A stretch of DNA of 64,000 nucleotides from Nodosilinea sp. PGN35 (GTDB lineage: Bacteria > Cyanobacteriota > Cyanobacteriia > Phormidesmidales > Phormidesmidaceae). Both the position numbers and the translations under genes were made by a program. Below are positions 1 to 64,000 of this stretch, piece after piece. Position 1 is the stretch's first letter; each line of letters begins with the position of its first letter. The stretch covers positions 1 to 64,000 of the forward strand of contig NZ_JAQKQJ010000002.1 in assembly GCF_029109325.1 (NCBI RefSeq). The letters are read 5' to 3'. The notes under the pieces were generated by a model. The model made no database searches, was not told the origin of the DNA, and saw nothing but the letters and a program-made list of their open reading frames with translations.

Positions 1-92
1 GATTGGTTCAGGATTATGAGCAACTGCCTGAAAACGCCGAAGCGATGCTTCAAATTGCCATGATTCGCATCATGCTCAGGCGCTTGGCCTAA
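1..92 (+). CDS. IS5-like transposase, C-terminal fragment (cut by window edge)
   Basis: An open frame enters from the left edge in frame 3 and ends at TAA 90-92 with a 29-residue tail ending QIAMIRIMLRRLA. This tail resembles the C-terminus of DDE transposases of the IS4/IS5 group that are common in cyanobacteria. The sequence just downstream (about 105-131, containing TTTTCAAACGCCCTCTAAGC) could be the right terminal inverted repeat, but the left end is outside the window, so this cannot be tested here. Whether the full gene is intact is unknown. Confidence 0.6.
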   Translation, partial: LVQDYEQLPENAEAMLQIAMIRIMLRRLA

Positions 93-302
93 TTCGCTAC
101 ACCCCTACCCCTTTTCAAACGCCCTCTAAGCGCACCCGCCCCCCGCTGGGCAACATTGCCTCAAATCCGCTGAAGCGGATCTTTGGCAGAGGTTAAGGCG
201 TCTTCTGAAAAACAGTTCCCTACAACGCCTAAATCTGTTGGAGGGCGGCCCCACAACTGCCCTTCCCCAGCGATAGACTCAACCTATTGATGGGTAATTT
301 CT

Positions 303-1175
303 ATGGCTCACCTCACCGCTCGCCGCCCCCAAAACGTAGACGGCGACATCTACGTCGATAGCTCCTGCATCGACTGCGACACCTGCCGCTGGATGGCCCC
401 CGCCATCTTTAGCCGCGACGATGAGCAGTCGGCGGTCTTCCACCAGCCCGAAACCGAGGCCGAGCGGCTGGCGGCGCTGCAGGCGGTGCTGGCCTGCCCC
501 ACCGCCTCCATCGGCACCGTGGAGCCGCCCAAAGATATGAAGGCGGCCCAGGCCAGTTTTCCGATCCCAATCACCGAAAATGTCTACCACTGCGGCTACC
601 ACTCCGAAAAGTCTTACGGGGCGGCCAGCTACTTCATTCGGCGGCCCGAGGGCAACGTGCTGGTCGATTCGCCCCGCTTTGCCGCGCCCCTGGTCAAGCA
701 GCTCGAAGCCCTAGGCGGCGTGCGCTACCTCTACCTCACCCACCAGGACGATGTGGCCGACCACCAGCGGTTTCACGAGCGGTTTGGGTGCGATCGCATT
801 CTCCACGCCGACGACATCGGCCGGGGCACCGCCTCCGTAGAAATTCAGCTCCAGGGCACCGACCCGGTGACCCTCGCGCCCGACCTTACCATCATTCCGG
901 TGCCGGGGCACACCAAAGGCCATACGGTGCTGCTGTACGACAACCGGGTTTTGTTTACCGGCGATCACTTGGCCTGGTCGGTGCGGCTGCATCAGCTTCA
1001 CGCTTTTCGCTCCGTCTGCTGGTACTCGTGGCCCGAGCAAATCAGGTCGATGGAAAAACTCGCCGCCTACGACTTTGAGTGGGTGCTGCCCGGCCACGGT
1101 CGCCGCCACCACGCCGACGCCGCCACCATGGGCCAGCAAATGCAAAAGTGCCTCGACTGGATGAAGGCGCAGTAG
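303..1175 (+). CDS. Ferredoxin domain fused to metallo-beta-lactamase-fold hydrolase
   Basis: The protein has 290 aa. Residues 1-75 form a single-cluster ferredoxin domain with Cys22, Cys25, Cys28 and Cys65-Pro, expected to bind one Fe-S cluster. Residues from about 85 to the end are a metallo-beta-lactamase fold: THQDDVADH at 146-154 (a variant of the HxHxDH metal motif with two extra residues), PGHTKGH at 201-207, GDH at 220-222 and PGHG at 263-266. This fusion is a recurring bacterial family whose substrate is unknown; the iron-sulfur domain suggests electron input to the hydrolase-like site. The ATG at 303 is the only good start. It converges with the TM2 gene, 12 bp away. Confidence 0.85.
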   Translation: MAHLTARRPQNVDGDIYVDSSCIDCDTCRWMAPAIFSRDDEQSAVFHQPETEAERLAALQAVLACPTASIGTVEPPKDMKAAQASFPIPITENVYHCGYHSEKSYGAASYFIRRPEGNVLVDSPRFAAPLVKQLEALGGVRYLYLTHQDDVADHQRFHERFGCDRILHADDIGRGTASVEIQLQGTDPVTLAPDLTIIPVPGHTKGHTVLLYDNRVLFTGDHLAWSVRLHQLHAFRSVCWYSWPEQIRSMEKLAAYDFEWVLPGHGRRHHADAATMGQQMQKCLDWMKAQ

Positions 1176-1187
1176 TGTAGCAAGTCT

Positions 1188-1679
1188 CTACAGATCAAAC
1201 ACGTAGCGCACCGCCCCCGACTCTGGGTCGTTGGTGATATCGGCGTAGCCACTGTGCAGAGCGGCCTGAAGTAGGGCCTCTACGCGCTCGGTACTCAGCC
1301 CCGTATGCAGGGCCACCTGAGCCTTAGAGAGTTTGCCCCCGTTGGCGTGGGCGGCTTTCAGCAGCAGCAGCATGGGGTCTTCCTGGGGTTGCGCGATCGC
1401 CTGGGCCACCACCAAAGGTCGCTCTATCGGCACTGGCATGGTCAGGCCCTCTTCGCCCCACTCGGCCAGGTACTTGCGCCGCAGTTGCTCGTTGCGGGCT
1501 TTGACCATACCGGGCACCAGCACCAGATCGATGAGCTGGCCCATGCCAAACAGCCCAAAGGTACACAGGTAGACGATGCCCCACACCGTCTGCCCAGCAT
1601 AAAACCGGTGCAGCCCGCAGACACCAAATAAACACAGTGCCCACAGCAGGTAGGCTGTTTCAGTCTTTGCTCGTGCCAT
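1188..1679 (-). CDS. TM2 domain membrane protein with C-terminal helical domain
   Basis: The protein has 163 aa. Residues 8-60 hold two hydrophobic helices around a GLHRFYAGQ motif, the signature of the TM2 domain, with a second glycine-rich helix (GIVYLCTFGLFGMGQLID). The C-terminal 60 residues contain LSKAQVALHTGLSTERVEALLQ, a helix-turn-helix-like stretch often found fused to TM2 in cyanobacteria. It is probably an inner-membrane protein with a cytoplasmic tail. Function is unknown. ATG start at 1677-1679. Confidence 0.8.
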   Translation of the reverse strand: MARAKTETAYLLWALCLFGVCGLHRFYAGQTVWGIVYLCTFGLFGMGQLIDLVLVPGMVKARNEQLRRKYLAEWGEEGLTMPVPIERPLVVAQAIAQPQEDPMLLLLKAAHANGGKLSKAQVALHTGLSTERVEALLQAALHSGYADITNDPESGAVRYVFDL

Positions 1680-1833
1680 GGTGTGTCTCTGAGAAGACTA
1701 ACTGTGGGAAGCAGCAAACCTGAGCTGGGCTCGCAGCCGCCGCCTAGCGCCCATTATAGACAGCCGATTTTTTGGCGTACGGCCCCTGTAACCGTCCCGT
1801 AATACCGTGACTGAGTTGCCCTTAGCACCGTAG

Positions 1834-1850
1834 GGTGGGCACTGCCCACC
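1834..1850. repeat. REP palindrome, left end of RAYT element copy 1
   Basis: GGTGGGCACTGCCCACC is a 17-nt palindrome with a single unpaired centre, lying 81 bp before the transposase ATG. The same palindrome is found at 3403-3419, 5346-5362, 20141-20157 and 58408-58424. Its position beside a RAYT gene fits the REP/REPIN model, in which the transposase acts on such palindromes. Confidence 0.8.
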
Positions 1851-1914
1851 TTCCCACCCCGCCATCACCAATCCATCGGGAATACTACCCTAGAGTATCT
1901 TCCCTTACCCCTAA

Positions 1915-2481
1915 ATGCCCGATTATCGACGCGCCTACACTCCCGGCGGGGCAATCTTTCTCACCCTGGTCACCTTTAACCGCAGACCCATTTTTGCCGA
2001 AGCCGATAACGTAGAACGCCTACGCCAGGCTGCATCCGTCGTTAAAGCTGAAATGCCCTTCGATATTACAGCCGCCGTTGTGCTTCCCGACCACATTCAT
2101 TTTGTGTGGACTTTGCCCCAGGGTGATGGTGATTACTCAAGGCGAGTCGGACGGCTAAAGGTGTTGTTTACGCGATCGCTCAAGGGAAGCTGTGCGCTAC
2201 CGCAGGATGTTGGTATTTCTCGTCAACGGCAACGGGAAAGCAATGTATGGCAACGACGGTTTTGGGAGCACACCATTCGCGATGAGGCGGATTGGGTGGG
2301 GCACATCAATTATTTGCATTACAACCCGGTGAAGCATGGGTTGGTGAAGTGACCCAATCAGTGGGAGTTTTCGAGCTTTCGGCGGTTTGTCAGCGATGGG
2401 TTTTATGGAGAGGATTGGGGGTGTCGGTGCGGAGGGAAAGAGGCTGCGTTTAAGGGGGAGGAGTTGGTGGTGGGTGAATAG
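1915..2481 (+). pseudogene. REP-associated tyrosine transposase (RAYT), copy 1, premature stop
   Basis: This is a Y1-transposase-family (IS200-like/RAYT) gene. The N-terminus MPDYRRAYTPGGAIFLTLVTF, the metal-binding LPDHIHFVW and the INYLHYNPVKHG motif near the catalytic region are intact. The frame stops at TGA 2350-2352, but homologous coding continues in frame for 42 more codons (QWEFSSFRRFV, FYGEDWGC) to TAG 2479-2481. In copy 2 the aligned codon is TGC (Cys), so the stop looks like a TGC-to-TGA change. The catalytic core is upstream of the stop, so residual activity is possible. No Shine-Dalgarno sequence is obvious. Confidence 0.8.
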
Positions 2482-2589
2482 ATTGGATGCGCCCCACTAC
2501 TTTAAAAAAAATGCTGCATGAATTCCACGAATTGTAAGTCAACTAGTTTAGGAGTGAGTTAAATTCACTGTATCTACTTAGACAAAACC

Positions 2590-3321
2590 ATGGCATCACA
2601 CCTTCTCATAGACATTCTATTAGGCCTTATCGTGCTGACGGCACGGCTAAACATAGTTAATGGATATGCGCAATCCTTGATTGATAAAACCTCATTTTCA
2701 ATCAGGACAGCTCTTATTAATCTTACTACTATCTTTATTCCGCTTCTTATTGATATTGCTTTTTTTGAAATAAAAAAATTCCCGGAAATCCCTAGTTTTG
2801 CCACCATTCCTATTACATCTTTTGCTACTGCTACTGGAGTCTTTTTAGTCAATTTAGAGCTAGAAAATAAAAAACAGAAAAGAGAAAAATTAAAAATAGC
2901 CAAAATACTCGTTTGTGCCATTGAACCGCAGATTGAAGAGCTTGACTCCTTCCAGAAAGCACTTAAGGAAAACAAGATATACATTGAACCAGGCATGTAT
3001 GATTTGCTAGGAGAAATTTTAGTCAACAAAGAGATTTCTGCTTTGATCTTAAACAATGCCGGGATATTTTCGATTGAAATTATCAGAGATCTAATGGGCT
3101 ACTCGGATCAGCTGAATAAAAATTTGATAACAATCTTGCTTGTCAATCAAGAAATAAAGACTGAAAATCATCTTACGCTTAACGTTGAAAAGAAGAATGG
3201 AGAACTTATGATGGAAATGATTCAAAAGACGGTTTCAAAGGGTGCGATTGCTTTGCAAAACATTTGCGAAAATACTATGCGAGACAAAGAAAGAGCTGAA
3301 AAATATTCCAGATTAATATAG
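2590..3321 (+). CDS. Unrecognised membrane-anchored protein in AT-rich DNA
   Basis: The protein has 243 aa and I do not recognise a family. The N-terminal 90 residues contain two or three hydrophobic segments (SHLLIDILLGLIVLTARL; ALINLTTIFIPLLIDIAFF; TIPITSFATATGVFLVN). A charged cytoplasmic-looking helical part follows, starting ELENKKQKREKLKIAK. Base composition is clearly AT-richer than the surroundings and codon use differs, suggesting recent transfer. It lies between two copies of the RAYT element. A short membrane domain plus helical tail is seen in some defence or toxin effectors, but nothing specific supports that here. Confidence 0.6.
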   Translation: MASHLLIDILLGLIVLTARLNIVNGYAQSLIDKTSFSIRTALINLTTIFIPLLIDIAFFEIKKFPEIPSFATIPITSFATATGVFLVNLELENKKQKREKLKIAKILVCAIEPQIEELDSFQKALKENKIYIEPGMYDLLGEILVNKEISALILNNAGIFSIEIIRDLMGYSDQLNKNLITILLVNQEIKTENHLTLNVEKKNGELMMEMIQKTVSKGAIALQNICENTMRDKERAEKYSRLI

Positions 3322-3402
3322 CGGTATTCACCATGAGTTACTGCATCTAAGGTGCAAACTTTATAGATTAATTTCTACGAAAATTAGCCACGTTCTGTGT
3401 AG

Positions 3403-3419
3403 GGTGGGCACTGCCCACC
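3403..3419. repeat. REP palindrome, left end of RAYT copy 2
   Basis: The same 17-nt palindrome as at 1834. The matching right end, GGTGGGCAGTGATCACCC, lies at 3751-3768 and carries two changes. The two ends define a deletion derivative of about 370 bp. Confidence 0.75.
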
Positions 3420-3482
3420 ATCCCACTCAATCTACCACCAGTCAATCGGGAACCTTTACTTAGAGTCGTTGCCCTACCCCAA

Positions 3483-3743
3483 ATTCCCAATTGCAGGGCC
3501 ATCTTTCTCGTCCTGGCAACCTTCAACCGCAGACCAATTTTTGTGGATTGGGTCGGGCACATCAATTATTTGCGTTACAACCCCGTAAAGCATGGGTTGG
3601 TAGATTGCCCCCATCAGTGAAAGTTGTCGAGTTTTCGACAGTTTGTAAAGGATGGGTTTTATGGAGAGGATTGGGAGTGCCGATGTGGAGGGAAAGCGAC
3701 AGCGATTAAGTTTGAGGGGGAGGGGCTGGTGATGGGTGAATAA
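3483..3743 (+). pseudogene. RAYT copy 2, internally deleted remnant
   Basis: The 5' part (start codon region changed to ATT, then IFLVLATFNRRPIF with small deletions) is joined directly to the 3' part (DWVGHINYLRYNPVKHGLVDCP). About 300 bp present in copy 1 is missing. The tail reads QFVKDGFYGEDWECRCGGK. A second lesion is TGG-to-TGA at the Trp that follows CPHQ. The element keeps both REP ends and could have been moved only in trans. Confidence 0.75.
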
Positions 3744-3787
3744 GTGGGGTGGTGGGCAGTGATCACCCTACTTTGACTACTTTGAAT

Positions 3788-4936
3788 TTAGGTCCTAATT
3801 GTAGTTTCAGCATGAGCAGTTGTTTCAAGTTTGACTGGATTTGGTGGAATAATGTACATCATGCTTACACCTTCTGCAGCAAGTTGCTTAGGTTTAAGAG
3901 ATTCCCACTGCGTGAATGTAATTTCTGTTCTGCTTATTAACTGAAGCTCAAACTCATATGCGGCAAACCGATTACTCGTTTCGATAACACTTTCCATTTC
4001 ATCAATAACTTGAGGCAATTTTTTGAAAACAGCTTTTATTCCTTCATCAGAAATCCCCCAAAAACCTTTCTTGATTTTCCAAGGCTCTATAACAGCAGGT
4101 GGAAGAGAGTTTATCATTTCTTCTAACATATTCACTGGAGTTAGAAAAAAATTACGCATCAGTTCAAAAACAGCACTCTCATTTAGAGAGCTATCCTTCC
4201 ACTGGTAAATTTTAGTTAGTCTTGACAAATCGACAGAACCCATTGTTTGTGGATAAAGATAAATGATCGGCCTTTCAGTCAAAAGGATATTGATATACGT
4301 CTTTGCATACTGCTGTATTTGAGTTTTCCCCTCTTTGAACCGTCTTAGAGCAGTGTCATACTCTCCTAATTCTAAGTAGCACCTAACCTCGGCTAAATAA
4401 GCTAAGTAGAGAGTCAACAGATATTCACCACAAATAGGAGATTGATATTCTAAGTGCTTATTTAACATATCTGAATAGATGTGCTCAGCCTCAAGAAAGC
4501 GGTTAATGGCTTGTAACGCACTGTTTTGCCGATTGCTTTCTTCGCTCATAGAGAAGGCATTGCGTACCAAATCTAGCGCTGCTCGGAAGTTGGCGTAGAA
4601 GCTCATATCAATTTTTTCGTCAATATCTTCCATTGCCTTCTGGAATTCTTTCAGTTGACCTTCGATTTCTTTTAGTTTTGCGTAAATGACAGTAAATCCT
4701 AAAACAGAAGCCCCCATAGTGAGCATACTACCAGCGCCAATGAGAGACATTGCACTGGTAGCTTCCTCAGCCTGAGATACAGCACCAATTTGTTCAGCCC
4801 CAGCAACTTCTCTGAGCCAAGCTACTACTTGACCAGCATTATCCTGAATTACCCCTCCGTTCCTAAACAAGATATTGTCTGCTAATCCCGCTGCGATATT
4901 AGCAGGAAGGTCAAAGGTTACATCGATTGGTGCCAT
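3788..4936 (-). CDS. Unrecognised mostly helical protein with one central hydrophobic segment
   Basis: The protein has 382 aa with no family recognised. Residues about 62-88 are a hydrophobic glycine/alanine-rich helix (SLIGAGSMLTMGASVLGFTVIYAK), followed at once by a charged coiled-coil-like stretch (LKEIEGQLKEFQKAMEDIDEK). The rest is helical with TPR-like hints (YLAEVRCYLELGEYDTALRRFKEGK). This hydrophobic-helix plus coiled-coil layout resembles proteins of conflict or pore-forming type, but that is only a resemblance. The gene is AT-rich compared with its flanks and sits between RAYT copies 2 and 3, so transfer is likely. ATG at 4934-4936. Confidence 0.6.
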   Translation of the reverse strand: MAPIDVTFDLPANIAAGLADNILFRNGGVIQDNAGQVVAWLREVAGAEQIGAVSQAEEATSAMSLIGAGSMLTMGASVLGFTVIYAKLKEIEGQLKEFQKAMEDIDEKIDMSFYANFRAALDLVRNAFSMSEESNRQNSALQAINRFLEAEHIYSDMLNKHLEYQSPICGEYLLTLYLAYLAEVRCYLELGEYDTALRRFKEGKTQIQQYAKTYINILLTERPIIYLYPQTMGSVDLSRLTKIYQWKDSSLNESAVFELMRNFFLTPVNMLEEMINSLPPAVIEPWKIKKGFWGISDEGIKAVFKKLPQVIDEMESVIETSNRFAAYEFELQLISRTEITFTQWESLKPKQLAAEGVSMMYIIPPNPVKLETTAHAETTIRT

Positions 4937-5069
4937 AGAAACTACCTAGTGTCAGTTAATAAAAGGATTGCGTTCATTTTCATCATTTCCTAAGCCCCCA
5001 GCATTTCATCGAATTGTTGAGGATCGATTTAAGTCGGCAACTGCACGATATTCGCATTTAGCACCGTAG

Positions 5070-5362
5070 GGTAGGCACTGCCCACCTTCCCATTCAGCTA
5101 TTACCAACCCATCGGGAACACTACCTTAGAGTATCTTCCCCTACCCCCAAATGCCCAATTATCGACGCGCCTACACTCCCGGCGGGGCAGTCTTTCTCAC
5201 CCTGGTCACCTTTAACCGCAGATCCATCTTTGCCGAACCCAACAAGGTTAGAACGTCTGAGCTAGGCTGGGATCGCCGTTAAGGTTGAATATTCTTTGAT
5301 GTTGGGATGGGGGGGAGGGGATGGTGGTGGGTAAATAGATGGAGTGGTGGGCAGTGCCCACC
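5070..5362 (+). pseudogene. RAYT copy 3, short remnant between REP palindromes
   Basis: The left REP (one mismatch) starts at 5070, exactly 81 bp before ATG 5151, the same spacing as copy 1. The frame reads MPNYRRAYTPGGAVFLTLVTF and ends after about 43 codons at TAA near 5280. It is then joined to a scrap of the 3' end (GGGGATGGTGGTGGGTAAATAG). The right REP is intact at 5346-5362. This is the shortest of the three copies. Confidence 0.7.
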
Positions 5363-5614
5363 CTACAGCTGGTTGCATGCGGTTGGGCCATACGGTTGAA
5401 AACACCGATCGCATGGCGTATCATATGCAACGCGGGGAATGAGACTAGGCGGGGAATGAGAGGACTGGAACTCCTCCCAAACCCCTAATCATTCCGCTTA
5501 TCTGGAGTAAGCCGAAATGACTGGACTCATTTTAAGAGATCTAGCCCATCGGTTTCGCACCTTTACGGAGTGCTAGGTAAGTTCCCCGTTTTCCTGACCA
5601 CAAAGGTGAACACC

Positions 5615-5824
5615 ATGACTTACGAGTTCAAACTGCCCGTGCGGCAGCAAGAAGTAGTGCGCCTGATCGCCCTGGGCGACTACGCAGCGGTACGAGACAC
5701 AATTCATCAACTCGGGGCAAAAGGCTGCGCCGACCCAGATAGGTGGACAAAGCTAATGCCGACCGGCAGAGAAGGCGAGTATATCTCGATACACACCCGC
5801 CGATACGCCCCCGCCGCAGACTAG
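5615..5824 (+). CDS. Small conserved-looking hypothetical protein, 69 aa
   Basis: The frame from ATG 5615 gives MTYEFKLPVRQQEVVRLIALGDYAA and ends TRRYAPAAD. AAAGGTG at 5602-5608 is a suitable ribosome binding site for this ATG, so I prefer it over the upstream alternative at 5570. A good terminator follows immediately. No family is recognised; the mix of charged and hydrophobic residues fits a small soluble protein. Confidence 0.6.
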   Translation: MTYEFKLPVRQQEVVRLIALGDYAAVRDTIHQLGAKGCADPDRWTKLMPTGREGEYISIHTRRYAPAAD

Positions 5825-5834
5825 CGAATGACAG

Positions 5835-5866
5835 AACCCCTGGAGAGCAAACCTCCGGGGGTTTCT
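5835..5866 (+). terminator. Rho-independent terminator after the 69-aa gene
   Basis: AACCCCTGGAG (5835-5845) pairs with CTCCGGGGGTT (5853-5863), giving an 11-bp stem with one wobble and a 7-nt loop, followed by TTTCTTG. Confidence 0.75.
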
Positions 5867-5881
5867 TGTGTGACTGACCCA

Positions 5882-6035
5882 ACTCGTTCCAAGGGCAGCT
5901 CGTTCCAAGGGCAGCTCGTTCCAAGGGCAGCTCGTTCCAAGGCTCCGCCTTGGAATGTATAGCGAATGGCTCTGCCCTCTGAGAGCAAGTGGCAGAGCCA
6001 CTGAAAGGACATTCCCAGGTAGAACCTGGGAACGA
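5882..6035. repeat. 16-bp tandem repeat followed by a hairpin cluster
   Basis: The unit CTCGTTCCAAGGGCAG is repeated about 3.5 times from 5882 to 5942. It runs into a palindrome (CCAAGGCTCCGCCTTGG). Further hairpins follow: TGGCTCTGCC...GGCAGAGCCA (5967-6001), then CATTCCCAGG...CCTGGGAACG, ending in GGGAACGAG. Such GGAACGAG-containing palindromes are a dispersed cyanobacterial repeat type. There is no gene between 5825 and 6136. Confidence 0.7.
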
Positions 6036-6136
6036 GTGCTGTTCAAACGGTGCAAAAGCCAGTGCAGGCTCTCAGCCCCCGATGGGCATTCCAGTGCTGA
6101 GCATGGCACGAGGGGCAGCGAGTACAAAAGCGGTGT

Positions 6137-6826
6137 TTAGAGCGATCGCCCCCCCGCACTCAGCGCCTCGGCCCCTACCAAGTGCCCCGTCTTCACATAG
6201 ATCGTGCAGCCCTTGCGGCTAAAGGGGTTGTGGCGGCTGCCGTGGGGGCTGCGTAGCCAGGTGCCCGCCGGGTAGTCGCCGTGCTCATCAGAAAACACGC
6301 CATCGAGCACAAAGATCTCCTCGCCGCCCCAGTGGGTGTGGGGCTGAAACTGGGTGCCCGGTGCCCACTTCACCAGCGCCACATTTTCGGTGCCGTAGGT
6401 GTGCAGGGGCATTACCCGCAGGCCCTCCACCAGGCCGGGGTGCCAGGGCGCGGTGGTCGTATCGATCGCGACGCGGGTTTGGTCATCGGGGTGCATCTGC
6501 CACAGCTTGACCAAAATGGTGCAGCCCGGCGCGCTAGAGGGCGTGTGGGTCGAACCCACCGGGTTGCGCACGTAGGTGCCCGCCGGGTAGTGGCCGTGCT
6601 CGTCAGAAAAGACCCCCTCCAGCACAAAAAACTCTTCGCCGCCGCCGTGGGTGTGGGGCGAAAAGGCGCTGCCGGGGGCGTAGCGCACCAGGGAGGTGGC
6701 GCGGGCGACTTCATCCCCGTCGCGATCGAGCAGGCGGCGGTGGACACCGGGCATGGGAGAGTCAACCCAGGGCAGATCGGGGGTGGTGAGGACGACGCGC
6801 TGGGTGAAGTCGGCGTGGAGTTTCAT
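6137..6826 (-). CDS. Double ChrR-like cupin protein
   Basis: The protein has 229 aa made of two homologous cupin halves. The first has FSPHTHGGGEEFFVLEGVFSDEHG and the second FQPHTHWGGEEIFVLDGVFSDEHG, each with the HxH...E metal motif and the PAGT(Y/W) turn. This is the ChrR-type cupin fold, which in anti-sigma factor ChrR binds zinc and senses singlet oxygen. There is no N-terminal zinc anti-sigma domain here, so this is a stand-alone bicupin that may be a metal-dependent enzyme or sensor. ATG at 6824-6826. Confidence 0.8.
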   Translation of the reverse strand: MKLHADFTQRVVLTTPDLPWVDSPMPGVHRRLLDRDGDEVARATSLVRYAPGSAFSPHTHGGGEEFFVLEGVFSDEHGHYPAGTYVRNPVGSTHTPSSAPGCTILVKLWQMHPDDQTRVAIDTTTAPWHPGLVEGLRVMPLHTYGTENVALVKWAPGTQFQPHTHWGGEEIFVLDGVFSDEHGDYPAGTWLRSPHGSRHNPFSRKGCTIYVKTGHLVGAEALSAGGRSL

Positions 6827-6835
6827 GGGGGAGGG

Positions 6836-6880
6836 GGGGAGGGGTGGGCGGGTAGGCGGGTGGGCGGGTGGATGGGTGGA
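6836..6880. repeat. G-rich simple repeat upstream of the bicupin gene
   Basis: Short imperfect repeats of the type GGCGGGTGGGCGGGTGGATGGGTGGAT. Similar simple repeats appear on the opposite strand near 20200-20250. Confidence 0.5.
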
Positions 6881-6970
6881 TGAAAACGTAGGGGCAAACG
6901 GCGTTTGCCTTAGCCCATGGGTATCACTCCATGAGCGCCAACCAATGGAGATTGCCTGAGGTTTTAAATT

Positions 6971-7939
6971 CTAACCCTTCAATTTCCAGGGGCCGGTGTT
7001 ATCTAAGAAGGGCGAAAACTCCGGGGCTGACCAGGTGAGGGGCAGGCTGCCTGAGACCCGGTAGCCGTGGCTGACGGAGAAGCGCAGCAGGCGTTCGGCC
7101 CCTTCGTAGGCGGCGATTTCGGGGCCGTCCCAAATCACTTTGGCGGTGCCGGTGAGGTAGAGCAGGTCGCCCCGGTCAAAGTCGATAAAGACCAGCCCGG
7201 CGCGGGGGTTGAGTTCTAGGTTGCCAAAGGTGTTGAAGTGAAAGTTGCCCGCAAAATCGGGAATGGTGAACCTGCGGGCATCGTCCATGCGCACAAAGCC
7301 CGGCTTGCCGCCCCGGTGCGACACATCCACGCCGCTGGCGCTGCCGGCTGACCGGTGGGCGGTGGCGATAAAGAATGTATCAGCCGCCGCGACGATCGCC
7401 CGCTCCCCCTCTTCCAGCGCCTCGAAGAAACGCACCGGTTTAGGCGCTGCCGCATCAAAGGCTCGCCAGTCAAACCGCCGCGCCTGGATGTACTGGGGGC
7501 AGTTGCCAAAGCTCTGCCCCACGGTGACCGTAAACCCATCGGGCTGAAGGGCTGACAGGGTGCCGTTTAGGCGGTTGCGGCGGCGGGTGTGCAGCTCTAT
7601 GCCCAGCAGGCCAATGTCGGCCCCCACAGCCAGGGTGCGGTGCAGGGGGTCGCCGTAGAGGGGCGGCGCGGCAAGGTGCAACCTGCGCTCGTCGGGGGAG
7701 GTGATAAATCCGGGTTGCCCCACCAAAATTGAAGCCCAGGGCTGACCGTGGCTATCCACCGTACCTACCAAAACGTAAGACAGCTGGGCAAAAAACTGGC
7801 GGTGCTGCTCGGGCAAATAGTCGCGAATCATCCGCCGCCCCTGGCGATCGAGCCGCTCTTGCACCCCCAACCGCGCCTGAATGGCCAGTTCGCCAGCGTG
7901 GAAGGGCGACGCTTCGTAAGACCAACCCGAGTTTGCCAT
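6971..7939 (-). CDS. Pyridoxamine 5'-phosphate oxidase-like FMN-binding protein
   Basis: The protein has 322 aa with two split-barrel FMN-binding regions. The first is at about 50-150 (FFAQLSYVLVGTVDSHGQPWASILVGQPGF); the second is at about 185-290 (DTFFIATAHRSAGSASGVDVSHRGG, then GNFHFNTFGNLELNPRAGLVFIDF). This is the PNPOx-like family often next to glutathione transferases or ferredoxin-type oxidoreductases, and it probably reduces or binds a small ligand with FMN. The start ATG 7937-7939 is preceded by AGGAG on the minus strand. The same-strand neighbour upstream is a glutathione transferase. Confidence 0.8.
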   Translation of the reverse strand: MANSGWSYEASPFHAGELAIQARLGVQERLDRQGRRMIRDYLPEQHRQFFAQLSYVLVGTVDSHGQPWASILVGQPGFITSPDERRLHLAAPPLYGDPLHRTLAVGADIGLLGIELHTRRRNRLNGTLSALQPDGFTVTVGQSFGNCPQYIQARRFDWRAFDAAAPKPVRFFEALEEGERAIVAAADTFFIATAHRSAGSASGVDVSHRGGKPGFVRMDDARRFTIPDFAGNFHFNTFGNLELNPRAGLVFIDFDRGDLLYLTGTAKVIWDGPEIAAYEGAERLLRFSVSHGYRVSGSLPLTWSAPEFSPFLDNTGPWKLKG

Positions 7940-8122
7940 CGGTATGCTCCTGTTTATCTCTGCACAGTGGACAGTCGGGACGGCTAACCCCCCGAGACTT
8001 TACCTAAGCCCCCTTAAATCCTAGAGGGTTGCCTCTTGTGGGATGGGCCTCTGGCCCGCTTATGAATCAGTCAGGTTAGGCGATCGCGCTCCCCTGGCAT
8101 CTGCCGTCACCTGTCGCTCCGC

Positions 8123-8722
8123 TTAGATGCCCACCATCGGCACAAAGCCGGGCAGCTGCTTGATGCGATCGATCCAGCCCAGCAGGTTGGGGTAGGTGTC
8201 GAGGTCAACCTTGCCGTCACGGGCCAGGGCCACGTAGGGAAACACGGCCACATCGGCAATGGTGGGGCGATCGAACTCCAGCCAGGGGCGGTTGTGGAGG
8301 CGCTGGTCGAGCTGGGTGAGAATGTGCTCGGCCTTCTGGTGGGCGCGATCGATGTTGATGTCACCCACTTTAAACAGGTGGTAAAGCCGCGCATGCTCAG
8401 GCCCCTGGCGCACTTCGCCAGCGGTGGTCGAGAGCCAGCGCACCACCTGGGCCAGGGGTAGGGCATCGGTGGGCAGCCAGTCTTCGCCGCCGTACTGCCG
8501 CGCCAGGTAGACCAAAATCGCCTGGGCGTCGGCCAGGGTGACCTCGCCATCCACCAGCAGGGGCACCTGGCCAAAGGGGTTGAGGGCCAGAAAGGCGGGC
8601 GCTTTGTGGGCACCCTGCATCAGGTCAACCTTGATCCAGTCATAGTCGAGGCCGAGCAATGCTAGAAAAAGACGAACTTTGTAGCTGTTGCCAGAGAGAT
8701 CGTGACCGTAGAGCTGAATCAT
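8123..8722 (-). CDS. Glutathione S-transferase
   Basis: The protein has 199 aa, a normal GST length. The N-terminal thioredoxin fold has LSGNSYKVRLFLALLGL, the cis-proline motif FGQVPLLVDG and LADAQAILVYLA, where Ala-Gln replaces the common Glu-Ser. The C-terminal helical domain ends RPTIADVAVFPYVALA, containing the conserved N-capping box (T-I-A-D). It should be a cytosolic detoxification enzyme. It is transcribed away from the TetR gene, and the palindromic operator at 8973-8990 lies between them, so control by that regulator is likely. Confidence 0.85.
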   Translation of the reverse strand: MIQLYGHDLSGNSYKVRLFLALLGLDYDWIKVDLMQGAHKAPAFLALNPFGQVPLLVDGEVTLADAQAILVYLARQYGGEDWLPTDALPLAQVVRWLSTTAGEVRQGPEHARLYHLFKVGDINIDRAHQKAEHILTQLDQRLHNRPWLEFDRPTIADVAVFPYVALARDGKVDLDTYPNLLGWIDRIKQLPGFVPMVGI

Positions 8723-8972
8723 GGTGGGCTCCTTGGGAAGGGGGGAGGATGTGGAGGTGGGGCAGATGGGGAAAGCCAGGCTCAGAGAACCACTTCCCTC
8801 ACGGGGTTGGTGGGGGAAGCGGGTGAGTTATTGCAAAAGCACGAAGATAGAAGAGCGAAAGGTGAAGAAAATCCTCGCCTGGCTCGAACCGGGACCTTTT
8901 GAGCTGACCCAATCTAAGCTTCACCGGCTGTAGGCTTAAGCCAAATACCGAACGTCAAGTACCGGGCATCAA

Positions 8973-8990
8973 GTACCGAACGTTCGGTAC
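8973..8990. promoter_or_regulatory. Probable TetR operator
   Basis: GTACCGAACGTTCGGTAC is a perfect 18-bp palindrome. The half-site TACCGAACG occurs again at 8946-8954 and, inverted, at 9008-9016, where it touches a TATAAT box at 9015-9020. Repeated half-sites over the TetR promoter, between two divergent genes, are what an autoregulatory operator looks like. Confidence 0.75.
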
Positions 8991-9014
8991 ACAATCACTG
9001 TACTGATCGTTCGG

Positions 9015-9020
9015 TATAAT
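9015..9020 (+). promoter_or_regulatory. -10 box of the TetR gene
   Basis: TATAAT overlaps the operator half-site at 9008-9016. No good -35 element is visible at the expected distance, which suits a promoter covered by its own repressor. It also argues against the ATG at 9019 being the start codon. Confidence 0.5.
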
Positions 9021-9057
9021 GTCAACAGGCAACCTATTTTGGGGGAGATGCGCGGCA

Positions 9058-9615
9058 ATGGCGAAGCCAACGGCGGCCAAGCAGACCTATGTGCCGCCCC
9101 TGCTCGATCTGTTTCGGCAGTACGGCTACGACGGGGTCAGTCTGTCAAAAATTTCCCAGGCCACGGGGTTGGGCAAGGCCAGTCTCTACCACCACTTCCC
9201 CGGCGGCAAAGACGATATGGTGACGACGGTGCTCGACGCCCTCGATCGGTGGCTGCAAGAGACGGCCCTAGAGGCCCTGGAGAGTGAAGGGGACGCGCTG
9301 GCCCGGCTGACGCGCATGGGCGATCGCATCGGGGCCGCCTACAGCCACGGCCACAGGCCCTGCATGCTGGCCTCGCTGATGCTGGGCTCCGCCAGGGATG
9401 ACTTTCAGCCCCAGGTGGAGGGCATGGTGAGGCGGTGGATGGGGGCGATCGCCGCTGTCCTCACCCAAGCCGGTATGCCCGCATCCCTGGCTCAGGAGCG
9501 CAGCGAAGAGGCCCTTGTCGCCATCCAGGGCGCGCTGATTGTGGCGCGATCGCTGAACGACGCGGCGGTCTTTGAGCGCACCATGCAGCGCCTGCCCCAG
9601 CAGCTCTGTCGCTGA
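9058..9615 (+). CDS. TetR/AcrR family transcriptional regulator
   Basis: The protein has 185 aa. The N-terminal helix-turn-helix is typical: LLDLFRQYGYDGVSLSKISQ then TGLGKASLYHHFPGGKDDM. The C-terminal part matches the YxaF/LmrA-like group, with PCMLASLMLGSA and a long ligand-binding helix bundle. I chose ATG 9058 because GGGGGAG at 9041-9047 is a proper ribosome binding site, and because the longer frame (ATG 9019) would overlap the -10 box. It probably represses itself and the divergent GST gene through the palindrome at 8973. Confidence 0.85.
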   Translation: MAKPTAAKQTYVPPLLDLFRQYGYDGVSLSKISQATGLGKASLYHHFPGGKDDMVTTVLDALDRWLQETALEALESEGDALARLTRMGDRIGAAYSHGHRPCMLASLMLGSARDDFQPQVEGMVRRWMGAIAAVLTQAGMPASLAQERSEEALVAIQGALIVARSLNDAAVFERTMQRLPQQLCR

Positions 9616-9697
9616 GCCTAACGGGGCAATTTAAGCACATTCGTCCCGGCCTGCGAGTACGCCAACGGATTTGATATTACGACAATCAGAGGCTTGA

Positions 9698-10136
9698 GAC
9701 GGGTTTGAACGGTCGAACGTTTTGAGGGAAATTGGCCTCCCCAGACCAGCTATATGGATCGGACTGGGTATCAGGCGTTGACCCGCTGCACTTGAGAGGG
9801 GTTTGAACGTTTGAACGGTCGAACGTTTTGAGGGAAATTGGCCTCCCCAGATTAGCTATGTGGATCGGATTGAATCGGACTGGGTATCAGGCGTTGACCC
9901 GCTGCACTTGAGAGGGGTTTGAACGTTTGAACGTTCGAACGTTTTGAGGGAAATTGGCCTCCCCAGATTAGCTATGTGGATCGGATTGGATCGGATTGGG
10001 TATCAGGCGTTGGCCCGCTGCACTTGAGAGGGGTTTGAACGTTTGAACGGTCGAACGTTTTTAGAGAAATTGTCCTCCCCAGATTAGCTATGTGGATCGG
10101 ATTGGATCGGACTGGGTATCAGGCGTTGGCCCGCTG
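9698..10136. repeat. 116-bp tandem repeat, about 4 units
   Basis: The marker TCAGGCGTTG recurs at 9771, 9887, 10003 and 10119, exactly 116 bp apart. Each unit has GGTTTGAACGTTTGAACGG, TCGAACGTTTT, GAAATTGGCCTCCCC and a TGGATCGGATT box. The last unit overlaps the 3' end of the pseudokinase gene, so each unit carries a copy of that gene's last 18 bases with its stop codon. The first unit is shorter. The 9616-10118 spacer holds nothing else. Confidence 0.9.
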
Positions 10137-11720
10137 TAGGCGGCCGATAAAACGCAGCAAATTGCTGGCGCTGTGGTTGAAGTAATGTTCAGTGAGCGTG
10201 TCTTCGCCCCCCCAGATGGGTATCCAGCCACCGATGCGGGTGAAGATGTCGTACACAATAAAGCCAGCTACTTTACCCCGTTTACCTGCCGCAGAGTACA
10301 GCATTTGGCAGGGGTAGGCAATATTGCCAATCATCAGAGGAATCATGCCGACAAAAAAGGCCAGCCAGGGAATTTCTTTGCCTTCGGCGGCAGCTTGCAC
10401 CATGCGAAAGCCGGTGTAAACGGTTCTAGAGAAGGCCCCGCCCAGCAGTATAACTATTCCCAGGGTGAGTTCATTGATATACCCGGCCAAATAGATGAGC
10501 GGAAAAATACCGTACTCCACTATTTTGACGAAGACCTTCATACCTAAATGAACGCCAAAGTCGCTGAGATAATCGGTACCACTCTCTTGATCTAGGCGAG
10601 TGAGCAACTGCTCGGCCTCGGCCTCGGTGAGCTGTTTGCGATCGCCCCAGACCTCAATGCGAGCGGTAATATAATCGCGAGCCACTTGGGTGCGATAGCG
10701 TTTTGAAACAATCAGCTTGACCAGGTTTCGGGTCAGTCTGAGGACGGGAATTTGGGCAACTTTTCGAACTACCTTCTGGGGCAAGTCGATCAGCAGCGTT
10801 TGGATGACTGTGACCACCATCTGCCAGAGGATGTACCACAGCCAGAGCGGTGGATACTTCTGGTAACGCTCTGCGGCCTGGGGGGTAATTTTTCCCTGCT
10901 GGAGGTGGGAGAAAATGCCTCTTTTCAAACGATTGAGCGATCGCCACTGCTGCTGATGGTGCCCTAGGGCCTGAATGTCTTGCTCAAGTTGCTGGTAGCC
11001 CAAAGCGCCAAACTGCCGCTCCAGATCCAGGCGGCGATCGCAGACGTAGCGCGACAGAGTTTTAATGCTGACATCGTCAAACAAAAAGGTGCGGTATTCG
11101 ATGCACTTAGGCAAATAAAAGGTAAACAGCGTCAGCACGTTTAAAGGAAACAGGGCGGGCACGCCGGATTCCATATCGATCCACACAAAGGTGCGATCGC
11201 CGCTCTTACCATCGACAATCAAAAAGTTGTTCAGGGCGACGGGGTTGCCCTTACCCGCCTGCCACACCAGCCCGTCCAGCCCCGCCTCCACCAGTCGCCG
11301 CTGCAGGGGCTGCATAACGGTATCGGTTAGCTCCTTCACCTCCTGGCTGCGCGACAGGTCTAGGGGCTGGCGCAGGGCGGGGCTGCGTCCCGCAATAAAG
11401 ACGGCATCCAGCTGATTTTGGCGGAGTTCAGCGTCGCGCTCGGCGGCGATCGCGTTGGCAATTTTCAGCTTTTCCCCAAACCAGTACTCCACCAAATGCT
11501 CCAAAATTTTGCGGCGGTAGTAGGCGCACTGAAGCACATCCTCGTTCCAGATGTACGGATTGTCGGCACCAAACAAAACATAGTGAACCGCCGCCGCCAG
11601 AGTATCCCCTGAAAAGATCTTTCTGGCCACCGGCTGACCATCGATCTCAATTAAAAAAACCTGTCCTGAGCGGCCTGCCCCGAGGGATTTTGCCTTAGAT
11701 TGCTGGTCTACGCTGGGCAT
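10119..11720 (-). CDS. Kinase-like (probable pseudokinase) protein with C-terminal membrane domain
   Basis: The protein has 533 aa. The N-terminus resembles a protein kinase: a glycine loop GAGRSGQV at 14-21 and VARKIF with Lys34. Further on, GKGNPVALNNFLIV at 156-169 and WIDMES at 180-185 stand where the catalytic loop (HRD...N) and DFG motif would be. HRD appears as KGN and DFG as DME, so catalysis is doubtful. Residues about 290-320 and 400-500 hold hydrophobic helices, for example WLWYILWQMVVTVIQTLLI and ELTLGIVILLGGAF. The family is otherwise unknown to me. The 3' end has been copied into the 116-bp tandem repeat downstream. Confidence 0.65.
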   Translation of the reverse strand: MPSVDQQSKAKSLGAGRSGQVFLIEIDGQPVARKIFSGDTLAAAVHYVLFGADNPYIWNEDVLQCAYYRRKILEHLVEYWFGEKLKIANAIAAERDAELRQNQLDAVFIAGRSPALRQPLDLSRSQEVKELTDTVMQPLQRRLVEAGLDGLVWQAGKGNPVALNNFLIVDGKSGDRTFVWIDMESGVPALFPLNVLTLFTFYLPKCIEYRTFLFDDVSIKTLSRYVCDRRLDLERQFGALGYQQLEQDIQALGHHQQQWRSLNRLKRGIFSHLQQGKITPQAAERYQKYPPLWLWYILWQMVVTVIQTLLIDLPQKVVRKVAQIPVLRLTRNLVKLIVSKRYRTQVARDYITARIEVWGDRKQLTEAEAEQLLTRLDQESGTDYLSDFGVHLGMKVFVKIVEYGIFPLIYLAGYINELTLGIVILLGGAFSRTVYTGFRMVQAAAEGKEIPWLAFFVGMIPLMIGNIAYPCQMLYSAAGKRGKVAGFIVYDIFTRIGGWIPIWGGEDTLTEHYFNHSASNLLRFIGRLQRANA

Positions 11721-12055
11721 AAAAAGGGGTCAATGCAACATAAAACGCTTTAAAATTCAGTAGATGCTGAAATATAGCCAATTTAACGCCCAAAAGCGTC
11801 CCACCCTGGGTAGAACACGGTAGCCAATAAACCCCCTAGTAGACTGCCAAGCTAAAGATGACGGGTCAGTGGGGTATACGGTTCAAGGTTTCAGGTTCAA
11901 GGCGAGCCGTAGACCGTATACCTTGCACCCAGAACAGCTGGTTCCTGTCAAAATCAGCTTGGTCAAGTACTAGGCCAGCGCCGCCCAAAAGCAGAGTTGC
12001 CTTTGCCCGACACCCGACACCCGACACCCGACACCCAACACCCACCAGGGCCGCC
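11721..12055. other. Intergenic region, no gene seen
   Basis: The 335 bp lie upstream of the pseudokinase gene and downstream of glgP. GGTATACGG (11873-11881) and CCGTATACC (11914-11922) form an inverted repeat around two copies of GGTTCAAGG. An 8-bp tandem repeat (GACACCCG) runs from about 12009 to 12044. No terminator with a T-run is seen for glgP. Confidence 0.5.
12009..12044. repeat. 8-bp tandem repeat (GACACCCG)
   Basis: Four to five imperfect copies of GACACCCG, directly after the glgP stop codon. A simple-sequence tract. Confidence 0.7.
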
Positions 12056-14695
12056 CTACCGGGCCGTCGCCGCCATCGGTGAGCTAGCGGGCTCTAAGCT
12101 GATGTGCACCGAGTCTGGATCGGCCCAGAGCACCAGTTTGGGGTCGTAGGGGCTGTTGAGATACCTGTGCTTGGGCAAAATTCGCAGCGATAGCCCCTGC
12201 AAACCGCTGGCGGTGTATTCCATGGCGAGGGCGTAGATGCTTCTGCCCTGGTCGTCTTCCCCCTGATAAACCATAGGCACCGCCACCCCCGAGTGAATTT
12301 CACCATCGACGGCAACCGTGCCCTGGTATAGCTCGACCTGCACATCGTCGGGGGTGAGGGCGGCCAGGCGAATCGCCGCAGTTACCTTAAACGACTGGTT
12401 GACCCGCAGGTCGGCGGCCTCAGAAATCGCGACTTCTTCAAAGCGTACGTCGTACCAGTGTTCGGCAACGTGGGCCTGCCAGGTGGCCAGTTCTTTGCCG
12501 GGGCTGTAGTGGTCGGCGGCCAGAACGCTGGCGCGATCGCTGGCCGCAAAATACCCCAAATTGGCATAGTCTTTGACCATGCGGGCGGTGTTAAATCGGG
12601 GCGTGTTGAAGTAGATCGCCTGCTTCATTTTGGCCACCCAGCCGCGAGGGATCTCGTCTTTGTCGCGCTCGTAGAATAGCGGCACCACCTCTTTTTCGAG
12701 AATGTCGTAGAGGGCGTTGGCCTCCACATCGTCCTGGTACTCGGGGTCGTCGTAGTCTTCGCCGTGGCCGATGGGCCAGCCGGTGCTAATGTAGTCGGCC
12801 TCATCCCACCAGCCGTCGAGCACGCTGAGGTTGGGCAGCCCGTTCATCGCCGCCTTCATGCCGCTGGTGCCAGAGGCCTCGCGGGGTCGGCGGGGGTTGT
12901 TGAGCCACACGTCGCAGCCTGCCACCATATCCCGCGACAGGTGAATGTCGTAGTTGGGCACAAACACAATGGAGCGGCTCAAACCCTGGTCGCGGGTGAA
13001 GTGAACAATGCTGCGGATCAGCTCTTTGCCGGGAATATCTTTGGGGTGGGCTTTGCCCGCAATCACAAACTGCACCCGACGCCCTGTGCTATTGGCGCTG
13101 CCGCCACCGCTGATGATCTGGCGAATGCGCTCGAGGTCGTGCAGGAACAGGGTGGCCCGCTTGTAGGTGGCAAAGCGGCGGGCAAAGCCAATGGTGAGCA
13201 CAAAGGGGTCGAGGCACTCCTGGGCTTCGGTCAGCTCGCGGGCCGAGCCGCCGCGATCGCGCGTGCTCTTGGCCAGGCGATCGCGCACGGCCACCACCAG
13301 GTGCGATCGGCACTGCTCGTGGTTGCGCCACAGCTCGTCGTCGGGGATGGCGTAGACCCGCTCCCACAGAGAAGCCCCCGGACTGGCCTGGGCCCAGCTG
13401 GGGCCGAGGTAGCGATCGTAGAGGATCTGGGTAGAGCGGGCCACACAGCTGCGGGCGTGCACTCCGTTGGTGATGGCGTAGATCGGCACCTCCCCCAGGG
13501 GCAGCCCCGTCCACAGTTCACCAAACATACGCCGCGAGACCTCGGCGTGCAGCTGGCTGACGCCGTTGATAAAGGTTGCCGTCTTAATGGCCAGCACTGC
13601 CATACTAAACGGGGCCGAAAAATCCCCGGTATCGGTGCGGCCCAGGGCCAAAAACTCGGCATCGCCCAGACCAAAGCGATCGCAGTAGTGGCCCAAGTAG
13701 TGCAGCACCTTCTCCGGCGGAAACAGATCGATGCCCGCCGGTACCGGGGTGTGGGTGGTAAACATCTGGCTGGCCTGGGCCACTTGCAGCGCCTCGGCAA
13801 AGCTCAGACCGTGCTCATCCATCAGGGCCCGCATGCGCTCCAGGGCCATAAAGGCCGAGTGGCCCTCGTTCATGTGGTAAGCGGTGGGGGCCAACCCCAG
13901 GGCCGTCAGCATGCGAATGCCGCCAATACCCAGCATCACCTCCTGGTGGATGCGCATGTCGATGTCGCCGCCGTAGAGGCGATCGCAGATGTCCTGGTCG
14001 TACTGGTTGTTGGGCTCAATGTTGGTGTCGAGCAGGTACAGCGGCACCGTGCCCACCTGCACCCGCCACACCCGCGCGTACACCACCCGGCCCGGATACT
14101 CCACCGCAATTCTCAGCTCCTCACCGCTGGCGTCGCGCTCCAGGTGCAGGGGCATGTTGTAGAAATCGTTGATGGGGTAGCGCTCCTGCTGCCAGCCGTC
14201 GGCGTTTAGATACTGGGCAAAGTAGCCCTCCTGGTAGAGCAGCCCCACCGCCACCAGGGGCAACCCCAGGTCACTGGCGCTTTTCAGGTGGTCGCCCGCC
14301 AGCACCCCCAAGCCCCCGGAGTACACCGGCATGCAGGTGGTGAGGCCAAACTCCATCGAAAAGTAGGCGTAGCACTCGCCCGGTACGGGGGCTTTGCGGT
14401 GCTTTTTGTACCAGTCGCGATCGCGCAGATAGTCCTCCAGCCGCTGGGCGGCCCGATCCATCTGGGCCAAAAACCCTGCATCTTCGGCAATCTCGTTCAG
14501 CCGCGCCTGGCTGATAGTGCCCAGCATCAGCACCGGGTTGTAGCGGCTCGAGGCCCACAGGTCGCTGTCTAATCGCCGAAACAGATCGACCATCTCCCCA
14601 TCCCAGTCCCAGTGCAGGTTGTAAGCCAGAACACGCAGTGACTCCAGCCGCTGGGGTAGGGCTGGAGTCACATTAAAAGTACGGATTGGGCGCAT
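12056..14695 (-). CDS. glgP: Alpha-glucan (glycogen) phosphorylase
   Basis: The protein is 879 aa from ATG 14693-14695 (MRPIRTFNV). It is a GT35 phosphorylase of the form with an N-terminal DUF3417-like region (ESLRVLAYNLHWDW). Catalytic-region motifs include YFSMEFGL, YSGGLGVLAGDHLKSASDLG, MNEGHSAF and the pyridoxal-phosphate site EASGTSGMKAAMNG, where the lysine binds the cofactor. It releases glucose 1-phosphate from glycogen. I reject the 23-residue upstream extension, which lacks family resemblance. Neighbours give no operon partner. Confidence 0.92.
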   Translation of the reverse strand: MRPIRTFNVTPALPQRLESLRVLAYNLHWDWDGEMVDLFRRLDSDLWASSRYNPVLMLGTISQARLNEIAEDAGFLAQMDRAAQRLEDYLRDRDWYKKHRKAPVPGECYAYFSMEFGLTTCMPVYSGGLGVLAGDHLKSASDLGLPLVAVGLLYQEGYFAQYLNADGWQQERYPINDFYNMPLHLERDASGEELRIAVEYPGRVVYARVWRVQVGTVPLYLLDTNIEPNNQYDQDICDRLYGGDIDMRIHQEVMLGIGGIRMLTALGLAPTAYHMNEGHSAFMALERMRALMDEHGLSFAEALQVAQASQMFTTHTPVPAGIDLFPPEKVLHYLGHYCDRFGLGDAEFLALGRTDTGDFSAPFSMAVLAIKTATFINGVSQLHAEVSRRMFGELWTGLPLGEVPIYAITNGVHARSCVARSTQILYDRYLGPSWAQASPGASLWERVYAIPDDELWRNHEQCRSHLVVAVRDRLAKSTRDRGGSARELTEAQECLDPFVLTIGFARRFATYKRATLFLHDLERIRQIISGGGSANSTGRRVQFVIAGKAHPKDIPGKELIRSIVHFTRDQGLSRSIVFVPNYDIHLSRDMVAGCDVWLNNPRRPREASGTSGMKAAMNGLPNLSVLDGWWDEADYISTGWPIGHGEDYDDPEYQDDVEANALYDILEKEVVPLFYERDKDEIPRGWVAKMKQAIYFNTPRFNTARMVKDYANLGYFAASDRASVLAADHYSPGKELATWQAHVAEHWYDVRFEEVAISEAADLRVNQSFKVTAAIRLAALTPDDVQVELYQGTVAVDGEIHSGVAVPMVYQGEDDQGRSIYALAMEYTASGLQGLSLRILPKHRYLNSPYDPKLVLWADPDSVHISLEPASSPMAATAR

Positions 14696-14951
14696 AGGAG
14701 GGGAGGATAACGGCGATTTCACATAGAGCCATTCTGCCGTCAATCGGTTCCTGGGCCACGGCATTTAATACTCTCTTCGGCCCAAAACTGGCCCCAGGGC
14801 CCACCCCGCCACCGCCGCAGGTGGGGTTTCTCTCTATCCTGAGGTAATGAAATCCCTACCTAAGGGCATAGCGGCGGAGTCTGTCCTCGGGGAATAATAC
14901 ATAGGCAAGGAGAATTTTTCCGCCATTTCCAAGGACAACAAGGACAAGACC

Positions 14952-15089
14952 ATGACGCAGGATAGGAACACCCAACGATTCGGAGCCGCCCTAGAGCAAG
15001 ACACTCGCCCCGAGCTGGAGTTTGACCAGTGGGCTCGGGCCGTGCGCCAGCAGATGGTTGCCGCTCTCAAGCGCCGGGGCAACAGCTAA
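14952..15089 (+). CDS. Small protein of 45 aa
   Basis: ATG 14952 opens a frame MTQDRNTQRFGAALEQ...LEFDQWARAVRQQMVAAL ending KRRGNS at TAA 15087-15089. AAGGACAACAAGGA just upstream gives a ribosome binding site. The C-terminal half (FDxWAxxVRxQMxAxLxRR) would form an amphipathic helix; I believe small proteins with this pattern are common in cyanobacteria, but I cannot name a function. Confidence 0.6.
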   Translation: MTQDRNTQRFGAALEQDTRPELEFDQWARAVRQQMVAALKRRGNS

Positions 15090-15255
15090 AGTCAGATTCT
15101 GCAAAAATCTGTAAAGGGGTAGGCCCAGAGGATAGAGGCGCGAAAGCCCTCCTGTTAGCACCAATCTGCGGCCCCTGGCCCTACCCTCTCCCATAGTCTT
15201 GGTAAACTACTGGTGCATTCGCGCTTCAACGCACCGTACTCCCACCGCCAATCCT

Positions 15256-15555
15256 GTGGCCACCAAAAAAACCAGCGGCAAAAGCAGCAAACCCAGCGAA
15301 AGCCCCCTCTCCACCCCTGCCAGTTCTGGCCGAGGGTTTAAGGTGCAGGTGTTCTACTTGGCAGCCAGCAGCAATAGCCCCAGCGCTCCTACCAAAGACG
15401 CCCTTTGGTTTGCCACCTATCCAATTATTCCGCGTATTGGCGACTGCGTGTTTAGAGACGGCGTGTATTACCGGGTAGAGCGCGTCTTTTTATACGAAAA
15501 CCTGGCCGCCGGATGGTGTGCCGATGTTGAGGTCACCTTCTACGGCAGACGCTAA
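15256..15555 (+). CDS. Hypothetical protein with a small beta-rich C-terminal domain
   Basis: The frame has no ATG. GTG 15256 (VATKKTSGKSSKPSE) gives 99 aa and TTG 15199 would give 118 aa; neither has a clear ribosome binding site. The first 45 residues are a Ser/Pro/Lys-rich disordered stretch. The rest (FKVQVFYLAAS...PRIGDCVFRDGVYYRVERVFLYE) looks like a compact beta domain. The C-terminus ends EVTFYGRR. Family unknown. Confidence 0.55.
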   Translation: MATKKTSGKSSKPSESPLSTPASSGRGFKVQVFYLAASSNSPSAPTKDALWFATYPIIPRIGDCVFRDGVYYRVERVFLYENLAAGWCADVEVTFYGRR

Positions 15556-15589
15556 TTAAGCCGCCGATTACTGCCCTTTATCGGGTGTT

Positions 15590-15810
15590 ACAAAACTTAT
15601 AAAAAACCCCATCCCCAGGGGCTGTAATGACCGCCATCACAGTGTTACAGAACGATTAATCTTCAGAAACCTTATGCTAAAGTAAGCGGGTAACATGTTT
15701 TGCTTTCGGTAGGCTGGTTAATCACAGTCTGATCTCAGTTTTCGGGTAATCGGTGTGTACCACTCCGAATCGAACTTGTCTACATCACATGTCAATTTTG
15801 GAGTTGTGCC
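15590..15810 (+). promoter_or_regulatory. Long leader of the RNA-binding protein gene
   Basis: More than 200 bp without a gene precede the RRM gene. A -10-like TATGCT lies near 15673. Cyanobacterial rbp genes often have long cold-responsive 5' leaders. The leader ends with GGAGTTGTGCC, giving GGAG as ribosome binding site. The promoter position is a guess. Confidence 0.4.
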
Positions 15811-16137
15811 ATGTCGATTTATGTAGGAAACCTCGCCTACAATGCTACGGAAGGAGACATCACCGAAGTCTTCTCCGAGTACGGGGCCGTTAGCCGAGTT
15901 ACGGTGCCCACCGATCGCGAAACCGGTCGCCCTCGGGGCTTCGCCTTCGTCGAGATGGAGAAAGAAGCTGACGAAGACGCCGCTATTGAAGCCCTCGACG
16001 GAGCAGAGTGGATGGGGCGCGAGCTGCGGGTTAACAAGGCTCGTCCTAAGGAAAAGCGTACCGGTGGCGGCGGTCCCCGAGGCAACTTTGGCGGCGGCGG
16101 CAGAGATGGTGGCAACCGCGAGTTTTCCCGCTGGTAG
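15811..16137 (+). CDS. RRM-type glycine-rich RNA-binding protein (Rbp)
   Basis: The protein has 108 aa. Residues 1-80 are one RNA recognition motif with RNP2 IYVGNL (3-8) and RNP1 RGFAFVEM (42-49). The tail is glycine-rich (GGGGPRGNFGGGGRDGG) and ends REFSRW. This is the cyanobacterial Rbp family, usually induced by cold and involved in mRNA handling or localisation. Length and architecture are standard. A strong terminator follows, so it is probably monocistronic. Confidence 0.92.
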   Translation: MSIYVGNLAYNATEGDITEVFSEYGAVSRVTVPTDRETGRPRGFAFVEMEKEADEDAAIEALDGAEWMGRELRVNKARPKEKRTGGGGPRGNFGGGGRDGGNREFSRW

Positions 16138-16170
16138 GTCGTTTGGTCTTCAACTAAAACCACACCCGTT

Positions 16171-16200
16171 GGCAGAGGATGCATAGTCCTCTGCCATTTT
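16171..16200 (+). terminator. Terminator of the RRM gene
   Basis: GGCAGAGGA (16171-16179) pairs perfectly with TCCTCTGCC (16187-16195), followed by ATTTTA. Confidence 0.85.
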
Positions 16201-16263
16201 ACTGGGCACTGTTGGGGGGAAGAGGCTGTCGTAGCCCAGCTGGGCTGGGGCCAACCGCCTGCC

Positions 16264-17184
16264 CTAGCGCTTGGCCACCGGCAGGCTCTGCTGCCAAACC
16301 ACCGACTGGTCGCGGCTCAGACCCGAGAAAACTAAGGTTTCTACCCCAGAGAGCCCCAGCTCAGCTAATTGGTGCTGCGTCAAGAGGGTGTGAACCTGGC
16401 TGGCCGCGTCCTCAGGATTGATCACCCGTACAGCCAGCCAAGCTATGCAAAGCTGGCTGTCCTGCACAGTCACCTGGGCTGAAACCCCGCGCTCTCTGAG
16501 CAGGGCCTCGGTGCGTTCTAACGCTGACAGCGACTCGTCCTGGGATGCCAGTGGAGCCGTTGCTGCCTGTGCGGGTGCGTCTTCGCGGACGGCGGGCGGC
16601 AGTGGATTTTCGATGTGCGCTTTGATCTGACGAAACGCCTGTTTCAAATCTTCTACCTTGGCGCGATCGCCCTCCCGTAGCGTCTGGGCTTTGAGTTTAA
16701 AGTAGGTGCCCTCAACGGTTTGCAAAGAGGCCCCCAGCTCTAAACCCAGCAGGGCGTAGGCGTAGGCAATAGTGCCCGGAGTTAGTGGTTTAGCTCCGGC
16801 GACGGGGTCTGTCGATTCCTCTGGCGCTGCCGCCTCCGGCTGATGCTCAAACTCGGTTTCTAGGGCTAACGGCCGAACCCCATCTGCGGCTGCGCTGAGG
16901 TCAACTTCAACTCCCCAGCCGGGTTCCTGCTGATTCGCCGGTTCTGCGTAGAGGTGAAGGAACGCAATTGAGGTGACCTGCAACCGCTCCAGCCCCCGTC
17001 GCACGTAGTTAACAGCTGTCGCTTGGGGAGGTAGGGTTTGACCCGTTAGCCACAGCTGTAGGCAATCGTTCTGGCGATCGCCCCGCACCGTAATGCCCTT
17101 GGGCTGTAGCGCTTGATTCATCAGCGTGGCGATCGCGGCGGCATCACCGTGTTTAGCCTGTTCTAGCAGCGAGAGGGGCACCAT
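16264..17184 (-). CDS. Cyanobacterial hypothetical protein with a J-domain-like centre
   Basis: The protein has 306 aa. The first 90 residues (SLLEQAKHGDAAAIATLMNQ...YVRRGLERLQ) and the last 70 (ERTEALLRERGVSAQVTVQD...) have similar layouts, suggesting a repeated small alpha/beta domain. Between them, AYALLGLELGASLQTVEG then LKQAFRQIKAH resembles DnaJ helices but without the HPD motif. Function is unknown. The start is ATG 17182-17184; the TTG six bases upstream is less likely. Confidence 0.7.
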   Translation of the reverse strand: MVPLSLLEQAKHGDAAAIATLMNQALQPKGITVRGDRQNDCLQLWLTGQTLPPQATAVNYVRRGLERLQVTSIAFLHLYAEPANQQEPGWGVEVDLSAAADGVRPLALETEFEHQPEAAAPEESTDPVAGAKPLTPGTIAYAYALLGLELGASLQTVEGTYFKLKAQTLREGDRAKVEDLKQAFRQIKAHIENPLPPAVREDAPAQAATAPLASQDESLSALERTEALLRERGVSAQVTVQDSQLCIAWLAVRVINPEDAASQVHTLLTQHQLAELGLSGVETLVFSGLSRDQSVVWQQSLPVAKR

Positions 17185-17303
17185 AGGCAATCTCTAAACC
17201 AGCCTGTCTTGTCTAGGTTACTCATTTTGTCCCTCCTCGGTGTTTAAATTCCACAGTAATGCCATCGATTTGGGCAGTCGATTTGGGCAGTCGGCTTCAG
17301 ACC

Positions 17304-18173
17304 CTAGAGCACGGGCTGGGGCCACTCCAGCACCCACGGCCCCAGCAGCCCGGTGCGAAAGTCGTTCAAAATGCGCTTAGCCGTGCGTTCGGTGTTGTCC
17401 TGAAACTTTTGGGCCGCCACCTGCACCACGAAGTCTTCCCCAGTGCAGTCGTCTAGCGTGAGGCCATAGCGGGCTTGCAGACTGTCGCGGTAATTGTCTG
17501 GGGAGCCCGCCTGCTGCCAGCCTTTGAGCACATCTAAAAACGCGGCGGCAGTGCGCTGGGTGTCGTAGGCAGCTTCACCAATGTCATCGCAGATCGCCAG
17601 TTTTAGAGCCGCCGCCTGATCGTCCATCCGGGAGGGAATCACCCCCGGCGCGTCCAGCAGATCCAGATCGCCCGACAGGCGAATCCACCGGAGTTGGCGG
17701 GTGACTCCGGCCTTGCGGGCGCTGGCCACCACCTTGCGGTTCAGCAGGCGGTTGATCAACGCCGACTTGCCCACGTTGGGGAAGCCAATCACCACGGCGC
17801 GAATGGGGCGGGGCTTCATGCCGCGGGCCTGGCGGCGCTGGTTGACGGCCTCCCCTGCCGTCTGGGCAGCCTTGGCGATCGCCTTCACCCCTTTACCCTG
17901 CTGGCCATCGGTGAAGTAGGGCACCTCCCCCTGCTGACGAAACCAGGCCTCCCAGGCGGTGCGGGCCTCGCTCGAAACCATATCGACCCGGTTGATCACC
18001 AGCACCCGGGGCTTGTCGCCCACCCAGGTATCGACCTTGGGGTGCCGCGTCGCCAGGGGAATGCGGGCGTCGCGCACCTCCAGCACCACATCGACCCGAC
18101 TGAGCTGATCGACCAGGGCTTTTTCTGCCTTGGCGATGTGGCCAGGGTACCAGTGGATTTCGGGGGTGGACAT
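17304..18173 (-). CDS. rbgA: Ribosome biogenesis GTPase RbgA (YlqF)
   Basis: The protein has 289 aa. It is a circularly permuted GTPase: DAR at 35-37, the G4 motif NRVD at 61-64, then G1 GFPNVGKS at 130-137, G2 GVTR at 156-159 and G3 DAPG at 174-177. This order is diagnostic of the YlqF/YawG family, which acts in late 50S subunit assembly. NRVD in place of NKVD is a small variation. The C-terminal ANTAR-like helical region is present. No operon partner is evident. Confidence 0.93.
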   Translation of the reverse strand: MSTPEIHWYPGHIAKAEKALVDQLSRVDVVLEVRDARIPLATRHPKVDTWVGDKPRVLVINRVDMVSSEARTAWEAWFRQQGEVPYFTDGQQGKGVKAIAKAAQTAGEAVNQRRQARGMKPRPIRAVVIGFPNVGKSALINRLLNRKVVASARKAGVTRQLRWIRLSGDLDLLDAPGVIPSRMDDQAAALKLAICDDIGEAAYDTQRTAAAFLDVLKGWQQAGSPDNYRDSLQARYGLTLDDCTGEDFVVQVAAQKFQDNTERTAKRILNDFRTGLLGPWVLEWPQPVL

Positions 18174-18210
18174 GGGGGAGTGGGGGGTGGAGGGGTAAGG
18201 GGTGGAGGGG

Positions 18211-18427
18211 TAGGGGCAGACCCACGTGTCTGCCCCGCGAGAATTGTGGATTAGGACATTGATGGGTAGAGGGAGAGAAGGGGTAGGGGCAGACCCACGT
18301 GTCTGCCCCGCGAGAATTGTGGATTAGGACATTGATGGGTAGAGGGAGAGGAGGGGTAGGGGCAGACCCACGTGTCTGCCCCGCGAGAATTGTGGATTAG
18401 GACATTGATGGTAAGGGTAGAGAGATA
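18211..18427. repeat. 73-bp tandem repeat, nearly 3 units
   Basis: The marker TAGGGGCAGACCCACGTGTC recurs at 18211, 18284 and 18357, exactly 73 bp apart. Each unit contains an inverted repeat GGGGCAGAC/GTCTGCCCC and the string GAATTGTGGATTAGGACATT. Units are almost identical, so the amplification is recent. The 18174-18548 spacer holds nothing else. Confidence 0.9.
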
Positions 18428-18548
18428 GGGTATTGCTGATCAAGCCAGTCCAAGCCTTACCTGAGCTTAGTTTAGACGAACTCCTGGCGGAGGTTGTCGA
18501 GTCGTTTTTAACCCGCTCCTCTGTTCCCCTCGGGAACGTTGAACCTAG

Positions 18549-19094
18549 CTACTCAGCGGCAAGCGTCTCCAGGGTGGCTAAGGTTTCGTCGCACCAGGCC
18601 AGCCAGGCGGTTTCGTAGTGGATGCCGTTGCGCAGGGTGATGTACTGAAACCGGCCTGAGGGAGACAGGGTTTCACAGCTCAAAAAATATTTGCTTTCGA
18701 TGTCTCGGTAGGCTGCCAGCGTTGCCGCGTGCTGGGCGCGTTCGTGGTGGAGGGTGGCCTGCACCGTTGCGGGGGGCACCAGGTGGCCCACAAACAGCTT
18801 GACCAGCAGGTCGTCTTTGGTGGGTGAGCACTTAGAGGGTTGGGCAATCCAGTCTTGCAGGTGGGTCTTACCGGCCTCGGTGACGGCAAAGATTTTTTTG
18901 TCGGGCTTGCCCGCCTGGGCGACGGCTTCGGCGGTGACCAGGCCCTGGTCTTCGAGCTTGGTCAGCTCACGGTAGATCTGCTGGTGACTGGCGTGCCAGA
19001 AGAAGCCCACCGAGCCATCGAACTGCTTGGCCAGGTCATAGCCACTACAGGGGCGATCGGTCAGGGCCGCAAGAATTGCGTGGGAAAGGGCCAT
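18549..19094 (-). CDS. PadR family transcriptional regulator
   Basis: The protein has 181 aa. The N-terminal winged helix reads MALSHAILAALTDRPCSGYDL with HQQIYRELTKLEDQGLV and KKIFAVTEAGKTHLQDW, the usual PadR wing. The C-terminal dimerisation region corresponds to the Vir_act_alpha_C type (KLFVGHLVPPATVQATLHHER). PadR proteins repress stress or detoxification genes and often themselves. Candidate operators lie just upstream at 19143-19193. The next gene upstream on the other strand is a COQ4-like protein. Confidence 0.88.
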   Translation of the reverse strand: MALSHAILAALTDRPCSGYDLAKQFDGSVGFFWHASHQQIYRELTKLEDQGLVTAEAVAQAGKPDKKIFAVTEAGKTHLQDWIAQPSKCSPTKDDLLVKLFVGHLVPPATVQATLHHERAQHAATLAAYRDIESKYFLSCETLSPSGRFQYITLRNGIHYETAWLAWCDETLATLETLAAE

Positions 19095-19142
19095 AGCGGA
19101 GGGCAGGGGCAGCTACAAAACTAAATATGCAATAACTTGACT

Positions 19143-19193
19143 ATGCATATAAGTGCATATAGGATTGGGGTATCGAAATGCAAAAAGGTGCAT
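19143..19193. promoter_or_regulatory. Candidate PadR operators
   Basis: ATGCA-N6-TGCAT occurs twice with identical spacing, at 19143-19158 and 19178-19193. A lone ATGCA lies at 19127. Paired TGCAT boxes close to the PadR start codon resemble known PadR operators (ATGT-N8-ACAT). The assignment is inferred from position and symmetry. Confidence 0.55.
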
Positions 19194-19286
19194 ATTCACT
19201 CAGTTGCATTTCCATTATGTCAGCCCAGGGTGCAGGCGAGTCTCCTCTCTGGAGAATTTCCCCCTTCCCTGGAGCGATCGCACCCC

Positions 19287-19389
19287 TATAGCTGTAGCCA
19301 GTCTGGTTAAGACAGTTTCCCCAAAACATGTGAACGTTCACACGTTTCTCAGACTGCTGAGTGTCCTAACCCGATTGACTGTGGCTACA
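19287..19389. repeat. 103-bp MITE-like palindromic repeat, copy 1
   Basis: Starts TATAGCTGTAGCCAGTCTGG and ends CCGATTGACTGTGGCTA; the ends are imperfect inverted repeats. The centre holds the palindrome TGTGAACGTTCACA. Same length and layout as the copy at 22124-22226. Confidence 0.75.
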
Positions 19390-19427
19390 CCATCCTCAAC
19401 CTCCCCTCAACCACCGGAGAACCCACC

Positions 19428-20090
19428 ATGACTGGTCAACTTCAAACCCTACCCCAGCGCCGTCAACCCGCCAAGTTCCCCCTGGCGGGGATCGACTGGG
19501 CCGAGCTAGGGGCCGCCTACCGGGCCTTTTTGAGCAATCCTGCGGCGGGCATTCTGCACATTCTCGCCGCCGGGCGGCACAGCGGTTGGCAGCGCTGGGT
19601 CGAGCGCCGCCTAGAGCGCCAGGCCGCCCACCTGGCCTACCGCACCATTGCCGTCGATCTCAATGCCCTGGTGCAGCTGCCGCCCGACACCCTGGGGGGT
19701 GCCTACGCCCGCCACATGATTCGCTGCGGGTTCGACCCCGAAACGTTTATGACCGACGAGGCCAACAGCGAGTGGCTGCGCCAGCGCACCGCCATCAGCC
19801 ACGACATCTACCACATCTACACCGGCTTCGATGCCTCCCCGATTGGGGAGTTTGGCGTGGCGGCCTATACCCTGGTGCAGTACAGGGATCTGCTGAACGT
19901 GTTTGTGCTGTCCTTTGTGCCCCTGAGTCTGACCAACCCGCTGTGGACGGTGCCCCTGCTGCGAGCGGTGCTGCGGGGCTTTCGCATGGGGATGCGGGGC
20001 AGAGCGGCGATCGCCTACCCGCCCGAACTCAACTGGGAAAAACCGCTGGCGATCGTGCGGCAGGAGCTGGGGCTGGGAGAATTTTTTTGA
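19428..20090 (+). CDS. COQ4-like protein
   Basis: The protein has 220 aa. The COQ4 metal-binding motif HDxxHx(11)E is present: His125, Asp126, His129 and Glu141 (SHDIYHIYTGFDASPIGE). In mitochondria and proteobacteria Coq4 acts in ubiquinone synthesis, where it was recently linked to ring decarboxylation or hydroxylation. Cyanobacteria make plastoquinone, so the substrate here is open. The C-terminal part (LLRAVLRGFRMGMRGR) is basic and amphipathic, fitting membrane association. It stands alone between a PadR gene and a universal stress protein. Confidence 0.8.
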   Translation: MTGQLQTLPQRRQPAKFPLAGIDWAELGAAYRAFLSNPAAGILHILAAGRHSGWQRWVERRLERQAAHLAYRTIAVDLNALVQLPPDTLGGAYARHMIRCGFDPETFMTDEANSEWLRQRTAISHDIYHIYTGFDASPIGEFGVAAYTLVQYRDLLNVFVLSFVPLSLTNPLWTVPLLRAVLRGFRMGMRGRAAIAYPPELNWEKPLAIVRQELGLGEFF

Positions 20091-20140
20091 AGTCTATCGG
20101 GCAGGTCGACCAGGGCAATTGGGGTGGGGCGAGAGATCTT

Positions 20141-20157
20141 GGTGGGCACTGCCCACC
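20141..20157. repeat. Solo REP palindrome
   Basis: GGTGGGCACTGCCCACC followed by CTAC, identical to the RAYT-flanking palindrome at 1834, but with no transposase nearby. Confidence 0.8.
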
Positions 20158-20175
20158 CTACGCGTCCTGGTGGGA

Positions 20176-20258
20176 GGGCGCACCGTCTACCTATTTACTC
20201 GCCCACCCACCTACCCGCCTACTCGCCTACTCTTCTACTCGCCCACTCTCCCTCAGGG
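20176..20258. repeat. Simple repeat of the type CTCGCCTACTCGCC
   Basis: Degenerate short repeats of CGCCCACC/CGCCTACT between the COQ4-like and Usp genes. No coding meaning. Confidence 0.5.
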
Positions 20259-20657
20259 AATAATCAGCACTGGGCAGGGCGACAGGTTGATCACCCGCAT
20301 GGTGACGCTTTCATCTTGCACCTCTTCGATCAGGCCCACGCCCCGGCAGCCCATTGCGATCAGGTCGGCGTTGAGTTCGTCGGCCACATCGCAGATCACG
20401 AAGGCCGGTTGGCCCTCGCGCTCCAGCACTTCGGTCTCGATGGCCTGAGCGGCAAACAGGGCCTTGGCCTGGCCAAGCAGCTTCGCCACCGCCTCCGGCG
20501 ATGACTGGGCCGAAGGCTGACTTGCCGCCTCCCTGGGTTCTACGACCGACAGCAAAACCAGCCGACTCTGGTGGACTTTTACCAGGTCTGCCACCTTGGG
20601 AGCCGCCTGCTGCGCCTCAGAACTCATGTCGATGGGAAATAAAACCGTCTTGAACAT
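20253..20657 (-). CDS. Universal stress protein (UspA family)
   Basis: The protein is 134 aa from ATG 20655-20657 (MFKTVLFPID). The Usp fold is clear: the N-terminal strand ends in the conserved Asp and the C-terminus reads ADLIAMGCRGVGLIEEVQDESVTMRVINLSPCPVLII. The ATP-binding form has G-2x-G-9x-G-(S/T); here the glycine run is incomplete (GCRGVG with no later G-S), so nucleotide binding is uncertain. The seven-residue upstream extension is not needed. Confidence 0.85.
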   Translation of the reverse strand: MFKTVLFPIDMSSEAQQAAPKVADLVKVHQSRLVLLSVVEPREAASQPSAQSSPEAVAKLLGQAKALFAAQAIETEVLEREGQPAFVICDVADELNADLIAMGCRGVGLIEEVQDESVTMRVINLSPCPVLIIP

Positions 20658-20834
20658 GGCGTATCGAAGGGAACTCACACTCCGGTAAAATGAGGTCGGC
20701 CATAGGTAATTATTGCGACAGACCCAGCGCTAAACCTGACGGCACAGCCCTCTCAAATCTACCTTAGTCAAGGTTGGGGCCGCTGCCACCCGTGCGCTGC
20801 ATAACGTAATAAATACAGAGACTTAACCAGTTTT

Positions 20835-20840
20835 AGGAGG
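20835..20840 (+). promoter_or_regulatory. Ribosome binding site that sets the GTG start of pgk
   Basis: AGGAGG lies 8 bases before GTG 20849. This strong site supports the GTG start, as there is no in-frame ATG at the right place for the conserved N-terminus. Confidence 0.85.
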
Positions 20841-20848
20841 TACATACA

Positions 20849-22054
20849 GTGGCTAAAAAATCGGTGGCGAGCTTGACGGCAGCCGACCTTTCGGGTAAGC
20901 GAGTGCTGGTGCGGGCCGACTTCAACGTGCCCCTCGACGACCAGGGTGCCATCACCGACGACACCCGCATTCGGGCGGCCCTGCCCACCATCCAAGACCT
21001 CACCAGCAAAGGGGCCAAGGTGATTCTCACCAGCCACTTTGGTCGCCCCAAGGCCCAGGTGGTGGAGAGCATGCGCCTCACCCCTGTCGCCCAGCGCCTC
21101 AGCGAACTGCTGGGTCAGGAGGTGATCAAGTGCGACGACTGCATCGGTGACGAGGTGGCCGCCGCCATCGGCGGGATGGAAAATGGCCAGGTAGCTCTGC
21201 TGGAGAACGTGCGCTTTTATGCGGGCGAAGAGGCTAACGACCCCGAGTTTGCCAAGCAGTTGGCCGCCAACGCCGACCTCTACGTCAACGACGCCTTTGG
21301 CACCGCCCACCGCGCCCACGCCTCCACGGAGGGGGTGACCAAGTACCTCAGCCCCTCCGTGGCGGGCTACCTGATTGAGAAAGAGTTGCAGTACCTGCAA
21401 GCGGCGATCGAGAACCCCCAGAAGCCCCTGGCAGCCATCATCGGCGGCTCTAAGGTCTCCAGCAAAATCGGCGTGATCGAGACCCTGCTCGACAAGGTAG
21501 ACAAGCTGCTGATCGGCGGCGGCATGATCTTCACCTTCTACAAGGCGCGCGGCCTGTCCGTGGGCAAATCTCTGGTGGAAGAAGACAAGCTGGAGCTGGC
21601 CAAGGAGCTAGAGGCCAAGGCTAAAGAAAAAGGCGTTGACCTGCTGCTGCCCACCGACGTGGTGCTGGCCGACAACTTTGCCGCCGACGCCAACAGCCAG
21701 ACCGTCAGCGTGGACGCCATCCCCGACGGCTGGATGGGCCTCGACATTGGCCCCGACTCGGTGAAGGTGTTTCAGGATGCCCTGAAGCAGTGCAAATCGG
21801 TGATCTGGAATGGCCCCATGGGCGTGTTTGAGTTCGACAAGTTTGCGGCGGGCACCGAGGCGATCGCCCACACCCTGGCCGAACTCACCCCCCAGGGCGT
21901 CACCACCATCATCGGCGGCGGCGACTCGGTGGCAGCGGTGGAAAAGGTGGGCGTGGCCGACCAGATGAGCCACATCTCCACGGGCGGCGGCGCTAGCCTG
22001 GAACTGCTGGAGGGCAAAGAGCTGCCCGGCATCGCCGCTCTCGATGACGCCTAG
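20849..22054 (+). CDS. pgk: Phosphoglycerate kinase
   Basis: The protein has 401 aa, the normal length. Motifs: [18 protein letters not shown], the HFGRPK loop, [15 protein letters not shown], the hinge region [14 protein letters not shown] and the nucleotide-binding [11 protein letters not shown] with STGGGASLE near the C-terminus. It catalyses 1,3-bisphosphoglycerate + ADP to 3-phosphoglycerate + ATP, and the reverse step in the Calvin cycle. It starts with GTG behind AGGAGG and is followed by a clear terminator, so it is monocistronic. Confidence 0.97.
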
Positions 22055-22087
22055 GCAATAGCCCAGTAGCGACGATCTGAGCCAAAA

Positions 22088-22124
22088 GGGATTGGGGGGG
22101 CCATAGCGCCCCAATCCCTCTTTT
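22088..22124 (+). terminator. Terminator of pgk
   Basis: GGGATTGGGG (22088-22097) pairs with CCCCAATCCC (22109-22118), followed by TCTTTT. Confidence 0.88.
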
Positions 22125-22226
22125 ATAGCTGTGGCCAGTTTGGTTGAGACATTTCCCCTTAACACGTTCAAGCGTTTGAACGTTAAAACGGGTCTGGGTG
22201 TCCTGACCAAAGTGACTATGGCTATA
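22124..22226. repeat. 103-bp MITE-like palindromic repeat, copy 2
   Basis: Begins TATAGCTGTGGCCAGTTTGG and ends with the imperfect inverted copy (AGTGACTATGGCTATA); about 20 of 28 terminal positions match. The core palindrome is GTTCAAGCGTTTGAAC. It begins exactly at the T-run of the pgk terminator. Confidence 0.8.
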
Positions 22227-22238
22227 GGAAACCGATGC

Positions 22239-23144
22239 TCAGCTCACCGACAGTTCTGAATCGGCCTTACCACTGCTGAGTCGGGCCACCACCGCCTCCT
22301 TAGCCATATCAATCCAGGCGTGCCAGTAGCCCAGGGCCCAGCCCAGGTTCAGAAACCAGAGAAAGAGAGTGGGGCGATCGCGCACCCGCACCACAAGCTT
22401 CACCGGCACCAGGGGGAGCGCCAAAAAACACTTAAACAGCATCCCCTTAGGAAACCCATTGGCCCAGTGCTTGCGGTACAGCCGAGCCGAGTAGTAGCCA
22501 AACTTTTTGTTCCGCCGAAAGCTGGCCCTCACGTCGCCCCGAAAGCGAAAATTTACCACCGCATCCTTGACCTCGTGCAGGGTCACCCCCAGGGCCTGGA
22601 TGCGCCAGCAGTAATCGATGTCTTGCAGGGCCAAAAACTGTCCGTCAAACCCGCCCACCGCCTCGTGGTGCACCCGCTTAACCGCCAGATTGCTGGCCGA
22701 GCCAAAGGGCCGAAACGGGTGGTAGAGCAGCCCCGTGCCCTCAATACTGGTCAGCGCCTCGGCAAATTCATTGCGATCGTTGAGCTGGGCCATCTCGCGG
22801 CGGCCGCAGACCAGGTCGTGCTTTTCCAGGGCGACGGCCATAGCCGCCACCCAGCCGGGGGCCACCGCGTCATCGGCGTCACAGAACAAGAACGCGTCGC
22901 CCTGGGCCTGGGCACAGGCCGTATTGCGGGCGTGGGCGGCCCCCCGCATCGCAGAGGCATCCACCACCTTGAGGTGGGACAAGGTTTGCTGATAGCGCCG
23001 CACAACCTCTAGGGTGCCGTCGGTAGAACCGTTGTCGCCAACTACAATCTCCCATGGGCCTGAATAGGTCTGCTGGGCCAGGGCGTCGAGCTGAGCCGAG
23101 ATTGTGGTCTCGGCGTTGTAGGCCGGAATAATAACGCTTAGCAT
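22239..23144 (-). CDS. Family 2 glycosyltransferase
   Basis: The protein is 301 aa from ATG 23142-23144 (MLSVIIPAYNAE). GT-A fold motifs: the nucleotide-binding VVGDNGSTDGTLEVV, the DXD-like FLFCDADDAVAPGW and the acceptor-region LQDIDYCWR. Near the C-terminus LALPLVPVKLVVRV and FLWFLNLGWALGYWHAW are hydrophobic and may attach it to the membrane. The sugar and acceptor are unknown. The 56-residue upstream extension precedes the conserved GT2 N-terminus and is rejected. Confidence 0.85.
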   Translation of the reverse strand: MLSVIIPAYNAETTISAQLDALAQQTYSGPWEIVVGDNGSTDGTLEVVRRYQQTLSHLKVVDASAMRGAAHARNTACAQAQGDAFLFCDADDAVAPGWVAAMAVALEKHDLVCGRREMAQLNDRNEFAEALTSIEGTGLLYHPFRPFGSASNLAVKRVHHEAVGGFDGQFLALQDIDYCWRIQALGVTLHEVKDAVVNFRFRGDVRASFRRNKKFGYYSARLYRKHWANGFPKGMLFKCFLALPLVPVKLVVRVRDRPTLFLWFLNLGWALGYWHAWIDMAKEAVVARLSSGKADSELSVS

Positions 23145-23422
23145 AGAGCTTAAAAAAAATTTAAGTGTGGCTGCGAACCCAGCCCTGCTCGCCCCTGCAC
23201 CGTCCCCCTGAACTGTTGCACCGTTGCTGAGGGATATCTCGGGCAGAGACAGAGACGCCGAAATTTCCGCAGTAGTTCCTAGCAGTCTAGGCAGATCTCC
23301 CCAGAATAACAAGCTGTCGCGGTTGTCAGCCCAGGGGCTTACCGTAGGCCACCGCGACGGTTGCCTTTACCTCCCAGGGCAGTGTCGTTCTGGGGCTGCC
23401 CTGGGGTAGCAAACGGGTTCAT

Positions 23423-24544
23423 TCACCTGTCCTCGGGCGCTAGGGCGGTTTCTGAGCGCTCTAGCACCGGGCTGAACTCAACCGGCTCTGAGGCGACCTC
23501 GATCGCATCGCCCCCCGCCCGATCCAGCACGTCAATAATCCAGGCTTCCTCGATCCAGGTTTTACAGACCACCGCCAGGGGCAGCGCCAGCACCAGACCC
23601 ACCGGCCCCAAAAATGTAGCAAAAAAGATCTGCGACACGAGGGTGGCGGCGGGCAGCAGCGACACCTGTTTCTGCATCACCATGGGCGAAAACCAGTAGC
23701 TCTCGACATTTTGAATCAGCACGTAGAGCACAATCACCGCCAGGGCCGTGCCCGGCGACTGCAACAGCGCCACAAACACCGGAAACACCGCGCTCAGGGT
23801 AGGCCCCAGGTTGGGAACAAAGTTAAACAGCCCCGCCAGCACCGCGTGGGCAAAGGCGTAGGGCACCCCCAACAGCACCAGCCCAACGAAGCTGATGGTG
23901 GCCACAAAGATGGAGCTGAGGGCTACCCCACCCAGCCAGAACATCAGCGATCGCTCGCACTTGGTCAAAATCTCGTCGGCGCGCCGCCGGTAGTTCGACG
24001 GAAACAACCGCAGCAGCAGCTGGCGGTAGGCGCTGGGGTTGCCCAGCATCATTAGAGTGAGCACCAGCAGCAGCAGCAGCTGGAGCAAAATCGCCACCGA
24101 ACTCGAGAAAAACGTCAAAAAATTGCCAAAAACCGTAGACCCAATCGACGCCGCCTGGCGCAGCAGATCGGGCAGGGCCGGAATCACCCGCAAATCCTGT
24201 TCGGGAAACCAGTCGGGCGGGTTGGTCTGGAAGGCCTCAAACCAGGTGCCCAGCTGTTCGAACCCCTTGGGCGTGAGCAGCAGCAGCTGTTGAAACTGGC
24301 TGACAAACAGGGGCAGTACCAGACCCAAAAAAATGAACGTACCCAGCAGCACCAGGGCCGCCGTCACCAGCACGGAGCGATTGCGAGGCCAGCCGTATAC
24401 CCGCGAGAACAGCCGCACCAGGCTATTTAGGGCAATGGTGATCACCACCGCCGCAAACATGAGTAAAACAATCTGGCGAAACTGCCACACAATAATCAGG
24501 GCAATGCCCAGGGCAACCAGATTTATCCAGTCGATCAGCTTCAC
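23423..24544 (-). CDS. AI-2E family transporter (PerM-like membrane protein)
   Basis: The protein has 373 aa with about eight hydrophobic segments. The N-terminus starts MKLIDWINLVALGIALIIVW and the typical C-terminal run includes ILFxPVVMQ-like SPMVMQKQVSLLPAATLVSQ and FLGPVGLVLALPLAVV. The family contains TqsA-like exporters, UPF0118 proteins and Na+/H+ antiporters, so the substrate cannot be given. A soluble stretch rich in Phe/Gln (SQFQQLLLLTPKGFEQLG) sits between TM helices 2 and 3, as usual. Confidence 0.88.
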   Translation of the reverse strand: MKLIDWINLVALGIALIIVWQFRQIVLLMFAAVVITIALNSLVRLFSRVYGWPRNRSVLVTAALVLLGTFIFLGLVLPLFVSQFQQLLLLTPKGFEQLGTWFEAFQTNPPDWFPEQDLRVIPALPDLLRQAASIGSTVFGNFLTFFSSSVAILLQLLLLLVLTLMMLGNPSAYRQLLLRLFPSNYRRRADEILTKCERSLMFWLGGVALSSIFVATISFVGLVLLGVPYAFAHAVLAGLFNFVPNLGPTLSAVFPVFVALLQSPGTALAVIVLYVLIQNVESYWFSPMVMQKQVSLLPAATLVSQIFFATFLGPVGLVLALPLAVVCKTWIEEAWIIDVLDRAGGDAIEVASEPVEFSPVLERSETALAPEDR

Positions 24545-24670
24545 AGCGGTGGCACCTTACACAGTTAACGCGGCCCGTGACCAAATTGTAGCCGGGCCGG
24601 GGGACGGCGAAGTTTAGGATCCTGGCTCGGGCTGGTATGCTGGGAGTTTACTGTAGTTTTACCGGGTGTT

Positions 24671-25402
24671 ATGGTAGCCCCAATTCCAGCCTCCCTCCGC
24701 GACCAGCAGCACCCGATGATTCGGAGCCTGGCCGATCGCATTGAAGCCACCTGGCAGCAGCATCTCGAGCTATCCCCCTACCGCCTGCCAGAGGATCTCG
24801 GCTACATTGAGGGCCGACTGGAGGGCGAGCGGCTCACCATCGAAAACCACTGCTACCAGACCCCCCAGTTTCGCAAGCTGCACCTGGAGCTGGCCCGCGT
24901 CGGCAACAATCTGGATATTCTGCACTGCGTCATGTTTCCCCGGCCCGAGTACGCCCTGCCCATGTTTGGCTGCGACCTGGTGGGCGGACGCGGCCAGATC
25001 AGCGCCGCCATTGTCGATCTCTCCCCCGTAGGCAGTGCCCTGCCCGAGGGCTACACTGCGGCCCTGGAGGCTCTGCCAGCCCAAAGCTTTGCCGAAGAGC
25101 GCGACCTGCCGGGCTGGGGCACAATTTTTTCGCCCTACTGCCGGTTCATTCGCCCGGCGAGCCCCGCCGAAGAGACCGCCTTTGTCGATCGGATTGTCGC
25201 CTACCTGGCCCTGCACTGCCGGCAGGCAACCGTCACCCCGGCCACCCCGGCCCAGCTTGAGCACATTCTGGCGGGCCAGCGCCACTACTGCCAGCAGCAG
25301 CAAAAGAACGACAAAACCCGGCGGGTGCTAGAAAAAGCCTTTGGCGACGCCTGGGCCGAACGCTACATGACCACAGTGCTGTTCGATCTGCCGACGGTAT
25401 AA
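24671..25402 (+). CDS. pcyA: Phycocyanobilin:ferredoxin oxidoreductase
   Basis: The protein has 243 aa. It reduces biliverdin IXa to phycocyanobilin using ferredoxin, supplying the chromophore of phycobilisomes and phytochromes. Catalytic residues known from the Synechocystis enzyme (Glu76, His88, Asp105) appear here as Glu73, His85 and Asp102, all shifted by three. The motifs [25 protein letters not shown] and [19 protein letters not shown] are characteristic. gmk follows 75 bp downstream on the same strand. Confidence 0.97.
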
Positions 25403-25477
25403 AATCATCTGGAATTCAGGCCATTCAAAGTCTCTAGGTTCACTAGAATAGAAAATCTTAGCTATACCACTGCCGCC

Positions 25478-26110
25478 ATGACCGTCAGCACCCCAACCCC
25501 GCTAGACACCCTCAGCCCAGAGACCCTCAGCCTGGAAACCGCCGCCGAACTTACCCCGCGCCGGGGTCGGCTGATTGTGTTTACAGGCCCCAGCGGGGTG
25601 GGCAAAGGTACCCTGCTGCAGGCGCTGCGCCACCGCTATCCGGCGCTCAAGCTGTCGGTGTCGGCCACCACGCGATCGCCCCGCCCCGGTGAGGTCAACG
25701 GCCAGGACTACTACTTCGTCAGCCGCGACGAATTCCACGCCATGGTTGAGCAGGGGGAACTGCTGGAGTGGGCCGAGTTTGCGGGCAACCTCTACGGCAC
25801 CCCCAAAACCCCAGTCTTAAGGGAGATTGAGGCCGGTCAGTGGGTGATTTTAGAAATTGAGCTGGCGGGTGCTCGCCAGGTGCGTGAGACCTTCCCCAAC
25901 GCCCTCCAGCTGTTTGTGCTGCCCCCCTCCCTAGAAGAGCTAGAGAGCCGCATTCGCCTGCGGGGTAAAGATGCCGACGATGCGATCGCCCGACGGCTCC
26001 AGCGGGCCCTCGTCGAAATTGACGCCGCCTCTGAGTTTGACGAGCAAATCGTCAACGACGACCTAGAAGTAGCGCTTCAGCAGCTTGAGAACGCCATCTT
26101 TAAGGACTAA
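25478..26110 (+). CDS. gmk: Guanylate kinase
   Basis: The protein has 210 aa. The P-loop GPSGVGKGT is at 37-45, followed by the GMP-binding region [27 protein letters not shown] and [12 protein letters not shown]. The lid is [18 protein letters not shown]. It converts GMP + ATP to GDP + ADP. The first 28 residues are a Thr/Pro/Glu-rich extension absent from most bacterial Gmk. An internal start is possible, but none with a good site is seen. Confidence 0.95.
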
Positions 26111-26155
26111 TACCAGATTCGACTCCCAATACTCCGCCTCGAAACCGATACCCGT

Positions 26156-26182
26156 TAGGGGCATTGCGGTGCAATGCCCCTA
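26156..26182. repeat. 27-bp palindrome (GGGGCATTGC family), copy 1
   Basis: TAGGGGCATTGC / GCAATGCCCCTA around a short centre. The same element recurs at 55846-55872. Both lie just after the end of a plus-strand gene. Confidence 0.8.
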
Positions 26183-26228
26183 CGAATTGGGGATATACAG
26201 ACAGGATTTGATATAAGTTCTTGCTGCT

Positions 26229-26765
26229 CTATTCGGCGATCGCCGCTGAGGCCAGGGCCTGGCGGATGGATTCAATGCGTTTGCGGTTGGCTCCCAGGTC
26301 AGACTGGCCCAGGCGCGAGGCCGATCGCACGTGGATCACCGACTCCGATGGGTCGAGGTAAAACTCCACGTCATCCACAAAGCCCATCAGCTTGCTGGCG
26401 AACTCGGCGTAGAGGTAGCGATCGGTTTTTTCGACAACAGTGGTGCGAGGCATGGCGTTGACCACCGCCTCGAGCAGGGCCATGGCCTGGGCCGGGTCAT
26501 CGCTGTAGGCCAAAGGAGCGATGCCATGCTCGGCATCGGCTGCGCCCTGGCTGATCACGCAGTTGGGAGACTGCGGACAGGGGGTCAGTTTGCCGTCTTT
26601 GACCCCCAGATTTGCGGGGCGCTGGCCCGCCAAATTGCCCACAAACGGCAGTACTCCCATCGGGCCATCCTCCAAAGAAACAGCAGCGCTGGGGTACCCA
26701 TAGCCCAGCAGCGTCATCGTAACTAGAGCAACTCCGACCACCAGACGAAAAACCGATCTCAGCAT
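26229..26765 (-). CDS. DUF1499 protein, secreted
   Basis: The protein is 178 aa from ATG 26763-26765. It starts with a signal peptide (MLRSVFRLVVGVALVTMTLL...YPSAAVS). The mature part has the DUF1499 hallmark CPQSPNCVISQ, the region YLYAEFASKLMGFVDDVEFYLD and VIHVRSASRLGQSDLGANRKRIESI. Function of the family is unknown. A longer frame to 27095 would overlap the divergent aldehyde dehydrogenase gene and is rejected. Confidence 0.85.
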   Translation of the reverse strand: MLRSVFRLVVGVALVTMTLLGYGYPSAAVSLEDGPMGVLPFVGNLAGQRPANLGVKDGKLTPCPQSPNCVISQGAADAEHGIAPLAYSDDPAQAMALLEAVVNAMPRTTVVEKTDRYLYAEFASKLMGFVDDVEFYLDPSESVIHVRSASRLGQSDLGANRKRIESIRQALASAAIAE

Positions 26766-26852
26766 GGTGCCATGTCTCCATCCCCAGGGAGCTCTCTTGT
26801 AGGATAGAGCAGATAGGCTAGCTGCAAACCTCACCCTCTTTAGAAATTGCCC

Positions 26853-28247
26853 ATGACTACCCTTGCTGCCCCCGCTCCCGTCGCTGACCTGCTGCGCCGC
26901 CAGCGGGCCTACTGGGCCAGCGGGGCCACCCGCAGCCTCGACTTTCGCCTTGAGCGGCTGAAGGCGCTGCGGGCGGCGATCGTCAAGTACCAGGCCGACA
27001 TCATTGACGCGGCTAAGCAAGATCTGGGGCGGCCCGAGTTTGAGGGCTACATTGAAGTTGCTGCCATCAGCGAACTCGACTACACCATGGGGCACCTGCG
27101 CCGCTGGATCAAGCCCCGCAAAGCCTCACTGCCCCTGAGCCAGCGGCCCGGCTCAGCTTGGGTACAGCCCGAGCCCCTGGGGGTAATGCTGATCATCGGC
27201 CCATGGAACTACCCGTTTCAGCTGATGGTTTCGCCGCTGATGGGGGCGATCGCCGCAGGCAACTGCACCATACTCAAACCCTCGGAACTGGCTCCAGCCA
27301 CCTCTGGGGTGTTGGCCCAATTGGTAAAAGACACCTTTGACCCCGCCCACGTGGCCGTCGTCGAAGGCGGCATTGACACGGCCCAGGCGCTGCTGGCCGA
27401 AAAATTTGACCATATTTTCTTTACCGGCGGCGAGCGGGTGGGCAAGATCGTCATGCAGGCAGCGGCCCAGCACCTCACTCCGGTCACGCTAGAGCTAGGC
27501 GGCAAAAGCCCCTGCATTGTCGATGCCGATGTCAACCTGGAGGTGGCGGCCCGGCGCATTGTCTGGGGCAAATTTCTCAACGCGGGGCAAACCTGTGTAG
27601 CCCCCGACTACCTGCTGGTCGATGAGCGCGTTAGGGACAGTTTGGTAGCAGCGCTGAGCCAGCGCATTCGGGCCTGCTACGGAGATAACCCCGCCACCAG
27701 CCCCGACCTCTCGCGGGTGGTCAACGATCGCCAGTTCGACCGCCTGGTGGGCCTGTTAGACCAAGGCAACATTCTGGTGGGGGGCCAGCACAGCCGAGGC
27801 GATCGCTACATCGCCCCCACCCTGATCGACGGCGTCGGCTGGGATGCGCCGATCATGCAGGAGGAGATCTTTGGCCCCATTCTGCCGATTTTGACCTACA
27901 GGGATCTGGGGGATGCGATCGCGGCGGTCAACCAGCGGCCCAAGCCCCTGGCGCTGTATCTGTTTACGCGCGATCGCCAGGTGCAGACCCAGGTGCTAGA
28001 GCAGACCACCGCTGGCTCAGTGTGCATCAACGACGTAATTTTGCAGATTGCCGTCTGGGACATGCCCTTTGGCGGAGTGGGCAGCAGCGGCATGGGCAGC
28101 TACCACGGCCAGCACAGCTTCGACACCTTTTCACACCTCAAGAGCGTGGTCAAAAAACCCTTCTGGCTCGATATTGACTGGCGCTACCCACCCTACGAGG
28201 GCAAACTCGATCGGTTTCGCAAGTTCGTGGGCCTGCCTAAAGACTAA
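26853..28247 (+). CDS. Aldehyde dehydrogenase (class 3-like)
   Basis: The protein has 464 aa. Motifs: GPWNYPFQLM (NAD-binding and membrane-proximal region), FTGGERVGK, the general base Glu214 in LELGGKSP and the nucleophile Cys248 in NAGQTCVAPDY. The C-terminus has the usual FGGVGSSGMGSYHG. It matches the cyanobacterial fatty/apocarotenal aldehyde dehydrogenase type (as in Synechocystis slr0091), which oxidises long-chain aldehydes to acids. ATG 26853 is chosen over the TTG six bases upstream. It is divergent from the DUF1499 gene. Confidence 0.9.
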   Translation: MTTLAAPAPVADLLRRQRAYWASGATRSLDFRLERLKALRAAIVKYQADIIDAAKQDLGRPEFEGYIEVAAISELDYTMGHLRRWIKPRKASLPLSQRPGSAWVQPEPLGVMLIIGPWNYPFQLMVSPLMGAIAAGNCTILKPSELAPATSGVLAQLVKDTFDPAHVAVVEGGIDTAQALLAEKFDHIFFTGGERVGKIVMQAAAQHLTPVTLELGGKSPCIVDADVNLEVAARRIVWGKFLNAGQTCVAPDYLLVDERVRDSLVAALSQRIRACYGDNPATSPDLSRVVNDRQFDRLVGLLDQGNILVGGQHSRGDRYIAPTLIDGVGWDAPIMQEEIFGPILPILTYRDLGDAIAAVNQRPKPLALYLFTRDRQVQTQVLEQTTAGSVCINDVILQIAVWDMPFGGVGSSGMGSYHGQHSFDTFSHLKSVVKKPFWLDIDWRYPPYEGKLDRFRKFVGLPKD

Positions 28248-28328
28248 ATTTGCATAACAGAAATTCTGGGTTCTGAAGGCAACCTGCTATAGTCCCGTTC
28301 AACCTTTTTGTTGCCGGGCCAAACTGCT

Positions 28329-29687
28329 ATGCCGACCCTTCTGATCAAAAACATTCACACCCTGGTCACGATGGATGACGAGCGGCGCGAGATTGCCTCG
28401 GGGGCGCTGTTTATTCGTAACCACGTCATTGAGCAGGTGGGCAGCACCGCCGAGCTGCCCGCTGAGGCCGATCGGGTGCTGGATTTGGGCGATCGCCACC
28501 TGGTTCTCCCCGGCCTGGTCAACACCCATCACCACTTTTTTCAAACTCTGACTCGGGTAGTGCCAGGGGCGCAAAACTCATCGCTGTTTGACTGGCTCAG
28601 CGCTCTTTATCCCCTATGGCAAAAGCTGACCCCCGAGGCGATCGCCCTCAGCGCCCAGGTGGCCGCCGCCGAGCTGATCTACTCGGGCTGCACCACCGCC
28701 AGCGATCACCTATACCTGTTTCCCAACGGCTGCACCCTGGACGATGAAATCGAGGCGGTGCGCCAAACCGGGCTGCGCTTCCACGCCAGCCGGGGCAGCA
28801 TGAGCGTGGGCGAGAGCAAGGGCGGCCTGCCCCCCGACTCCATCGTCGAAGCCGAGGCCGACATTCTCAAAGACTCTCAGCGGCTGATCGAGCAGTACCA
28901 CAACAACGATCCCTACGCCCTGACCCGCATCACCCTCGCCCCCTGCTCGCCCTTCAGCGTCTCCCCCGACCTGATGCGAGAATCTGCCGCCCTGGCCCGG
29001 TCCTACCCCGGCGTGCGCCTGCACACCCACCTGGCTGAGAATAACTCCGACGTCACCTACAGCCTCGACACCTTTGGCCTCACCCCCGGCGACTACGCCG
29101 CCTCGGTGGGCTGGCTGGGCGACGATGTCTGGCACGCCCACTGCGTCAAGCTCGACGACAGAGCCATCCACAGCTTTGGGCAGACCGGCACGGGCGTAGC
29201 CCACTGCCCCTGTAGCAACATGCGCCTGGCCAGCGGCATGGCTCCCATCCGCAAACTGCTGGATCACCATGTGCCCGTGGGGCTGGGGGTAGATGGCTCG
29301 GCCTCCAACGACGGCAGCCACCTGCTGGCCGAGGCCCGTCAGGCCTTGCTCATGGCCCGCGTGCGCGAAGAAAACCCCGCCGCCCTGACCGCCCGTGAGG
29401 CGTTAGAAATTGCCACGCGCGGCGGTGCCAAAGTGCTGGGCCGTACCGACATTGGCCACCTGGCCCCCGGCATGGCGGCGGATTTTGTCACGGTGAATCT
29501 CGATCGCCTCGCCCTATCTGGCACTGCCTACGACCCCGTCGCCGCGCTAATTTTTTGCACGATCGATCGCGTGGACTACAGCTTTATCCACGGTCGCGAG
29601 GTGTTGAATCCTGAAGGCTTGCTAACGCTGGATTTGCCAGTGGTGCTGGAGAAGCACGGGGCGATCGCACAATTCCTCGCCACCTAG
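28329..29687 (+). CDS. Amidohydrolase, probably 8-oxoguanine deaminase
   Basis: The protein is 452 aa from ATG 28329. Zinc-binding motifs of the amidohydrolase/guanine-deaminase group: NTHHHFFQTLTR, LHTHLAENNSD, HAHCVKL and the catalytic VDGSASNDG. The C-terminal part (GGAKVLGRTDIGHLAPGMAADFV) is the usual composite beta domain. The HHHFFQTLTR and CPCSNMRLASGMAPI regions are close to 8-oxoguanine deaminase (EC 3.5.4.32) and to AtzB/TrzN-type enzymes; the exact purine or triazine substrate is not certain. It follows the aldehyde dehydrogenase by 81 bp. Confidence 0.85.
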   Translation: MPTLLIKNIHTLVTMDDERREIASGALFIRNHVIEQVGSTAELPAEADRVLDLGDRHLVLPGLVNTHHHFFQTLTRVVPGAQNSSLFDWLSALYPLWQKLTPEAIALSAQVAAAELIYSGCTTASDHLYLFPNGCTLDDEIEAVRQTGLRFHASRGSMSVGESKGGLPPDSIVEAEADILKDSQRLIEQYHNNDPYALTRITLAPCSPFSVSPDLMRESAALARSYPGVRLHTHLAENNSDVTYSLDTFGLTPGDYAASVGWLGDDVWHAHCVKLDDRAIHSFGQTGTGVAHCPCSNMRLASGMAPIRKLLDHHVPVGLGVDGSASNDGSHLLAEARQALLMARVREENPAALTAREALEIATRGGAKVLGRTDIGHLAPGMAADFVTVNLDRLALSGTAYDPVAALIFCTIDRVDYSFIHGREVLNPEGLLTLDLPVVLEKHGAIAQFLAT

Positions 29688-29710
29688 ACCGCCATCAGTT
29701 TCGCAGGGGT

Positions 29711-29776
29711 AGATCCCAGGGTTTTGCTCGGTGTTGCCAACAGCTATCGGCTAACCACAGAAAAACCCTGGGATCT
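29711..29776. terminator. Long inverted repeat between convergent genes, likely two-way terminator
   Basis: AGATCCCAGGGTTTT (29711-29725) is perfectly complementary to AAAACCCTGGGATCT (29762-29776), separated by 36 nt. It lies between the deaminase (plus) and phytochelatin synthase (minus) genes, both ending toward it. Confidence 0.65.
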
Positions 29777-29787
29777 GACTGTCTGCT

Positions 29788-30513
29788 CTAGCGCCCCTCA
29801 ATCAGCAAAAATCCTCGCGTCTTGCCCGACACCGAATCTACGGTGTTGGTAGACTCCCACAGGGTTTCGGCCTGCACCCACACGGGCGGGTACTTGTAGC
29901 GCGACACATCCAAAATCAAAAATTGGTCGGTGTCGGCATCGTAGGCGGCGACGGGCGAAATGTGGCCACCGCTTTCCTGGCCGATCGCCCGACGCAGATA
30001 GTTGATCAGCACATAGCTATCGGGAGTTTCCAGATTGGCGCGAATCAGCTCCCGAAACTCCTCCAAACTCACATCGCTGCCGTGGTGGATCTCAGCCCGC
30101 ACAGGATAGGTTTCGAGAATGCCCGCGAGTTCAGCTAGGGTGAGGCCCTGACGGGCGATCGCATCCCTAGCAATGATCGCCTCTGTTTGTTCGTTAAACA
30201 CATTCTCCTGGGTGAAGTAGTTCCGCTCCCACTCCGGGGCCAGCGGAGCCGGCACCCCCAGCGCGTTGAGCACCATCACCGTGCTCGCTACCCCGCAAAA
30301 AGCCTGGTTGACCTGGGTGACAAAGTGGCTCGTCAGCGGCACAAAATCCGCCAGGGCTTCGCTGTCTCGCAGCAGCATTTGCCCCTCTGCCGAGGTCAGC
30401 GGAATCAAGTGGTCGGGTAGAGGCAACGTCTGGGATGCCAACGGTCTGGCAGCCACCGTCAGGCCCAGGGACGCGGCCAGCAGAAAAACTGTAAATTTGA
30501 GGCGTTTTATCAT
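29788..30513 (-). CDS. Phytochelatin synthase-like cysteine peptidase
   Basis: The protein has 241 aa. Residues 1-25 are a signal peptide (KRLKFTVFLLAASLGLTVAA), so it is probably periplasmic. The catalytic triad is visible: Cys73 in NQAFCGVAS, His184 in GGHISPVAAYD and Asp202 in ILDVSRYKYPP. These match Cys70, His183 and Asp201 of the Nostoc enzyme (alr0975). The short bacterial form mainly cleaves glycine from glutathione, with weak phytochelatin synthesis. The start ATG 30511-30513 has AAAGG upstream. It overlaps the end of the Uma2 gene by ATGA, indicating coupled translation. Confidence 0.9.
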   Translation of the reverse strand: MIKRLKFTVFLLAASLGLTVAARPLASQTLPLPDHLIPLTSAEGQMLLRDSEALADFVPLTSHFVTQVNQAFCGVASTVMVLNALGVPAPLAPEWERNYFTQENVFNEQTEAIIARDAIARQGLTLAELAGILETYPVRAEIHHGSDVSLEEFRELIRANLETPDSYVLINYLRRAIGQESGGHISPVAAYDADTDQFLILDVSRYKYPPVWVQAETLWESTNTVDSVSGKTRGFLLIEGR

Positions 30514-31196
30514 GACTGCCTTTGGTTCAGATTCGTCATCTGCTGGCTGAGCCACGCCGCCGCGCTGGTATTCGTGTCCTGAGCCAGCCTTTCCAGGGTT
30601 TCATTCAGCAGAGCAATGGGTAGCCCCGCCAGCGCCTGGGACGTTTCACCGGGCAAATATTCGCCATTTTCTTGCAGCAAAAAGGCAAACACCCGCTGCC
30701 CCCGCACATCGACCACCCAGTATTCAGGAATGCCCAGGGCGGCATAGAGGTGCTTTTTCTCATCGAGGTCGCTGGCCAGGGTGGTGTCAGAAATTTCGCC
30801 CACCAGGTCAGGCACTCGCGTTTGGTTCAAATCGATCCAGCGCGGCTCCCTCGGCTGCCACTGGGGATAGTCTGAACCAACATACAGGACGAGATCAGGA
30901 GCACTGGCTCTCACCTCAGCCCGCTCCAGTAAGCAGCGTCCTAAAGAGCTAAACACTTGGTCTGGATGCTGAATAGCCCAAAGAAAGAGCAAACTGGTGA
31001 ACAAATCGCTGACTGCTGCGTGGCCAATTCCCTCTGCACCTATCGTGACCCACAGCCATCCTTCGTTAAAAGCTAATCTAATGCGTTCTGGGCTGGGGTC
31101 ATCCCGCAGCGCCACATAGTCGGCCCAGGTCGCCCGCTGCCAACGGTTCTGAAGCCATGGGGAAGTAGGGGATTTTGCAAGAGGCATTGATGTCAT
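30510..31196 (-). CDS. Uma2 (DUF820) family putative nuclease
   Basis: The protein is 228 aa from ATG 31194-31196. It has the restriction-endonuclease-like fold of the Uma2 family: catalytic-looking APDLVLYVG, VPDLVGEISDTT(LASDLDEKKHLY) and GIPEYWVVDVRGQRV, consistent with D-(D/E)xK. Cyanobacterial genomes carry dozens of these and their roles are unknown. Stop TGA overlaps the start of the phytochelatin synthase gene. Confidence 0.85.
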   Translation of the reverse strand: MTSMPLAKSPTSPWLQNRWQRATWADYVALRDDPSPERIRLAFNEGWLWVTIGAEGIGHAAVSDLFTSLLFLWAIQHPDQVFSSLGRCLLERAEVRASAPDLVLYVGSDYPQWQPREPRWIDLNQTRVPDLVGEISDTTLASDLDEKKHLYAALGIPEYWVVDVRGQRVFAFLLQENGEYLPGETSQALAGLPIALLNETLERLAQDTNTSAAAWLSQQMTNLNQRQS

Positions 31197-31451
31197 GGGT
31201 TTAGCCCAGTCATTAAGTACCAATCTAAGTCATTGAATGTATGTCATTGGCAGATCGTTCTATCTCGACACTGAAGCACCTACAGGAGGCCGCGCAATCC
31301 CGCTAGGGGTAGGGGCTGATATTTCAGCGCAGGTCAGATACTCTTTGGATTCCCTACAATTATCAGGAGGAGAGCAACTGCGAGATAGCAGCCCTTTACG
31401 ACAACCTCAGCCAGCTCCTGTAACCGTTCTCAACCCAGCTAGATCACTACT

Positions 31452-32342
31452 ATGCCGACCCTCAACCAGCCCAGCACCGCCAAAACCCTTCGCAGCATTC
31501 AGCGATCCCAGGGTCGCCACTGGGTGGGCGACGGCTTCCCGGTGCGCACGCTGATGGCCTACAACGGGTTGGGCCAAACCATCAGCCCCTTTTTGCTGCT
31601 CGACTACGCCGGGCCAGCCGAGTTTCCGCCCACTACCGCGCGGCGCGGTGTGGGCGAACACCCCCACCGGGGCTTTGAGACCGTCACCATTGTCTACGAC
31701 GGCGAGGTCGAGCACCGCGACTCCGCTGGCGGCGGCGGCATCATCGGCCCCGGCGATGTGCAGTGGATGACGGCGGCGGCGGGGCTGGTGCACGAAGAGT
31801 TCCACGGGCCGAATTTCGCTCAGACCGGCGGCCCCTTTGAGATGGTGCAGCTGTGGGTTAACCTGCCCGCCAAAGACAAAATGTCTGCCCCCCGCTACCA
31901 GGGGATCACCGCCGATCGCATCCCTGTAGTCCATCTGCCCCAGGGCCACCTGCGGGTGATCGCTGGAGAGTTCGAGGGGGCTGTAGGGCCAGCGGAGACC
32001 TTTACCCCCATCAATATGTGGGATCTGCGACTGAGCGGCGGTCAGCAGGTGATGCTGGAACTGCCCGAGGGCCATACTACCCTGCTGGTGGTGCTGAAGG
32101 GCTCGGTGCGCGTCGGCGGATCGGAACCCGTTTCTGAGGCCGAGATCGGCATCTGCGACCTGTCTGGCACCACCCTCACCCTCGACCCTCTACAAGATAC
32201 CAAGGCTCTGCTGCTCTCGGGCGCACCGATCGACGAGCCCATCGTTGGCCACGGCCCCTTTGTGATGAACACCACCGAGGAGATCTACCAGGCCATGACC
32301 GATTACCAAAGCGGCAAAATGGGGGCACTTGCACCCCAATAA
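31452..32342 (+). CDS. Pirin family protein
   Basis: The protein has 296 aa. The N-terminal cupin has the metal motif HPHRGFETVT with VHEEFHGP further on, standard for pirins. The C-terminal cupin is present (INMWDLRLSGGQQVMLELPEGHTTLLVV). Bacterial pirins include quercetin 2,3-dioxygenases and redox-sensing iron proteins; the substrate is unknown. The next gene, an ABC transporter, begins 72 bp later on the same strand. Confidence 0.88.
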   Translation: MPTLNQPSTAKTLRSIQRSQGRHWVGDGFPVRTLMAYNGLGQTISPFLLLDYAGPAEFPPTTARRGVGEHPHRGFETVTIVYDGEVEHRDSAGGGGIIGPGDVQWMTAAAGLVHEEFHGPNFAQTGGPFEMVQLWVNLPAKDKMSAPRYQGITADRIPVVHLPQGHLRVIAGEFEGAVGPAETFTPINMWDLRLSGGQQVMLELPEGHTTLLVVLKGSVRVGGSEPVSEAEIGICDLSGTTLTLDPLQDTKALLLSGAPIDEPIVGHGPFVMNTTEEIYQAMTDYQSGKMGALAPQ

Positions 32343-32414
32343 CCCGGCACAAACGGGTTAACTTTTGTAAGATCACCCCAGCACCTTTGGCGCGGCGGGA
32401 GATTTTGCACCGGC

Positions 32415-34217
32415 ATGGAACGATTTAACCTGAAGGGCTTTCGGCGGTTTTGGGCGATCGCCAAGAGCTACTGGCTGGGCGACGAAAAGTGGAAAGCCGG
32501 GGGCCTGCTGCTGCTGATTGCGGTGTTTTTGCTGGGCTACACCGGCCTCAGCGTGGTGCTCAACAACAAGCGCGGCGTGCTGATCTCGGCGCTCTCAGCC
32601 CAGGATGAAGCCCGCTTCTGGGAGACGGTGCTGGTATTTATCGGGGTGCTGGTGGCCTACGCGCCGCTGCTGGCGGGCTACGACTACCTGCAAAAGCGCC
32701 TGGGGCTAGAGTGGCGGCGCTGGCTGACCGGGCGATTTGTGGATGACTATTTTGGCGATCGCGCCTTCTACGACATTCAGCAGTTTCAGCCCGACATCGA
32801 CAACCCCGACCAGCGCATCGCCGAAGACGTCAGAAACTTCACCCAGCAGTCGCTGGCGCTGCTGCTGGTGGTGGTCAGCTCGGTCTTGCAGGTGATCGCC
32901 TTTAGCGGCGTGCTGTGGGGCATCTCCAAAAACCTGGTGGGCTTTCTGGTGCTCTACGCCGCCCTCGGCACCCTGGTAACGGTGGGGATCTTTGGTCAGC
33001 CCCTGGTGCGGCTCAACTTTGAGCAGCTGAAGCGGGAGGCCAACTTTCGCTTTAGCCTGGTGCGGATTCGCGAAAACGCCGAGGCGATCGCCTTCTACCG
33101 GGGCGAGGCCCAGGAGGCCAGCCAGGTGAACAACCGCTTCATGGCCGCCTTCGACAACTTCAAAAAGCTAATCGTCTGGGAACTCGGCCTCAATGCCCTG
33201 ACCAACGCCTACGAGTTTATCCCCTTTGTGCTGCCCGCCATCGTGGTGGCCCCGGCGGTGTTCGCAGGCGATCTCGAAGTGGGCAAGGTCTCCGAGGCCC
33301 AGGGGGCCTTCATGCGAGTGTTCTTTTCCCTCAACGTGGTGGTGGCCCGGTTTTCAGAACTCACCTCCTTTGGGGCGGGCATCGATCGCCTCTACGGCTT
33401 TGCCGCAGCCCTCAACCACGTAGAGCCCGAGGCCGCAGCGGCGGAAGCCCCCTCAGCATCCCCAGCCCAGCCCGCAGAACAAGACTCTCCAGCCGCCGCA
33501 GACCATGCTGCGATCGCCCCTACAATCGCCTCCACAATCGCCCCTACAATCGCCATCGAGACCTCAGACTCCCTGGCGCTTAAAGACTTTACCCTGCAAA
33601 CCCCCAACTACCAGCGCACCCTGGTCGAAAATCTCTCTATAGATATCCCCGATCAAACCGGGCTGCTGATCGTGGGGCCGAGCGGCTGCGGCAAAAGCTC
33701 GCTGCTGCGGGCGATCGCCGGTCTCTGGCAGTCGGGCAGCGGCACCATCTACCGCCCCGATCTCGACGACATTCTCTTCTTGCCCCAAAAGCCCTACATG
33801 ATTCTCGGCACCCTGCGCGAGCAGCTGCTCTACCCCACCACCGATCAGGCGGTAGACGACGACGGCCTCCAGGCCGCCCTGGAGAAAGTCAACCTGGCGA
33901 ATTTGGCCGAGCGCTTCGGCGGCTTTGATGCCGTAGAGGAATGGGGCGACGTGCTGTCGCTGGGCGAGCAGCAGCGGCTGACCTTTGCCCGCATTCTGAT
34001 CAGTCAGCCCGACTTTGCCATTCTCGACGAAGCCACCAGCGCCCTCGATCTGGCCAACGAAGCCAAACTCTACGACCACCTGCGCCACAGCGGCACCACC
34101 TTCGTCAGCGTGGGCCACCGCGAATCGCTGAGCGAGTATCACCAGGCCACCCTAGAGCTGGCAGAAGACCACACCTGGGCAATCAAACCCTCCGGCCTCG
34201 CCACCGCAGATTTATAA
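32415..34217 (+). CDS. ABC transporter, SbmA/BacA-like permease fused to ATPase
   Basis: The protein has 600 aa. Residues 1-340 form the membrane half with motifs of the SbmA/BacA and YddA group (YLQKRLGLEWRRWLTGRFVDDYF; AEDVRNFTQQSLALLL; RENAEAIAFYRGEAQE). An Ala/Pro/Thr-rich linker (about 345-385, IAPTIASTIAPTIA repeats) follows. The ATPase has Walker A GPSGCGKSS (about 420), signature LSLGEQQR (about 514) and Walker B FAILDEATSALD (about 534). Relatives carry peptides, very-long-chain fatty acids or cobalamin. Half-transporter, probably a homodimer. Confidence 0.9.
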   Translation: MERFNLKGFRRFWAIAKSYWLGDEKWKAGGLLLLIAVFLLGYTGLSVVLNNKRGVLISALSAQDEARFWETVLVFIGVLVAYAPLLAGYDYLQKRLGLEWRRWLTGRFVDDYFGDRAFYDIQQFQPDIDNPDQRIAEDVRNFTQQSLALLLVVVSSVLQVIAFSGVLWGISKNLVGFLVLYAALGTLVTVGIFGQPLVRLNFEQLKREANFRFSLVRIRENAEAIAFYRGEAQEASQVNNRFMAAFDNFKKLIVWELGLNALTNAYEFIPFVLPAIVVAPAVFAGDLEVGKVSEAQGAFMRVFFSLNVVVARFSELTSFGAGIDRLYGFAAALNHVEPEAAAAEAPSASPAQPAEQDSPAAADHAAIAPTIASTIAPTIAIETSDSLALKDFTLQTPNYQRTLVENLSIDIPDQTGLLIVGPSGCGKSSLLRAIAGLWQSGSGTIYRPDLDDILFLPQKPYMILGTLREQLLYPTTDQAVDDDGLQAALEKVNLANLAERFGGFDAVEEWGDVLSLGEQQRLTFARILISQPDFAILDEATSALDLANEAKLYDHLRHSGTTFVSVGHRESLSEYHQATLELAEDHTWAIKPSGLATADL

Positions 34218-34572
34218 CATTGCATGACATTGGGGCCAGAAACCACCATTTAGTTGTGACGGCTACCGTGGGGGTCCAATTTCCTGTCTACCCTATGCAA
34301 AGTGCATTTTCGAACCGCCGCTACGGCCCACCTTCACGTTAGAACGCACAAGTTCTCAAGTTTTCACAATCTACAGAATGCTTTCGCAGTCTGCTTCTCT
34401 GGAGGTAACGGCAGCTTGCGGGAGATGAATTTAGGGCCGGTAGAGGGCACATTTAGGTCAGGGTAGTTAATATGGATGGATTGCTTAACCAGAAAGTGAG
34501 CATCATCTTTAGTATCTTAAGAATTAATTAATTTTTGGGCTACAATCTCTATGGGTAACGAGGAGTGTCGTT
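34218..34572. other. Intergenic region before the DUF1815 gene
   Basis: 355 bp with no gene. Close to the next gene a TACAAT box (34541-34546) lies in an AT-rich stretch (AAGAATTAATTAATTTTTGG). GAGGAG follows at 34559-34564 as ribosome binding site, so the promoter of the DUF1815 gene is probably here. The rest shows no convincing signal. Confidence 0.45.
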
Positions 34573-34917
34573 ATGTTTGTCAGACTAGCCGAGCAGCACC
34601 GCCAATTTGTTAGAGACCTGGTCATGAACCTGCAAGCGCTGGCCACAGTGCTCGAGGGCATGGGCTATTTGGCCTCCTGCTACACCTGCGGTGGCCAAAT
34701 GAACAGTGCCTCTTTTATGGTCAGCCTGGGCGACGATCATCTGATTCGCTTTTTGGTGTCCGACTACGGCATCACCTGGACCGAAATGCGCGACGATCGC
34801 GAGCTGATGAAGCTGGAAGGGGCCGAGGCCATTCATCAGCTGCAAGAGTTGGCCAATCTGGTCAAGTTCCGCATTCAGCCTTCCGGCTCTCAAAAGGTGG
34901 TTTCTACCAAAGCCTGA
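34573..34917 (+). CDS. DUF1815 family protein
   Basis: The protein has 114 aa and belongs to a cyanobacterial family of unknown function. The whole core is conserved-looking: FVRLAEQHRQFVRDLVMNLQ, YLASCYTCGGQMNSASFMVS and FLVSDYGITWTEMRDDRELM. Two cysteines (SCYTC) could bind metal or form a disulfide. The start ATG has GAGGAG eight bases upstream. A short hairpin (CACCGCT/AGCGGTG, 34977-34997) follows the gene. Confidence 0.88.
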   Translation: MFVRLAEQHRQFVRDLVMNLQALATVLEGMGYLASCYTCGGQMNSASFMVSLGDDHLIRFLVSDYGITWTEMRDDRELMKLEGAEAIHQLQELANLVKFRIQPSGSQKVVSTKA

Positions 34918-34976
34918 GGTTTTCCTCGGCCAGAAGTTTTAGCTAAAGCAATACCGCTTTTCCCCTTCGGGGGCAG

Positions 34977-34997
34977 CACCGCTGGCAGCTAGCGGTG
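34977..34997. terminator. Hairpin between convergent DUF1815 and lysC genes
   Basis: CACCGCT (34977-34983) pairs with AGCGGTG (34991-34997); ACTTTTGG follows on the plus strand. A moderate terminator, possibly acting both ways. Confidence 0.45.
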
Positions 34998-35021
34998 ACT
35001 TTTGGCGATCTCAGCTCTGCC

Positions 35022-36827
35022 CTAGGCGGGCACCACCGTGCGCTCTACCCCCGCCAGGCCAAAGGCGCTGTGCACGGCCCGCAGGGCATTTACCCCCTCA
35101 GCTTCGGCCACCACGCAGCTAATTTTAATCTCTGAGGTGGCAATCATTTGCAGGTTGATGCCCTGCTCTGAGAGGGCTTTGAACATGCGTGCGGCCACGC
35201 CGGGGGCGTAGATCATGCCGGTGCCGACGACGCTGACCTTGGCGATCGCCTCATCCACCGCCACATCCCCCAAGCCCAGCTCGGCGGCGGCAGACTCCAC
35301 CACGGCCTTGGCGGTGGGGGCATCGGCCTGGGCCACGGTAAAGGCAATGTCGCGGGTCGCCTGGCCCTGCACCAGTCGGCAGCGCTGGGACTGAATGATC
35401 ATATCGACGCTGACCCCGTGGGTGGCCAGCAGCTGAAAGATGTGGGCCGCCATACCGGGGCGATCGGGCACGTGGCGAATGGCCACGCGGGCCTGCTTGG
35501 TATCGAGGGCCGCGCCGCGCACCACCGGGGCCTCGGCGGCTGGCAGTGCGCCCTGGGGCACTGGGGACGAGGTGACCTCAAAGGCCCCACAGAGCACGGC
35601 AATGGCGCGATCGCAGTCGGCCACATCGATGGTGCAGCTGACCTTCACCTCCGAGGTCGAAATCAGCTGAATGTTGATCCCCGCCGCCGCCAGCGACGAA
35701 AACATCTTGGCCGCCACCCCAGGCCGACCGATCATGCCTGCCCCGGCAATGCTGATCTTGGCCATGCGCTGATCCACCATTACCTCCGCCTGGGTGGTGT
35801 CGGTGGGGTTGCTGCGTAAAGCCGGGGCAATGGCCTCGGCCACCGCCTCGGCCCGGTTGAGGTTGGCCTTGACCATGGTGAAAGCGATGTCGTTGGTGTT
35901 GCCCTCGTGGATCGACTGGATGATCAAATCGACGTTTAGCGCCTGGGTGGCCAGTTCGCCAAACAGCCGGGCGGCAATGCCGGGGCGATCGGGAATGCGC
36001 AGCAGCGCCACCTTGGCCTGGTCAGTGTCAAACTCCACCGCATCCACCGGCTGGGCCAGCTCTAGGCCCTCCAGGGGTCGGGGCTGGGGCCGAGGCGAGA
36101 TCACGCGGGTGCCGGGCTCGTCGGTCCAGCTCGATCGCACCACCAGGGTGACGCCGTAGTTGCGGGCAATTTCCACCGCCCGGGGGTGCAGCACCTTGGC
36201 CCCCAGGCTGGCCAGCTCCAGCATTTCGTCGCTGGTGATCTCATCCATCAGCTGGGCCTCGGGCACCAGGCGCGGGTCGGTGGTGAGAATGCCGGGCACA
36301 TCGGTGTAGATCTCGCACTTTTCGGCCCCCAGCGCCGCCGCCAGGGCCACTGCCGAGGTGTCGGAGCCGCCCCGACCCAGGGTGGTAATTTCTAAGTCAG
36401 TGGTCTGGCTAATGCCCTGAAAGCCCGCCACCACAATCACCTTGCCCTCCTTAATATGGCGCTGGAGGCGATCGGTTTTAATTTTGAGAATGCGGGCGCG
36501 GGTGTGCTCGGCCTCGGTGACGATGCCCACCTGGGCACCGGTCAGCGAAATCGCCTCCTGCCCCAGGGCGTGGAGGGCCATGGTCAGCAGAGCGATGGTG
36601 ATCTGCTCGCCGGTTGACAGCAGCATGTCCATCTCGCGGCGGCTGGGCCGATCGGTAATGTCGCTGGCGAGCTTGACCAGGCCGTCGGTGGTCTTGCCCA
36701 TGGCCGACACCACCACCACCACCGAGTGCCCAGCTTCTACCGTGGCCTGCACCCGCTGGGCCACCGCCTGAATGCGCTCCACGGTGCCCACGGAGGTGCC
36801 GCCATATTTCTGTACGATCAGCGTCAT
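35022..36827 (-). CDS. lysC: Aspartate kinase with four ACT domains
   Basis: The protein is 601 aa from ATG 36825-36827 (MTLIVQKYGGTSVG). The kinase domain (KYGGTSVG; STGEQITIALL; TLGRGGSDTSAVALAAALGA; EIYTDVPGI) covers about 1-250. Two ACT pairs follow, recognisable by the repeated DRPGIAARLF / GRPGVAAKMFSSLAAAGINI / DRPGMAAHIFQLLATHGVSV / YAPGVAARMFKALSEQGINL phrases. This double-pair layout is the cyanobacterial form (as Synechocystis slr0657) with feedback control by lysine and threonine. An 82-residue upstream extension shows no similarity and is rejected. Confidence 0.95.
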   Translation of the reverse strand: MTLIVQKYGGTSVGTVERIQAVAQRVQATVEAGHSVVVVVSAMGKTTDGLVKLASDITDRPSRREMDMLLSTGEQITIALLTMALHALGQEAISLTGAQVGIVTEAEHTRARILKIKTDRLQRHIKEGKVIVVAGFQGISQTTDLEITTLGRGGSDTSAVALAAALGAEKCEIYTDVPGILTTDPRLVPEAQLMDEITSDEMLELASLGAKVLHPRAVEIARNYGVTLVVRSSWTDEPGTRVISPRPQPRPLEGLELAQPVDAVEFDTDQAKVALLRIPDRPGIAARLFGELATQALNVDLIIQSIHEGNTNDIAFTMVKANLNRAEAVAEAIAPALRSNPTDTTQAEVMVDQRMAKISIAGAGMIGRPGVAAKMFSSLAAAGINIQLISTSEVKVSCTIDVADCDRAIAVLCGAFEVTSSPVPQGALPAAEAPVVRGAALDTKQARVAIRHVPDRPGMAAHIFQLLATHGVSVDMIIQSQRCRLVQGQATRDIAFTVAQADAPTAKAVVESAAAELGLGDVAVDEAIAKVSVVGTGMIYAPGVAARMFKALSEQGINLQMIATSEIKISCVVAEAEGVNALRAVHSAFGLAGVERTVVPA

Positions 36828-37140
36828 AGCCCTATCTTGTCTCCCTGCGATCGCGAGGTCGGCCCGCCTCACCCCGCCGCCGAGGCGCAGACAAGCTCCC
36901 CAAATTTTAGCCCCCTTACCGCAGCCAAAACGCCCCTTCGGCAGAATTGATCGGGTAAGGGCCACAAAAATCCGATCTTTTAATTTATCAGCTGAGCCCC
37001 TGCGATCAAAACCCCTCCGTCTCAACTTGTCACAATCTTGGGCAGGCCGCGTGGAGCTATCCGGATATAACACAGCGCACAGTATTTAGCGGTATTCTGC
37101 TTTATAACAAAAAGTAACAACCTGCCTTCCCGGTAATGCC
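36828..37140. other. Divergent promoter region between lysC and the NDH-2 gene
   Basis: 313 bp between two divergent genes. TATAAC boxes lie at 37066-37071 and 37103-37108, upstream of the NDH-2 gene; no well-spaced -35 element accompanies them. Nothing else is recognised. Confidence 0.4.
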
Positions 37141-38565
37141 ATGCAGACTGTCTCCCGCCCTGACCCAGCCGTTACGGCCCAAGATCCAGCCCTCGAAGAC
37201 TCTTCCCCAGCCGTTGCGGTGCCGCCGGTTACCCCCGGCAAGCATCAGGTCGTGATCATTGGGGGTGGCTTTGGGGGGCTCTACGCGGCCCAGCATCTCG
37301 GTCGCGCCGACGTGGAAGTCACGCTGATCGACAAGCGCAACTTCCATCTGTTTCAGCCGCTGCTGTACCAGGTGGCCACCGGGGGTCTCTCCCCTGGCGA
37401 CATTGCCTCTCCCCTGCGCGGCGTGCTCAGCGCCCAAAAAAACACCCGCGTGCTGATGGGTGAGGTCACCGACATCAATCCCGACGGGCAGGTTGTCAAC
37501 CTCAAAGATGGCCGTTGGGTGCCCTACGACAGCCTGATTGTGGCAACGGGCATGAGCCACTTCTACTTTGGCCGCGACGACTGGGCCGATGTGGCCCCCG
37601 GCCTCAAAACCGTAGAAGACGCGCTCGAAATGCGCCGCCGCATCTTTGCCGCCTTTGAGAAGGCCGAAAACGCCACCGATTCTGACCTGCGGCAGACGCT
37701 GCTGACGTTTTTGATCGTGGGCGGTGGCCCCACTGGGGTAGAGCTAGCCGGGTCGCTGGCGGAGCTGGCCTACCACACCATGCGCAACGATTTTCGCCAC
37801 ATCGACACCACCGCGGCCCGCATTGTGCTGGTCGAAGGCATGGATCGGGTGCTGCCCCCCTTTCCCACAGAACTGTCGGCTCGCGCCCGCACCGACCTGG
37901 ACAACATGGGGGTCGAGGTGATGACCCAGACCCTGGTGACCGATATCCAGGGCCACGACATCACCCTCAAGCAGGGCGATGAGATGACCACCCTCCAGGC
38001 GGGCACCGTACTGTGGGCGGCGGGGGTGCGCGACCCCGGCATGGGGAAAATCTTGGCCGATCGCACCGGGGTGGAGCGCGATCGCGCGGGCCGCGTGATC
38101 GTCAGCAATGACCTCAGCCTGCCCAGCCACTCCAACATTTTTGTGGTGGGCGACCTGGCCCACTTTGCCCACCAGGGCGACGGCTCAGCCTCCCCGGAGG
38201 GAAACCGCCCCCTGCCCGGCGTAGCCCCCGTGGCCATGCAGGAGGGCAAGTACGTGGCCCGGCTGATTCAAAAGCAGCTCAAAAACGACACCCTGCCCCC
38301 CTTTGAGTACAAAGACACCGGCAGTCTGGCGGTCATCGGTCGCCATGCCGCCGTGGTCAACCTGCCCTGGGGCAAACTCACCGGCTTTTTTGCCTGGTTT
38401 GTGTGGCTGTTTGTGCACATTTTTTACCTGATTGAGTTCGACAACAAGCTCATGGTCATGATCCAGTGGGCGGCCAACTACCTCACCCGCAAGCAGGGGT
38501 CGCGCCTGATTACCGAGAAGGTATTTGAGAAGGGCGACGCCCCCGCCCCGGCCAGCCCTGGCTAA
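37141..38565 (+). CDS. Type II NADH dehydrogenase (NDH-2)
   Basis: The protein has 474 aa. The FAD-binding GGGFGGLYAAQHL starts at 41, and the NAD(P)H-binding motif VGGGPTGVELAGSLAEL is at about 192. The quinone-pocket region FHLFQPLLYQVATGGLSPGDIA is diagnostic of NDH-2. The C-terminal FFAWFVWLFVHIFYLIEF is an amphipathic/hydrophobic membrane anchor. It oxidises NAD(P)H and reduces plastoquinone without proton pumping; in cyanobacteria such Ndb proteins act mainly in redox sensing. The first 35 residues are a Pro/Ala-rich extension. A strong terminator follows. Confidence 0.92.
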   Translation: MQTVSRPDPAVTAQDPALEDSSPAVAVPPVTPGKHQVVIIGGGFGGLYAAQHLGRADVEVTLIDKRNFHLFQPLLYQVATGGLSPGDIASPLRGVLSAQKNTRVLMGEVTDINPDGQVVNLKDGRWVPYDSLIVATGMSHFYFGRDDWADVAPGLKTVEDALEMRRRIFAAFEKAENATDSDLRQTLLTFLIVGGGPTGVELAGSLAELAYHTMRNDFRHIDTTAARIVLVEGMDRVLPPFPTELSARARTDLDNMGVEVMTQTLVTDIQGHDITLKQGDEMTTLQAGTVLWAAGVRDPGMGKILADRTGVERDRAGRVIVSNDLSLPSHSNIFVVGDLAHFAHQGDGSASPEGNRPLPGVAPVAMQEGKYVARLIQKQLKNDTLPPFEYKDTGSLAVIGRHAAVVNLPWGKLTGFFAWFVWLFVHIFYLIEFDNKLMVMIQWAANYLTRKQGSRLITEKVFEKGDAPAPASPG

Positions 38566-38606
38566 TGGCCCTGGCCCACGAGCAGGATGAGCGGATATAT
38601 TGGCGG

Positions 38607-38636
38607 GGCACCGGACAGCTCGTTCGGTGCCTTTTT
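38607..38636 (+). terminator. Terminator of the NDH-2 gene
   Basis: GGCACCG (38607-38613) pairs with CGGTGCC (38625-38631), followed by TTTTT (38632-38636). Confidence 0.85.
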
Positions 38637-38658
38637 GGTACGCTTACCTGCATTTGCT

Positions 38659-38964
38659 ATGCCCATCGATCCCCAAACCCTGCCCGACTACGAGCGCGAT
38701 CTGCTGGCCGCTTTGGCTTACTTTCTCGGGCGCGACCCGGAAGCCCAGGCGCGGGCCTGCCTGTGCATGTACCTGCGCCAGGCTGAGCCGCGCATTATGG
38801 CTCAGCTGCGCTACTACGCCCATCGCCTGTCGGTTCAAACCGGCGAACCGATGGAGGCCTACGACCTGCTCAATAAAATCGTTGAATCCCCCGACGCCGT
38901 TACCGCTCTGCTGCCTAACCTCAGCCCTGTGCATGGCCCCGACCAGCTCGACGTATTTAGCTGA
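38659..38964 (+). CDS. Small cyanobacterial hypothetical protein, 101 aa
   Basis: From ATG 38659 the protein reads MPIDPQTLPDYERDLLAALA and is entirely helical in appearance, with RACLCMYLRQAEPRIMAQL and EAYDLLNKIVESPDAV. It begins just after the NDH-2 terminator, so it has its own promoter. The longer frame from 38587 would run through that terminator and is rejected. Function unknown. Confidence 0.65.
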   Translation: MPIDPQTLPDYERDLLAALAYFLGRDPEAQARACLCMYLRQAEPRIMAQLRYYAHRLSVQTGEPMEAYDLLNKIVESPDAVTALLPNLSPVHGPDQLDVFS

Positions 38965-39207
38965 GGTTATGAGCAATCTGGGTTAGGGCGTGTCATCAAT
39001 GCCTTAGGCAACCGGATGCTCCGCCGGGTGGGTGAGGCGGTCAATCGGCCCCGGTGCCAACCTTAAACCTGGCACTCCGCCATAACCCACCGCTCACCCA
39101 AACGAAGCGCCACGGACTGCTAAACCGGCGAGTTAAGTTTCGCAATCTATGCTGAATTTGAGAGGTTGCCTGTGTATAGATCCTATCAAGGCAACTCAGT
39201 GGAACTT

Positions 39208-40329
39208 ATGATGGCGTCTCTTTGGTTATTGGGGTTTAGGCTACAGCCCAGCCAGCGCTGGGAACGGTTGGCGCGGCTCGTGGGGGCCGCAGTGGTGGGC
39301 AGTACGCTGCTGGCTTTACCGGGTCAGCGGGCCCAGGCCCAGTCGATCTCCGCCGCCACCGTGACCGAAATTTTAGACAGCAACCAGGTCTACATTCAAA
39401 ACCGTACAGCCCAGGTCAACAGCGTAGCCCAGCAGCGCCAGCAGATTAGAACCGGCACAGCCCGCACCTCCCTGCGGTTTAACACTGGAGCCGTGGCGCG
39501 ACTGTCCCACAACTCTAGCCTGGTGGTAGGTCAGTGCGCCCAGATCAACCGGGGCACGCTGCTGGTCAACGGCACCCTCAACGGCTGCTCCACCTCGACG
39601 GTGGCCGGGGTGCGGGGCACAATTTATACCATTGAAGTCACCGAATCTGGGGAGACCATCATTCAGGTCTTTGAGGGGGAAGTGGTGGTGGGGCGCAACG
39701 CCAACCCCGAGCCGGTTGTTCCCATGACAGGCGACTTTGACCCCCTAGACCCCACCCTAGACCCGACGGTGCCCACGACCGACCCGGTGGTGCCCTTTGT
39801 CTACCCGGCGGAACCGTCGGGCGGGCCGGGCGAACCGTCCCCTGCTTCCCCTACTCCCGACCCTGTCATCCCTGAGCCCGTGATTCCACCCAGCACTGAA
39901 CCCCCCGCCTCGACGTTTGATCCCCTGGGCACTGATTTTCGGTTCAAGCCCGGCAGCCTGGTGGCCGTCAGTTTGTCAGGGGCAGCGCACAAGCAGACGA
40001 AGGCCGCAGCGGACGCGGTCGATGGCGAAACAGCCCTGCCCGCCGATGCCGAGACCGTCGAATTTACCCCAGAAGACTCGATTACCGTAGCCCAAGGACA
40101 GCAGGTGATTGTCGATCCCCAGAAGGACGAGGCCGTGATTGCGCCGCTGGGGGCAGAGGATTTCATCAACCTGCTGGAAGGCCCGCTGATCAACGGCTTT
40201 GCGGTAGAAATACCCGGCATTGGCGACCTGCGCCGCTCCTTTGAGCAGCTGTTTCCGGGGGTGCCGCTGCCCTACTACTGGTTGCCCTCCATTCCCAGTC
40301 CGCCGATTCGCTTTCCTTTTCCGTTCTAG
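39208..40329 (+). CDS. FecR-domain secreted protein
   Basis: The protein is 373 aa from ATG 39208 (MMASLWLLGF); GTG 39172 or TTG 39166 are other options. A hydrophobic segment (LVGAAVVGSTLLALPGQRAQAQ) serves as signal or anchor. The FecR domain follows: RTGTARTSLRFNTGAVARLS and the core VAGVRGTIYTIEV...IIQVFEGEVVVG. About 100 residues of Pro/Asp/Thr-rich linker come next. The protein ends in a Pro/Phe-rich tail (IPSPPIRFPFPF). The adenylate cyclase gene begins 27 bp later, so the two are an operon, a pairing seen often in cyanobacteria. Confidence 0.82.
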   Translation: MMASLWLLGFRLQPSQRWERLARLVGAAVVGSTLLALPGQRAQAQSISAATVTEILDSNQVYIQNRTAQVNSVAQQRQQIRTGTARTSLRFNTGAVARLSHNSSLVVGQCAQINRGTLLVNGTLNGCSTSTVAGVRGTIYTIEVTESGETIIQVFEGEVVVGRNANPEPVVPMTGDFDPLDPTLDPTVPTTDPVVPFVYPAEPSGGPGEPSPASPTPDPVIPEPVIPPSTEPPASTFDPLGTDFRFKPGSLVAVSLSGAAHKQTKAAADAVDGETALPADAETVEFTPEDSITVAQGQQVIVDPQKDEAVIAPLGAEDFINLLEGPLINGFAVEIPGIGDLRRSFEQLFPGVPLPYYWLPSIPSPPIRFPFPF

Positions 40330-40356
40330 GGGGGTAGGTTTTAGGGAAAGGTTGCC

Positions 40357-42303
40357 ATGGTCAAAGCCTATCGACGGATCTTTCAGCTGGGCCACGGCCT
40401 GATGGTGAGCTGGGCGGTGTTTGGGGCGATCGCCCTGGCTTCCCAGCACCCCTGGATTGTGCTGATTGAGGGCCAGGCCCAGTCGTTTTTGCTGCGCCTG
40501 CGGGGGCCGGTGCCGCCGCCCGAAGAAATCGTGATTTTGGGCATTGACGAATACTCGCTGACCCAGGGCGATCTATACCGGGCCGATCCAGAGCGCTATC
40601 CGTTTTTGGCACCTCTGGCCATCTGGCCCTGGCAGCGCCAGGCCTACGCCCAGGCCATTGAGCGACTGATGGCCGCCGGGGCGAAGGCCGTGGCCATTGA
40701 TGTGCTGCTAGTGGATCCCAGTGGCTACGGCCCCGCCGACGATGCAGCCTTAGCAGACACCCTGGCTCGGTGGGGCGATCGCGTTACCCTGGCCGCCGCC
40801 TACGATGTGTCGAGCAGCGATTTTGGCCTGTTCACCAACCTGCTAGTGCCCGTCTACGACAACCGGGCGGGCCTGATCAATCTAGAGGTCGATACCGACG
40901 GCAAGTACCGCGCTTTTCCCGACCGGGGAATTGAAAACCTGCGCCAGGCCCACAGCTTTGGGGACGATCTGCCCTCTCTAGCAGCAGACACCCTGGCCGC
41001 CGCTGGCTACCCCAACCCCAGCCGCCAGAGTGAAGCGATCTTTTTTTATGGCCCGGCGGGCAGCTTTCCGGTGGTGTCGTTTGTGCAGGTGCTCGACCCC
41101 AACAACTGGCCCCTGATTGCCGATCAGTTTGAGGACAAGATTGTGCTGATTGGCCCTACCGCCGCGTCGTTTCAAGACCGCAAGCGCACCCCCATCGACG
41201 GGGCAATGCCGGGGGTCGAAATTCACGCCCACGCCCTGGCCGCGATGATGGAAGGGCGCACCGTCAACCCGGCGGTGGGCGATCCCCTGGTTCAGGGGCT
41301 GCTGACGGCGCTGGCCATCGGCAGCCTTGGCCTCGGCCTGGGCTACCGCTTCACCCAGCCGGTGCCCAGGCTGGTGGGCTTTTTGGGCGCGATCGCCGCC
41401 TGGGGAGCCCTGGCCTACCTGCTGATGGTGCACCGCGATCGCCTCATGCCCGTGGCCATTCCCGTCGCCTGCTTGGGCATGGGCGGCGTCACCTACATCG
41501 CCACCGGAGCCGTTGGCAACCGCCTCGAAGAGCAGCGCCTGCGCCGCACCCTGGAGCGCTACGTGGCCCCGTCGGTGGCCCAGGAAATTCTCAATCAGCC
41601 CGAAGATTTTACCAGCCTCACCGTGGGGCAAAAGTTTCAGGCAGCGGTGCTGTTTTCAGACATTCGCGGGTTTAGCCGCATTTCGTACCAGCTGGGGGCC
41701 GAGGAGACCGTCAGCCTGCTCAACACCTACCTAGACGTCATGGTAGACGCCATTCTGGCGCACCGGGGCACCATCGACAAGTTCATCGGCGATGCGGTGA
41801 TGGCCGAGTTTGGCGCACCCAAGTCTCTGGGACCAGAGCAGGATGCCCTTGGTGCCGTCTCCGCCGCCCTGGCCATGCGAGCGGCGCTGGCCACCCTGCG
41901 CCGCTCGCTCAAAGCAAAGGAACTGCCGCCGCTCTTCAACGGCATCGGCATCAGCTACGGCGAGCTGGTGGTGGGCAATGTAGGGTCGGTGCAGCGCCTA
42001 GAGTACACCGCCATTGGCGATACCGTAAACGTGGCCAGCCGCATCGAGGGGCTGACCAAAATGGTCGGTACCGACATTTTGATCACCCAGCCCTGCTACG
42101 ACCTGGTGAAAGACCACATCATCGCCGTAGACCACGGCACCCACGTGTTAGCCGGGCGCGAGCAGGAGTCGGTTCAGGTGTACGGCGTGGTGGCCTTTAA
42201 GCACGAGGGGGATGAACTCTACCAGCAGGTGCAAAAAGACCTGATTCAGCACCTGAGCCAGCCAAAGACGATCACCTTTCCGAACCCGCCCAAAATGACC
42301 TAA
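40357..42303 (+). CDS. CHASE2-domain class III adenylate cyclase
   Basis: The protein has 648 aa. An N-terminal membrane helix (about 15-35) leads to an extracytoplasmic CHASE2 sensor ([16 protein letters not shown]...[13 protein letters not shown]...[14 protein letters not shown]). Three transmembrane helices lie around 310-390. The cyclase domain has [11 protein letters not shown] (metal-binding Asp), [15 protein letters not shown] (second Asp, Lys typical of ATP use) and [17 protein letters not shown]. It should make cAMP on a signal sensed outside the cytoplasmic membrane. Its operon partner is the FecR protein upstream. Confidence 0.92.
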
Positions 42304-42373
42304 TTGGTCAAAAGCCCAGGGGTTATACTAAATCCGAGTCACACAACCCCGATTCCCAAAAGTCCCCACCGTA

Positions 42374-42450
42374 GGGTGCATTCGCGGCTACAGGTTGATC
42401 CGGGAACGTCCCCGTCGCTTTGGTTAGCCGCAATGCACCGCTGGGCTACC
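42374..42450. repeat. Imperfect inverted repeat (GGTGCATTCGCGGC family), copy 1
   Basis: GTAGGGTGCATTCGCGGCT is answered by AGCCGCAATGCACCGC some 30 nt later. Related elements are at 45204-45231 and 58468-58537. Confidence 0.6.
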
Positions 42451-42462
42451 CCCAATTCCTTG

Positions 42463-42497
42463 AAAAAAAGGTAGGTAAGCTCAGACGCCTACCTACC
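42463..42497 (-). terminator. Terminator of rpe
   Basis: On the minus strand GGTAGGTA (42497-42490) pairs with TACCTACC (42477-42470), followed by seven T (42469-42463). Confidence 0.8.
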
Positions 42498-42555
42498 CAA
42501 TCGGGGTTTACCTGTTAAGCAAGTCAATAGCCCTAAAACCTCACCCAGCCCAAGG

Positions 42556-43266
42556 CTACACCGCCGCCAGTTCGGGAGCGGGGCGCTTGCTGTGGCGAAT
42601 GCCCTCGATCGCCGCCGCGTAGTCGGGCGCGTTAAACACCGCCGAACCAGCCACAATGGCGTTGGCCCCAGCCTCTAGCACCTGCCAGGTGTTGTTGACC
42701 TTGAGGCCGCCGTCCACCTCAATCCAGGGGTCGAGGCCGCGCTCGTCGCACATCGTGCGCAGGGCGCGAATTTTGTCCACCATAGTGGGAATAAAGCTCT
42801 GGCCACCAAAACCGGGGTTGACGCTCATAATCAGCACCAGGTCGCAGAGTTCAAGCACGTTCTCAATCAGCGACAGGGGGGTGGAGGGGTTGAGCACTAC
42901 CCCGGCCTCTTTGCCCAGCTCTTTGATCTGGCCCAGGGTGCGGTGCAGGTGGGGCGAGGCGTTGTGCTCGCAGTGGACGGAGATGATGTCGGCTCCGGCC
43001 TTGGCAAAATCGGCCACGTACTTCTCGGGCTCGACGATCATCAGGTGCACGTCGAGGGGCTTTTGGGTGACGGGGCGAATCGCCTCGACGATCAGGGGGC
43101 CGATGGTAATGTTGGGCACAAAGCGACCATCCATCACGTCCACGTGAATCCAGTCGGCACCGGCGGCATCGGCGGCTTTGATTTCTTCGCCCAGGCGGCT
43201 GAAGTCAGCCGAGAGAATGGAGGGGGAAATGACGACGGAGGAGCGATCGGTGGAGGTATGAGGCAT
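42556..43266 (-). CDS. rpe: Ribulose-phosphate 3-epimerase
   Basis: The protein is 236 aa from ATG 43264-43266, with AGGAG as ribosome binding site. TIM-barrel motifs: [31 protein letters not shown] (catalytic Asp and metal site), [22 protein letters not shown]-like [16 protein letters not shown] and [12 protein letters not shown]. It interconverts ribulose 5-phosphate and xylulose 5-phosphate in the Calvin cycle and pentose phosphate pathway. The longer frame is not supported. Confidence 0.96.
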
Positions 43267-43405
43267 GGTGGGTGGTTCTCCTGTGCGTTTGTGACTATCG
43301 TAACAAAGTCTTAAAATCACTTCTCACAAATGTTCAGAAAATGTTTAGGAATTGAAGTAATTTCCATCACTATATGATGAAGCCCTGGGATCGGTGCCAA
43401 ACCGC

Positions 43406-43435
43406 AAAAAACCCGGCTGAGGAGCCTCAGCCGGG
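43406..43435 (-). terminator. Terminator of the secreted helical protein gene
   Basis: CCCGGCTGAGG (43412-43422) and CCTCAGCCGGG (43425-43435) are complementary; read on the minus strand the stem is followed by TTTTTT (43411-43406). Confidence 0.85.
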
Positions 43436-43460
43436 GTCAAGAGCAGACGGTTTTGGGGGC

Positions 43461-44093
43461 CTACTTGGCCAGGGTGGCGGTGGCTTTGAGCGCCTTGCCG
43501 CCGACATCAAAGGCGGTGTTGAGCGAGGTGATGTGGTCGCTGACGCTGGTCAGCCGACTGGCCAGGTTCTCAGCATCGATCTGGCCCGCGTCGGTGGCTA
43601 GGGCGGTGAGGGTCGAAGCAATTTCGCTGAAGTTGGCTTCGCTTTGGCTGAGCTGGGTGCGCACGTCGCCCTGCACCAGCTTGAGCAGGTCTTCCAGCGA
43701 GGTCTGGAGCTGGCGGTCGAAGGTTTCGGTTTCGGTGGCCAGATCGTTAAAGGCGGTGGCCAGGTCGGTGAGGGAGGCTTTTGACTGATTGACCTTGGTG
43801 AGCAGGGCGGTGCGATCGCTCTCCTTAGCCCCTGGGTCAGCGGCTTTCTCCAGCTGTTCGGCCAGACTGTTCACCAGCTTTTGGGCCTGTTTGGTTGAGC
43901 TGCTGTAGCTGTCCTGGGACGCTTTGGCGTAGTCTTTGAGCACCGCAGAGAGATAATCCTGGCCTGCCGCAGTCAGCGTCTCGTCCAGGTTGAGGGCCTG
44001 GGCCGCACCGCCCACCCCCAGCAGGGTAGTCATCAGCAGAGCCGCTAGGCAGACGCTCACCAGGCGACCGAGGACTCGAAAGGTATTGTTCAT
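43461..44093 (-). CDS. Secreted helical protein, 210 aa
   Basis: It starts at ATG 44091-44093 with GGAG upstream. Residues 1-33 form a signal peptide with an AQA cleavage site (LAALLMTTLLGVGGAAQA). The mature protein is wholly helical, with heptad-like Leu/Ala spacing (KQAQKLVNSLAEQLEKAADP; RQLQTSLEDLLKLVQGDVRT). No family is recognised. It is last in a run of four minus-strand genes and has a strong terminator. It probably acts outside the cytoplasmic membrane. Confidence 0.7.
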   Translation of the reverse strand: MNNTFRVLGRLVSVCLAALLMTTLLGVGGAAQALNLDETLTAAGQDYLSAVLKDYAKASQDSYSSSTKQAQKLVNSLAEQLEKAADPGAKESDRTALLTKVNQSKASLTDLATAFNDLATETETFDRQLQTSLEDLLKLVQGDVRTQLSQSEANFSEIASTLTALATDAGQIDAENLASRLTSVSDHITSLNTAFDVGGKALKATATLAK

Positions 44094-44194
44094 ACAGTCT
44101 CCAGAGGGTAGGTAAAGCAAACATCCAGCGGGAACTGGGCTGACAGACCCATGTCACATCGGGCGGCTGGTTAGGGGGGCTAACTTTAGAAGGG

Positions 44195-45079
44195 CTAAAT
44201 TTCGGCGACGGCGCGCTCGATCAATCGGCGGGCCAGGGTTTGGGTGCCGGTGTGCTCGTAGTACTTCACCGACATGTCGAGGAACGCGCCCAGATAGTCG
44301 AGCTTGCCCCTGGAGCCTTCAATAAAGCCGCCCAGGTTATCGACCAGTTTGCCCTGGGTGATGTTGTGGTCAGCCACGAAGCGATCCATCCACCCCTTGG
44401 TCGATTCGAAGCTCTCGGTCATAAACGACAGTTTGGCTCTGTCGTTGCCGCCGGGAATTTCGTTTTTGATGCCCTTAAAGGTCTGGTTGCCCTCCAGGTC
44501 GCTGGCCCCCATGCCCTTGATGGCGCTGAGGGCCTTACTAGAAAAGTCGGCCCCCAGGGGAATAATGCCGTCGAAGCTGACCAGGGCGGCCATGCGCACC
44601 AGCGACTCGCTGCTGTAGTCGCCCAGGGCGGCGAGAAAGTCGCCCAGGCTGTCGCCGGGGATGCCGCTAATTTTGCAGAAGGCGACGACCTCGGCCACCA
44701 GTTTTACCACCAGGTCGATAGTTTGGGCCTTTTCGGGCTTGGGGGAGAGGTTTTTGAGAAAGCCCAGGAAGGTGTCCTGGCCAATGCGGTTGGCCAACGC
44801 CGCCGCCCCCAGCAGCCCGGAGGCCGAATCGACGGTTTCATAGAGCCAGAGGGCGCTCTGGTAGCCCTGCTTTTTGTCGTTGAAGAGGGCGATCGCCCGT
44901 TCGCCAATGGCCTGCACCATGGCCTCGTCGGTTTCGCCCGTGACAGTTTTGATGGTGTTGTCAAAGCCCACCAGGTTGTTCCACTGGCCTGGGACAAAGG
45001 TGTCGAGGGTCTTGAGGGCGCGCACGGTGAGCCCTCCGGTGGGGAGCTTATCGACAATTTCGTAGATCTTTTTGCTCAC
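44195..45079 (-). CDS. Hypothetical helical protein, 294 aa
   Basis: No family recognised. It starts MSKKIYEIVDKLPTGGLTVR without a signal peptide. Composition is helical, with glycine-rich breaks (SGLLGAAALANRIGQDTFLG; KISGIPGDSLGDFLAALGDY). ATG 45077-45079 follows AAGGAG on the minus strand, a good site. It lies 101 bp before the secreted helical protein gene, and the lipoprotein gene is 182 bp upstream, so they may share control but not necessarily a transcript. Confidence 0.65.
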   Translation of the reverse strand: MSKKIYEIVDKLPTGGLTVRALKTLDTFVPGQWNNLVGFDNTIKTVTGETDEAMVQAIGERAIALFNDKKQGYQSALWLYETVDSASGLLGAAALANRIGQDTFLGFLKNLSPKPEKAQTIDLVVKLVAEVVAFCKISGIPGDSLGDFLAALGDYSSESLVRMAALVSFDGIIPLGADFSSKALSAIKGMGASDLEGNQTFKGIKNEIPGGNDRAKLSFMTESFESTKGWMDRFVADHNITQGKLVDNLGGFIEGSRGKLDYLGAFLDMSVKYYEHTGTQTLARRLIERAVAEI

Positions 45080-45203
45080 AACTTACTCCTTAAGGTCTGC
45101 CCTAGTTTTTAGATCGACAGTGTCGCTGTTTGGCTGCTGCCTAGCTAGTGCTCTGTGAAGACTGCAAGTTAGGGTAGGACTATTCTTGGAATGGCTTCCT
45201 CGC

Positions 45204-45231
45204 GGTGCATTAGCGCAGCAATGCACCCTAT
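45204..45231. repeat. Inverted repeat (GGTGCATT family), copy 2
   Basis: GGTGCATT-AGCGCAGC-AATGCACC followed by CTAT. Same core as the elements near 42374 and 58468. Confidence 0.6.
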
Positions 45232-45261
45232 AGCACCCTAATTCTTAGCGTTGGCGCTGCC

Positions 45262-45915
45262 CTAGGAGGCAGGCTGGAGGCTGGGAGCCAGGCCCGGTAG
45301 CTGCACCCTGGGTAGCTTAAAGCCGTCCTTAGGCCGAGCGGAGGGAGCCGCGACGGGGGTGGGGTTAGGCAGCGCCGCGGTGGGTTTGGCCACGGGTTTG
45401 AGGGCTCCCCTGAGCTGGGCCAGTCCTTTGAGGTCAAACTTTTGCAGCCAGGCCACCCGATCTTCTTTGGTAAAGGAAGGGTCGCGGGAGAGCACCTTAA
45501 CCTGGTAGCGATCGTTCACCAGTACCCCGGTGGCGGTGGTGCCCTGCTCTACCGCCGGAAAGCCGCCGATCGACTGGGTGGCGGTGCCGTACTTTTCGGC
45601 GGAGCCGGGAATGCCCGTGGTGTCGCTGATCGTGAGCATGGCCAGGGTTTTGCCGCCCTGCTCGAGCTTGTACTCAGCAAAGCCCTTTTTCTCCTGGTAG
45701 GGAATGACGTTATAGTCGCCCTGATCCCCCGGAAAAAACGCGTTGAAGGTGCCGCCCTTTTCGGCTTTCTTATCGACCGCCGCCGGGGCGCGAAAACCAG
45801 TGGTGTCTTTTTGCACCTGATCGTATTTAGACGGGGCGGACGAACAGGCCGTAACCAGCAGCACCAGACACACCATCAGGGGCGCTAGCCGCCGCAACCA
45901 GCGGGTAAAACTCAT
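45262..45915 (-). CDS. Lipoprotein of unknown function, 217 aa
   Basis: The N-terminus is a lipoprotein signal: WLRRLAPLMVCLVLLVTAC with Cys24 as the lipidated residue, followed by SS. The middle (GTFNAFFPGDQGDYNVIPYQEKKGFAEY... ITDTTGIPG-like region) suggests a small alpha/beta fold. The C-terminal 60 residues are Pro/Ala-rich (KPTAALPNPTPVAAPSARPK). No family recognised. It should be attached to a membrane on the periplasmic side. Confidence 0.7.
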   Translation of the reverse strand: MSFTRWLRRLAPLMVCLVLLVTACSSAPSKYDQVQKDTTGFRAPAAVDKKAEKGGTFNAFFPGDQGDYNVIPYQEKKGFAEYKLEQGGKTLAMLTISDTTGIPGSAEKYGTATQSIGGFPAVEQGTTATGVLVNDRYQVKVLSRDPSFTKEDRVAWLQKFDLKGLAQLRGALKPVAKPTAALPNPTPVAAPSARPKDGFKLPRVQLPGLAPSLQPAS

Positions 45916-46113
45916 AACTCTCTCCTTACACGGGCAAAGGGCAAAGGGCCTAGAACACCTAGAGCCACTCTGGGGATTATCCTTGACCCTGGCACAGAAA
46001 GATAAAGCTTACGTAAGCAAAAATTATCTTTTACAAAAAGTATTCAGGTAGGCAAGCGTACCCGGCCCCTAGCCACGGTGGGAACTGGGGCCGGGGCTAG
46101 GCTGCCGCCGGGG

Positions 46114-46593
46114 CTAAAGCTCCAGGGCGGCCTTAAGCTTGGCCAGGGCTGCGGCTTCAGCGGTGCTGACCTTGTTGCTGCCGGTGCCAAAGAGTCCTTC
46201 CCCAGCGGCGGCGGCAACGGCGGCTCCGCAGTCGTAGATAAACTGCTTGTACTCGGCCACTTCCGCCGGGGTAGCTTTGCCTGCGACCACGGCCAAAGCG
46301 GCGCTGATATCGGCGATCGCCTGGTCGATCATGGCTCCCGACTTGACATCTTCAGGTTTGACATCGGGCTTGTCGAGCTTGACATCGCGACTCCTGAGGG
46401 TAGCCTCTGAGAAGCCCGCCTGAATAATGGAATTGGCGGGATACTTTTCGGCGGCTCCGGCAATTTGCTTCGACATGGCCGCTGCCTCGATGGCTGTAGA
46501 GATAATGCCCATGTCAACCATGGCCACCGAAAGCCCGGCCATCATGGGGGCTTTGACCAGGGTTTGCAGCTCTGCGGTTGTGTAGTCGCTCAT
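46114..46593 (-). CDS. Hypothetical helical protein, 159 aa
   Basis: The protein begins MSDYTTAELQTLVKAPMMAG and is alanine-rich and helical throughout (IISTAIEAAAMSKQIAGAAE; MIDQAIADISAALAVVAGKA). It has no signal peptide. A single cysteine sits in FIYDCGAAVAAAAGEGLFG. The family is not recognised. It is divergent from the TerB gene across a 328-bp spacer. Confidence 0.65.
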   Translation of the reverse strand: MSDYTTAELQTLVKAPMMAGLSVAMVDMGIISTAIEAAAMSKQIAGAAEKYPANSIIQAGFSEATLRSRDVKLDKPDVKPEDVKSGAMIDQAIADISAALAVVAGKATPAEVAEYKQFIYDCGAAVAAAAGEGLFGTGSNKVSTAEAAALAKLKAALEL

Positions 46594-46921
46594 GGTTACC
46601 TCGTGGAGGATGGTGGAAGGACTGTTGGCTACTCAGTGCTTAGGACGATAGGGAACCCATAGGGGCAGCGTAGCCCCCCAGAGCCCATCTCCCCTAAGCA
46701 CACCCCCCGTAAACACACCATACTGGCCAGGCTTGTGATCAGCAATGCTGAAAATTGTCCTGGGCCAGGGCAGTCTTAAAACGGCGGCGTTAAAATTAAA
46801 GCGTTAGGGCCTGTTTCACCGATTTTGCCCGATTTTGACAGCTGTAGACGCCGCGATCGCCCAGGGCATTTTGCGGCAGGGCTGCGCCGGCGGCCCCGGC
46901 ACTGACTACTGAGGATAATGT
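46594..46921. other. Divergent spacer before the large gene run
   Basis: No gene. It holds a small hairpin GGGGCAGCGTAGCCCC near 46662, an AT-rich patch (AAAATTAAAG) around 46795, and GAGGATA at 46911-46917 as ribosome binding site of the TerB gene. Promoters for both directions are expected here but are not clear. Confidence 0.4.
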
Positions 46922-47605
46922 ATGGCTATCGTCACCGAGTCTCTCTATACCCAGGAGCAAATTAAGGTCTGGCTCCGGGGGCTGCTTACTCTGGCCTGGG
47001 CCGACGGCGCTTTTGACGAAGACGAAAAAGCGCTGATCACCGCCATCACCGAAACCGAACTGGCCCCAGAGCTAGACTTCGAGCACTTTGAACCCGTCAC
47101 CGCCGCCGAGGTGGCGAGGGTGTTGGGTTCTGACCCCGCTATGGCGGAAAACTTTCTGCGGATGGCGGTGATGGTGGCCCTGGCCGACGGGGTGTATTCC
47201 GTCGAAGAAGACGCTCAGATTCAGGCGCTGTGCCAGGCGCTCAACCTGCAAGATACCGTACTTAACTCGGTGCGATCGACCCTCTACAGCCTCAAGCCGG
47301 AGAATGCCGAGGTTGCCGCCGAGCTGCGCCCCGCCACCCACGGCAAGATCGACCCCCTCAAGCCCGCCCGCGAGTGGCTTGACCAACTGGAGGTGCACGA
47401 TCCGCGCCTGGCGAGGTTTGTGTGCAAGCTGATTCCATCCCAGTGCCCCTTCGAGCGGGACGTGGTGCTGTTTAAAAAGAAACTGATGCACATTCCGCCT
47501 ATGTGCAAAATCAATCCGCTCTACGACCAGCTGGTGGGGCTGCGGTTTCGCGCCCTTTCCTATCTGGCCGACGACTGCGGCGAAGATGTGACGGCGCTGC
47601 TGTAG
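46922..47605 (+). CDS. TerB-like domain fused to Mo-dependent nitrogenase C-terminal-like domain
   Basis: The protein has 227 aa. Residues 10-125 show two TerB-type halves with acidic DGxxDxxE-like loops (AWADGAFDEDEKALI; ALADGVYSVEEDAQIQ). Residues about 140-227 (KPAREWLDQLEVHDPRLARFVCKLIPSQCPFERDVV) match the domain named after its place behind Mo-nitrogenase genes (PF06967). The latter occurs in many non-diazotrophic cyanobacteria, and no nif gene is seen here, so the protein is no evidence for nitrogen fixation. It opens the plus-strand run of large unknown genes. Confidence 0.8.
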   Translation: MAIVTESLYTQEQIKVWLRGLLTLAWADGAFDEDEKALITAITETELAPELDFEHFEPVTAAEVARVLGSDPAMAENFLRMAVMVALADGVYSVEEDAQIQALCQALNLQDTVLNSVRSTLYSLKPENAEVAAELRPATHGKIDPLKPAREWLDQLEVHDPRLARFVCKLIPSQCPFERDVVLFKKKLMHIPPMCKINPLYDQLVGLRFRALSYLADDCGEDVTALL

Positions 47606-47803
47606 GGCGATCGCTGGCCGAAAATGTTTTTGCATGGGCAAGCTTTCGTTTGCCCTACGCTTTTGCATCACAGGATACTAAAGTACCCACGCGGGTGATT
47701 TCACGGGGGAATGGCCTAACCCACCATGGGGGTAGATCCACTGAACCGAGGGCGATCGATGCAGCCTTAGGGGAGTGGTTAAAACCTACCTACCGCAATT
47801 ACT

Positions 47804-50362
47804 ATGGCAACCTTCCAGAAATCAGCGGCGGCTGTGTCAGCCCAAGCGCCGTTACTGGCGTTGAACAACCAATCGGTTGTGCGAGCCGTTCAGGCCCCGG
47901 CGTTTACCCGCGTCAGTGCCGAAGTTCGACCCAGTTCTGGCGTGCAGCAGGCGGTGTCGGTGTCGCCTCCCCAGGCGGTGGCTAAGCCGGTCGTGCGCGA
48001 TCACCGGCAGGCGGCCCAGCCCGCCGTCAGGGTTGCCGACAGCCGGGTGGCGGCGGCGGTGGTGCGCGACCATCGCTCGGCGGTGCCGATTAAAAACAAC
48101 ACCAACGTCAACATCGACCACCTGCGGCTGATCAATATGGATCTGGCCCACCTGGTGGGGAAGGTGCAGGTGCCCACCGAAGGGGTGCCGCGCCAGGAGA
48201 TGACGGTGCCGATCAGCCCCACCCCGGAGGTCACTGACGAGGTGGTGTTTGAGCAGGCCACCGGCCCCGAGCGCTACTTTGTGCCCCGCTACAGCCTGGC
48301 GATGGCCAATGGGCAGTACCAGATTGCCCTGGAGCCTGCGGGCGCGGACTGGAGCCTGGTGGTCTACCTCGATCGCTTTGCCGCTCCAGCCATTCAGTCA
48401 CAGGTGACGGGTGGGCAGGCGCTCACCCACGAGATTGCGGTGGTGCTGACCCACAACCTGCTGGCGGGTACTGCCGTGGTGGGCCGCAAAGAGCTGGTGT
48501 TTCAGGACGTGGCGGCGGCGGGCGATCGCCTGCGGGCGGAGCTGCGGGTGGCGGGTCTGGCCGAGCGCGACCAGATCTACCACGCCCTCACCGACTCGAT
48601 CTACGGGGCAGCGCTGACGGTGCGGCGCATTTTTACCGTGGGCGTGCCGGTACCCCAGGCCCAGGTGGTGGCCTCGGGCAAAAATACCATTCGCGGCACC
48701 TGGACCTTTGACTTTGACACCGGGGTCGAGGGCGGCGACGGCGATGTCTGGTGGCAGCAAAAAACCGCCACCGAGCGCGAAATGACGCCCCGTGGTCAGG
48801 CGGCCATTGTCTCGTTGGGCATGGTCGATTTTGATCAGGTGTCGCTGTCGCAGCTGCGGGGCCTGAACTACAGCACGGCTTCTATACCAGGCAATGTGAA
48901 TGGCCAAAACCTGCTGCTGCCGGGGCAGGTGTTTGCCGTACGCACCAGCCAGGGCCACTACGCCAAGGTCAAGGTGCTGACCTACGACTACAACCTCACC
49001 GTGCAGTGGGTGACCTACAGCACCGATGCCCAGTCGGCCCAGAGCCGCTTTCGGGAGGCAGTTCGGACGCTGGACTGCGCGATCGCCCCCAGCCCTTTTC
49101 TGTTTCCGCCGACCCTGCACGGCTACGTGTACAGCCAGATCAAGGCGATTTCGGGCCGCAGTTCTGACCTCAAGCGGATCACGGTCAACTCCCACAACTA
49201 CTACCAGGACCGCACCAAGCCCAACCGCTTCTTTACCCTGCCCGACAGTTTTAAGCTGGCCCGCCGCCCCGAGATTCCCCACCGCCCGCTGGCCTCAGTG
49301 CAGGTGATACCCACCGCCGGGGAAGCCCTCGACGGAGCCCAGGTGACCCTGCGCTACGCCGCCCTGCCCTACCTGAACCCGGCCCGCCTGCGGGCGGCCA
49401 CCGCCGAACTGCTCACCCACGTGCCCACCGACCTGCGCGCCCAGGGCCTGGAGTTTGACCGCCTGGAGGTAGACCCCAGCAAAACTCAGCTACGGGTGGC
49501 CAAGCCGGGCAGCCGCATCGATGGCCCCTACCAGCTCCGCCCTGGGGCCGTGGTGGATGTCAAGGACGGCATTGCCGACATTCTCACCCTCAGCCTGGAT
49601 GAATTTCAGCCCATTTTCGACGGCATGTTCAGCGATTCTACGATCATGTTTGGCCAGGTGACGGTGGATCTGGGCGACCAGGGCTGGCGGGAGTCGTCGA
49701 TTCCCTTTGTGGCGCGCATGGATGATCTGATCGGCGAGGTGTTTAACTACGATCGCCGCCCCGAGGTAATTGGCGGCCAGGTGAGCCTCAGTTTGCAAAA
49801 CTGCATCGAAAGCCCGGTGCGGGTCACGGCTCTGGGGGCGGATCTGAAACAGGGCGATCGCCCGATCGCCGTCGCCAGCCTGACCCCTGGGGTGGCCCTG
49901 CCGGTGCTGCTTAATCCTGGCGAATCGCTGGCGCTCACCCTCACCCCCGCCGAGGCCCTGACCGACGGTCAGCCCGTGGAGGTGGCCTTTGACCTCAGCC
50001 GGGTTGCCGTAGTGCCCGACCGCGAGGCGATCGTGCGGGCGATCTTCGACTCCACCGTCTCGGTACAGCCCAGCCGCCACATTACGGTGGAAACCTTTGC
50101 GGAGCTGTTTGAGCAGGCCAACCCGATTCTGGCGATCGTGGTCGATTTTGAGCACGGCACCTCGGCCCGGCTCACCCCCAGTGAGCTAAAAACCGTGGTT
50201 CAGGTCAGCCTACCCATGAGCGCCATTCTCAACAGCATGCTGCGGCAGCCGCTGCCCACCGACTACCGCTACCGGGTGACGCTGATTCACCGCAACGGCA
50301 GCCAGACCCGCTCCGACTGGCAGACCGACACCGCGCCCTACCTGATTCCCCCGCTGCCCTGA
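47804..50362 (+). CDS. Large unknown protein, first of the six-gene run (852 aa)
   Basis: The first 100 residues are Ala/Val/Gln-rich and look disordered, with VVRDHR repeated at 63-68 and 86-91. A beta-rich body begins around RYFVPRYSLAMANGQYQIAL (about 158). The C-terminus (YRYRVTLIHRNGSQTRSDW...LIPPLP) closely resembles the ends of the other large proteins downstream, such as YQYRITYRYTNGLSRTTDW in the fifth gene. No signal peptide is seen and no known domain is recognised. 216 bp separate it from the next gene. Confidence 0.7.
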   Translation: MATFQKSAAAVSAQAPLLALNNQSVVRAVQAPAFTRVSAEVRPSSGVQQAVSVSPPQAVAKPVVRDHRQAAQPAVRVADSRVAAAVVRDHRSAVPIKNNTNVNIDHLRLINMDLAHLVGKVQVPTEGVPRQEMTVPISPTPEVTDEVVFEQATGPERYFVPRYSLAMANGQYQIALEPAGADWSLVVYLDRFAAPAIQSQVTGGQALTHEIAVVLTHNLLAGTAVVGRKELVFQDVAAAGDRLRAELRVAGLAERDQIYHALTDSIYGAALTVRRIFTVGVPVPQAQVVASGKNTIRGTWTFDFDTGVEGGDGDVWWQQKTATEREMTPRGQAAIVSLGMVDFDQVSLSQLRGLNYSTASIPGNVNGQNLLLPGQVFAVRTSQGHYAKVKVLTYDYNLTVQWVTYSTDAQSAQSRFREAVRTLDCAIAPSPFLFPPTLHGYVYSQIKAISGRSSDLKRITVNSHNYYQDRTKPNRFFTLPDSFKLARRPEIPHRPLASVQVIPTAGEALDGAQVTLRYAALPYLNPARLRAATAELLTHVPTDLRAQGLEFDRLEVDPSKTQLRVAKPGSRIDGPYQLRPGAVVDVKDGIADILTLSLDEFQPIFDGMFSDSTIMFGQVTVDLGDQGWRESSIPFVARMDDLIGEVFNYDRRPEVIGGQVSLSLQNCIESPVRVTALGADLKQGDRPIAVASLTPGVALPVLLNPGESLALTLTPAEALTDGQPVEVAFDLSRVAVVPDREAIVRAIFDSTVSVQPSRHITVETFAELFEQANPILAIVVDFEHGTSARLTPSELKTVVQVSLPMSAILNSMLRQPLPTDYRYRVTLIHRNGSQTRSDWQTDTAPYLIPPLP

Positions 50363-50389
50363 TGGTCTGCCAAGCCGAAAAGTTGACGG

Positions 50390-50560
50390 TTGACGGTTGA
50401 CGGTTCACGGTTGACGGTTCGCGGTTCACGGCTTGTCTCAAACCTTGTGCGCGGTTCACGGTTCACGGTTCACGGTTCACGGCTTGTCTCAAACCCTACA
50501 CCCCGAACCCTACACCCTACACCCCGAACCCTACACCCCGAACCCTACACCTTCTGCTCC
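50390..50560. repeat. Simple tandem repeats between the first and second large genes
   Basis: Heptamers GGTTCAC/GGTTGAC repeated about ten times with two copies of GGCTTGTCTCAAACC, followed by repeats of CCCGAACCCTACAC. A frame runs through them but has no biological look. Confidence 0.85.
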
Positions 50561-50578
50561 CCTATAGTCCCCGTTCCC

Positions 50579-52339
50579 ATGACACTCTTTGGCCTACCCG
50601 ATTTTCAGCAGCCGCTGCCCCTGGGGGAGGGAGTGATCTATGCCCCCTACGGCAACCTCGGCCCCTACACCCTGCTGCCCCGGCGACTTGCGGTTGCCCA
50701 AAGGGCCGATGGCGGGGTTGACTTTGCCCTGTCGCTGCTGCGGGGCGCAAACCCTGATCTACCCCCCAAACCCCACGGCATCATTGACTTTCGCCTGCAC
50801 TTGCACTACCCCCTGGCAGAGGCTCTGGCGGCCCTGCGGGAGCAGCATCCCCATGCCGTTCTGCAACCGGCCAGCGTTGACAGCGGCTGGCTGCGCCTGT
50901 ACCCCACCAGCCACGACATTCCCGATGACCTGCGGCAGCCAGTTTCCCTGGTGTGGACTGCGTTTGACGTTCCCCGCTACACCCTCAAGCTCTCGGATAC
51001 CACCACGCTGAAGCTGAAGGGGGCGTTGCAGGCCCAGGCGCTGCTGCTGATGGCCCAGGCCGAGCTGCTGATCGCGGGGGTAGCCCCCCGGCTGCCGCTG
51101 CGGGTGCGTTTTGACCCGGCAAAGCTGGTGGCTGATCTGAGCGATCGCGGCGATCAGCCGAGTGCGATCGCCTACGCAGCCATCCACCAGTATTTTGCTC
51201 AGCCTCGCGAAACCCTGCCCCTGGAGCTAGACGGCGAGGTCTCAGATCCTGAAGTCTTTGCAGCTACTATGACCGACTGGATCTGTACCCGCCTGGGGAC
51301 ATGGGTACCCGCCCCCACCGAAACCGGGTCGGGCTACGTGGCTCTTCAGCCCGTGGGCGAGGGCCGCTTTGAGTGGGATCTGTCGCAGCCCCAGCGAGTG
51401 CTGCGCCCCTGGGCGATCGCCCTCAACCCCCTGGAGGCCGCTCAGGAAATCGTGCAGGCCCAGGGCCTTGAGGCCGTGTTTAAAGAGGTGACGGTACCCG
51501 CGCTGCCGACTGGGGCGCATGCGGTGGAGGTGCGGGCCAACCTGCCGACGGTGCGACCAGGGGTGCTGGCGGCGGGGGTGACCCTCACAGCGCCCCCGGC
51601 CCTGCCCCACCGGCTGCAAACCCAGACCGCCACCGCTGAGTTTAAGCCCCCTGGCGATCGCGCCCAGGTAGTGCTGCGGCTCTCCCCGGCGGAGGCGCTG
51701 GCCTACACCTACTCGACCTACATGGTGCTGCGCCAGGGCAACCGGGTGCAGCAGCTGCGCGGCCCCGAAACGCCCGCCACCGCCTCCCTGCTGCACCTGA
51801 CCCCCGACCAGTTTCCGGTGGTGTTTGTGCCAGTGGAGGCGGAGGGGGATCTGCTGGCGATCGCCACCCTTTCGGGCACCTGTCGCTGGCGACTGGGCCA
51901 GGAGGCCCACCAGCAATCGTTTTCGCTCACGGCCAACCAGCCCAGCCTGGCCCTGGCTCTACCCCAGGAGGCCGAGGCGATCGCCGTGGAGTTTACCGCC
52001 ACGTCCCTCAGTGACGCGCATACCCTCTCGCTGCCGCCGTCCGAGGCCCCGCACTACCGCCTGGGGCTACACTCCTTCGCAGAATACGGCCCCCACCAGG
52101 TGGATATCACCTGCGCTCTGCCCGACCCGCTGGTGGCCATCGAGCTGCGTCCCGAAGCGTCAGAAGCCCAGGCCAGCCTGGTCGTATTTACCCCCGACGA
52201 CCCCCGCAAAACCTGGCGCTACTGGGCGCGATCGCCCTTTCAGCCCGGCTACCGCTACCGCCGCCGGGGGGCTACCGCCTGGTCGCCTGTGCAGTCGCCC
52301 TTTCAGCCTCTCACCCTACACCCCGGAGACCTGCCATGA
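50579..52339 (+). CDS. Large unknown protein, second of the run (586 aa)
   Basis: From ATG 50579 (MTLFGLPDFQQPLPLGEGVIY). The N-terminal module seen in the later genes is recognisable: YTLLPRRLAVA at 30-40, VDFALSLLRG at 47-56, and GIIDFRLHLHYPL at 67-79. The C-terminus (WRYWARSPFQPGYRYRRRGATAW) resembles the beta repeat of the other proteins. The 63-codon upstream extension is translated simple repeat and is rejected. The stop overlaps the next start by ATGA. Confidence 0.75.
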   Translation: MTLFGLPDFQQPLPLGEGVIYAPYGNLGPYTLLPRRLAVAQRADGGVDFALSLLRGANPDLPPKPHGIIDFRLHLHYPLAEALAALREQHPHAVLQPASVDSGWLRLYPTSHDIPDDLRQPVSLVWTAFDVPRYTLKLSDTTTLKLKGALQAQALLLMAQAELLIAGVAPRLPLRVRFDPAKLVADLSDRGDQPSAIAYAAIHQYFAQPRETLPLELDGEVSDPEVFAATMTDWICTRLGTWVPAPTETGSGYVALQPVGEGRFEWDLSQPQRVLRPWAIALNPLEAAQEIVQAQGLEAVFKEVTVPALPTGAHAVEVRANLPTVRPGVLAAGVTLTAPPALPHRLQTQTATAEFKPPGDRAQVVLRLSPAEALAYTYSTYMVLRQGNRVQQLRGPETPATASLLHLTPDQFPVVFVPVEAEGDLLAIATLSGTCRWRLGQEAHQQSFSLTANQPSLALALPQEAEAIAVEFTATSLSDAHTLSLPPSEAPHYRLGLHSFAEYGPHQVDITCALPDPLVAIELRPEASEAQASLVVFTPDDPRKTWRYWARSPFQPGYRYRRRGATAWSPVQSPFQPLTLHPGDLP

Positions 52340-53184
52340 ATTTGCCCCCCAGCCTGTCGTCTGCCCTGTACTGCTTTCGCAGTCCTCAAGATGCCAACCA
52401 GTTCTACTACCTGCCCGGCGACCCCGTCCCCCAGCGCGACAGCCGGGGTAACCCAGCGGTGTCGCTGATGGCCACCAGCGACTTTGCCATGCTGCAAGTT
52501 AGCAGCCAGTGGCGGGTCACTGACAGCCAGCTTGCAGCCCTCAAAGCCGACTTGCAGTCCCAAACCGCCATTGCCGCCGATGCCCTGCGGCTAGAATCCG
52601 CCCCAGTCCAAATTGAAGCCGTGGAACTGCGGCTCACAACCAGCACCGGGGAGCCCGAGGTGCTGGCCACCAGCAAATCCTCGGGCTATGCCCCCTTTAG
52701 CGCGGTGTTTAGCGTGACGCTAAATGCCGAGCAAAAAGCCCAGGCGATCGCGGCCCTGGGCGGTCGTCAAGATCTGCTGCTGGTCAGCTATCTCGCCAGC
52801 GTAGATCTGCCTCTGGCGGGCCAGGTCGAAATTGAGGGCGAAGTCGCCACCGATCTGCGGGAGCTGGGGCCACAGCCCACAGCAGCAGCGGTTCGAGAAC
52901 GGGTGGAGAATGCGATCGCCCGGGGGCGACTGACCCTCACCGAAACCTTCCCCGACCACACCCCTGCCGACCTCAAACAGCGCACCTTAGATCAGGCCAA
53001 AGATCGCGCCATTGAGCTGCTTCTGCAAATGGCTGAAACGCCAAAAACAAGCCGCGAATTGCATCTCTATACCAAAGCCTACCTAGAAGAAACCACCGCC
53101 GTTGCCCTGGAGCGCACCGCCGACATCAGCACCTGGTTTCCCAGCGGCAAGGGGCTGGAGCACCTGCAACTGATCGGCAGTTAA
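52336..53184 (+). CDS. Third of the run: N-terminal module plus helical tail (282 aa)
   Basis: The start overlaps the previous stop as ATGA, so translation is coupled. The module reads CFRSPQDANQFYYLPGDP at 13-30, AVSLM at 41-45 and AMLQVSSQWRVT at 51-62. The second half is an acidic, helical region (VRERVENAIARGRLTLTETF; LDQAKDRAIELLLQMAE). It lacks the C-terminal beta repeat of its neighbours and is the shortest member; it could be an adaptor or chaperone-like partner. Unknown family. Confidence 0.75.
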   Translation: MNLPPSLSSALYCFRSPQDANQFYYLPGDPVPQRDSRGNPAVSLMATSDFAMLQVSSQWRVTDSQLAALKADLQSQTAIAADALRLESAPVQIEAVELRLTTSTGEPEVLATSKSSGYAPFSAVFSVTLNAEQKAQAIAALGGRQDLLLVSYLASVDLPLAGQVEIEGEVATDLRELGPQPTAAAVRERVENAIARGRLTLTETFPDHTPADLKQRTLDQAKDRAIELLLQMAETPKTSRELHLYTKAYLEETTAVALERTADISTWFPSGKGLEHLQLIGS

Positions 53185-53230
53185 GTGTTCCTAATTGACC
53201 GACAGAACCTGCGAAGCGCCCGCTTGTTTT

Positions 53231-53407
53231 TGGCTGTAGCCAGTTTGTTTAAGATCTTGTCCCTAGAAACGTTCACACACTAGAAACGTTCACACGTTCA
53301 CACGTTCAAAAATTCATGCCTTCAAACATTTACACCCTCAAGCATTCACACGTTTCTAAGATTTCCGACTGTCCTAATAGAAAACCAAATCAACTGCAAC
53401 CATAGTA
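53231..53407. repeat. MITE-like palindromic repeat, copy 3, enlarged
   Basis: Ends match the 103-bp copies (GGCTGTAGCCAGTTTG ... CTGCAACCATAGTA). The centre is longer because ACGTTCACAC-type units have multiplied. The 53185-53587 spacer otherwise holds only the approach to the next gene, with AAGGGAG at 53573-53579 as ribosome binding site. Confidence 0.65.
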
Positions 53408-53587
53408 CCCAGCCGGGTGATGGCAACCAGATAGTTATTCCTGGACAATAGAACCTAGAAAGAGTTCAGAACTATCCCGATTCTCTGCCCATTTACAACC
53501 GATCAAGTTCCATTCCTCTGAACTCAAAAAACTTCAACTGCCCCACCCTTCAAGACCCACTAAAATTGCCCCCAAGGGAGACAAGTC

Positions 53588-55816
53588 ATGCTGCAAATTG
53601 ATAAAGTGCAAGTCATTGATGGCGTTACTGTCTACGGTGACGACAGCAACATCGCCACCTTCTACATTGTGCCCGACGTGCCCCGGTTTCGCATCAATGA
53701 CAACCTGCTGCCGTCCTTTAGCTTCTTCAAATATCGCATGCCGATCGATCGCGTCGATGGCTCCAAGGGCGGCGGTTTTTTAGTCTGCGACGTAGAGCTT
53801 TCGCTGCCCCCAGAAAAGCAGGAAGCGGTGAAGCAAAAGCTCCAGGCCCAGATCAATCAGCGGTACGCCAACTCCAGCGTTGAGCCCCCCGAAGTCAAGA
53901 TCGGCAACATCACCTACACCCGAGGCACGGCCAAACTCAACATCGAAAACGTCAGCGAAAAATTTATTGAAAGCGTTTTCAACCCCGGCAAGCCCTCCCT
54001 CTACGGGCGCAACCTGACCCCATTTACCGTTGAACTCACCGACATTGGCGCGACCTTCTTTGAGCAGGCCCTGCAAAATAAGGGCGGATTTGTGCAGGTC
54101 AGCTACGACCTCTACTGCCCGGTCAAGCTCCCCCCCATCGAGGCCCGCATCTGGTTTAACGCCAGCAAGTTCCAGAGCTTTGTCCAAGACTTTACCAAGC
54201 GCGAAACCTCCTCCGGGGCCTTTCGCACCATCTGGCGCTGGCTGTTTGGCGGCACCAGCAAAAACCGCACCGAAATTAACGAAACCACCCGTGAATATGC
54301 CAGCGAGCACCAGTGGGGCGGCGTTGAGATCGACTTCAAAGACTGGACGGCCAGCGATGACGTCAAGCAGCGGGTGCGCGACTGGGCGATGAACAGCCTG
54401 GCCGAAGCGGTCAAAGCCGCCAACGAAGACAAGCTCGATCCCTTCACCGAAGAGCAGAAGAAAATCCCCGACAACGTCACCGATTTTCATCGCCGCATGA
54501 GCCAGTTTAAGTTCACCAACGTCAACCAGCGCTACCGCGAAAGTCAGGCCGTCGAGTGGAATTTGGCCCCCCAGGGTATGCTGGAGCCGATTGTCAATTT
54601 GAAGGACAAAGACGGCAATTTTCTCAAGTGGGAAGACTTTGCCATGACGGTAGATTTGGACGACCCCTTCTTCAAGACGCTCGAAGTGCCGATTCGGGTC
54701 AATGCCGACTTCAAAGAGCTGCCGATTCACAGCGTCGATGTGCACTGCGAATACAAGCAGGGCAACACCAACCGCATTCAGTCGTTTAGCTTTACCAACC
54801 CCGACAATTTAGAGAAGTTCAAGTCGTTCATCGAAAATAACTACTGGAACTACAAGTACTGGTACCAGGTCAACTACAAAGGCCGCAGCCAAACCTTTAA
54901 GTCGAAGGAAATTGAAACCAAAGACAAGTTCCTCACCATCAACGTCGATGACACCGGCATTTTGGCGGTCGATGTCATGCCCGGCGACCTGAACTGGAAC
55001 CAGGTCAGCCGCGCCCAGGTGAAGCTCACCTACGGGGCTACCGCCAACCGGGTGCCCATCGAGCGGCAGTACGTGCTGGATGCGAACCAGACCAAGCACT
55101 CCCTGCGGGAGGTGGTGTTTGCCCCAGTCTCCGAGCCGTACGAATACAAAGTGAAGTACTTTATGGCCGACGGCAAAGAGTACGAGGTCAGTGAGCACAA
55201 GTCGCGATCGCCCCACCTGTTTATCAACGATCCCTTCAACGCCAACCGCACGGTGAGTTTGCGGGCGGCGGGTGACCTCGACAGCGACATTCAAACCATC
55301 TATGTGGACGTGCGCTACGAGGATGCCGAAAACCAGTACAGCCAGTCCACCACCGTGGCCCTGAGCCGCTCCAACCCGTTCTTTGACTGGACGTTCCCGG
55401 TGATTGACGACCTGCGGGGCACCATCACCTACAAGGGCACCATTCAGCTCAAAAACAACCAGGTCGAAACCATCCCCGAAACCACCACCACCGATACCAC
55501 CATCATGGTGGGCCGCAAGATTGAGGAGATGATGACCGTGCGGGTGCTGCCCAACCTGCTGAACTTCAGCCAGATCGACCTGGCGATCGTGTCGCTCTCC
55601 TACGTGGATGCGGCCAACAACATCAACGCCCGCACCGAGCTGATCTTCGACGGGCCGTCCCAGAGCCCGCAAACCTGGGTGCTGCCGCTGAAAGATCGCA
55701 ACGCCAACCAGTACCAGTGGGGAGCGGTGTTCTACATGAAGGACGGCAGCGAGCGCACCATCGCCCCGCAGATGACGCCAAACCTGACCATTCCGCTGCG
55801 GGTGCCCGCCAGCTAG
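53588..55816 (+). CDS. Fourth of the run: modular beta-repeat protein (742 aa)
   Basis: N-terminal module at 1-75: VYGDDSNIATFYIVPD (15-30), FSFFKYR (44-50), GGGFLVCDVELSL (61-73). A middle part follows to about 320. Then comes a hinge motif shared with the fifth and sixth proteins: APQGML (about 326) and VDLDDPFFKTLEV (about 355). The rest is four or so beta repeats of about 90 residues with the pattern VxLxYxDxxN...W.LPL...YxYxxxYxxKDGS. No signal peptide or known domain. It could be a surface or particle component. Confidence 0.78.
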   Translation: MLQIDKVQVIDGVTVYGDDSNIATFYIVPDVPRFRINDNLLPSFSFFKYRMPIDRVDGSKGGGFLVCDVELSLPPEKQEAVKQKLQAQINQRYANSSVEPPEVKIGNITYTRGTAKLNIENVSEKFIESVFNPGKPSLYGRNLTPFTVELTDIGATFFEQALQNKGGFVQVSYDLYCPVKLPPIEARIWFNASKFQSFVQDFTKRETSSGAFRTIWRWLFGGTSKNRTEINETTREYASEHQWGGVEIDFKDWTASDDVKQRVRDWAMNSLAEAVKAANEDKLDPFTEEQKKIPDNVTDFHRRMSQFKFTNVNQRYRESQAVEWNLAPQGMLEPIVNLKDKDGNFLKWEDFAMTVDLDDPFFKTLEVPIRVNADFKELPIHSVDVHCEYKQGNTNRIQSFSFTNPDNLEKFKSFIENNYWNYKYWYQVNYKGRSQTFKSKEIETKDKFLTINVDDTGILAVDVMPGDLNWNQVSRAQVKLTYGATANRVPIERQYVLDANQTKHSLREVVFAPVSEPYEYKVKYFMADGKEYEVSEHKSRSPHLFINDPFNANRTVSLRAAGDLDSDIQTIYVDVRYEDAENQYSQSTTVALSRSNPFFDWTFPVIDDLRGTITYKGTIQLKNNQVETIPETTTTDTTIMVGRKIEEMMTVRVLPNLLNFSQIDLAIVSLSYVDAANNINARTELIFDGPSQSPQTWVLPLKDRNANQYQWGAVFYMKDGSERTIAPQMTPNLTIPLRVPAS

Positions 55817-55845
55817 TTTCGCCTGCTGTCTGGCCGCGTCCTGGG

Positions 55846-55872
55846 TAGGGGCATTGCAGTGCAATGCCCCTA
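55846..55872. repeat. 27-bp palindrome (GGGGCATTGC family), copy 2
   Basis: TAGGGGCATTGC / GCAATGCCCCTA, 29 bp after the stop of the fourth large gene; the same as 26156-26182 apart from one central base. Confidence 0.8.
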
Positions 55873-56094
55873 CGGGGATCCCATTCAGCTTTGTAGGTTG
55901 GGTTGAACGACGTGACAACCCAACTCCGCCGGAGATCGGTTGGGTTTCGCCGAGCCTCAACACCAACCTACAAATTCCACCCAATCTCCAAAACTACATT
56001 CCTCCATCGCCACTTTAATCGGGCTGTTTGGTCTGCGACCCGCTTCACTGGTCTGCCCCACGGCCCCCGTTTCGGTTAGCCCAAGGAGCTAGTC

Positions 56095-58368
56095 ATGCTA
56101 TACCTCAACCCGCCCTTCCACATCATTGAAGGCGTCTCGATTTTTCCTGACCACGCCAACCCGTTGCAGCACTACTACCTGCCGCTGATGCCCAAGCTGA
56201 CTACGTTGCAGGGCACCGACGGCAAGCCCATTCCCCAAATTCAGCTGATCAAATACCGGGGCGACGCGGGCAACGGCGGCTTTCTCAACTTTGATGTCAA
56301 CGTGGGGGTCGAAGAACCCACCCTGCAAAAGATTCGCCGGGAGCTGCGGCAAAAGGCTGGCCTGGCAGCGGAGCCCTGGCTGGCCCCGGTGCCCCTGGTG
56401 GATGGCTCAGTGCGCCTGCTGCTGCTGGGCAAGCAGACGGGCGACACGGCCCCTACCCCCGGCGGCACCCCCGGCAGCACCCCCCAGTTCGTGCTGAAGA
56501 TTGACCAGGCCGCCAAGCCCTCCCTCTACGGCGCTAACCAGGCGGCGTTTTCGGTCGCCCTCGACCAGTACGGGGTGACGGTGATGGAGCAGGCCCTCCA
56601 GGGGGAAATGTCGCCAATTGGGGTGGTGTATTCCCTCGACTATTTGGCCCTGCGCCCGGCCTACTCGGTGCGGCTGAATGTGGACTGGGAGCGGGTGCAA
56701 ACCCACCTGAATGAGCGCTTTGCTGTCGACGCGGTGTTTGTCTCAACGGAGATTGACAAGACCGTAGACGAGCTGATTGAGAATCGCACCATTGTGCTGG
56801 AGGCCGACACCTTTATTCCCGAAGGGGAGGAGGAAAGCGCCGTGCTGGGCCGCCGCGACCAGGCGGTGAACGAGGTGCGCGAGATGATCACCGCCGCCTT
56901 TTTTGAACCCACCATCGACCCGGTCAAGGCAGCGCAGGACGGCTGGGATCGGGCGGCCTACCTGGCCGATCGCGTATCCAGGCTGGCGGTGACGGGCGGC
57001 TGGTCGTCGATCGGGTCATTCACCTACAAAAAGACCGACTACACCCGCATCGATCGCAAAAAGCTGAACGTCACCATGAACGAGCGCACCACGGTGAAGC
57101 GCAGCATCTACCCCCAGGGGCACCTGAGTGGGCTGTGCCGCCCAATTATGGAGCAGGGCCTCGACCTCAGCCGGTTCATCATTCCGGTCGATCTGAATGA
57201 CCCCTGGTTTGAGCGGCGCAGGCTGGCGGTGCTGTCGCGGGCCAACTTTGAGGAAGACGCGATCGGCTCGATCAATGTGCAGCTGAGCTACGGCAGCACC
57301 CCCAAAAACGTGCTGTTGGAGAGTTCGGCAGCGCGATCGGAGGTGCAGTGGGCCAGCCTGGTGCGCCAGCAGGCCATGGAGCGGGCGGTTACCGCCCAGT
57401 ACACGGTGAACTTTAAGGGCAGCAATAGTACTGAACGCCCGATCAAAGTGCAGTCGGCCCCCCAGGTGATCCACACCGACAACCTGGAGATCAACCCCCG
57501 CGAACTCTATTCCCTGGTGCATGTGCCGATCGTGGCGCTGAGCTTTCCGTGGGAGCGCTACCCCCATATTGAGGTGCACCTGAAGTACACCGATCGCGCC
57601 AGCAATATCCAGATGAACGACGTGCTGGTGCTGGACAAAGAGCACAGCGATCGCACCTGGAAGTACTTTGTGCTCAACCCCGAGCACACCGCCTTTCAGT
57701 ACAAGCTGATCTACCGGGCCGCCAACCACCGCGACATCGAGACCCCCTTTGTGGAAACCAGCGAGGAGCGCATCACCATTCGCGACCCCCGCCCCAACAA
57801 GCGCACCCTGGCCGTGGTGCCCAGCTTCGACTGGAGCGTGGTCGATCGCGCCTTTGTAGATCTCACCTACCGCGACCCGGCCCACCGCATCCACGTGGAA
57901 GAGTCCTTTGAGTTTAGCCCCGAAAACCCAGGCTCCAAAACCTTCGCCGCCGACCTGGAGAACCCCGAACTGCGGCAGATCATCTACCGGGTCACGGTGC
58001 TGTTTAAGGGTGGCCACATGGTGGAGATTCCGCCCTCGGTCACCAGCGATCGCCGCATTATTCTGCGTAGCGACATGCGCGGCCACCGCATTGTCACCGT
58101 TCGTCCCCAGATGACCCCGTTCCTCACCCGAAGGCTGGCCGAACTCCAGGTGGAGCTGCGCTACACCGACGACGAGGCGGGCCTCAGCTTCGCCGACCTG
58201 CTCACCTTCCGCGCCGCAGACGAAAGCGGCAGCTTTGAGTTCGATTACGTCGATGAGCAGCGGACGGGCTACCAGTACCGGATCACCTACCGCTACACCA
58301 ACGGCCTCAGCCGCACCACGGACTGGGCCACCGCGGCTACGGATCTGCTGCAGGTGCCGGTGGCGTAG
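56095..58368 (+). CDS. Fifth of the run: modular beta-repeat protein (757 aa)
   Basis: A paralogue of the previous gene with the same order: IFPDHANPLQHYYLP (16-30), QLIKYR (50-55), GGFLNFDVNVGV (61-72), the hinge YPQGHLSGL (about 338) and VDLNDPWFERRRLAV (about 364), then beta repeats ending YQYRITYRYTNGLSRTTDW. A proline/glycine stretch (PTPGGTPGSTPQ) interrupts the first domain. AAGGAG precedes the ATG. Sequence has diverged strongly from the fourth protein, so duplication is old. Confidence 0.78.
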   Translation: MLYLNPPFHIIEGVSIFPDHANPLQHYYLPLMPKLTTLQGTDGKPIPQIQLIKYRGDAGNGGFLNFDVNVGVEEPTLQKIRRELRQKAGLAAEPWLAPVPLVDGSVRLLLLGKQTGDTAPTPGGTPGSTPQFVLKIDQAAKPSLYGANQAAFSVALDQYGVTVMEQALQGEMSPIGVVYSLDYLALRPAYSVRLNVDWERVQTHLNERFAVDAVFVSTEIDKTVDELIENRTIVLEADTFIPEGEEESAVLGRRDQAVNEVREMITAAFFEPTIDPVKAAQDGWDRAAYLADRVSRLAVTGGWSSIGSFTYKKTDYTRIDRKKLNVTMNERTTVKRSIYPQGHLSGLCRPIMEQGLDLSRFIIPVDLNDPWFERRRLAVLSRANFEEDAIGSINVQLSYGSTPKNVLLESSAARSEVQWASLVRQQAMERAVTAQYTVNFKGSNSTERPIKVQSAPQVIHTDNLEINPRELYSLVHVPIVALSFPWERYPHIEVHLKYTDRASNIQMNDVLVLDKEHSDRTWKYFVLNPEHTAFQYKLIYRAANHRDIETPFVETSEERITIRDPRPNKRTLAVVPSFDWSVVDRAFVDLTYRDPAHRIHVEESFEFSPENPGSKTFAADLENPELRQIIYRVTVLFKGGHMVEIPPSVTSDRRIILRSDMRGHRIVTVRPQMTPFLTRRLAELQVELRYTDDEAGLSFADLLTFRAADESGSFEFDYVDEQRTGYQYRITYRYTNGLSRTTDWATAATDLLQVPVA

Positions 58369-58407
58369 GCGGCGGTAGCGGGTGGGGTGGGCGATCGCCT
58401 CGCAAAT

Positions 58408-58424
58408 GGTGGGCAGTGCCCACC
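58408..58424. repeat. Solo REP palindrome
   Basis: GGTGGGCAGTGCCCACC followed by CTAC, identical to the right end of RAYT copy 3. Confidence 0.8.
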
Positions 58425-58467
58425 CTACCTTGATTATCCGTGGCGTCTGCTCTCGGCCTTAGTGAGT

Positions 58468-58537
58468 GGTGCATTGCGGCCCAAGAGCCGAGTCTGTGAG
58501 GTTTTGCCCAAGATTTGGGCCGCGAATGCACCCTACG
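58468..58537. repeat. Inverted repeat (GGTGCATT family), copy 3
   Basis: GGTGCATTGCGGCCCAA and TTGGGCCGCGAATGCACCC face each other about 30 nt apart. The simple-sequence tract CCCATCACCCCAT follows before the next gene. Confidence 0.7.
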
Positions 58538-58659
58538 TCACCCCATCCCCGACCAGCAGGGCGATCGCCCCTACCCATCCACCCATCCCCGGCCATCAGG
58601 GCGAACGCCGTTCGCCCCTACCCATCACCCCATCACCCCATCACCCCCTCGGAGGCCCA

Positions 58660-61600
58660 ATGCTTACCCTCGGAAGTCGCACTCTCAACGTAGACGGCAT
58701 CACGGTCTACGCCGACCATGCCGATCCCAACCAGTTCTGGTATCTGCCCGGCCCGGTGAAAATTGCCCGCCAGCCCAATCGCCAGGCCGCTTTTACGCTG
58801 ATTTCCTACAAACCGGCGGCGGTGGCGGCCGGGGTGAAGGGCGGCGGTTTTTTAATGTTTGGCGTCGATCTGCGCCTGTCGCCGGAGCAGGAGCGGCGGA
58901 TTTTGTCGCGGCTGTCGGCGGTGGCCCCCGGCACCCCGCGCCTGGCTGCCGTACCCTTTGACGAGGGCACGGTGGAGTGCATGGCGCTGAATGTGCAGGG
59001 CTCGGGCGGCACGGTCGCCAGCCCCGCTGGCCCCGGCAGCTTTAACGCCGTGGAGAAAATTTTGGGGGCCACGGTGCCCTCCCTGGATGTCAACAACTCG
59101 GCCCACTTTGGCCTCACCCTCAGCCAGGAGGGGGCGATCATTCTCAAGCAGGCGTTTCAGCAGGGTACGACCCCGGTGGGGGTGCTCTACAACCTCAAGT
59201 ACACCGCCCTGCGCCCCGCCCTGGATGTGAAAATTACCGCCGACCTGAAGCGGGTGTACGACCACTTCAGCGCCAGCCTCAGCGGCCAGTATTATTTCGT
59301 CAAAGTCGGTCTGGAAGCCGGGTTTGAGAAGCTGGTGCAGGACGGCGCGATCAAGATCGAGGTGATTAGCTTTACCGACGCCAGCGATCGCGCCGAAAAA
59401 GAAAAGTGGGCGCTCGACTTCTTTAAAGACAACCTCTTGCAGAGCTGGTTTACCCCCTCGCTCACCCCCGGCGAGTTTGCCGGCGGCCGCATGACCCTGC
59501 CCGCCGAACCCACCCCTGGATCTGGATCTGGCGGTTCCGGCTCGGGCGGTTCCAGTTCGGGATCGGGCGGTTCTGGCGGTTCTACGGGGTCAGGGTCTTC
59601 GAGTTCCGGTAGCTCCTCCGGGTCGGGCTCGTCCTCAGGCTCCTCTGGCTCTAGCGGTTCTGGCGGATCATCAGGGAGTTCTGGAAGTGGCTCGTCCAGC
59701 ACAGGAAACACTAACGCAGCGGCAACTCGTTCCGAAGGGACGCGCTCCAACGCGGATACGACCGCTAACCAGAACGCTCCAGCCCACCAGCCCGCCCAGA
59801 TGACCGTGGTTTCCATCCCCGACCCGCTGCCGGAGGGCTACGGGCTGCTGCACACCCCGGCCACCTCAGGCACCACCGAAACCCTGACCGTGCAGGGGGC
59901 CACCAGCCAGACCGTGGTCAAGGTGAATGGGGCAGTGCGATCGCTCAACGCCAGCCACCAGCTCACGGTAGATGTGGTTCCCGGCACCCCTACCAACATT
60001 GTGGTGGAGTATCCCCCCACCACCGTCACCGAGACCTTTCACCTCTTCTTTGACTACGACAAACCGACGGCGAGCGGCTGGTCAACCACCTCGGCCCGCT
60101 ACGTAAGCTATCTCAACGGCAGCCCCAATCCTGCGGATGCCCGATTTAGCAGCGCCGACACCACCCGGCCCACCCTCACCAGCACCCCAGGCCGCCAGAT
60201 CACCGGCAACGCCCAGCAGCTGCGCGACTGGGTAATGAACCGACTGACGGTACCCAAGACAGTCACCATCGAAGGGCACGCCAGCTTTGAGGGCAACGCC
60301 GGCAAAGAGGCCCACAACCGATCGCTGTCCCAGCGGCGACGCCAGGTGGCCGCAGGCATTGTCGCGCCCCTGGTCACCAGTGTCAACGGCAGTGCTGCCG
60401 GGCAGGGCCATACCCGAGCAGCGGCAGCAGGGCGCAGCGGCGATGAGCGCGATCGCGTCGCCGAAATTACCGGCCAAGTGAGCGATCGCCCCCGCGCCGA
60501 AATCCGCGCCACCCTCACCCGCGCCGCCGCTCCCGTCACACCGACAACGCCGACCACACCTACCACTCCCACGACGCCCACCACACCGACAACGCCCACC
60601 ACACCCCCTACCCCCACACCCCCTACCCCACCCGCAGGCGAACCCGCTATCACCTTCAAACTCAAATACCTGCGCCAGGAGGAGCAAAAGACCGTCACCT
60701 TCCACTACAACCGCACCGAAGCTGTGCAGCGCACCTACGCGCCCCAGGGTTTAATTGGGCTGCTGGTGGCCGACCTCAGCGACAGCGAAAAGCACTTTGT
60801 CGAAGTCGATCTCGACGATCCCTTCTTCCGGGTGTTGCAGGTGAGCGTCGATGCCCCCATCGACTTTCAGCGAATTGGGCTGACCTCGGCCCAGGTGTCC
60901 CTCGACTACGGCGACCCGACCCAGCCCCGCAGTCACAAGCACGCCGACTTTATCTTTGAGCCCGGTGCCGCCCCCCGGCAGCTGTTTGAAACTTTCCTCA
61001 ACCAGCGCTTTGACACCGCCTACACCTACGGCGTGCAGTATCACTTCGACCCCGGCACCGACTGGGATGGCCACGCCTACACCTACAGTCTGCCGCCCCA
61101 GCCCACCGAAGACCGCACCCTGCAAATCAACCCCTTTGAGCACCTGGGCTTTTTGGAGTTGCGCGCCTTCGCCAACCGGGTCGATTGGGGTGTGATTCAG
61201 GCCATTGACCTGCACCTGAGCTACGACAGCCCCACCGGCTGGCAGCGGCAGAAAACCCTGACCTTAACTGTCGCCTCCGGTGAGCAGTTCTGGCGACTGC
61301 GGCTGGAGCGGCCCGAGGCTCGCACCTACCGCTACCGCTGCGTCTACCACCTCAAAGATGGCTCCACCCAGCAGTCCGACCCGGTGGAGAGTCAGGCCAC
61401 GGCCATCCCGATCAACGACCCGTTTGCGGGGGCGCTGGAGCTGGAGTTTGTGCCGCTGTTTGCCCCCGGTGCGGTGCGCCAGGTGTACATCGACATTCGC
61501 TATACCGACGATGCCAACCGCTACTTCCGCGACGAGCGGCTGGTGCTGACGGGCGATGCGATCGCCCCCCTGCCCCTGAGGATTTCGCTCAAAAATCTGG

Positions 61601-61719
61601 CCCACCGCGCCTACGACTACCGCCTGACCATCGTCGGCACCGACAACCGCCTGCGGCGCACCCCCTTCATCACCACGGAGGAAACCATCATCGGCGTATC
61701 TGAAACCGGGGACGTTTAG
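58660..61719 (+). CDS. Sixth of the run: modular protein with inserted OmpA-like domain (1019 aa)
   Basis: ATG 58660 with GGAGG upstream. The N-terminal module is YADHADPNQFWYLP (17-30), FTLISYK (45-51), GGGFLMFGVDLRL (61-73). Residues about 287-350 are a Ser/Gly linker. At about 457-570 an OmpA-C-like domain appears: TFHLFFDYD, then TIEGHASFEGN and NRSLSQRRRQVAAGI. A Thr-Thr-Pro linker (about 626-657) follows. The shared hinge resumes with APQGLIGLL (about 693) and VDLDDPFFRVLQV (about 715), then beta repeats. OmpA-C domains normally bind peptidoglycan. No signal peptide is present. Confidence 0.8.
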   Translation: MLTLGSRTLNVDGITVYADHADPNQFWYLPGPVKIARQPNRQAAFTLISYKPAAVAAGVKGGGFLMFGVDLRLSPEQERRILSRLSAVAPGTPRLAAVPFDEGTVECMALNVQGSGGTVASPAGPGSFNAVEKILGATVPSLDVNNSAHFGLTLSQEGAIILKQAFQQGTTPVGVLYNLKYTALRPALDVKITADLKRVYDHFSASLSGQYYFVKVGLEAGFEKLVQDGAIKIEVISFTDASDRAEKEKWALDFFKDNLLQSWFTPSLTPGEFAGGRMTLPAEPTPGSGSGGSGSGGSSSGSGGSGGSTGSGSSSSGSSSGSGSSSGSSGSSGSGGSSGSSGSGSSSTGNTNAAATRSEGTRSNADTTANQNAPAHQPAQMTVVSIPDPLPEGYGLLHTPATSGTTETLTVQGATSQTVVKVNGAVRSLNASHQLTVDVVPGTPTNIVVEYPPTTVTETFHLFFDYDKPTASGWSTTSARYVSYLNGSPNPADARFSSADTTRPTLTSTPGRQITGNAQQLRDWVMNRLTVPKTVTIEGHASFEGNAGKEAHNRSLSQRRRQVAAGIVAPLVTSVNGSAAGQGHTRAAAAGRSGDERDRVAEITGQVSDRPRAEIRATLTRAAAPVTPTTPTTPTTPTTPTTPTTPTTPPTPTPPTPPAGEPAITFKLKYLRQEEQKTVTFHYNRTEAVQRTYAPQGLIGLLVADLSDSEKHFVEVDLDDPFFRVLQVSVDAPIDFQRIGLTSAQVSLDYGDPTQPRSHKHADFIFEPGAAPRQLFETFLNQRFDTAYTYGVQYHFDPGTDWDGHAYTYSLPPQPTEDRTLQINPFEHLGFLELRAFANRVDWGVIQAIDLHLSYDSPTGWQRQKTLTLTVASGEQFWRLRLERPEARTYRYRCVYHLKDGSTQQSDPVESQATAIPINDPFAGALELEFVPLFAPGAVRQVYIDIRYTDDANRYFRDERLVLTGDAIAPLPLRISLKNLAHRAYDYRLTIVGTDNRLRRTPFITTEETIIGVSETGDV

Positions 61720-61746
61720 TCCATCCAGAAGGAAGACAGCTCCAGG

Positions 61747-61782
61747 GCCCCAGGTTCGTGAAAAGCTTCAGGAACCTGGGGC
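61747..61782 (+). terminator. Strong hairpin after the six-gene run
   Basis: GCCCCAGGTTC (61747-61757) and GAACCTGGGGC (61772-61782) form an 11-bp stem 28 bp after the last stop. There is no T-run, so termination is plausible but not certain. Confidence 0.5.
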
Positions 61783-61981
61783 ATGCTTCTGTGGCCCCGG
61801 TGGGCTTTGATGCAGGAAACCTTGAGGCATAGCCATCGCCAGATCGGTTGGGACATTCTGCCCAATGCCTGGGAGCGAGGCTATATGCCAGCGCGCTGCC
61901 CCAGGTCTGAGCTACAGCAGCGGTCGATGTCCTGAGCGCAATGGCCATCGCTAGTTAAGCGTGGGGCTCTGGCTGAGCAAT

Positions 61982-62006
61982 AAAAAGCGGGAACCAGAGT
62001 TCCCGC
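61982..62006 (-). terminator. Terminator of the CP12 gene
   Basis: GCGGGAA (61987-61993) pairs with TTCCCGC (62000-62006); on the minus strand TTTTT follows (61986-61982). The rest of 61720-62072 holds no recognisable gene. Confidence 0.75.
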
Positions 62007-62072
62007 CAGAGGCTGTTTGAGGTTTGAGGCTGTTTGAGGGTTTGGGTAAAGCGCCTTGAACCGAAACCGTCC

Positions 62073-62330
62073 CTAGTCTTCGTAGATTCGGCACTCCGGA
62101 GCGTCGGGGTGAGCATTGCAGTAGCGCTCGAAGGCGGTGGTCTGAGCCGCCTGACGGCGGTGGGCTGTCGAGAGTTCTTCGACGGTTTCCCAGGCGATCG
62201 CAACGTCTGTACTGTTGATGTCGTATAGCGCGCTGAGGCGGCGAGCATGTTCGAACGCAACCTGTAGCCGCGCCGCCAGCGTGGGCTGAATTGAGGGAGC
62301 TGAGGTAGGCAGGGTGGTGGTAAGACCCAT
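62073..62330 (-). CDS. cp12: CP12 family protein lacking the N-terminal cysteine pair
   Basis: The protein has 85 aa. The C-terminus FERYCNAHPDAPECRIYED carries the classical CP12 disulfide pair (Cys71, Cys80) that inserts into GAPDH. The core IAWETVEEL matches the conserved AWDAVEEL. The N-terminal cysteine pair, expected around 36-43 (ALYDINSTDV), is absent, with Tyr and Val in those places. CP12 bridges GAPDH and phosphoribulokinase in the dark; a form with only the C-terminal pair may bind GAPDH alone or work without redox control at the PRK side. The first 18 residues are an unusual Thr/Pro/Ser extension. Confidence 0.85.
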   Translation of the reverse strand: MGLTTTLPTSAPSIQPTLAARLQVAFEHARRLSALYDINSTDVAIAWETVEELSTAHRRQAAQTTAFERYCNAHPDAPECRIYED

Positions 62331-62475
62331 AGTGCTGATCTCCAGTGCTGTAGGTGAACTGTTTTCAATTTAGCGATAATCTGAGCAAATAGCTATAGGC
62401 TTCATATATAAACTATTTTTATCATTGATTAGGTTTTCTTACCTGCTGCCGTTCCGCCAGGGGCTAATAGAAACG

Positions 62476-62508
62476 GCCAGAGCCGATCTGCACAAGATCG
62501 GCTCTGGC
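62476..62508 (-). terminator. Terminator of the flavodiiron gene
   Basis: GCCAGAGCCGATC (62476-62488) and GATCGGCTCTGGC (62496-62508) give a perfect 13-bp stem with a 7-nt loop. Read on the minus strand it is followed by CGTTTCTATT. Confidence 0.8.
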
Positions 62509-62557
62509 GCGACTGCATCGTGGTTGTGGCCTGGGAAAATCCACTTCGCTGATGGAG

Positions 62558-64000
62558 TCAGTACTGATAGCCCGACTTACGGTGGGTGATAGCCGTCGTG
62601 CCGTCGGCGGCAAGACGTTTGCCCCGGTGCACCGTGGCGTAGATCAGCAGGTGGTCACCGACGCCGGTCTGCTCTTTCACGGTGCATTCCACGCCGGCCA
62701 GCGCGTCGGTGAGCATAGCGCAACCGTTGCTGGCCGGGGTAAAGGGCAAATGCTCAAACGCCGTGGTGGAGCCATGCTGGGCCGAGAAGTGGCGGCGCAC
62801 GGATCGCCCTTCCTTGAGAATGTTCAGCACAAAGTGGGTTCCGGGGCAGAGCTGACTGGCCGCGGCCGCCTCCCTGGGCAGGGCCAGCATCAGGCCGGGG
62901 GGGCTAAAGCTGGCCTGGGCAACCCAGGCGGTCAGCAGCCCGGTGTGAACGCCGTCGACCTGGGTGGTGACGACGCAGAGGGAGCCAATCACCCGTCCCA
63001 GGGCCTGGGCGGTGCGATCGCTGTGGGCGGCGGCGATCGCCGCTCGTGCTCCCTGCTGCTTTTGGCGCTTGCGCAGGCGCTGGGCAAACCGGGTGGCCGC
63101 CGCGGCACAGGCCTCCAGCGCCGCCGCATCGGGGCTAAAGCGCACCTGCAAAGGCTCAAAGCCAAAGGCATAGTTGGCATCTTTGAGCTTGCGCTCCAGT
63201 TCGTCAATGGCTTCGCCGCTCCAGCCGTAGGAGCCAAATACCCCCACCAGCTTTGTTTTGGGCACACTGGCCAAAATCAGGCCCAGGGCCGTCTGAATCT
63301 GCACTGGGGCATGGCCGCCCAGGGTGGGAGAACCGATGATAAAGCCGTCGCACTGGCTGAGGGTGGCTACCAGATGGTTGGGGTCGGTCTGTTCACAGTT
63401 GATCGCCTCCACGGCAATCTGGGCGGCGCTGAGGGCTTGGGCGATCGCATCGGCCAGCCGGGCCGTGTTGCCGTAAGAGCAGCGCCACCCGCAGCGGCTG
63501 CTGGGCCTGCTGCTGGCACCACTGGCGATAGTCCTGCCGCAGTCGGCTGAGGCTGTAGCGCACCAGGGGACCGTGGCCAGGGGCCAGGGTTTTGAGGGGG
63601 AGCGGGTCGAGCAGATCCAGGGCCGTTTCCACCTGTTTGGCCTGGGGGCTGTGCAGGCAGTCGAAATAGTAGCGGCGATCGCCCTCCAGCTGCCGCCACT
63701 GCTCATCCCACAGGGCATCGTCGCAGCGGTGGGCACCAAACAGCTTGTCGCTGAAGAGAATCTGGCTGGCCATGTCGTAGGTGGTTAGCCCATCGGGCCA
63801 GCGCGGCGTAGGTACGCCCACAAACTCCAAAACGTGACCCTGGCCCAGATCCAGCGTGTCCCCAGAGCGTACCGGATAAAGGCGAAAGGCGCGATCGCCC
63901 AGGGCCAGTTTAAGCGTGTTGACCGCCGCCCTCGAACCCACAATTTGGGCCTGGGGAGCCAGCGTCAGCAGTCGGGTCAGCGTCGCCAGCCGATTGGCGT
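62558..64000 (-). pseudogene. Flavodiiron protein (diflavin type), frameshifted and cut by the window edge
   Basis: Two frames make up one protein. From the right edge to about 63480 the metallo-beta-lactamase half is read (TYDMASQILFSDKLFGAHRCD; KTLAPGHGPLVRYSLSRLRQDY). From about 63493 to 62558 another frame gives the flavodoxin part (YGNTARLADAIAQAL, FIIGSPTLGG) and the flavin-reductase part (VIGSLCVVTTQVDGVHTGLL). At the junction VALL is followed directly by YGNTA; the usual four residues between (of the YASA type) are missing. A deletion of about 11 bases explains this. Flv proteins reduce O2 to water behind photosystem I or II. As read, the gene cannot make the full enzyme. Confidence 0.75.

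Follow-up and report, generated by a model that had tools for sequence, protein, structure and literature searches.

The question raised by this locus is whether six consecutive genes that match nothing described merely lie side by side or encode the parts of one protein machine. The window, i.e., the whole 64,000-nucleotide stretch of DNA of Nodosilinea sp. PGN35 that was analysed, is part of a 6.4-Mb genome (G000) whose relatives are cyanobacteria. The six open reading frames, designated A to F here, are all intact and, as had been stated in the preliminary description, co-directional on the plus strand. Gene A (47804–50362; 852 aa) encodes a low-complexity head, an A-specific domain, a module shared with the other genes (about residues 461–600), and Ig-like C-terminal segments. 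Gene B (50579–52339; 586 aa) combines the module with an Ig-like region, gene C (52336–53184; 282 aa) comprises the module alone, and gene D (53588–55816; 742 aa) carries the module followed by tandem Ig/FN3-like domains, as does gene E (56095–58368; 757 aa; module from residue 1 to about 372, tandem domains from about 374 to 757). Gene F (58660–61719; 1019 aa) is composed of the module, a Ser/Gly-rich linker, an OmpA-like insert, and Ig-like domains. The starts of B at 50579 and F at 58660 match those of their homologues; an alternative GTG start at 58387 is possible for F, but the homologues begin at 58660.

The tight gene order initially claimed for the run holds for B and C, where the start of C overlaps the stop of B in an ATGA, and fails for the rest, in which gaps of 216, 403, 278, and 291 bp separate the genes. 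Three of these four gaps contain short tandem repeats, including those located by the repeat scan at 50382–50551 between A and B (7/14/21 bp) and at 53263–53354 between C and D (8/16/17 bp). In many relatives the genes are almost abutting, unlike the window copy. An Rfam scan returned no match, and a scan for promoters and terminators found signals no more often than in shuffled sequences. The suggestion that C is a truncated or frameshifted gene was rejected, given that it terminates in a conserved DxS(T)WF motif (alignment A7) and that the 403-bp spacer behind it holds no continuing frame.

The kinship of the six proteins is only partly visible to single-sequence comparison (phmmer/BLASTP), by which D, E, and F alone are mutually significant (phmmer 1e-14 to 1e-52). 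HMM–HMM comparison used family profiles built from the orthologues of each gene. With full-length profiles, the pairs D–E, D–F, and E–F all scored a probability of 100%, C against D, E, and F gave 98–99% (C 5–230 versus E 8–266, 98.9%), and B matched D at 97.7% over 530 columns (B 17–565 versus D 12–620), E at 97.2%, and F at 93.8%. Gene A (about 461–641) was linked to E (11–200) at 81.8%, rising to 94.0% when A 440–650 was compared with the N-terminal module of E as cut-out profiles. The reversed-sequence controls stayed at or below 2.2% and an unrelated downstream family (A8) at or below 1.2%. These profile relations show that all six genes share a common ancestry, D, E, and F being full-length paralogues, B a shorter full-length paralogue, and C the module alone; the tie of A to the other five is of moderate strength, in keeping with its profile scores of 82% at full length and 94% for the cut-out modules.

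The preliminary description had proposed that five of the six genes share an N-terminal module confined to the first 80 residues, and had allowed that profile comparison might show the modules to be unrelated. The modules proved to be related, so the claim of a shared module is confirmed and extended to all six genes. Its N-terminal position stands for B to F and does not for A, in which it lies internally, and the supposed limit of 80 residues was wrong, D, E, F, and B being related over their full length. The (F/Y)Y.(L/V)P element that had been noted was recovered as aromatic-x-(L/V)-P in all six proteins, namely FFTLP at residue 476 of A, YTLLP at 30 of B, FYYLP at 23 of C, FYIVP at 25 of D, HYYLP at 26 of E, and FWYLP at 26 of F. 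The second signature, GGFL.F.V.L, is clear in D, E, and F only and degenerate in B and C.

Structure prediction was applied to E, as single chains from shallow alignments. The AlphaFold2 model of the full-length protein (30 rows) reached a pLDDT of 80.7 and a pTM of 0.41, and that of residues 1–376 (68 sequences) a pLDDT of 82.9 and a pTM of 0.71. In the model, an alpha/beta module, with long strands at 175–197 and 323–338 predicted to surround a helical part, precedes a chain of beta-sandwiches. The architecture predicted for most members is thus a module of about 280–370 residues followed by tandem Ig/FN3-like domains. When the module of E alone was compared with the PDB by Foldseek (350,542 chains), no match at E≤0.001 was obtained, the best being 0.048 with a probability of 0.14. 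The full E model resembles tandem Ig/FN3/MG proteins of the PDB, led by the tetra-tandem repeat of an adhesin (6xi3, E=1.8e-10), with pilus and macroglobulin proteins also among the matches, and Foldseek matches among viral structures were limited to Ig-type tail and surface proteins.

The only domain recognised initially was the OmpA insert of F, an assignment that needs qualifying in that the match to the OmpA family PF00691 (E=0.0042; 17.8 bits against a gathering cut-off of 27.2) stays under the Pfam cut-off, even though the insert itself is conserved. Together with a flanking Pro/Thr-rich linker it spans 59977–60729 on the plus strand (residues about 440–690), and jackhmmer over the F homologues found it kept in about half of them, the copy from an archaeal metagenome-assembled genome (MAG) included. 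Its motif reads GHAS instead of GHTD, with Ser for Asp in the window and in all motif-bearing F homologues. The Asp of GHTD is presumably the peptidoglycan-binding position of OmpA, expected to bind diaminopimelate. Judging by this replacement in all copies found, ordinary anchoring of F to peptidoglycan is doubtful. Signal peptides, transmembrane or hydrophobic segments, and sortase motifs are absent from all six window proteins. Module proteins of Aminicenantes and Acidobacteria possess signal peptides, and hence the module can function extracytoplasmically in other contexts.

Scans of A to F against Pfam, NCBIfam, PHROGs, and PADLOC gave nothing above cut-off, and NCBIfam applied to the relatives' loci returned caspase and a weak DMATS match and nothing else. 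The sequence of E had no match among PDB sequences, its profile drew two chance-level PDB matches (FliJ, 0.027; an NDH subunit, 0.18), and searches of viral and phage records with E were negative. Among the openly licensed PMC articles no paper on such a cluster was found; an article naming it may exist elsewhere. A match of all members to a described system, the other outcome that would have spoken against the preliminary description, was found neither in the four libraries, nor in the PDB at the level of sequence or of fold, nor in the literature searched. As no family in the four curated libraries accounts for its members, A to F are probably an undescribed gene system.

How widely the system occurs was addressed by scanning 84,980 species genomes with a degenerate query made from a 3-row alignment, which yielded 39 loci. 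These fall in Methanosarcinales (a MAG), Bacteroidota, Bacillota, Actinomycetota, Pseudomonadota, Nitrospirota, Myxococcota, Acidobacteriota/Aminicenantes, and one other cyanobacterium, and plasmids of Pararhizobium, Paracoccus, and Deinococcus bear relatives as well. Among 386 sampled cyanobacteria the module profile matched the window genome only, and sampling of the Actinomycetota and Pseudomonadota turned up roughly one more positive genome per 400, a rarity that explains why the system went unnoticed. Genes in the relatives were called with a simple script based on codon usage. On these calls, about 17 loci from six phyla have the order A-B-C-D-E-F or A-(BC fused)-D-E-F, those outside the window belonging to the Methanosarcinales MAG, Bacteroidota, Bacillota, Pseudomonadota, and Actinomycetota; the fusion of B to C occurs in several hosts (e.g., L029, 4798–7452). 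Orthologues of A are present in 22 loci. A second arrangement, variant II, with the order A-B-D-D-E-...-F and a subtilase or related gene inside, is found in Hydrogenophaga, Pararhizobium, and Mariprofundaceae, and the copies of Nitrospirales, Nannocystaceae, and cyanobacterium CCP5 share its half of the E tree. The search for co-occurring neighbours that had been suggested at the outset found the six genes together and identically ordered in six or more phyla, which supports the initial reading of the run as a candidate undescribed system.

The closest copy of E is the orthologue of the Methanosarcinales MAG (57% identity), a metagenome bin that could be mis-binned, and the IQ-TREE phylogeny of E groups the window copy with those of the archaeal MAG, Paenibacillus, and Larkinella. 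The copy of cyanobacterium CCP5, a distant variant, is placed in the opposite, fully supported half, from which it follows that the two cyanobacterial copies were acquired separately. In the joint tree all D sequences group in a single clade (100/100), as do those of E and those of F within the main variant (100/100 each); as the clades follow the gene, the duplications predate the spread, with the set kept complete, one of each per host. Distances between pairs of hosts correlate among genes A, D, E, and F (Mantel r 0.94–0.96, with none of 2000 permutations as high), so that the set moves as a unit. Taken together, the sequences indicate that A to F have been transferred horizontally between species.

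The site of entry into the cyanobacterial genome can also be delimited. In the sister genomes G019 and G007, a TerB gene is directly followed by a homologue of the gene at G000:67297, whereas in the window genome the two are 19.7 kb apart, with A to F and a flavodiiron-protein cassette in between; in G010 that cassette lies on the opposite side of TerB. In view of the empty junction in the sister species, the A–F cluster is an insertion next to TerB. The TerB/Mo-nitrogenase-C-terminus gene itself (46922–47605, plus strand) forms the host flank at the left border. Its candidacy as a member of the system was rejected because it is present in 28 of 28 genomes of the genus, E relatives being absent from all 27 others, and because it is not a neighbour of the cluster in other phyla.

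In other hosts the six genes keep company with enzymes. Directly downstream of F in 15 loci, comprising most type-I loci, lies a family of about 310 residues that matches a DMATS-type aromatic prenyltransferase across its length (PDB profile 6zrx, E=2.8e-6), and three loci (L028, L030, and L033) encode a toroid-like protein with a DADDTA (DxDD-like) motif. Proteases of the caspase family (PF00656, E about 1e-18 to 1e-23) accompany the clusters of Paenibacillus, Larkinella, Fermentimonas, Hydrogenophaga, Micropruina, and Paractinoplanes, one or two in each, and retain both the His of GHG and the Cys of D[SC]C[HF][SA]GG. They constitute one cluster-specific subfamily next to F (E≤1e-105), other caspases of the same genomes scoring 1e-24 or weaker. 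Subtilases (PF00082) occur in variant II and S1 trypsin at L037 and L026, the trypsin-like protein of L037 being encoded inside the cluster. Genes for a trypsin, an EAD1 protein, and an ATPase lie near the Paracoccus cluster, and the gene adjoining the G032 cluster, by reading of the gene, resembles a putative caspase-NTPase. The window genome holds neither a prenyltransferase of the DMATS-type cluster family nor a caspase of the cluster subfamily; the former negative is credible because the same search was positive in 13 of 22 other genomes. The core without a prenyltransferase or toroid gene is likewise found in Larkinella, Fermentimonas, and Micropruina, and a peptidase is missing from the window copy and from many others, e.g., those of Lysobacter and Streptomyces. 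As the window copy does without both partners, A to F would represent the core and the two enzymes exchangeable accessories.

What, then, do the six genes build? A common ordered set in rare and unrelated hosts, matching nothing described, probably amounts to one protein machine spreading between species, and we lean slightly towards a single hetero-oligomeric assembly built from the six ancient paralogues, in line with the expectation in the preliminary description that such paralogues form one structure. Order and composition that have survived transfer over six phyla at 20–57% identity suggest that the set must act as a unit. The shared module would be the joint that interlocks the different subunits, with C the minimal joint piece, D, E, and F the main bodies, and A and B serving as ends or adaptors. 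F would contribute one more domain, OmpA-like and ligand-binding. The arms of Ig-like domains would point outwards and bind targets, and a peptidase, where encoded, may cut the assembly or be controlled by it. Against the assembly, the conserved order and co-inheritance also fit a pathway of separate proteins, and neither the peptidase nor the prenyltransferase is universal or present in the window.

The most informative alternative, partly compatible with the assembly and not exclusive of it, takes A to F as the sensors or latent effector of a protease-gated conflict or cell-death system with the linked caspase, subtilase, or trypsin as its switch. Three unrelated peptidase families (C14, S8, and S1) in or beside the clusters, the confinement of the caspase subfamily to them, the EAD1, ATPase, and caspase-NTPase-like neighbours in Paracoccus and G032, and a patchy, transfer-driven distribution typical of conflict systems all speak for it; the many copies without a peptidase, the lack of any PADLOC or Pfam effector domain in A to F, and the prenyltransferase that takes its place in many other hosts make it somewhat doubtful. 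Peptidase- and NTPase-centred conflict systems have been described in multicellular prokaryotes (eLife 9:e52696, PMC7159879), and their patchy transferred clusters recall A to F, as do the caspase, trypsin, and EAD1 beside some copies; the A–F core differs in lacking a STAND/AAA/GTPase, EAD, or known effector domain, none of which was detected by Pfam, NCBIfam, or PADLOC, EAD1 and ATPase occurring only beside the Paracoccus cluster. Bacterial gasdermin operons, which encode protease-activated pore formers together with caspase-like or other proteases, resemble those A–F clusters in which non-secreted proteins are joined by a protease of the caspase or subtilase type, yet A to F are six large Ig-armed paralogues as opposed to one small gasdermin, and the protease is not universal, being found with part of the relatives and not beside the window cluster. 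Pfam and PADLOC gave no gasdermin match for A to F, and none stood among the PDB structures that Foldseek listed for the module.

The further readings carry little weight. An adhesion array at the cell surface or outside it, with the six Ig-rich proteins acting separately or as a fibre and exported by an unknown route, would account for the tandem Ig/FN3-like domains and their adhesin, pilus, and macroglobulin resemblances, the signal peptides of the Aminicenantes/Acidobacteria proteins, and the OmpA-like insert; it is unlikely in view of the absence of export signals from all six window proteins, the Ser at the peptidoglycan-binding position, and the occurrence of the OmpA-like domain in the archaeal bin and in actinobacteria. 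Chaperone-usher and other Ig-subunit pili likewise encode several Ig-like paralogues together in fixed order, but A to F show neither secretion signals nor an usher, chaperone, or sortase, all six being free of hydrophobic segments and of Pfam matches, and the N-terminal module is unrelated. The alpha-2-macroglobulins and complement-like proteins, the best PDB Foldseek group after the adhesin repeat, share tandem MG/Ig-like domains, but at TM-scores of about 0.1 or below and with a different N-terminal module; A to F contain no.C.EQ thioester motif and match no A2M Pfam model. Phage tail-like injection systems (eCIS) offer the parallel of a non-secreted multi-protein cluster moved across phyla, archaea possibly included, although neither Pfam nor PHROGs linked A to F to a sheath, tube, spike, baseplate, or ClpV-type protein. 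The prenyltransferase behind F and the toroid-like DADDTA protein would suit a biosynthetic or modification complex in which A to F scaffold the making of a prenylated small molecule or peptide by these enzymes, a reading rendered improbable by hosts whose core has neither gene, by the lack of conserved substrate-making genes, and by the absence of enzyme-like domains in A to F. Simple tandem duplication, with the adjacency a matter of chance and no common machine, draws on the fact that A to F are adjacent paralogues; with orthologues clustering by gene and not by host, and all of them retained in the same order across the six phyla despite their divergence, it is disfavoured and very improbable.

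Should the preferred assembly exist, a bolder form of it can be put forward tentatively as a possibility, namely a new class of mobile machine, a particle or fibre of six obligate paralogues whose fold is new, common to bacteria and an archaeon and equipped in many hosts with a dedicated caspase for its processing or triggering. The cluster-specific caspase subfamily provides a concrete entry point, in that it poses the questions of which protein is cut and when. If the machine is indeed triggered by a protease, it would represent a new architecture for prokaryotic immunity, competition, or cell death.

Within the cluster, three of the spacers between genes A to F are occupied by short tandem repeats (window 50382-50551, 53263-53354, and 58621-58647), with units of 7, 8, 14, 16, 17, and 21 bp, where the corresponding spacers in many other hosts are only 0-30 bp long. 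In appearance they match the short tandem repeats of cyanobacteria, apparently having expanded once the cluster had arrived. Next to the TerB/Mo-nitrogenase-C gene (window 46922-47605) is a slot whose arrangement differs among the sister species. A flavodiiron-protein pair, located downstream of the cluster in the window genome (window 61958-64000, continuing to G000:C2:66880), is found upstream of TerB in the sister genome G010 and does not adjoin TerB in G019 and G007. Four small genes on the minus strand (window 43464-46593) also adjoin TerB; no usable Pfam match was obtained for them, and window 44194-46614 is conserved in G019. The CHASE2-guanylate cyclase protein encoded at window 40357-42300 is an ordinary sensor cyclase.

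In other hosts, a family resembling DMATS-type prenyltransferases, with bacterial and archaeal-MAG members, lies directly downstream of F (L028 15145-16155, L030 15879-16796, and 13 other loci). It is followed in three loci by a protein of about 290 residues (L028 16155-17021, L030 16796-17698, and L033 19441-20226), which gave no match in Pfam or NCBIfam and whose DADDTA motif is reminiscent of class II terpene cyclases.

On a Paracoccus plasmid (L026 10730-36579) the cluster is enlarged to six or more module paralogues, with a phospholipase-D-like gene in its midst, and is flanked by trypsin/EAD1/ATPase genes on one side and a tyrosinase on the other. Signal peptides are clear in the module proteins of Aminicenantes/Acidobacteria (L064 11573-12598 and 15393-16025; L065 10204-11226 and 11245-11823), which are, as predicted from their sequences, a secreted branch of the module family.
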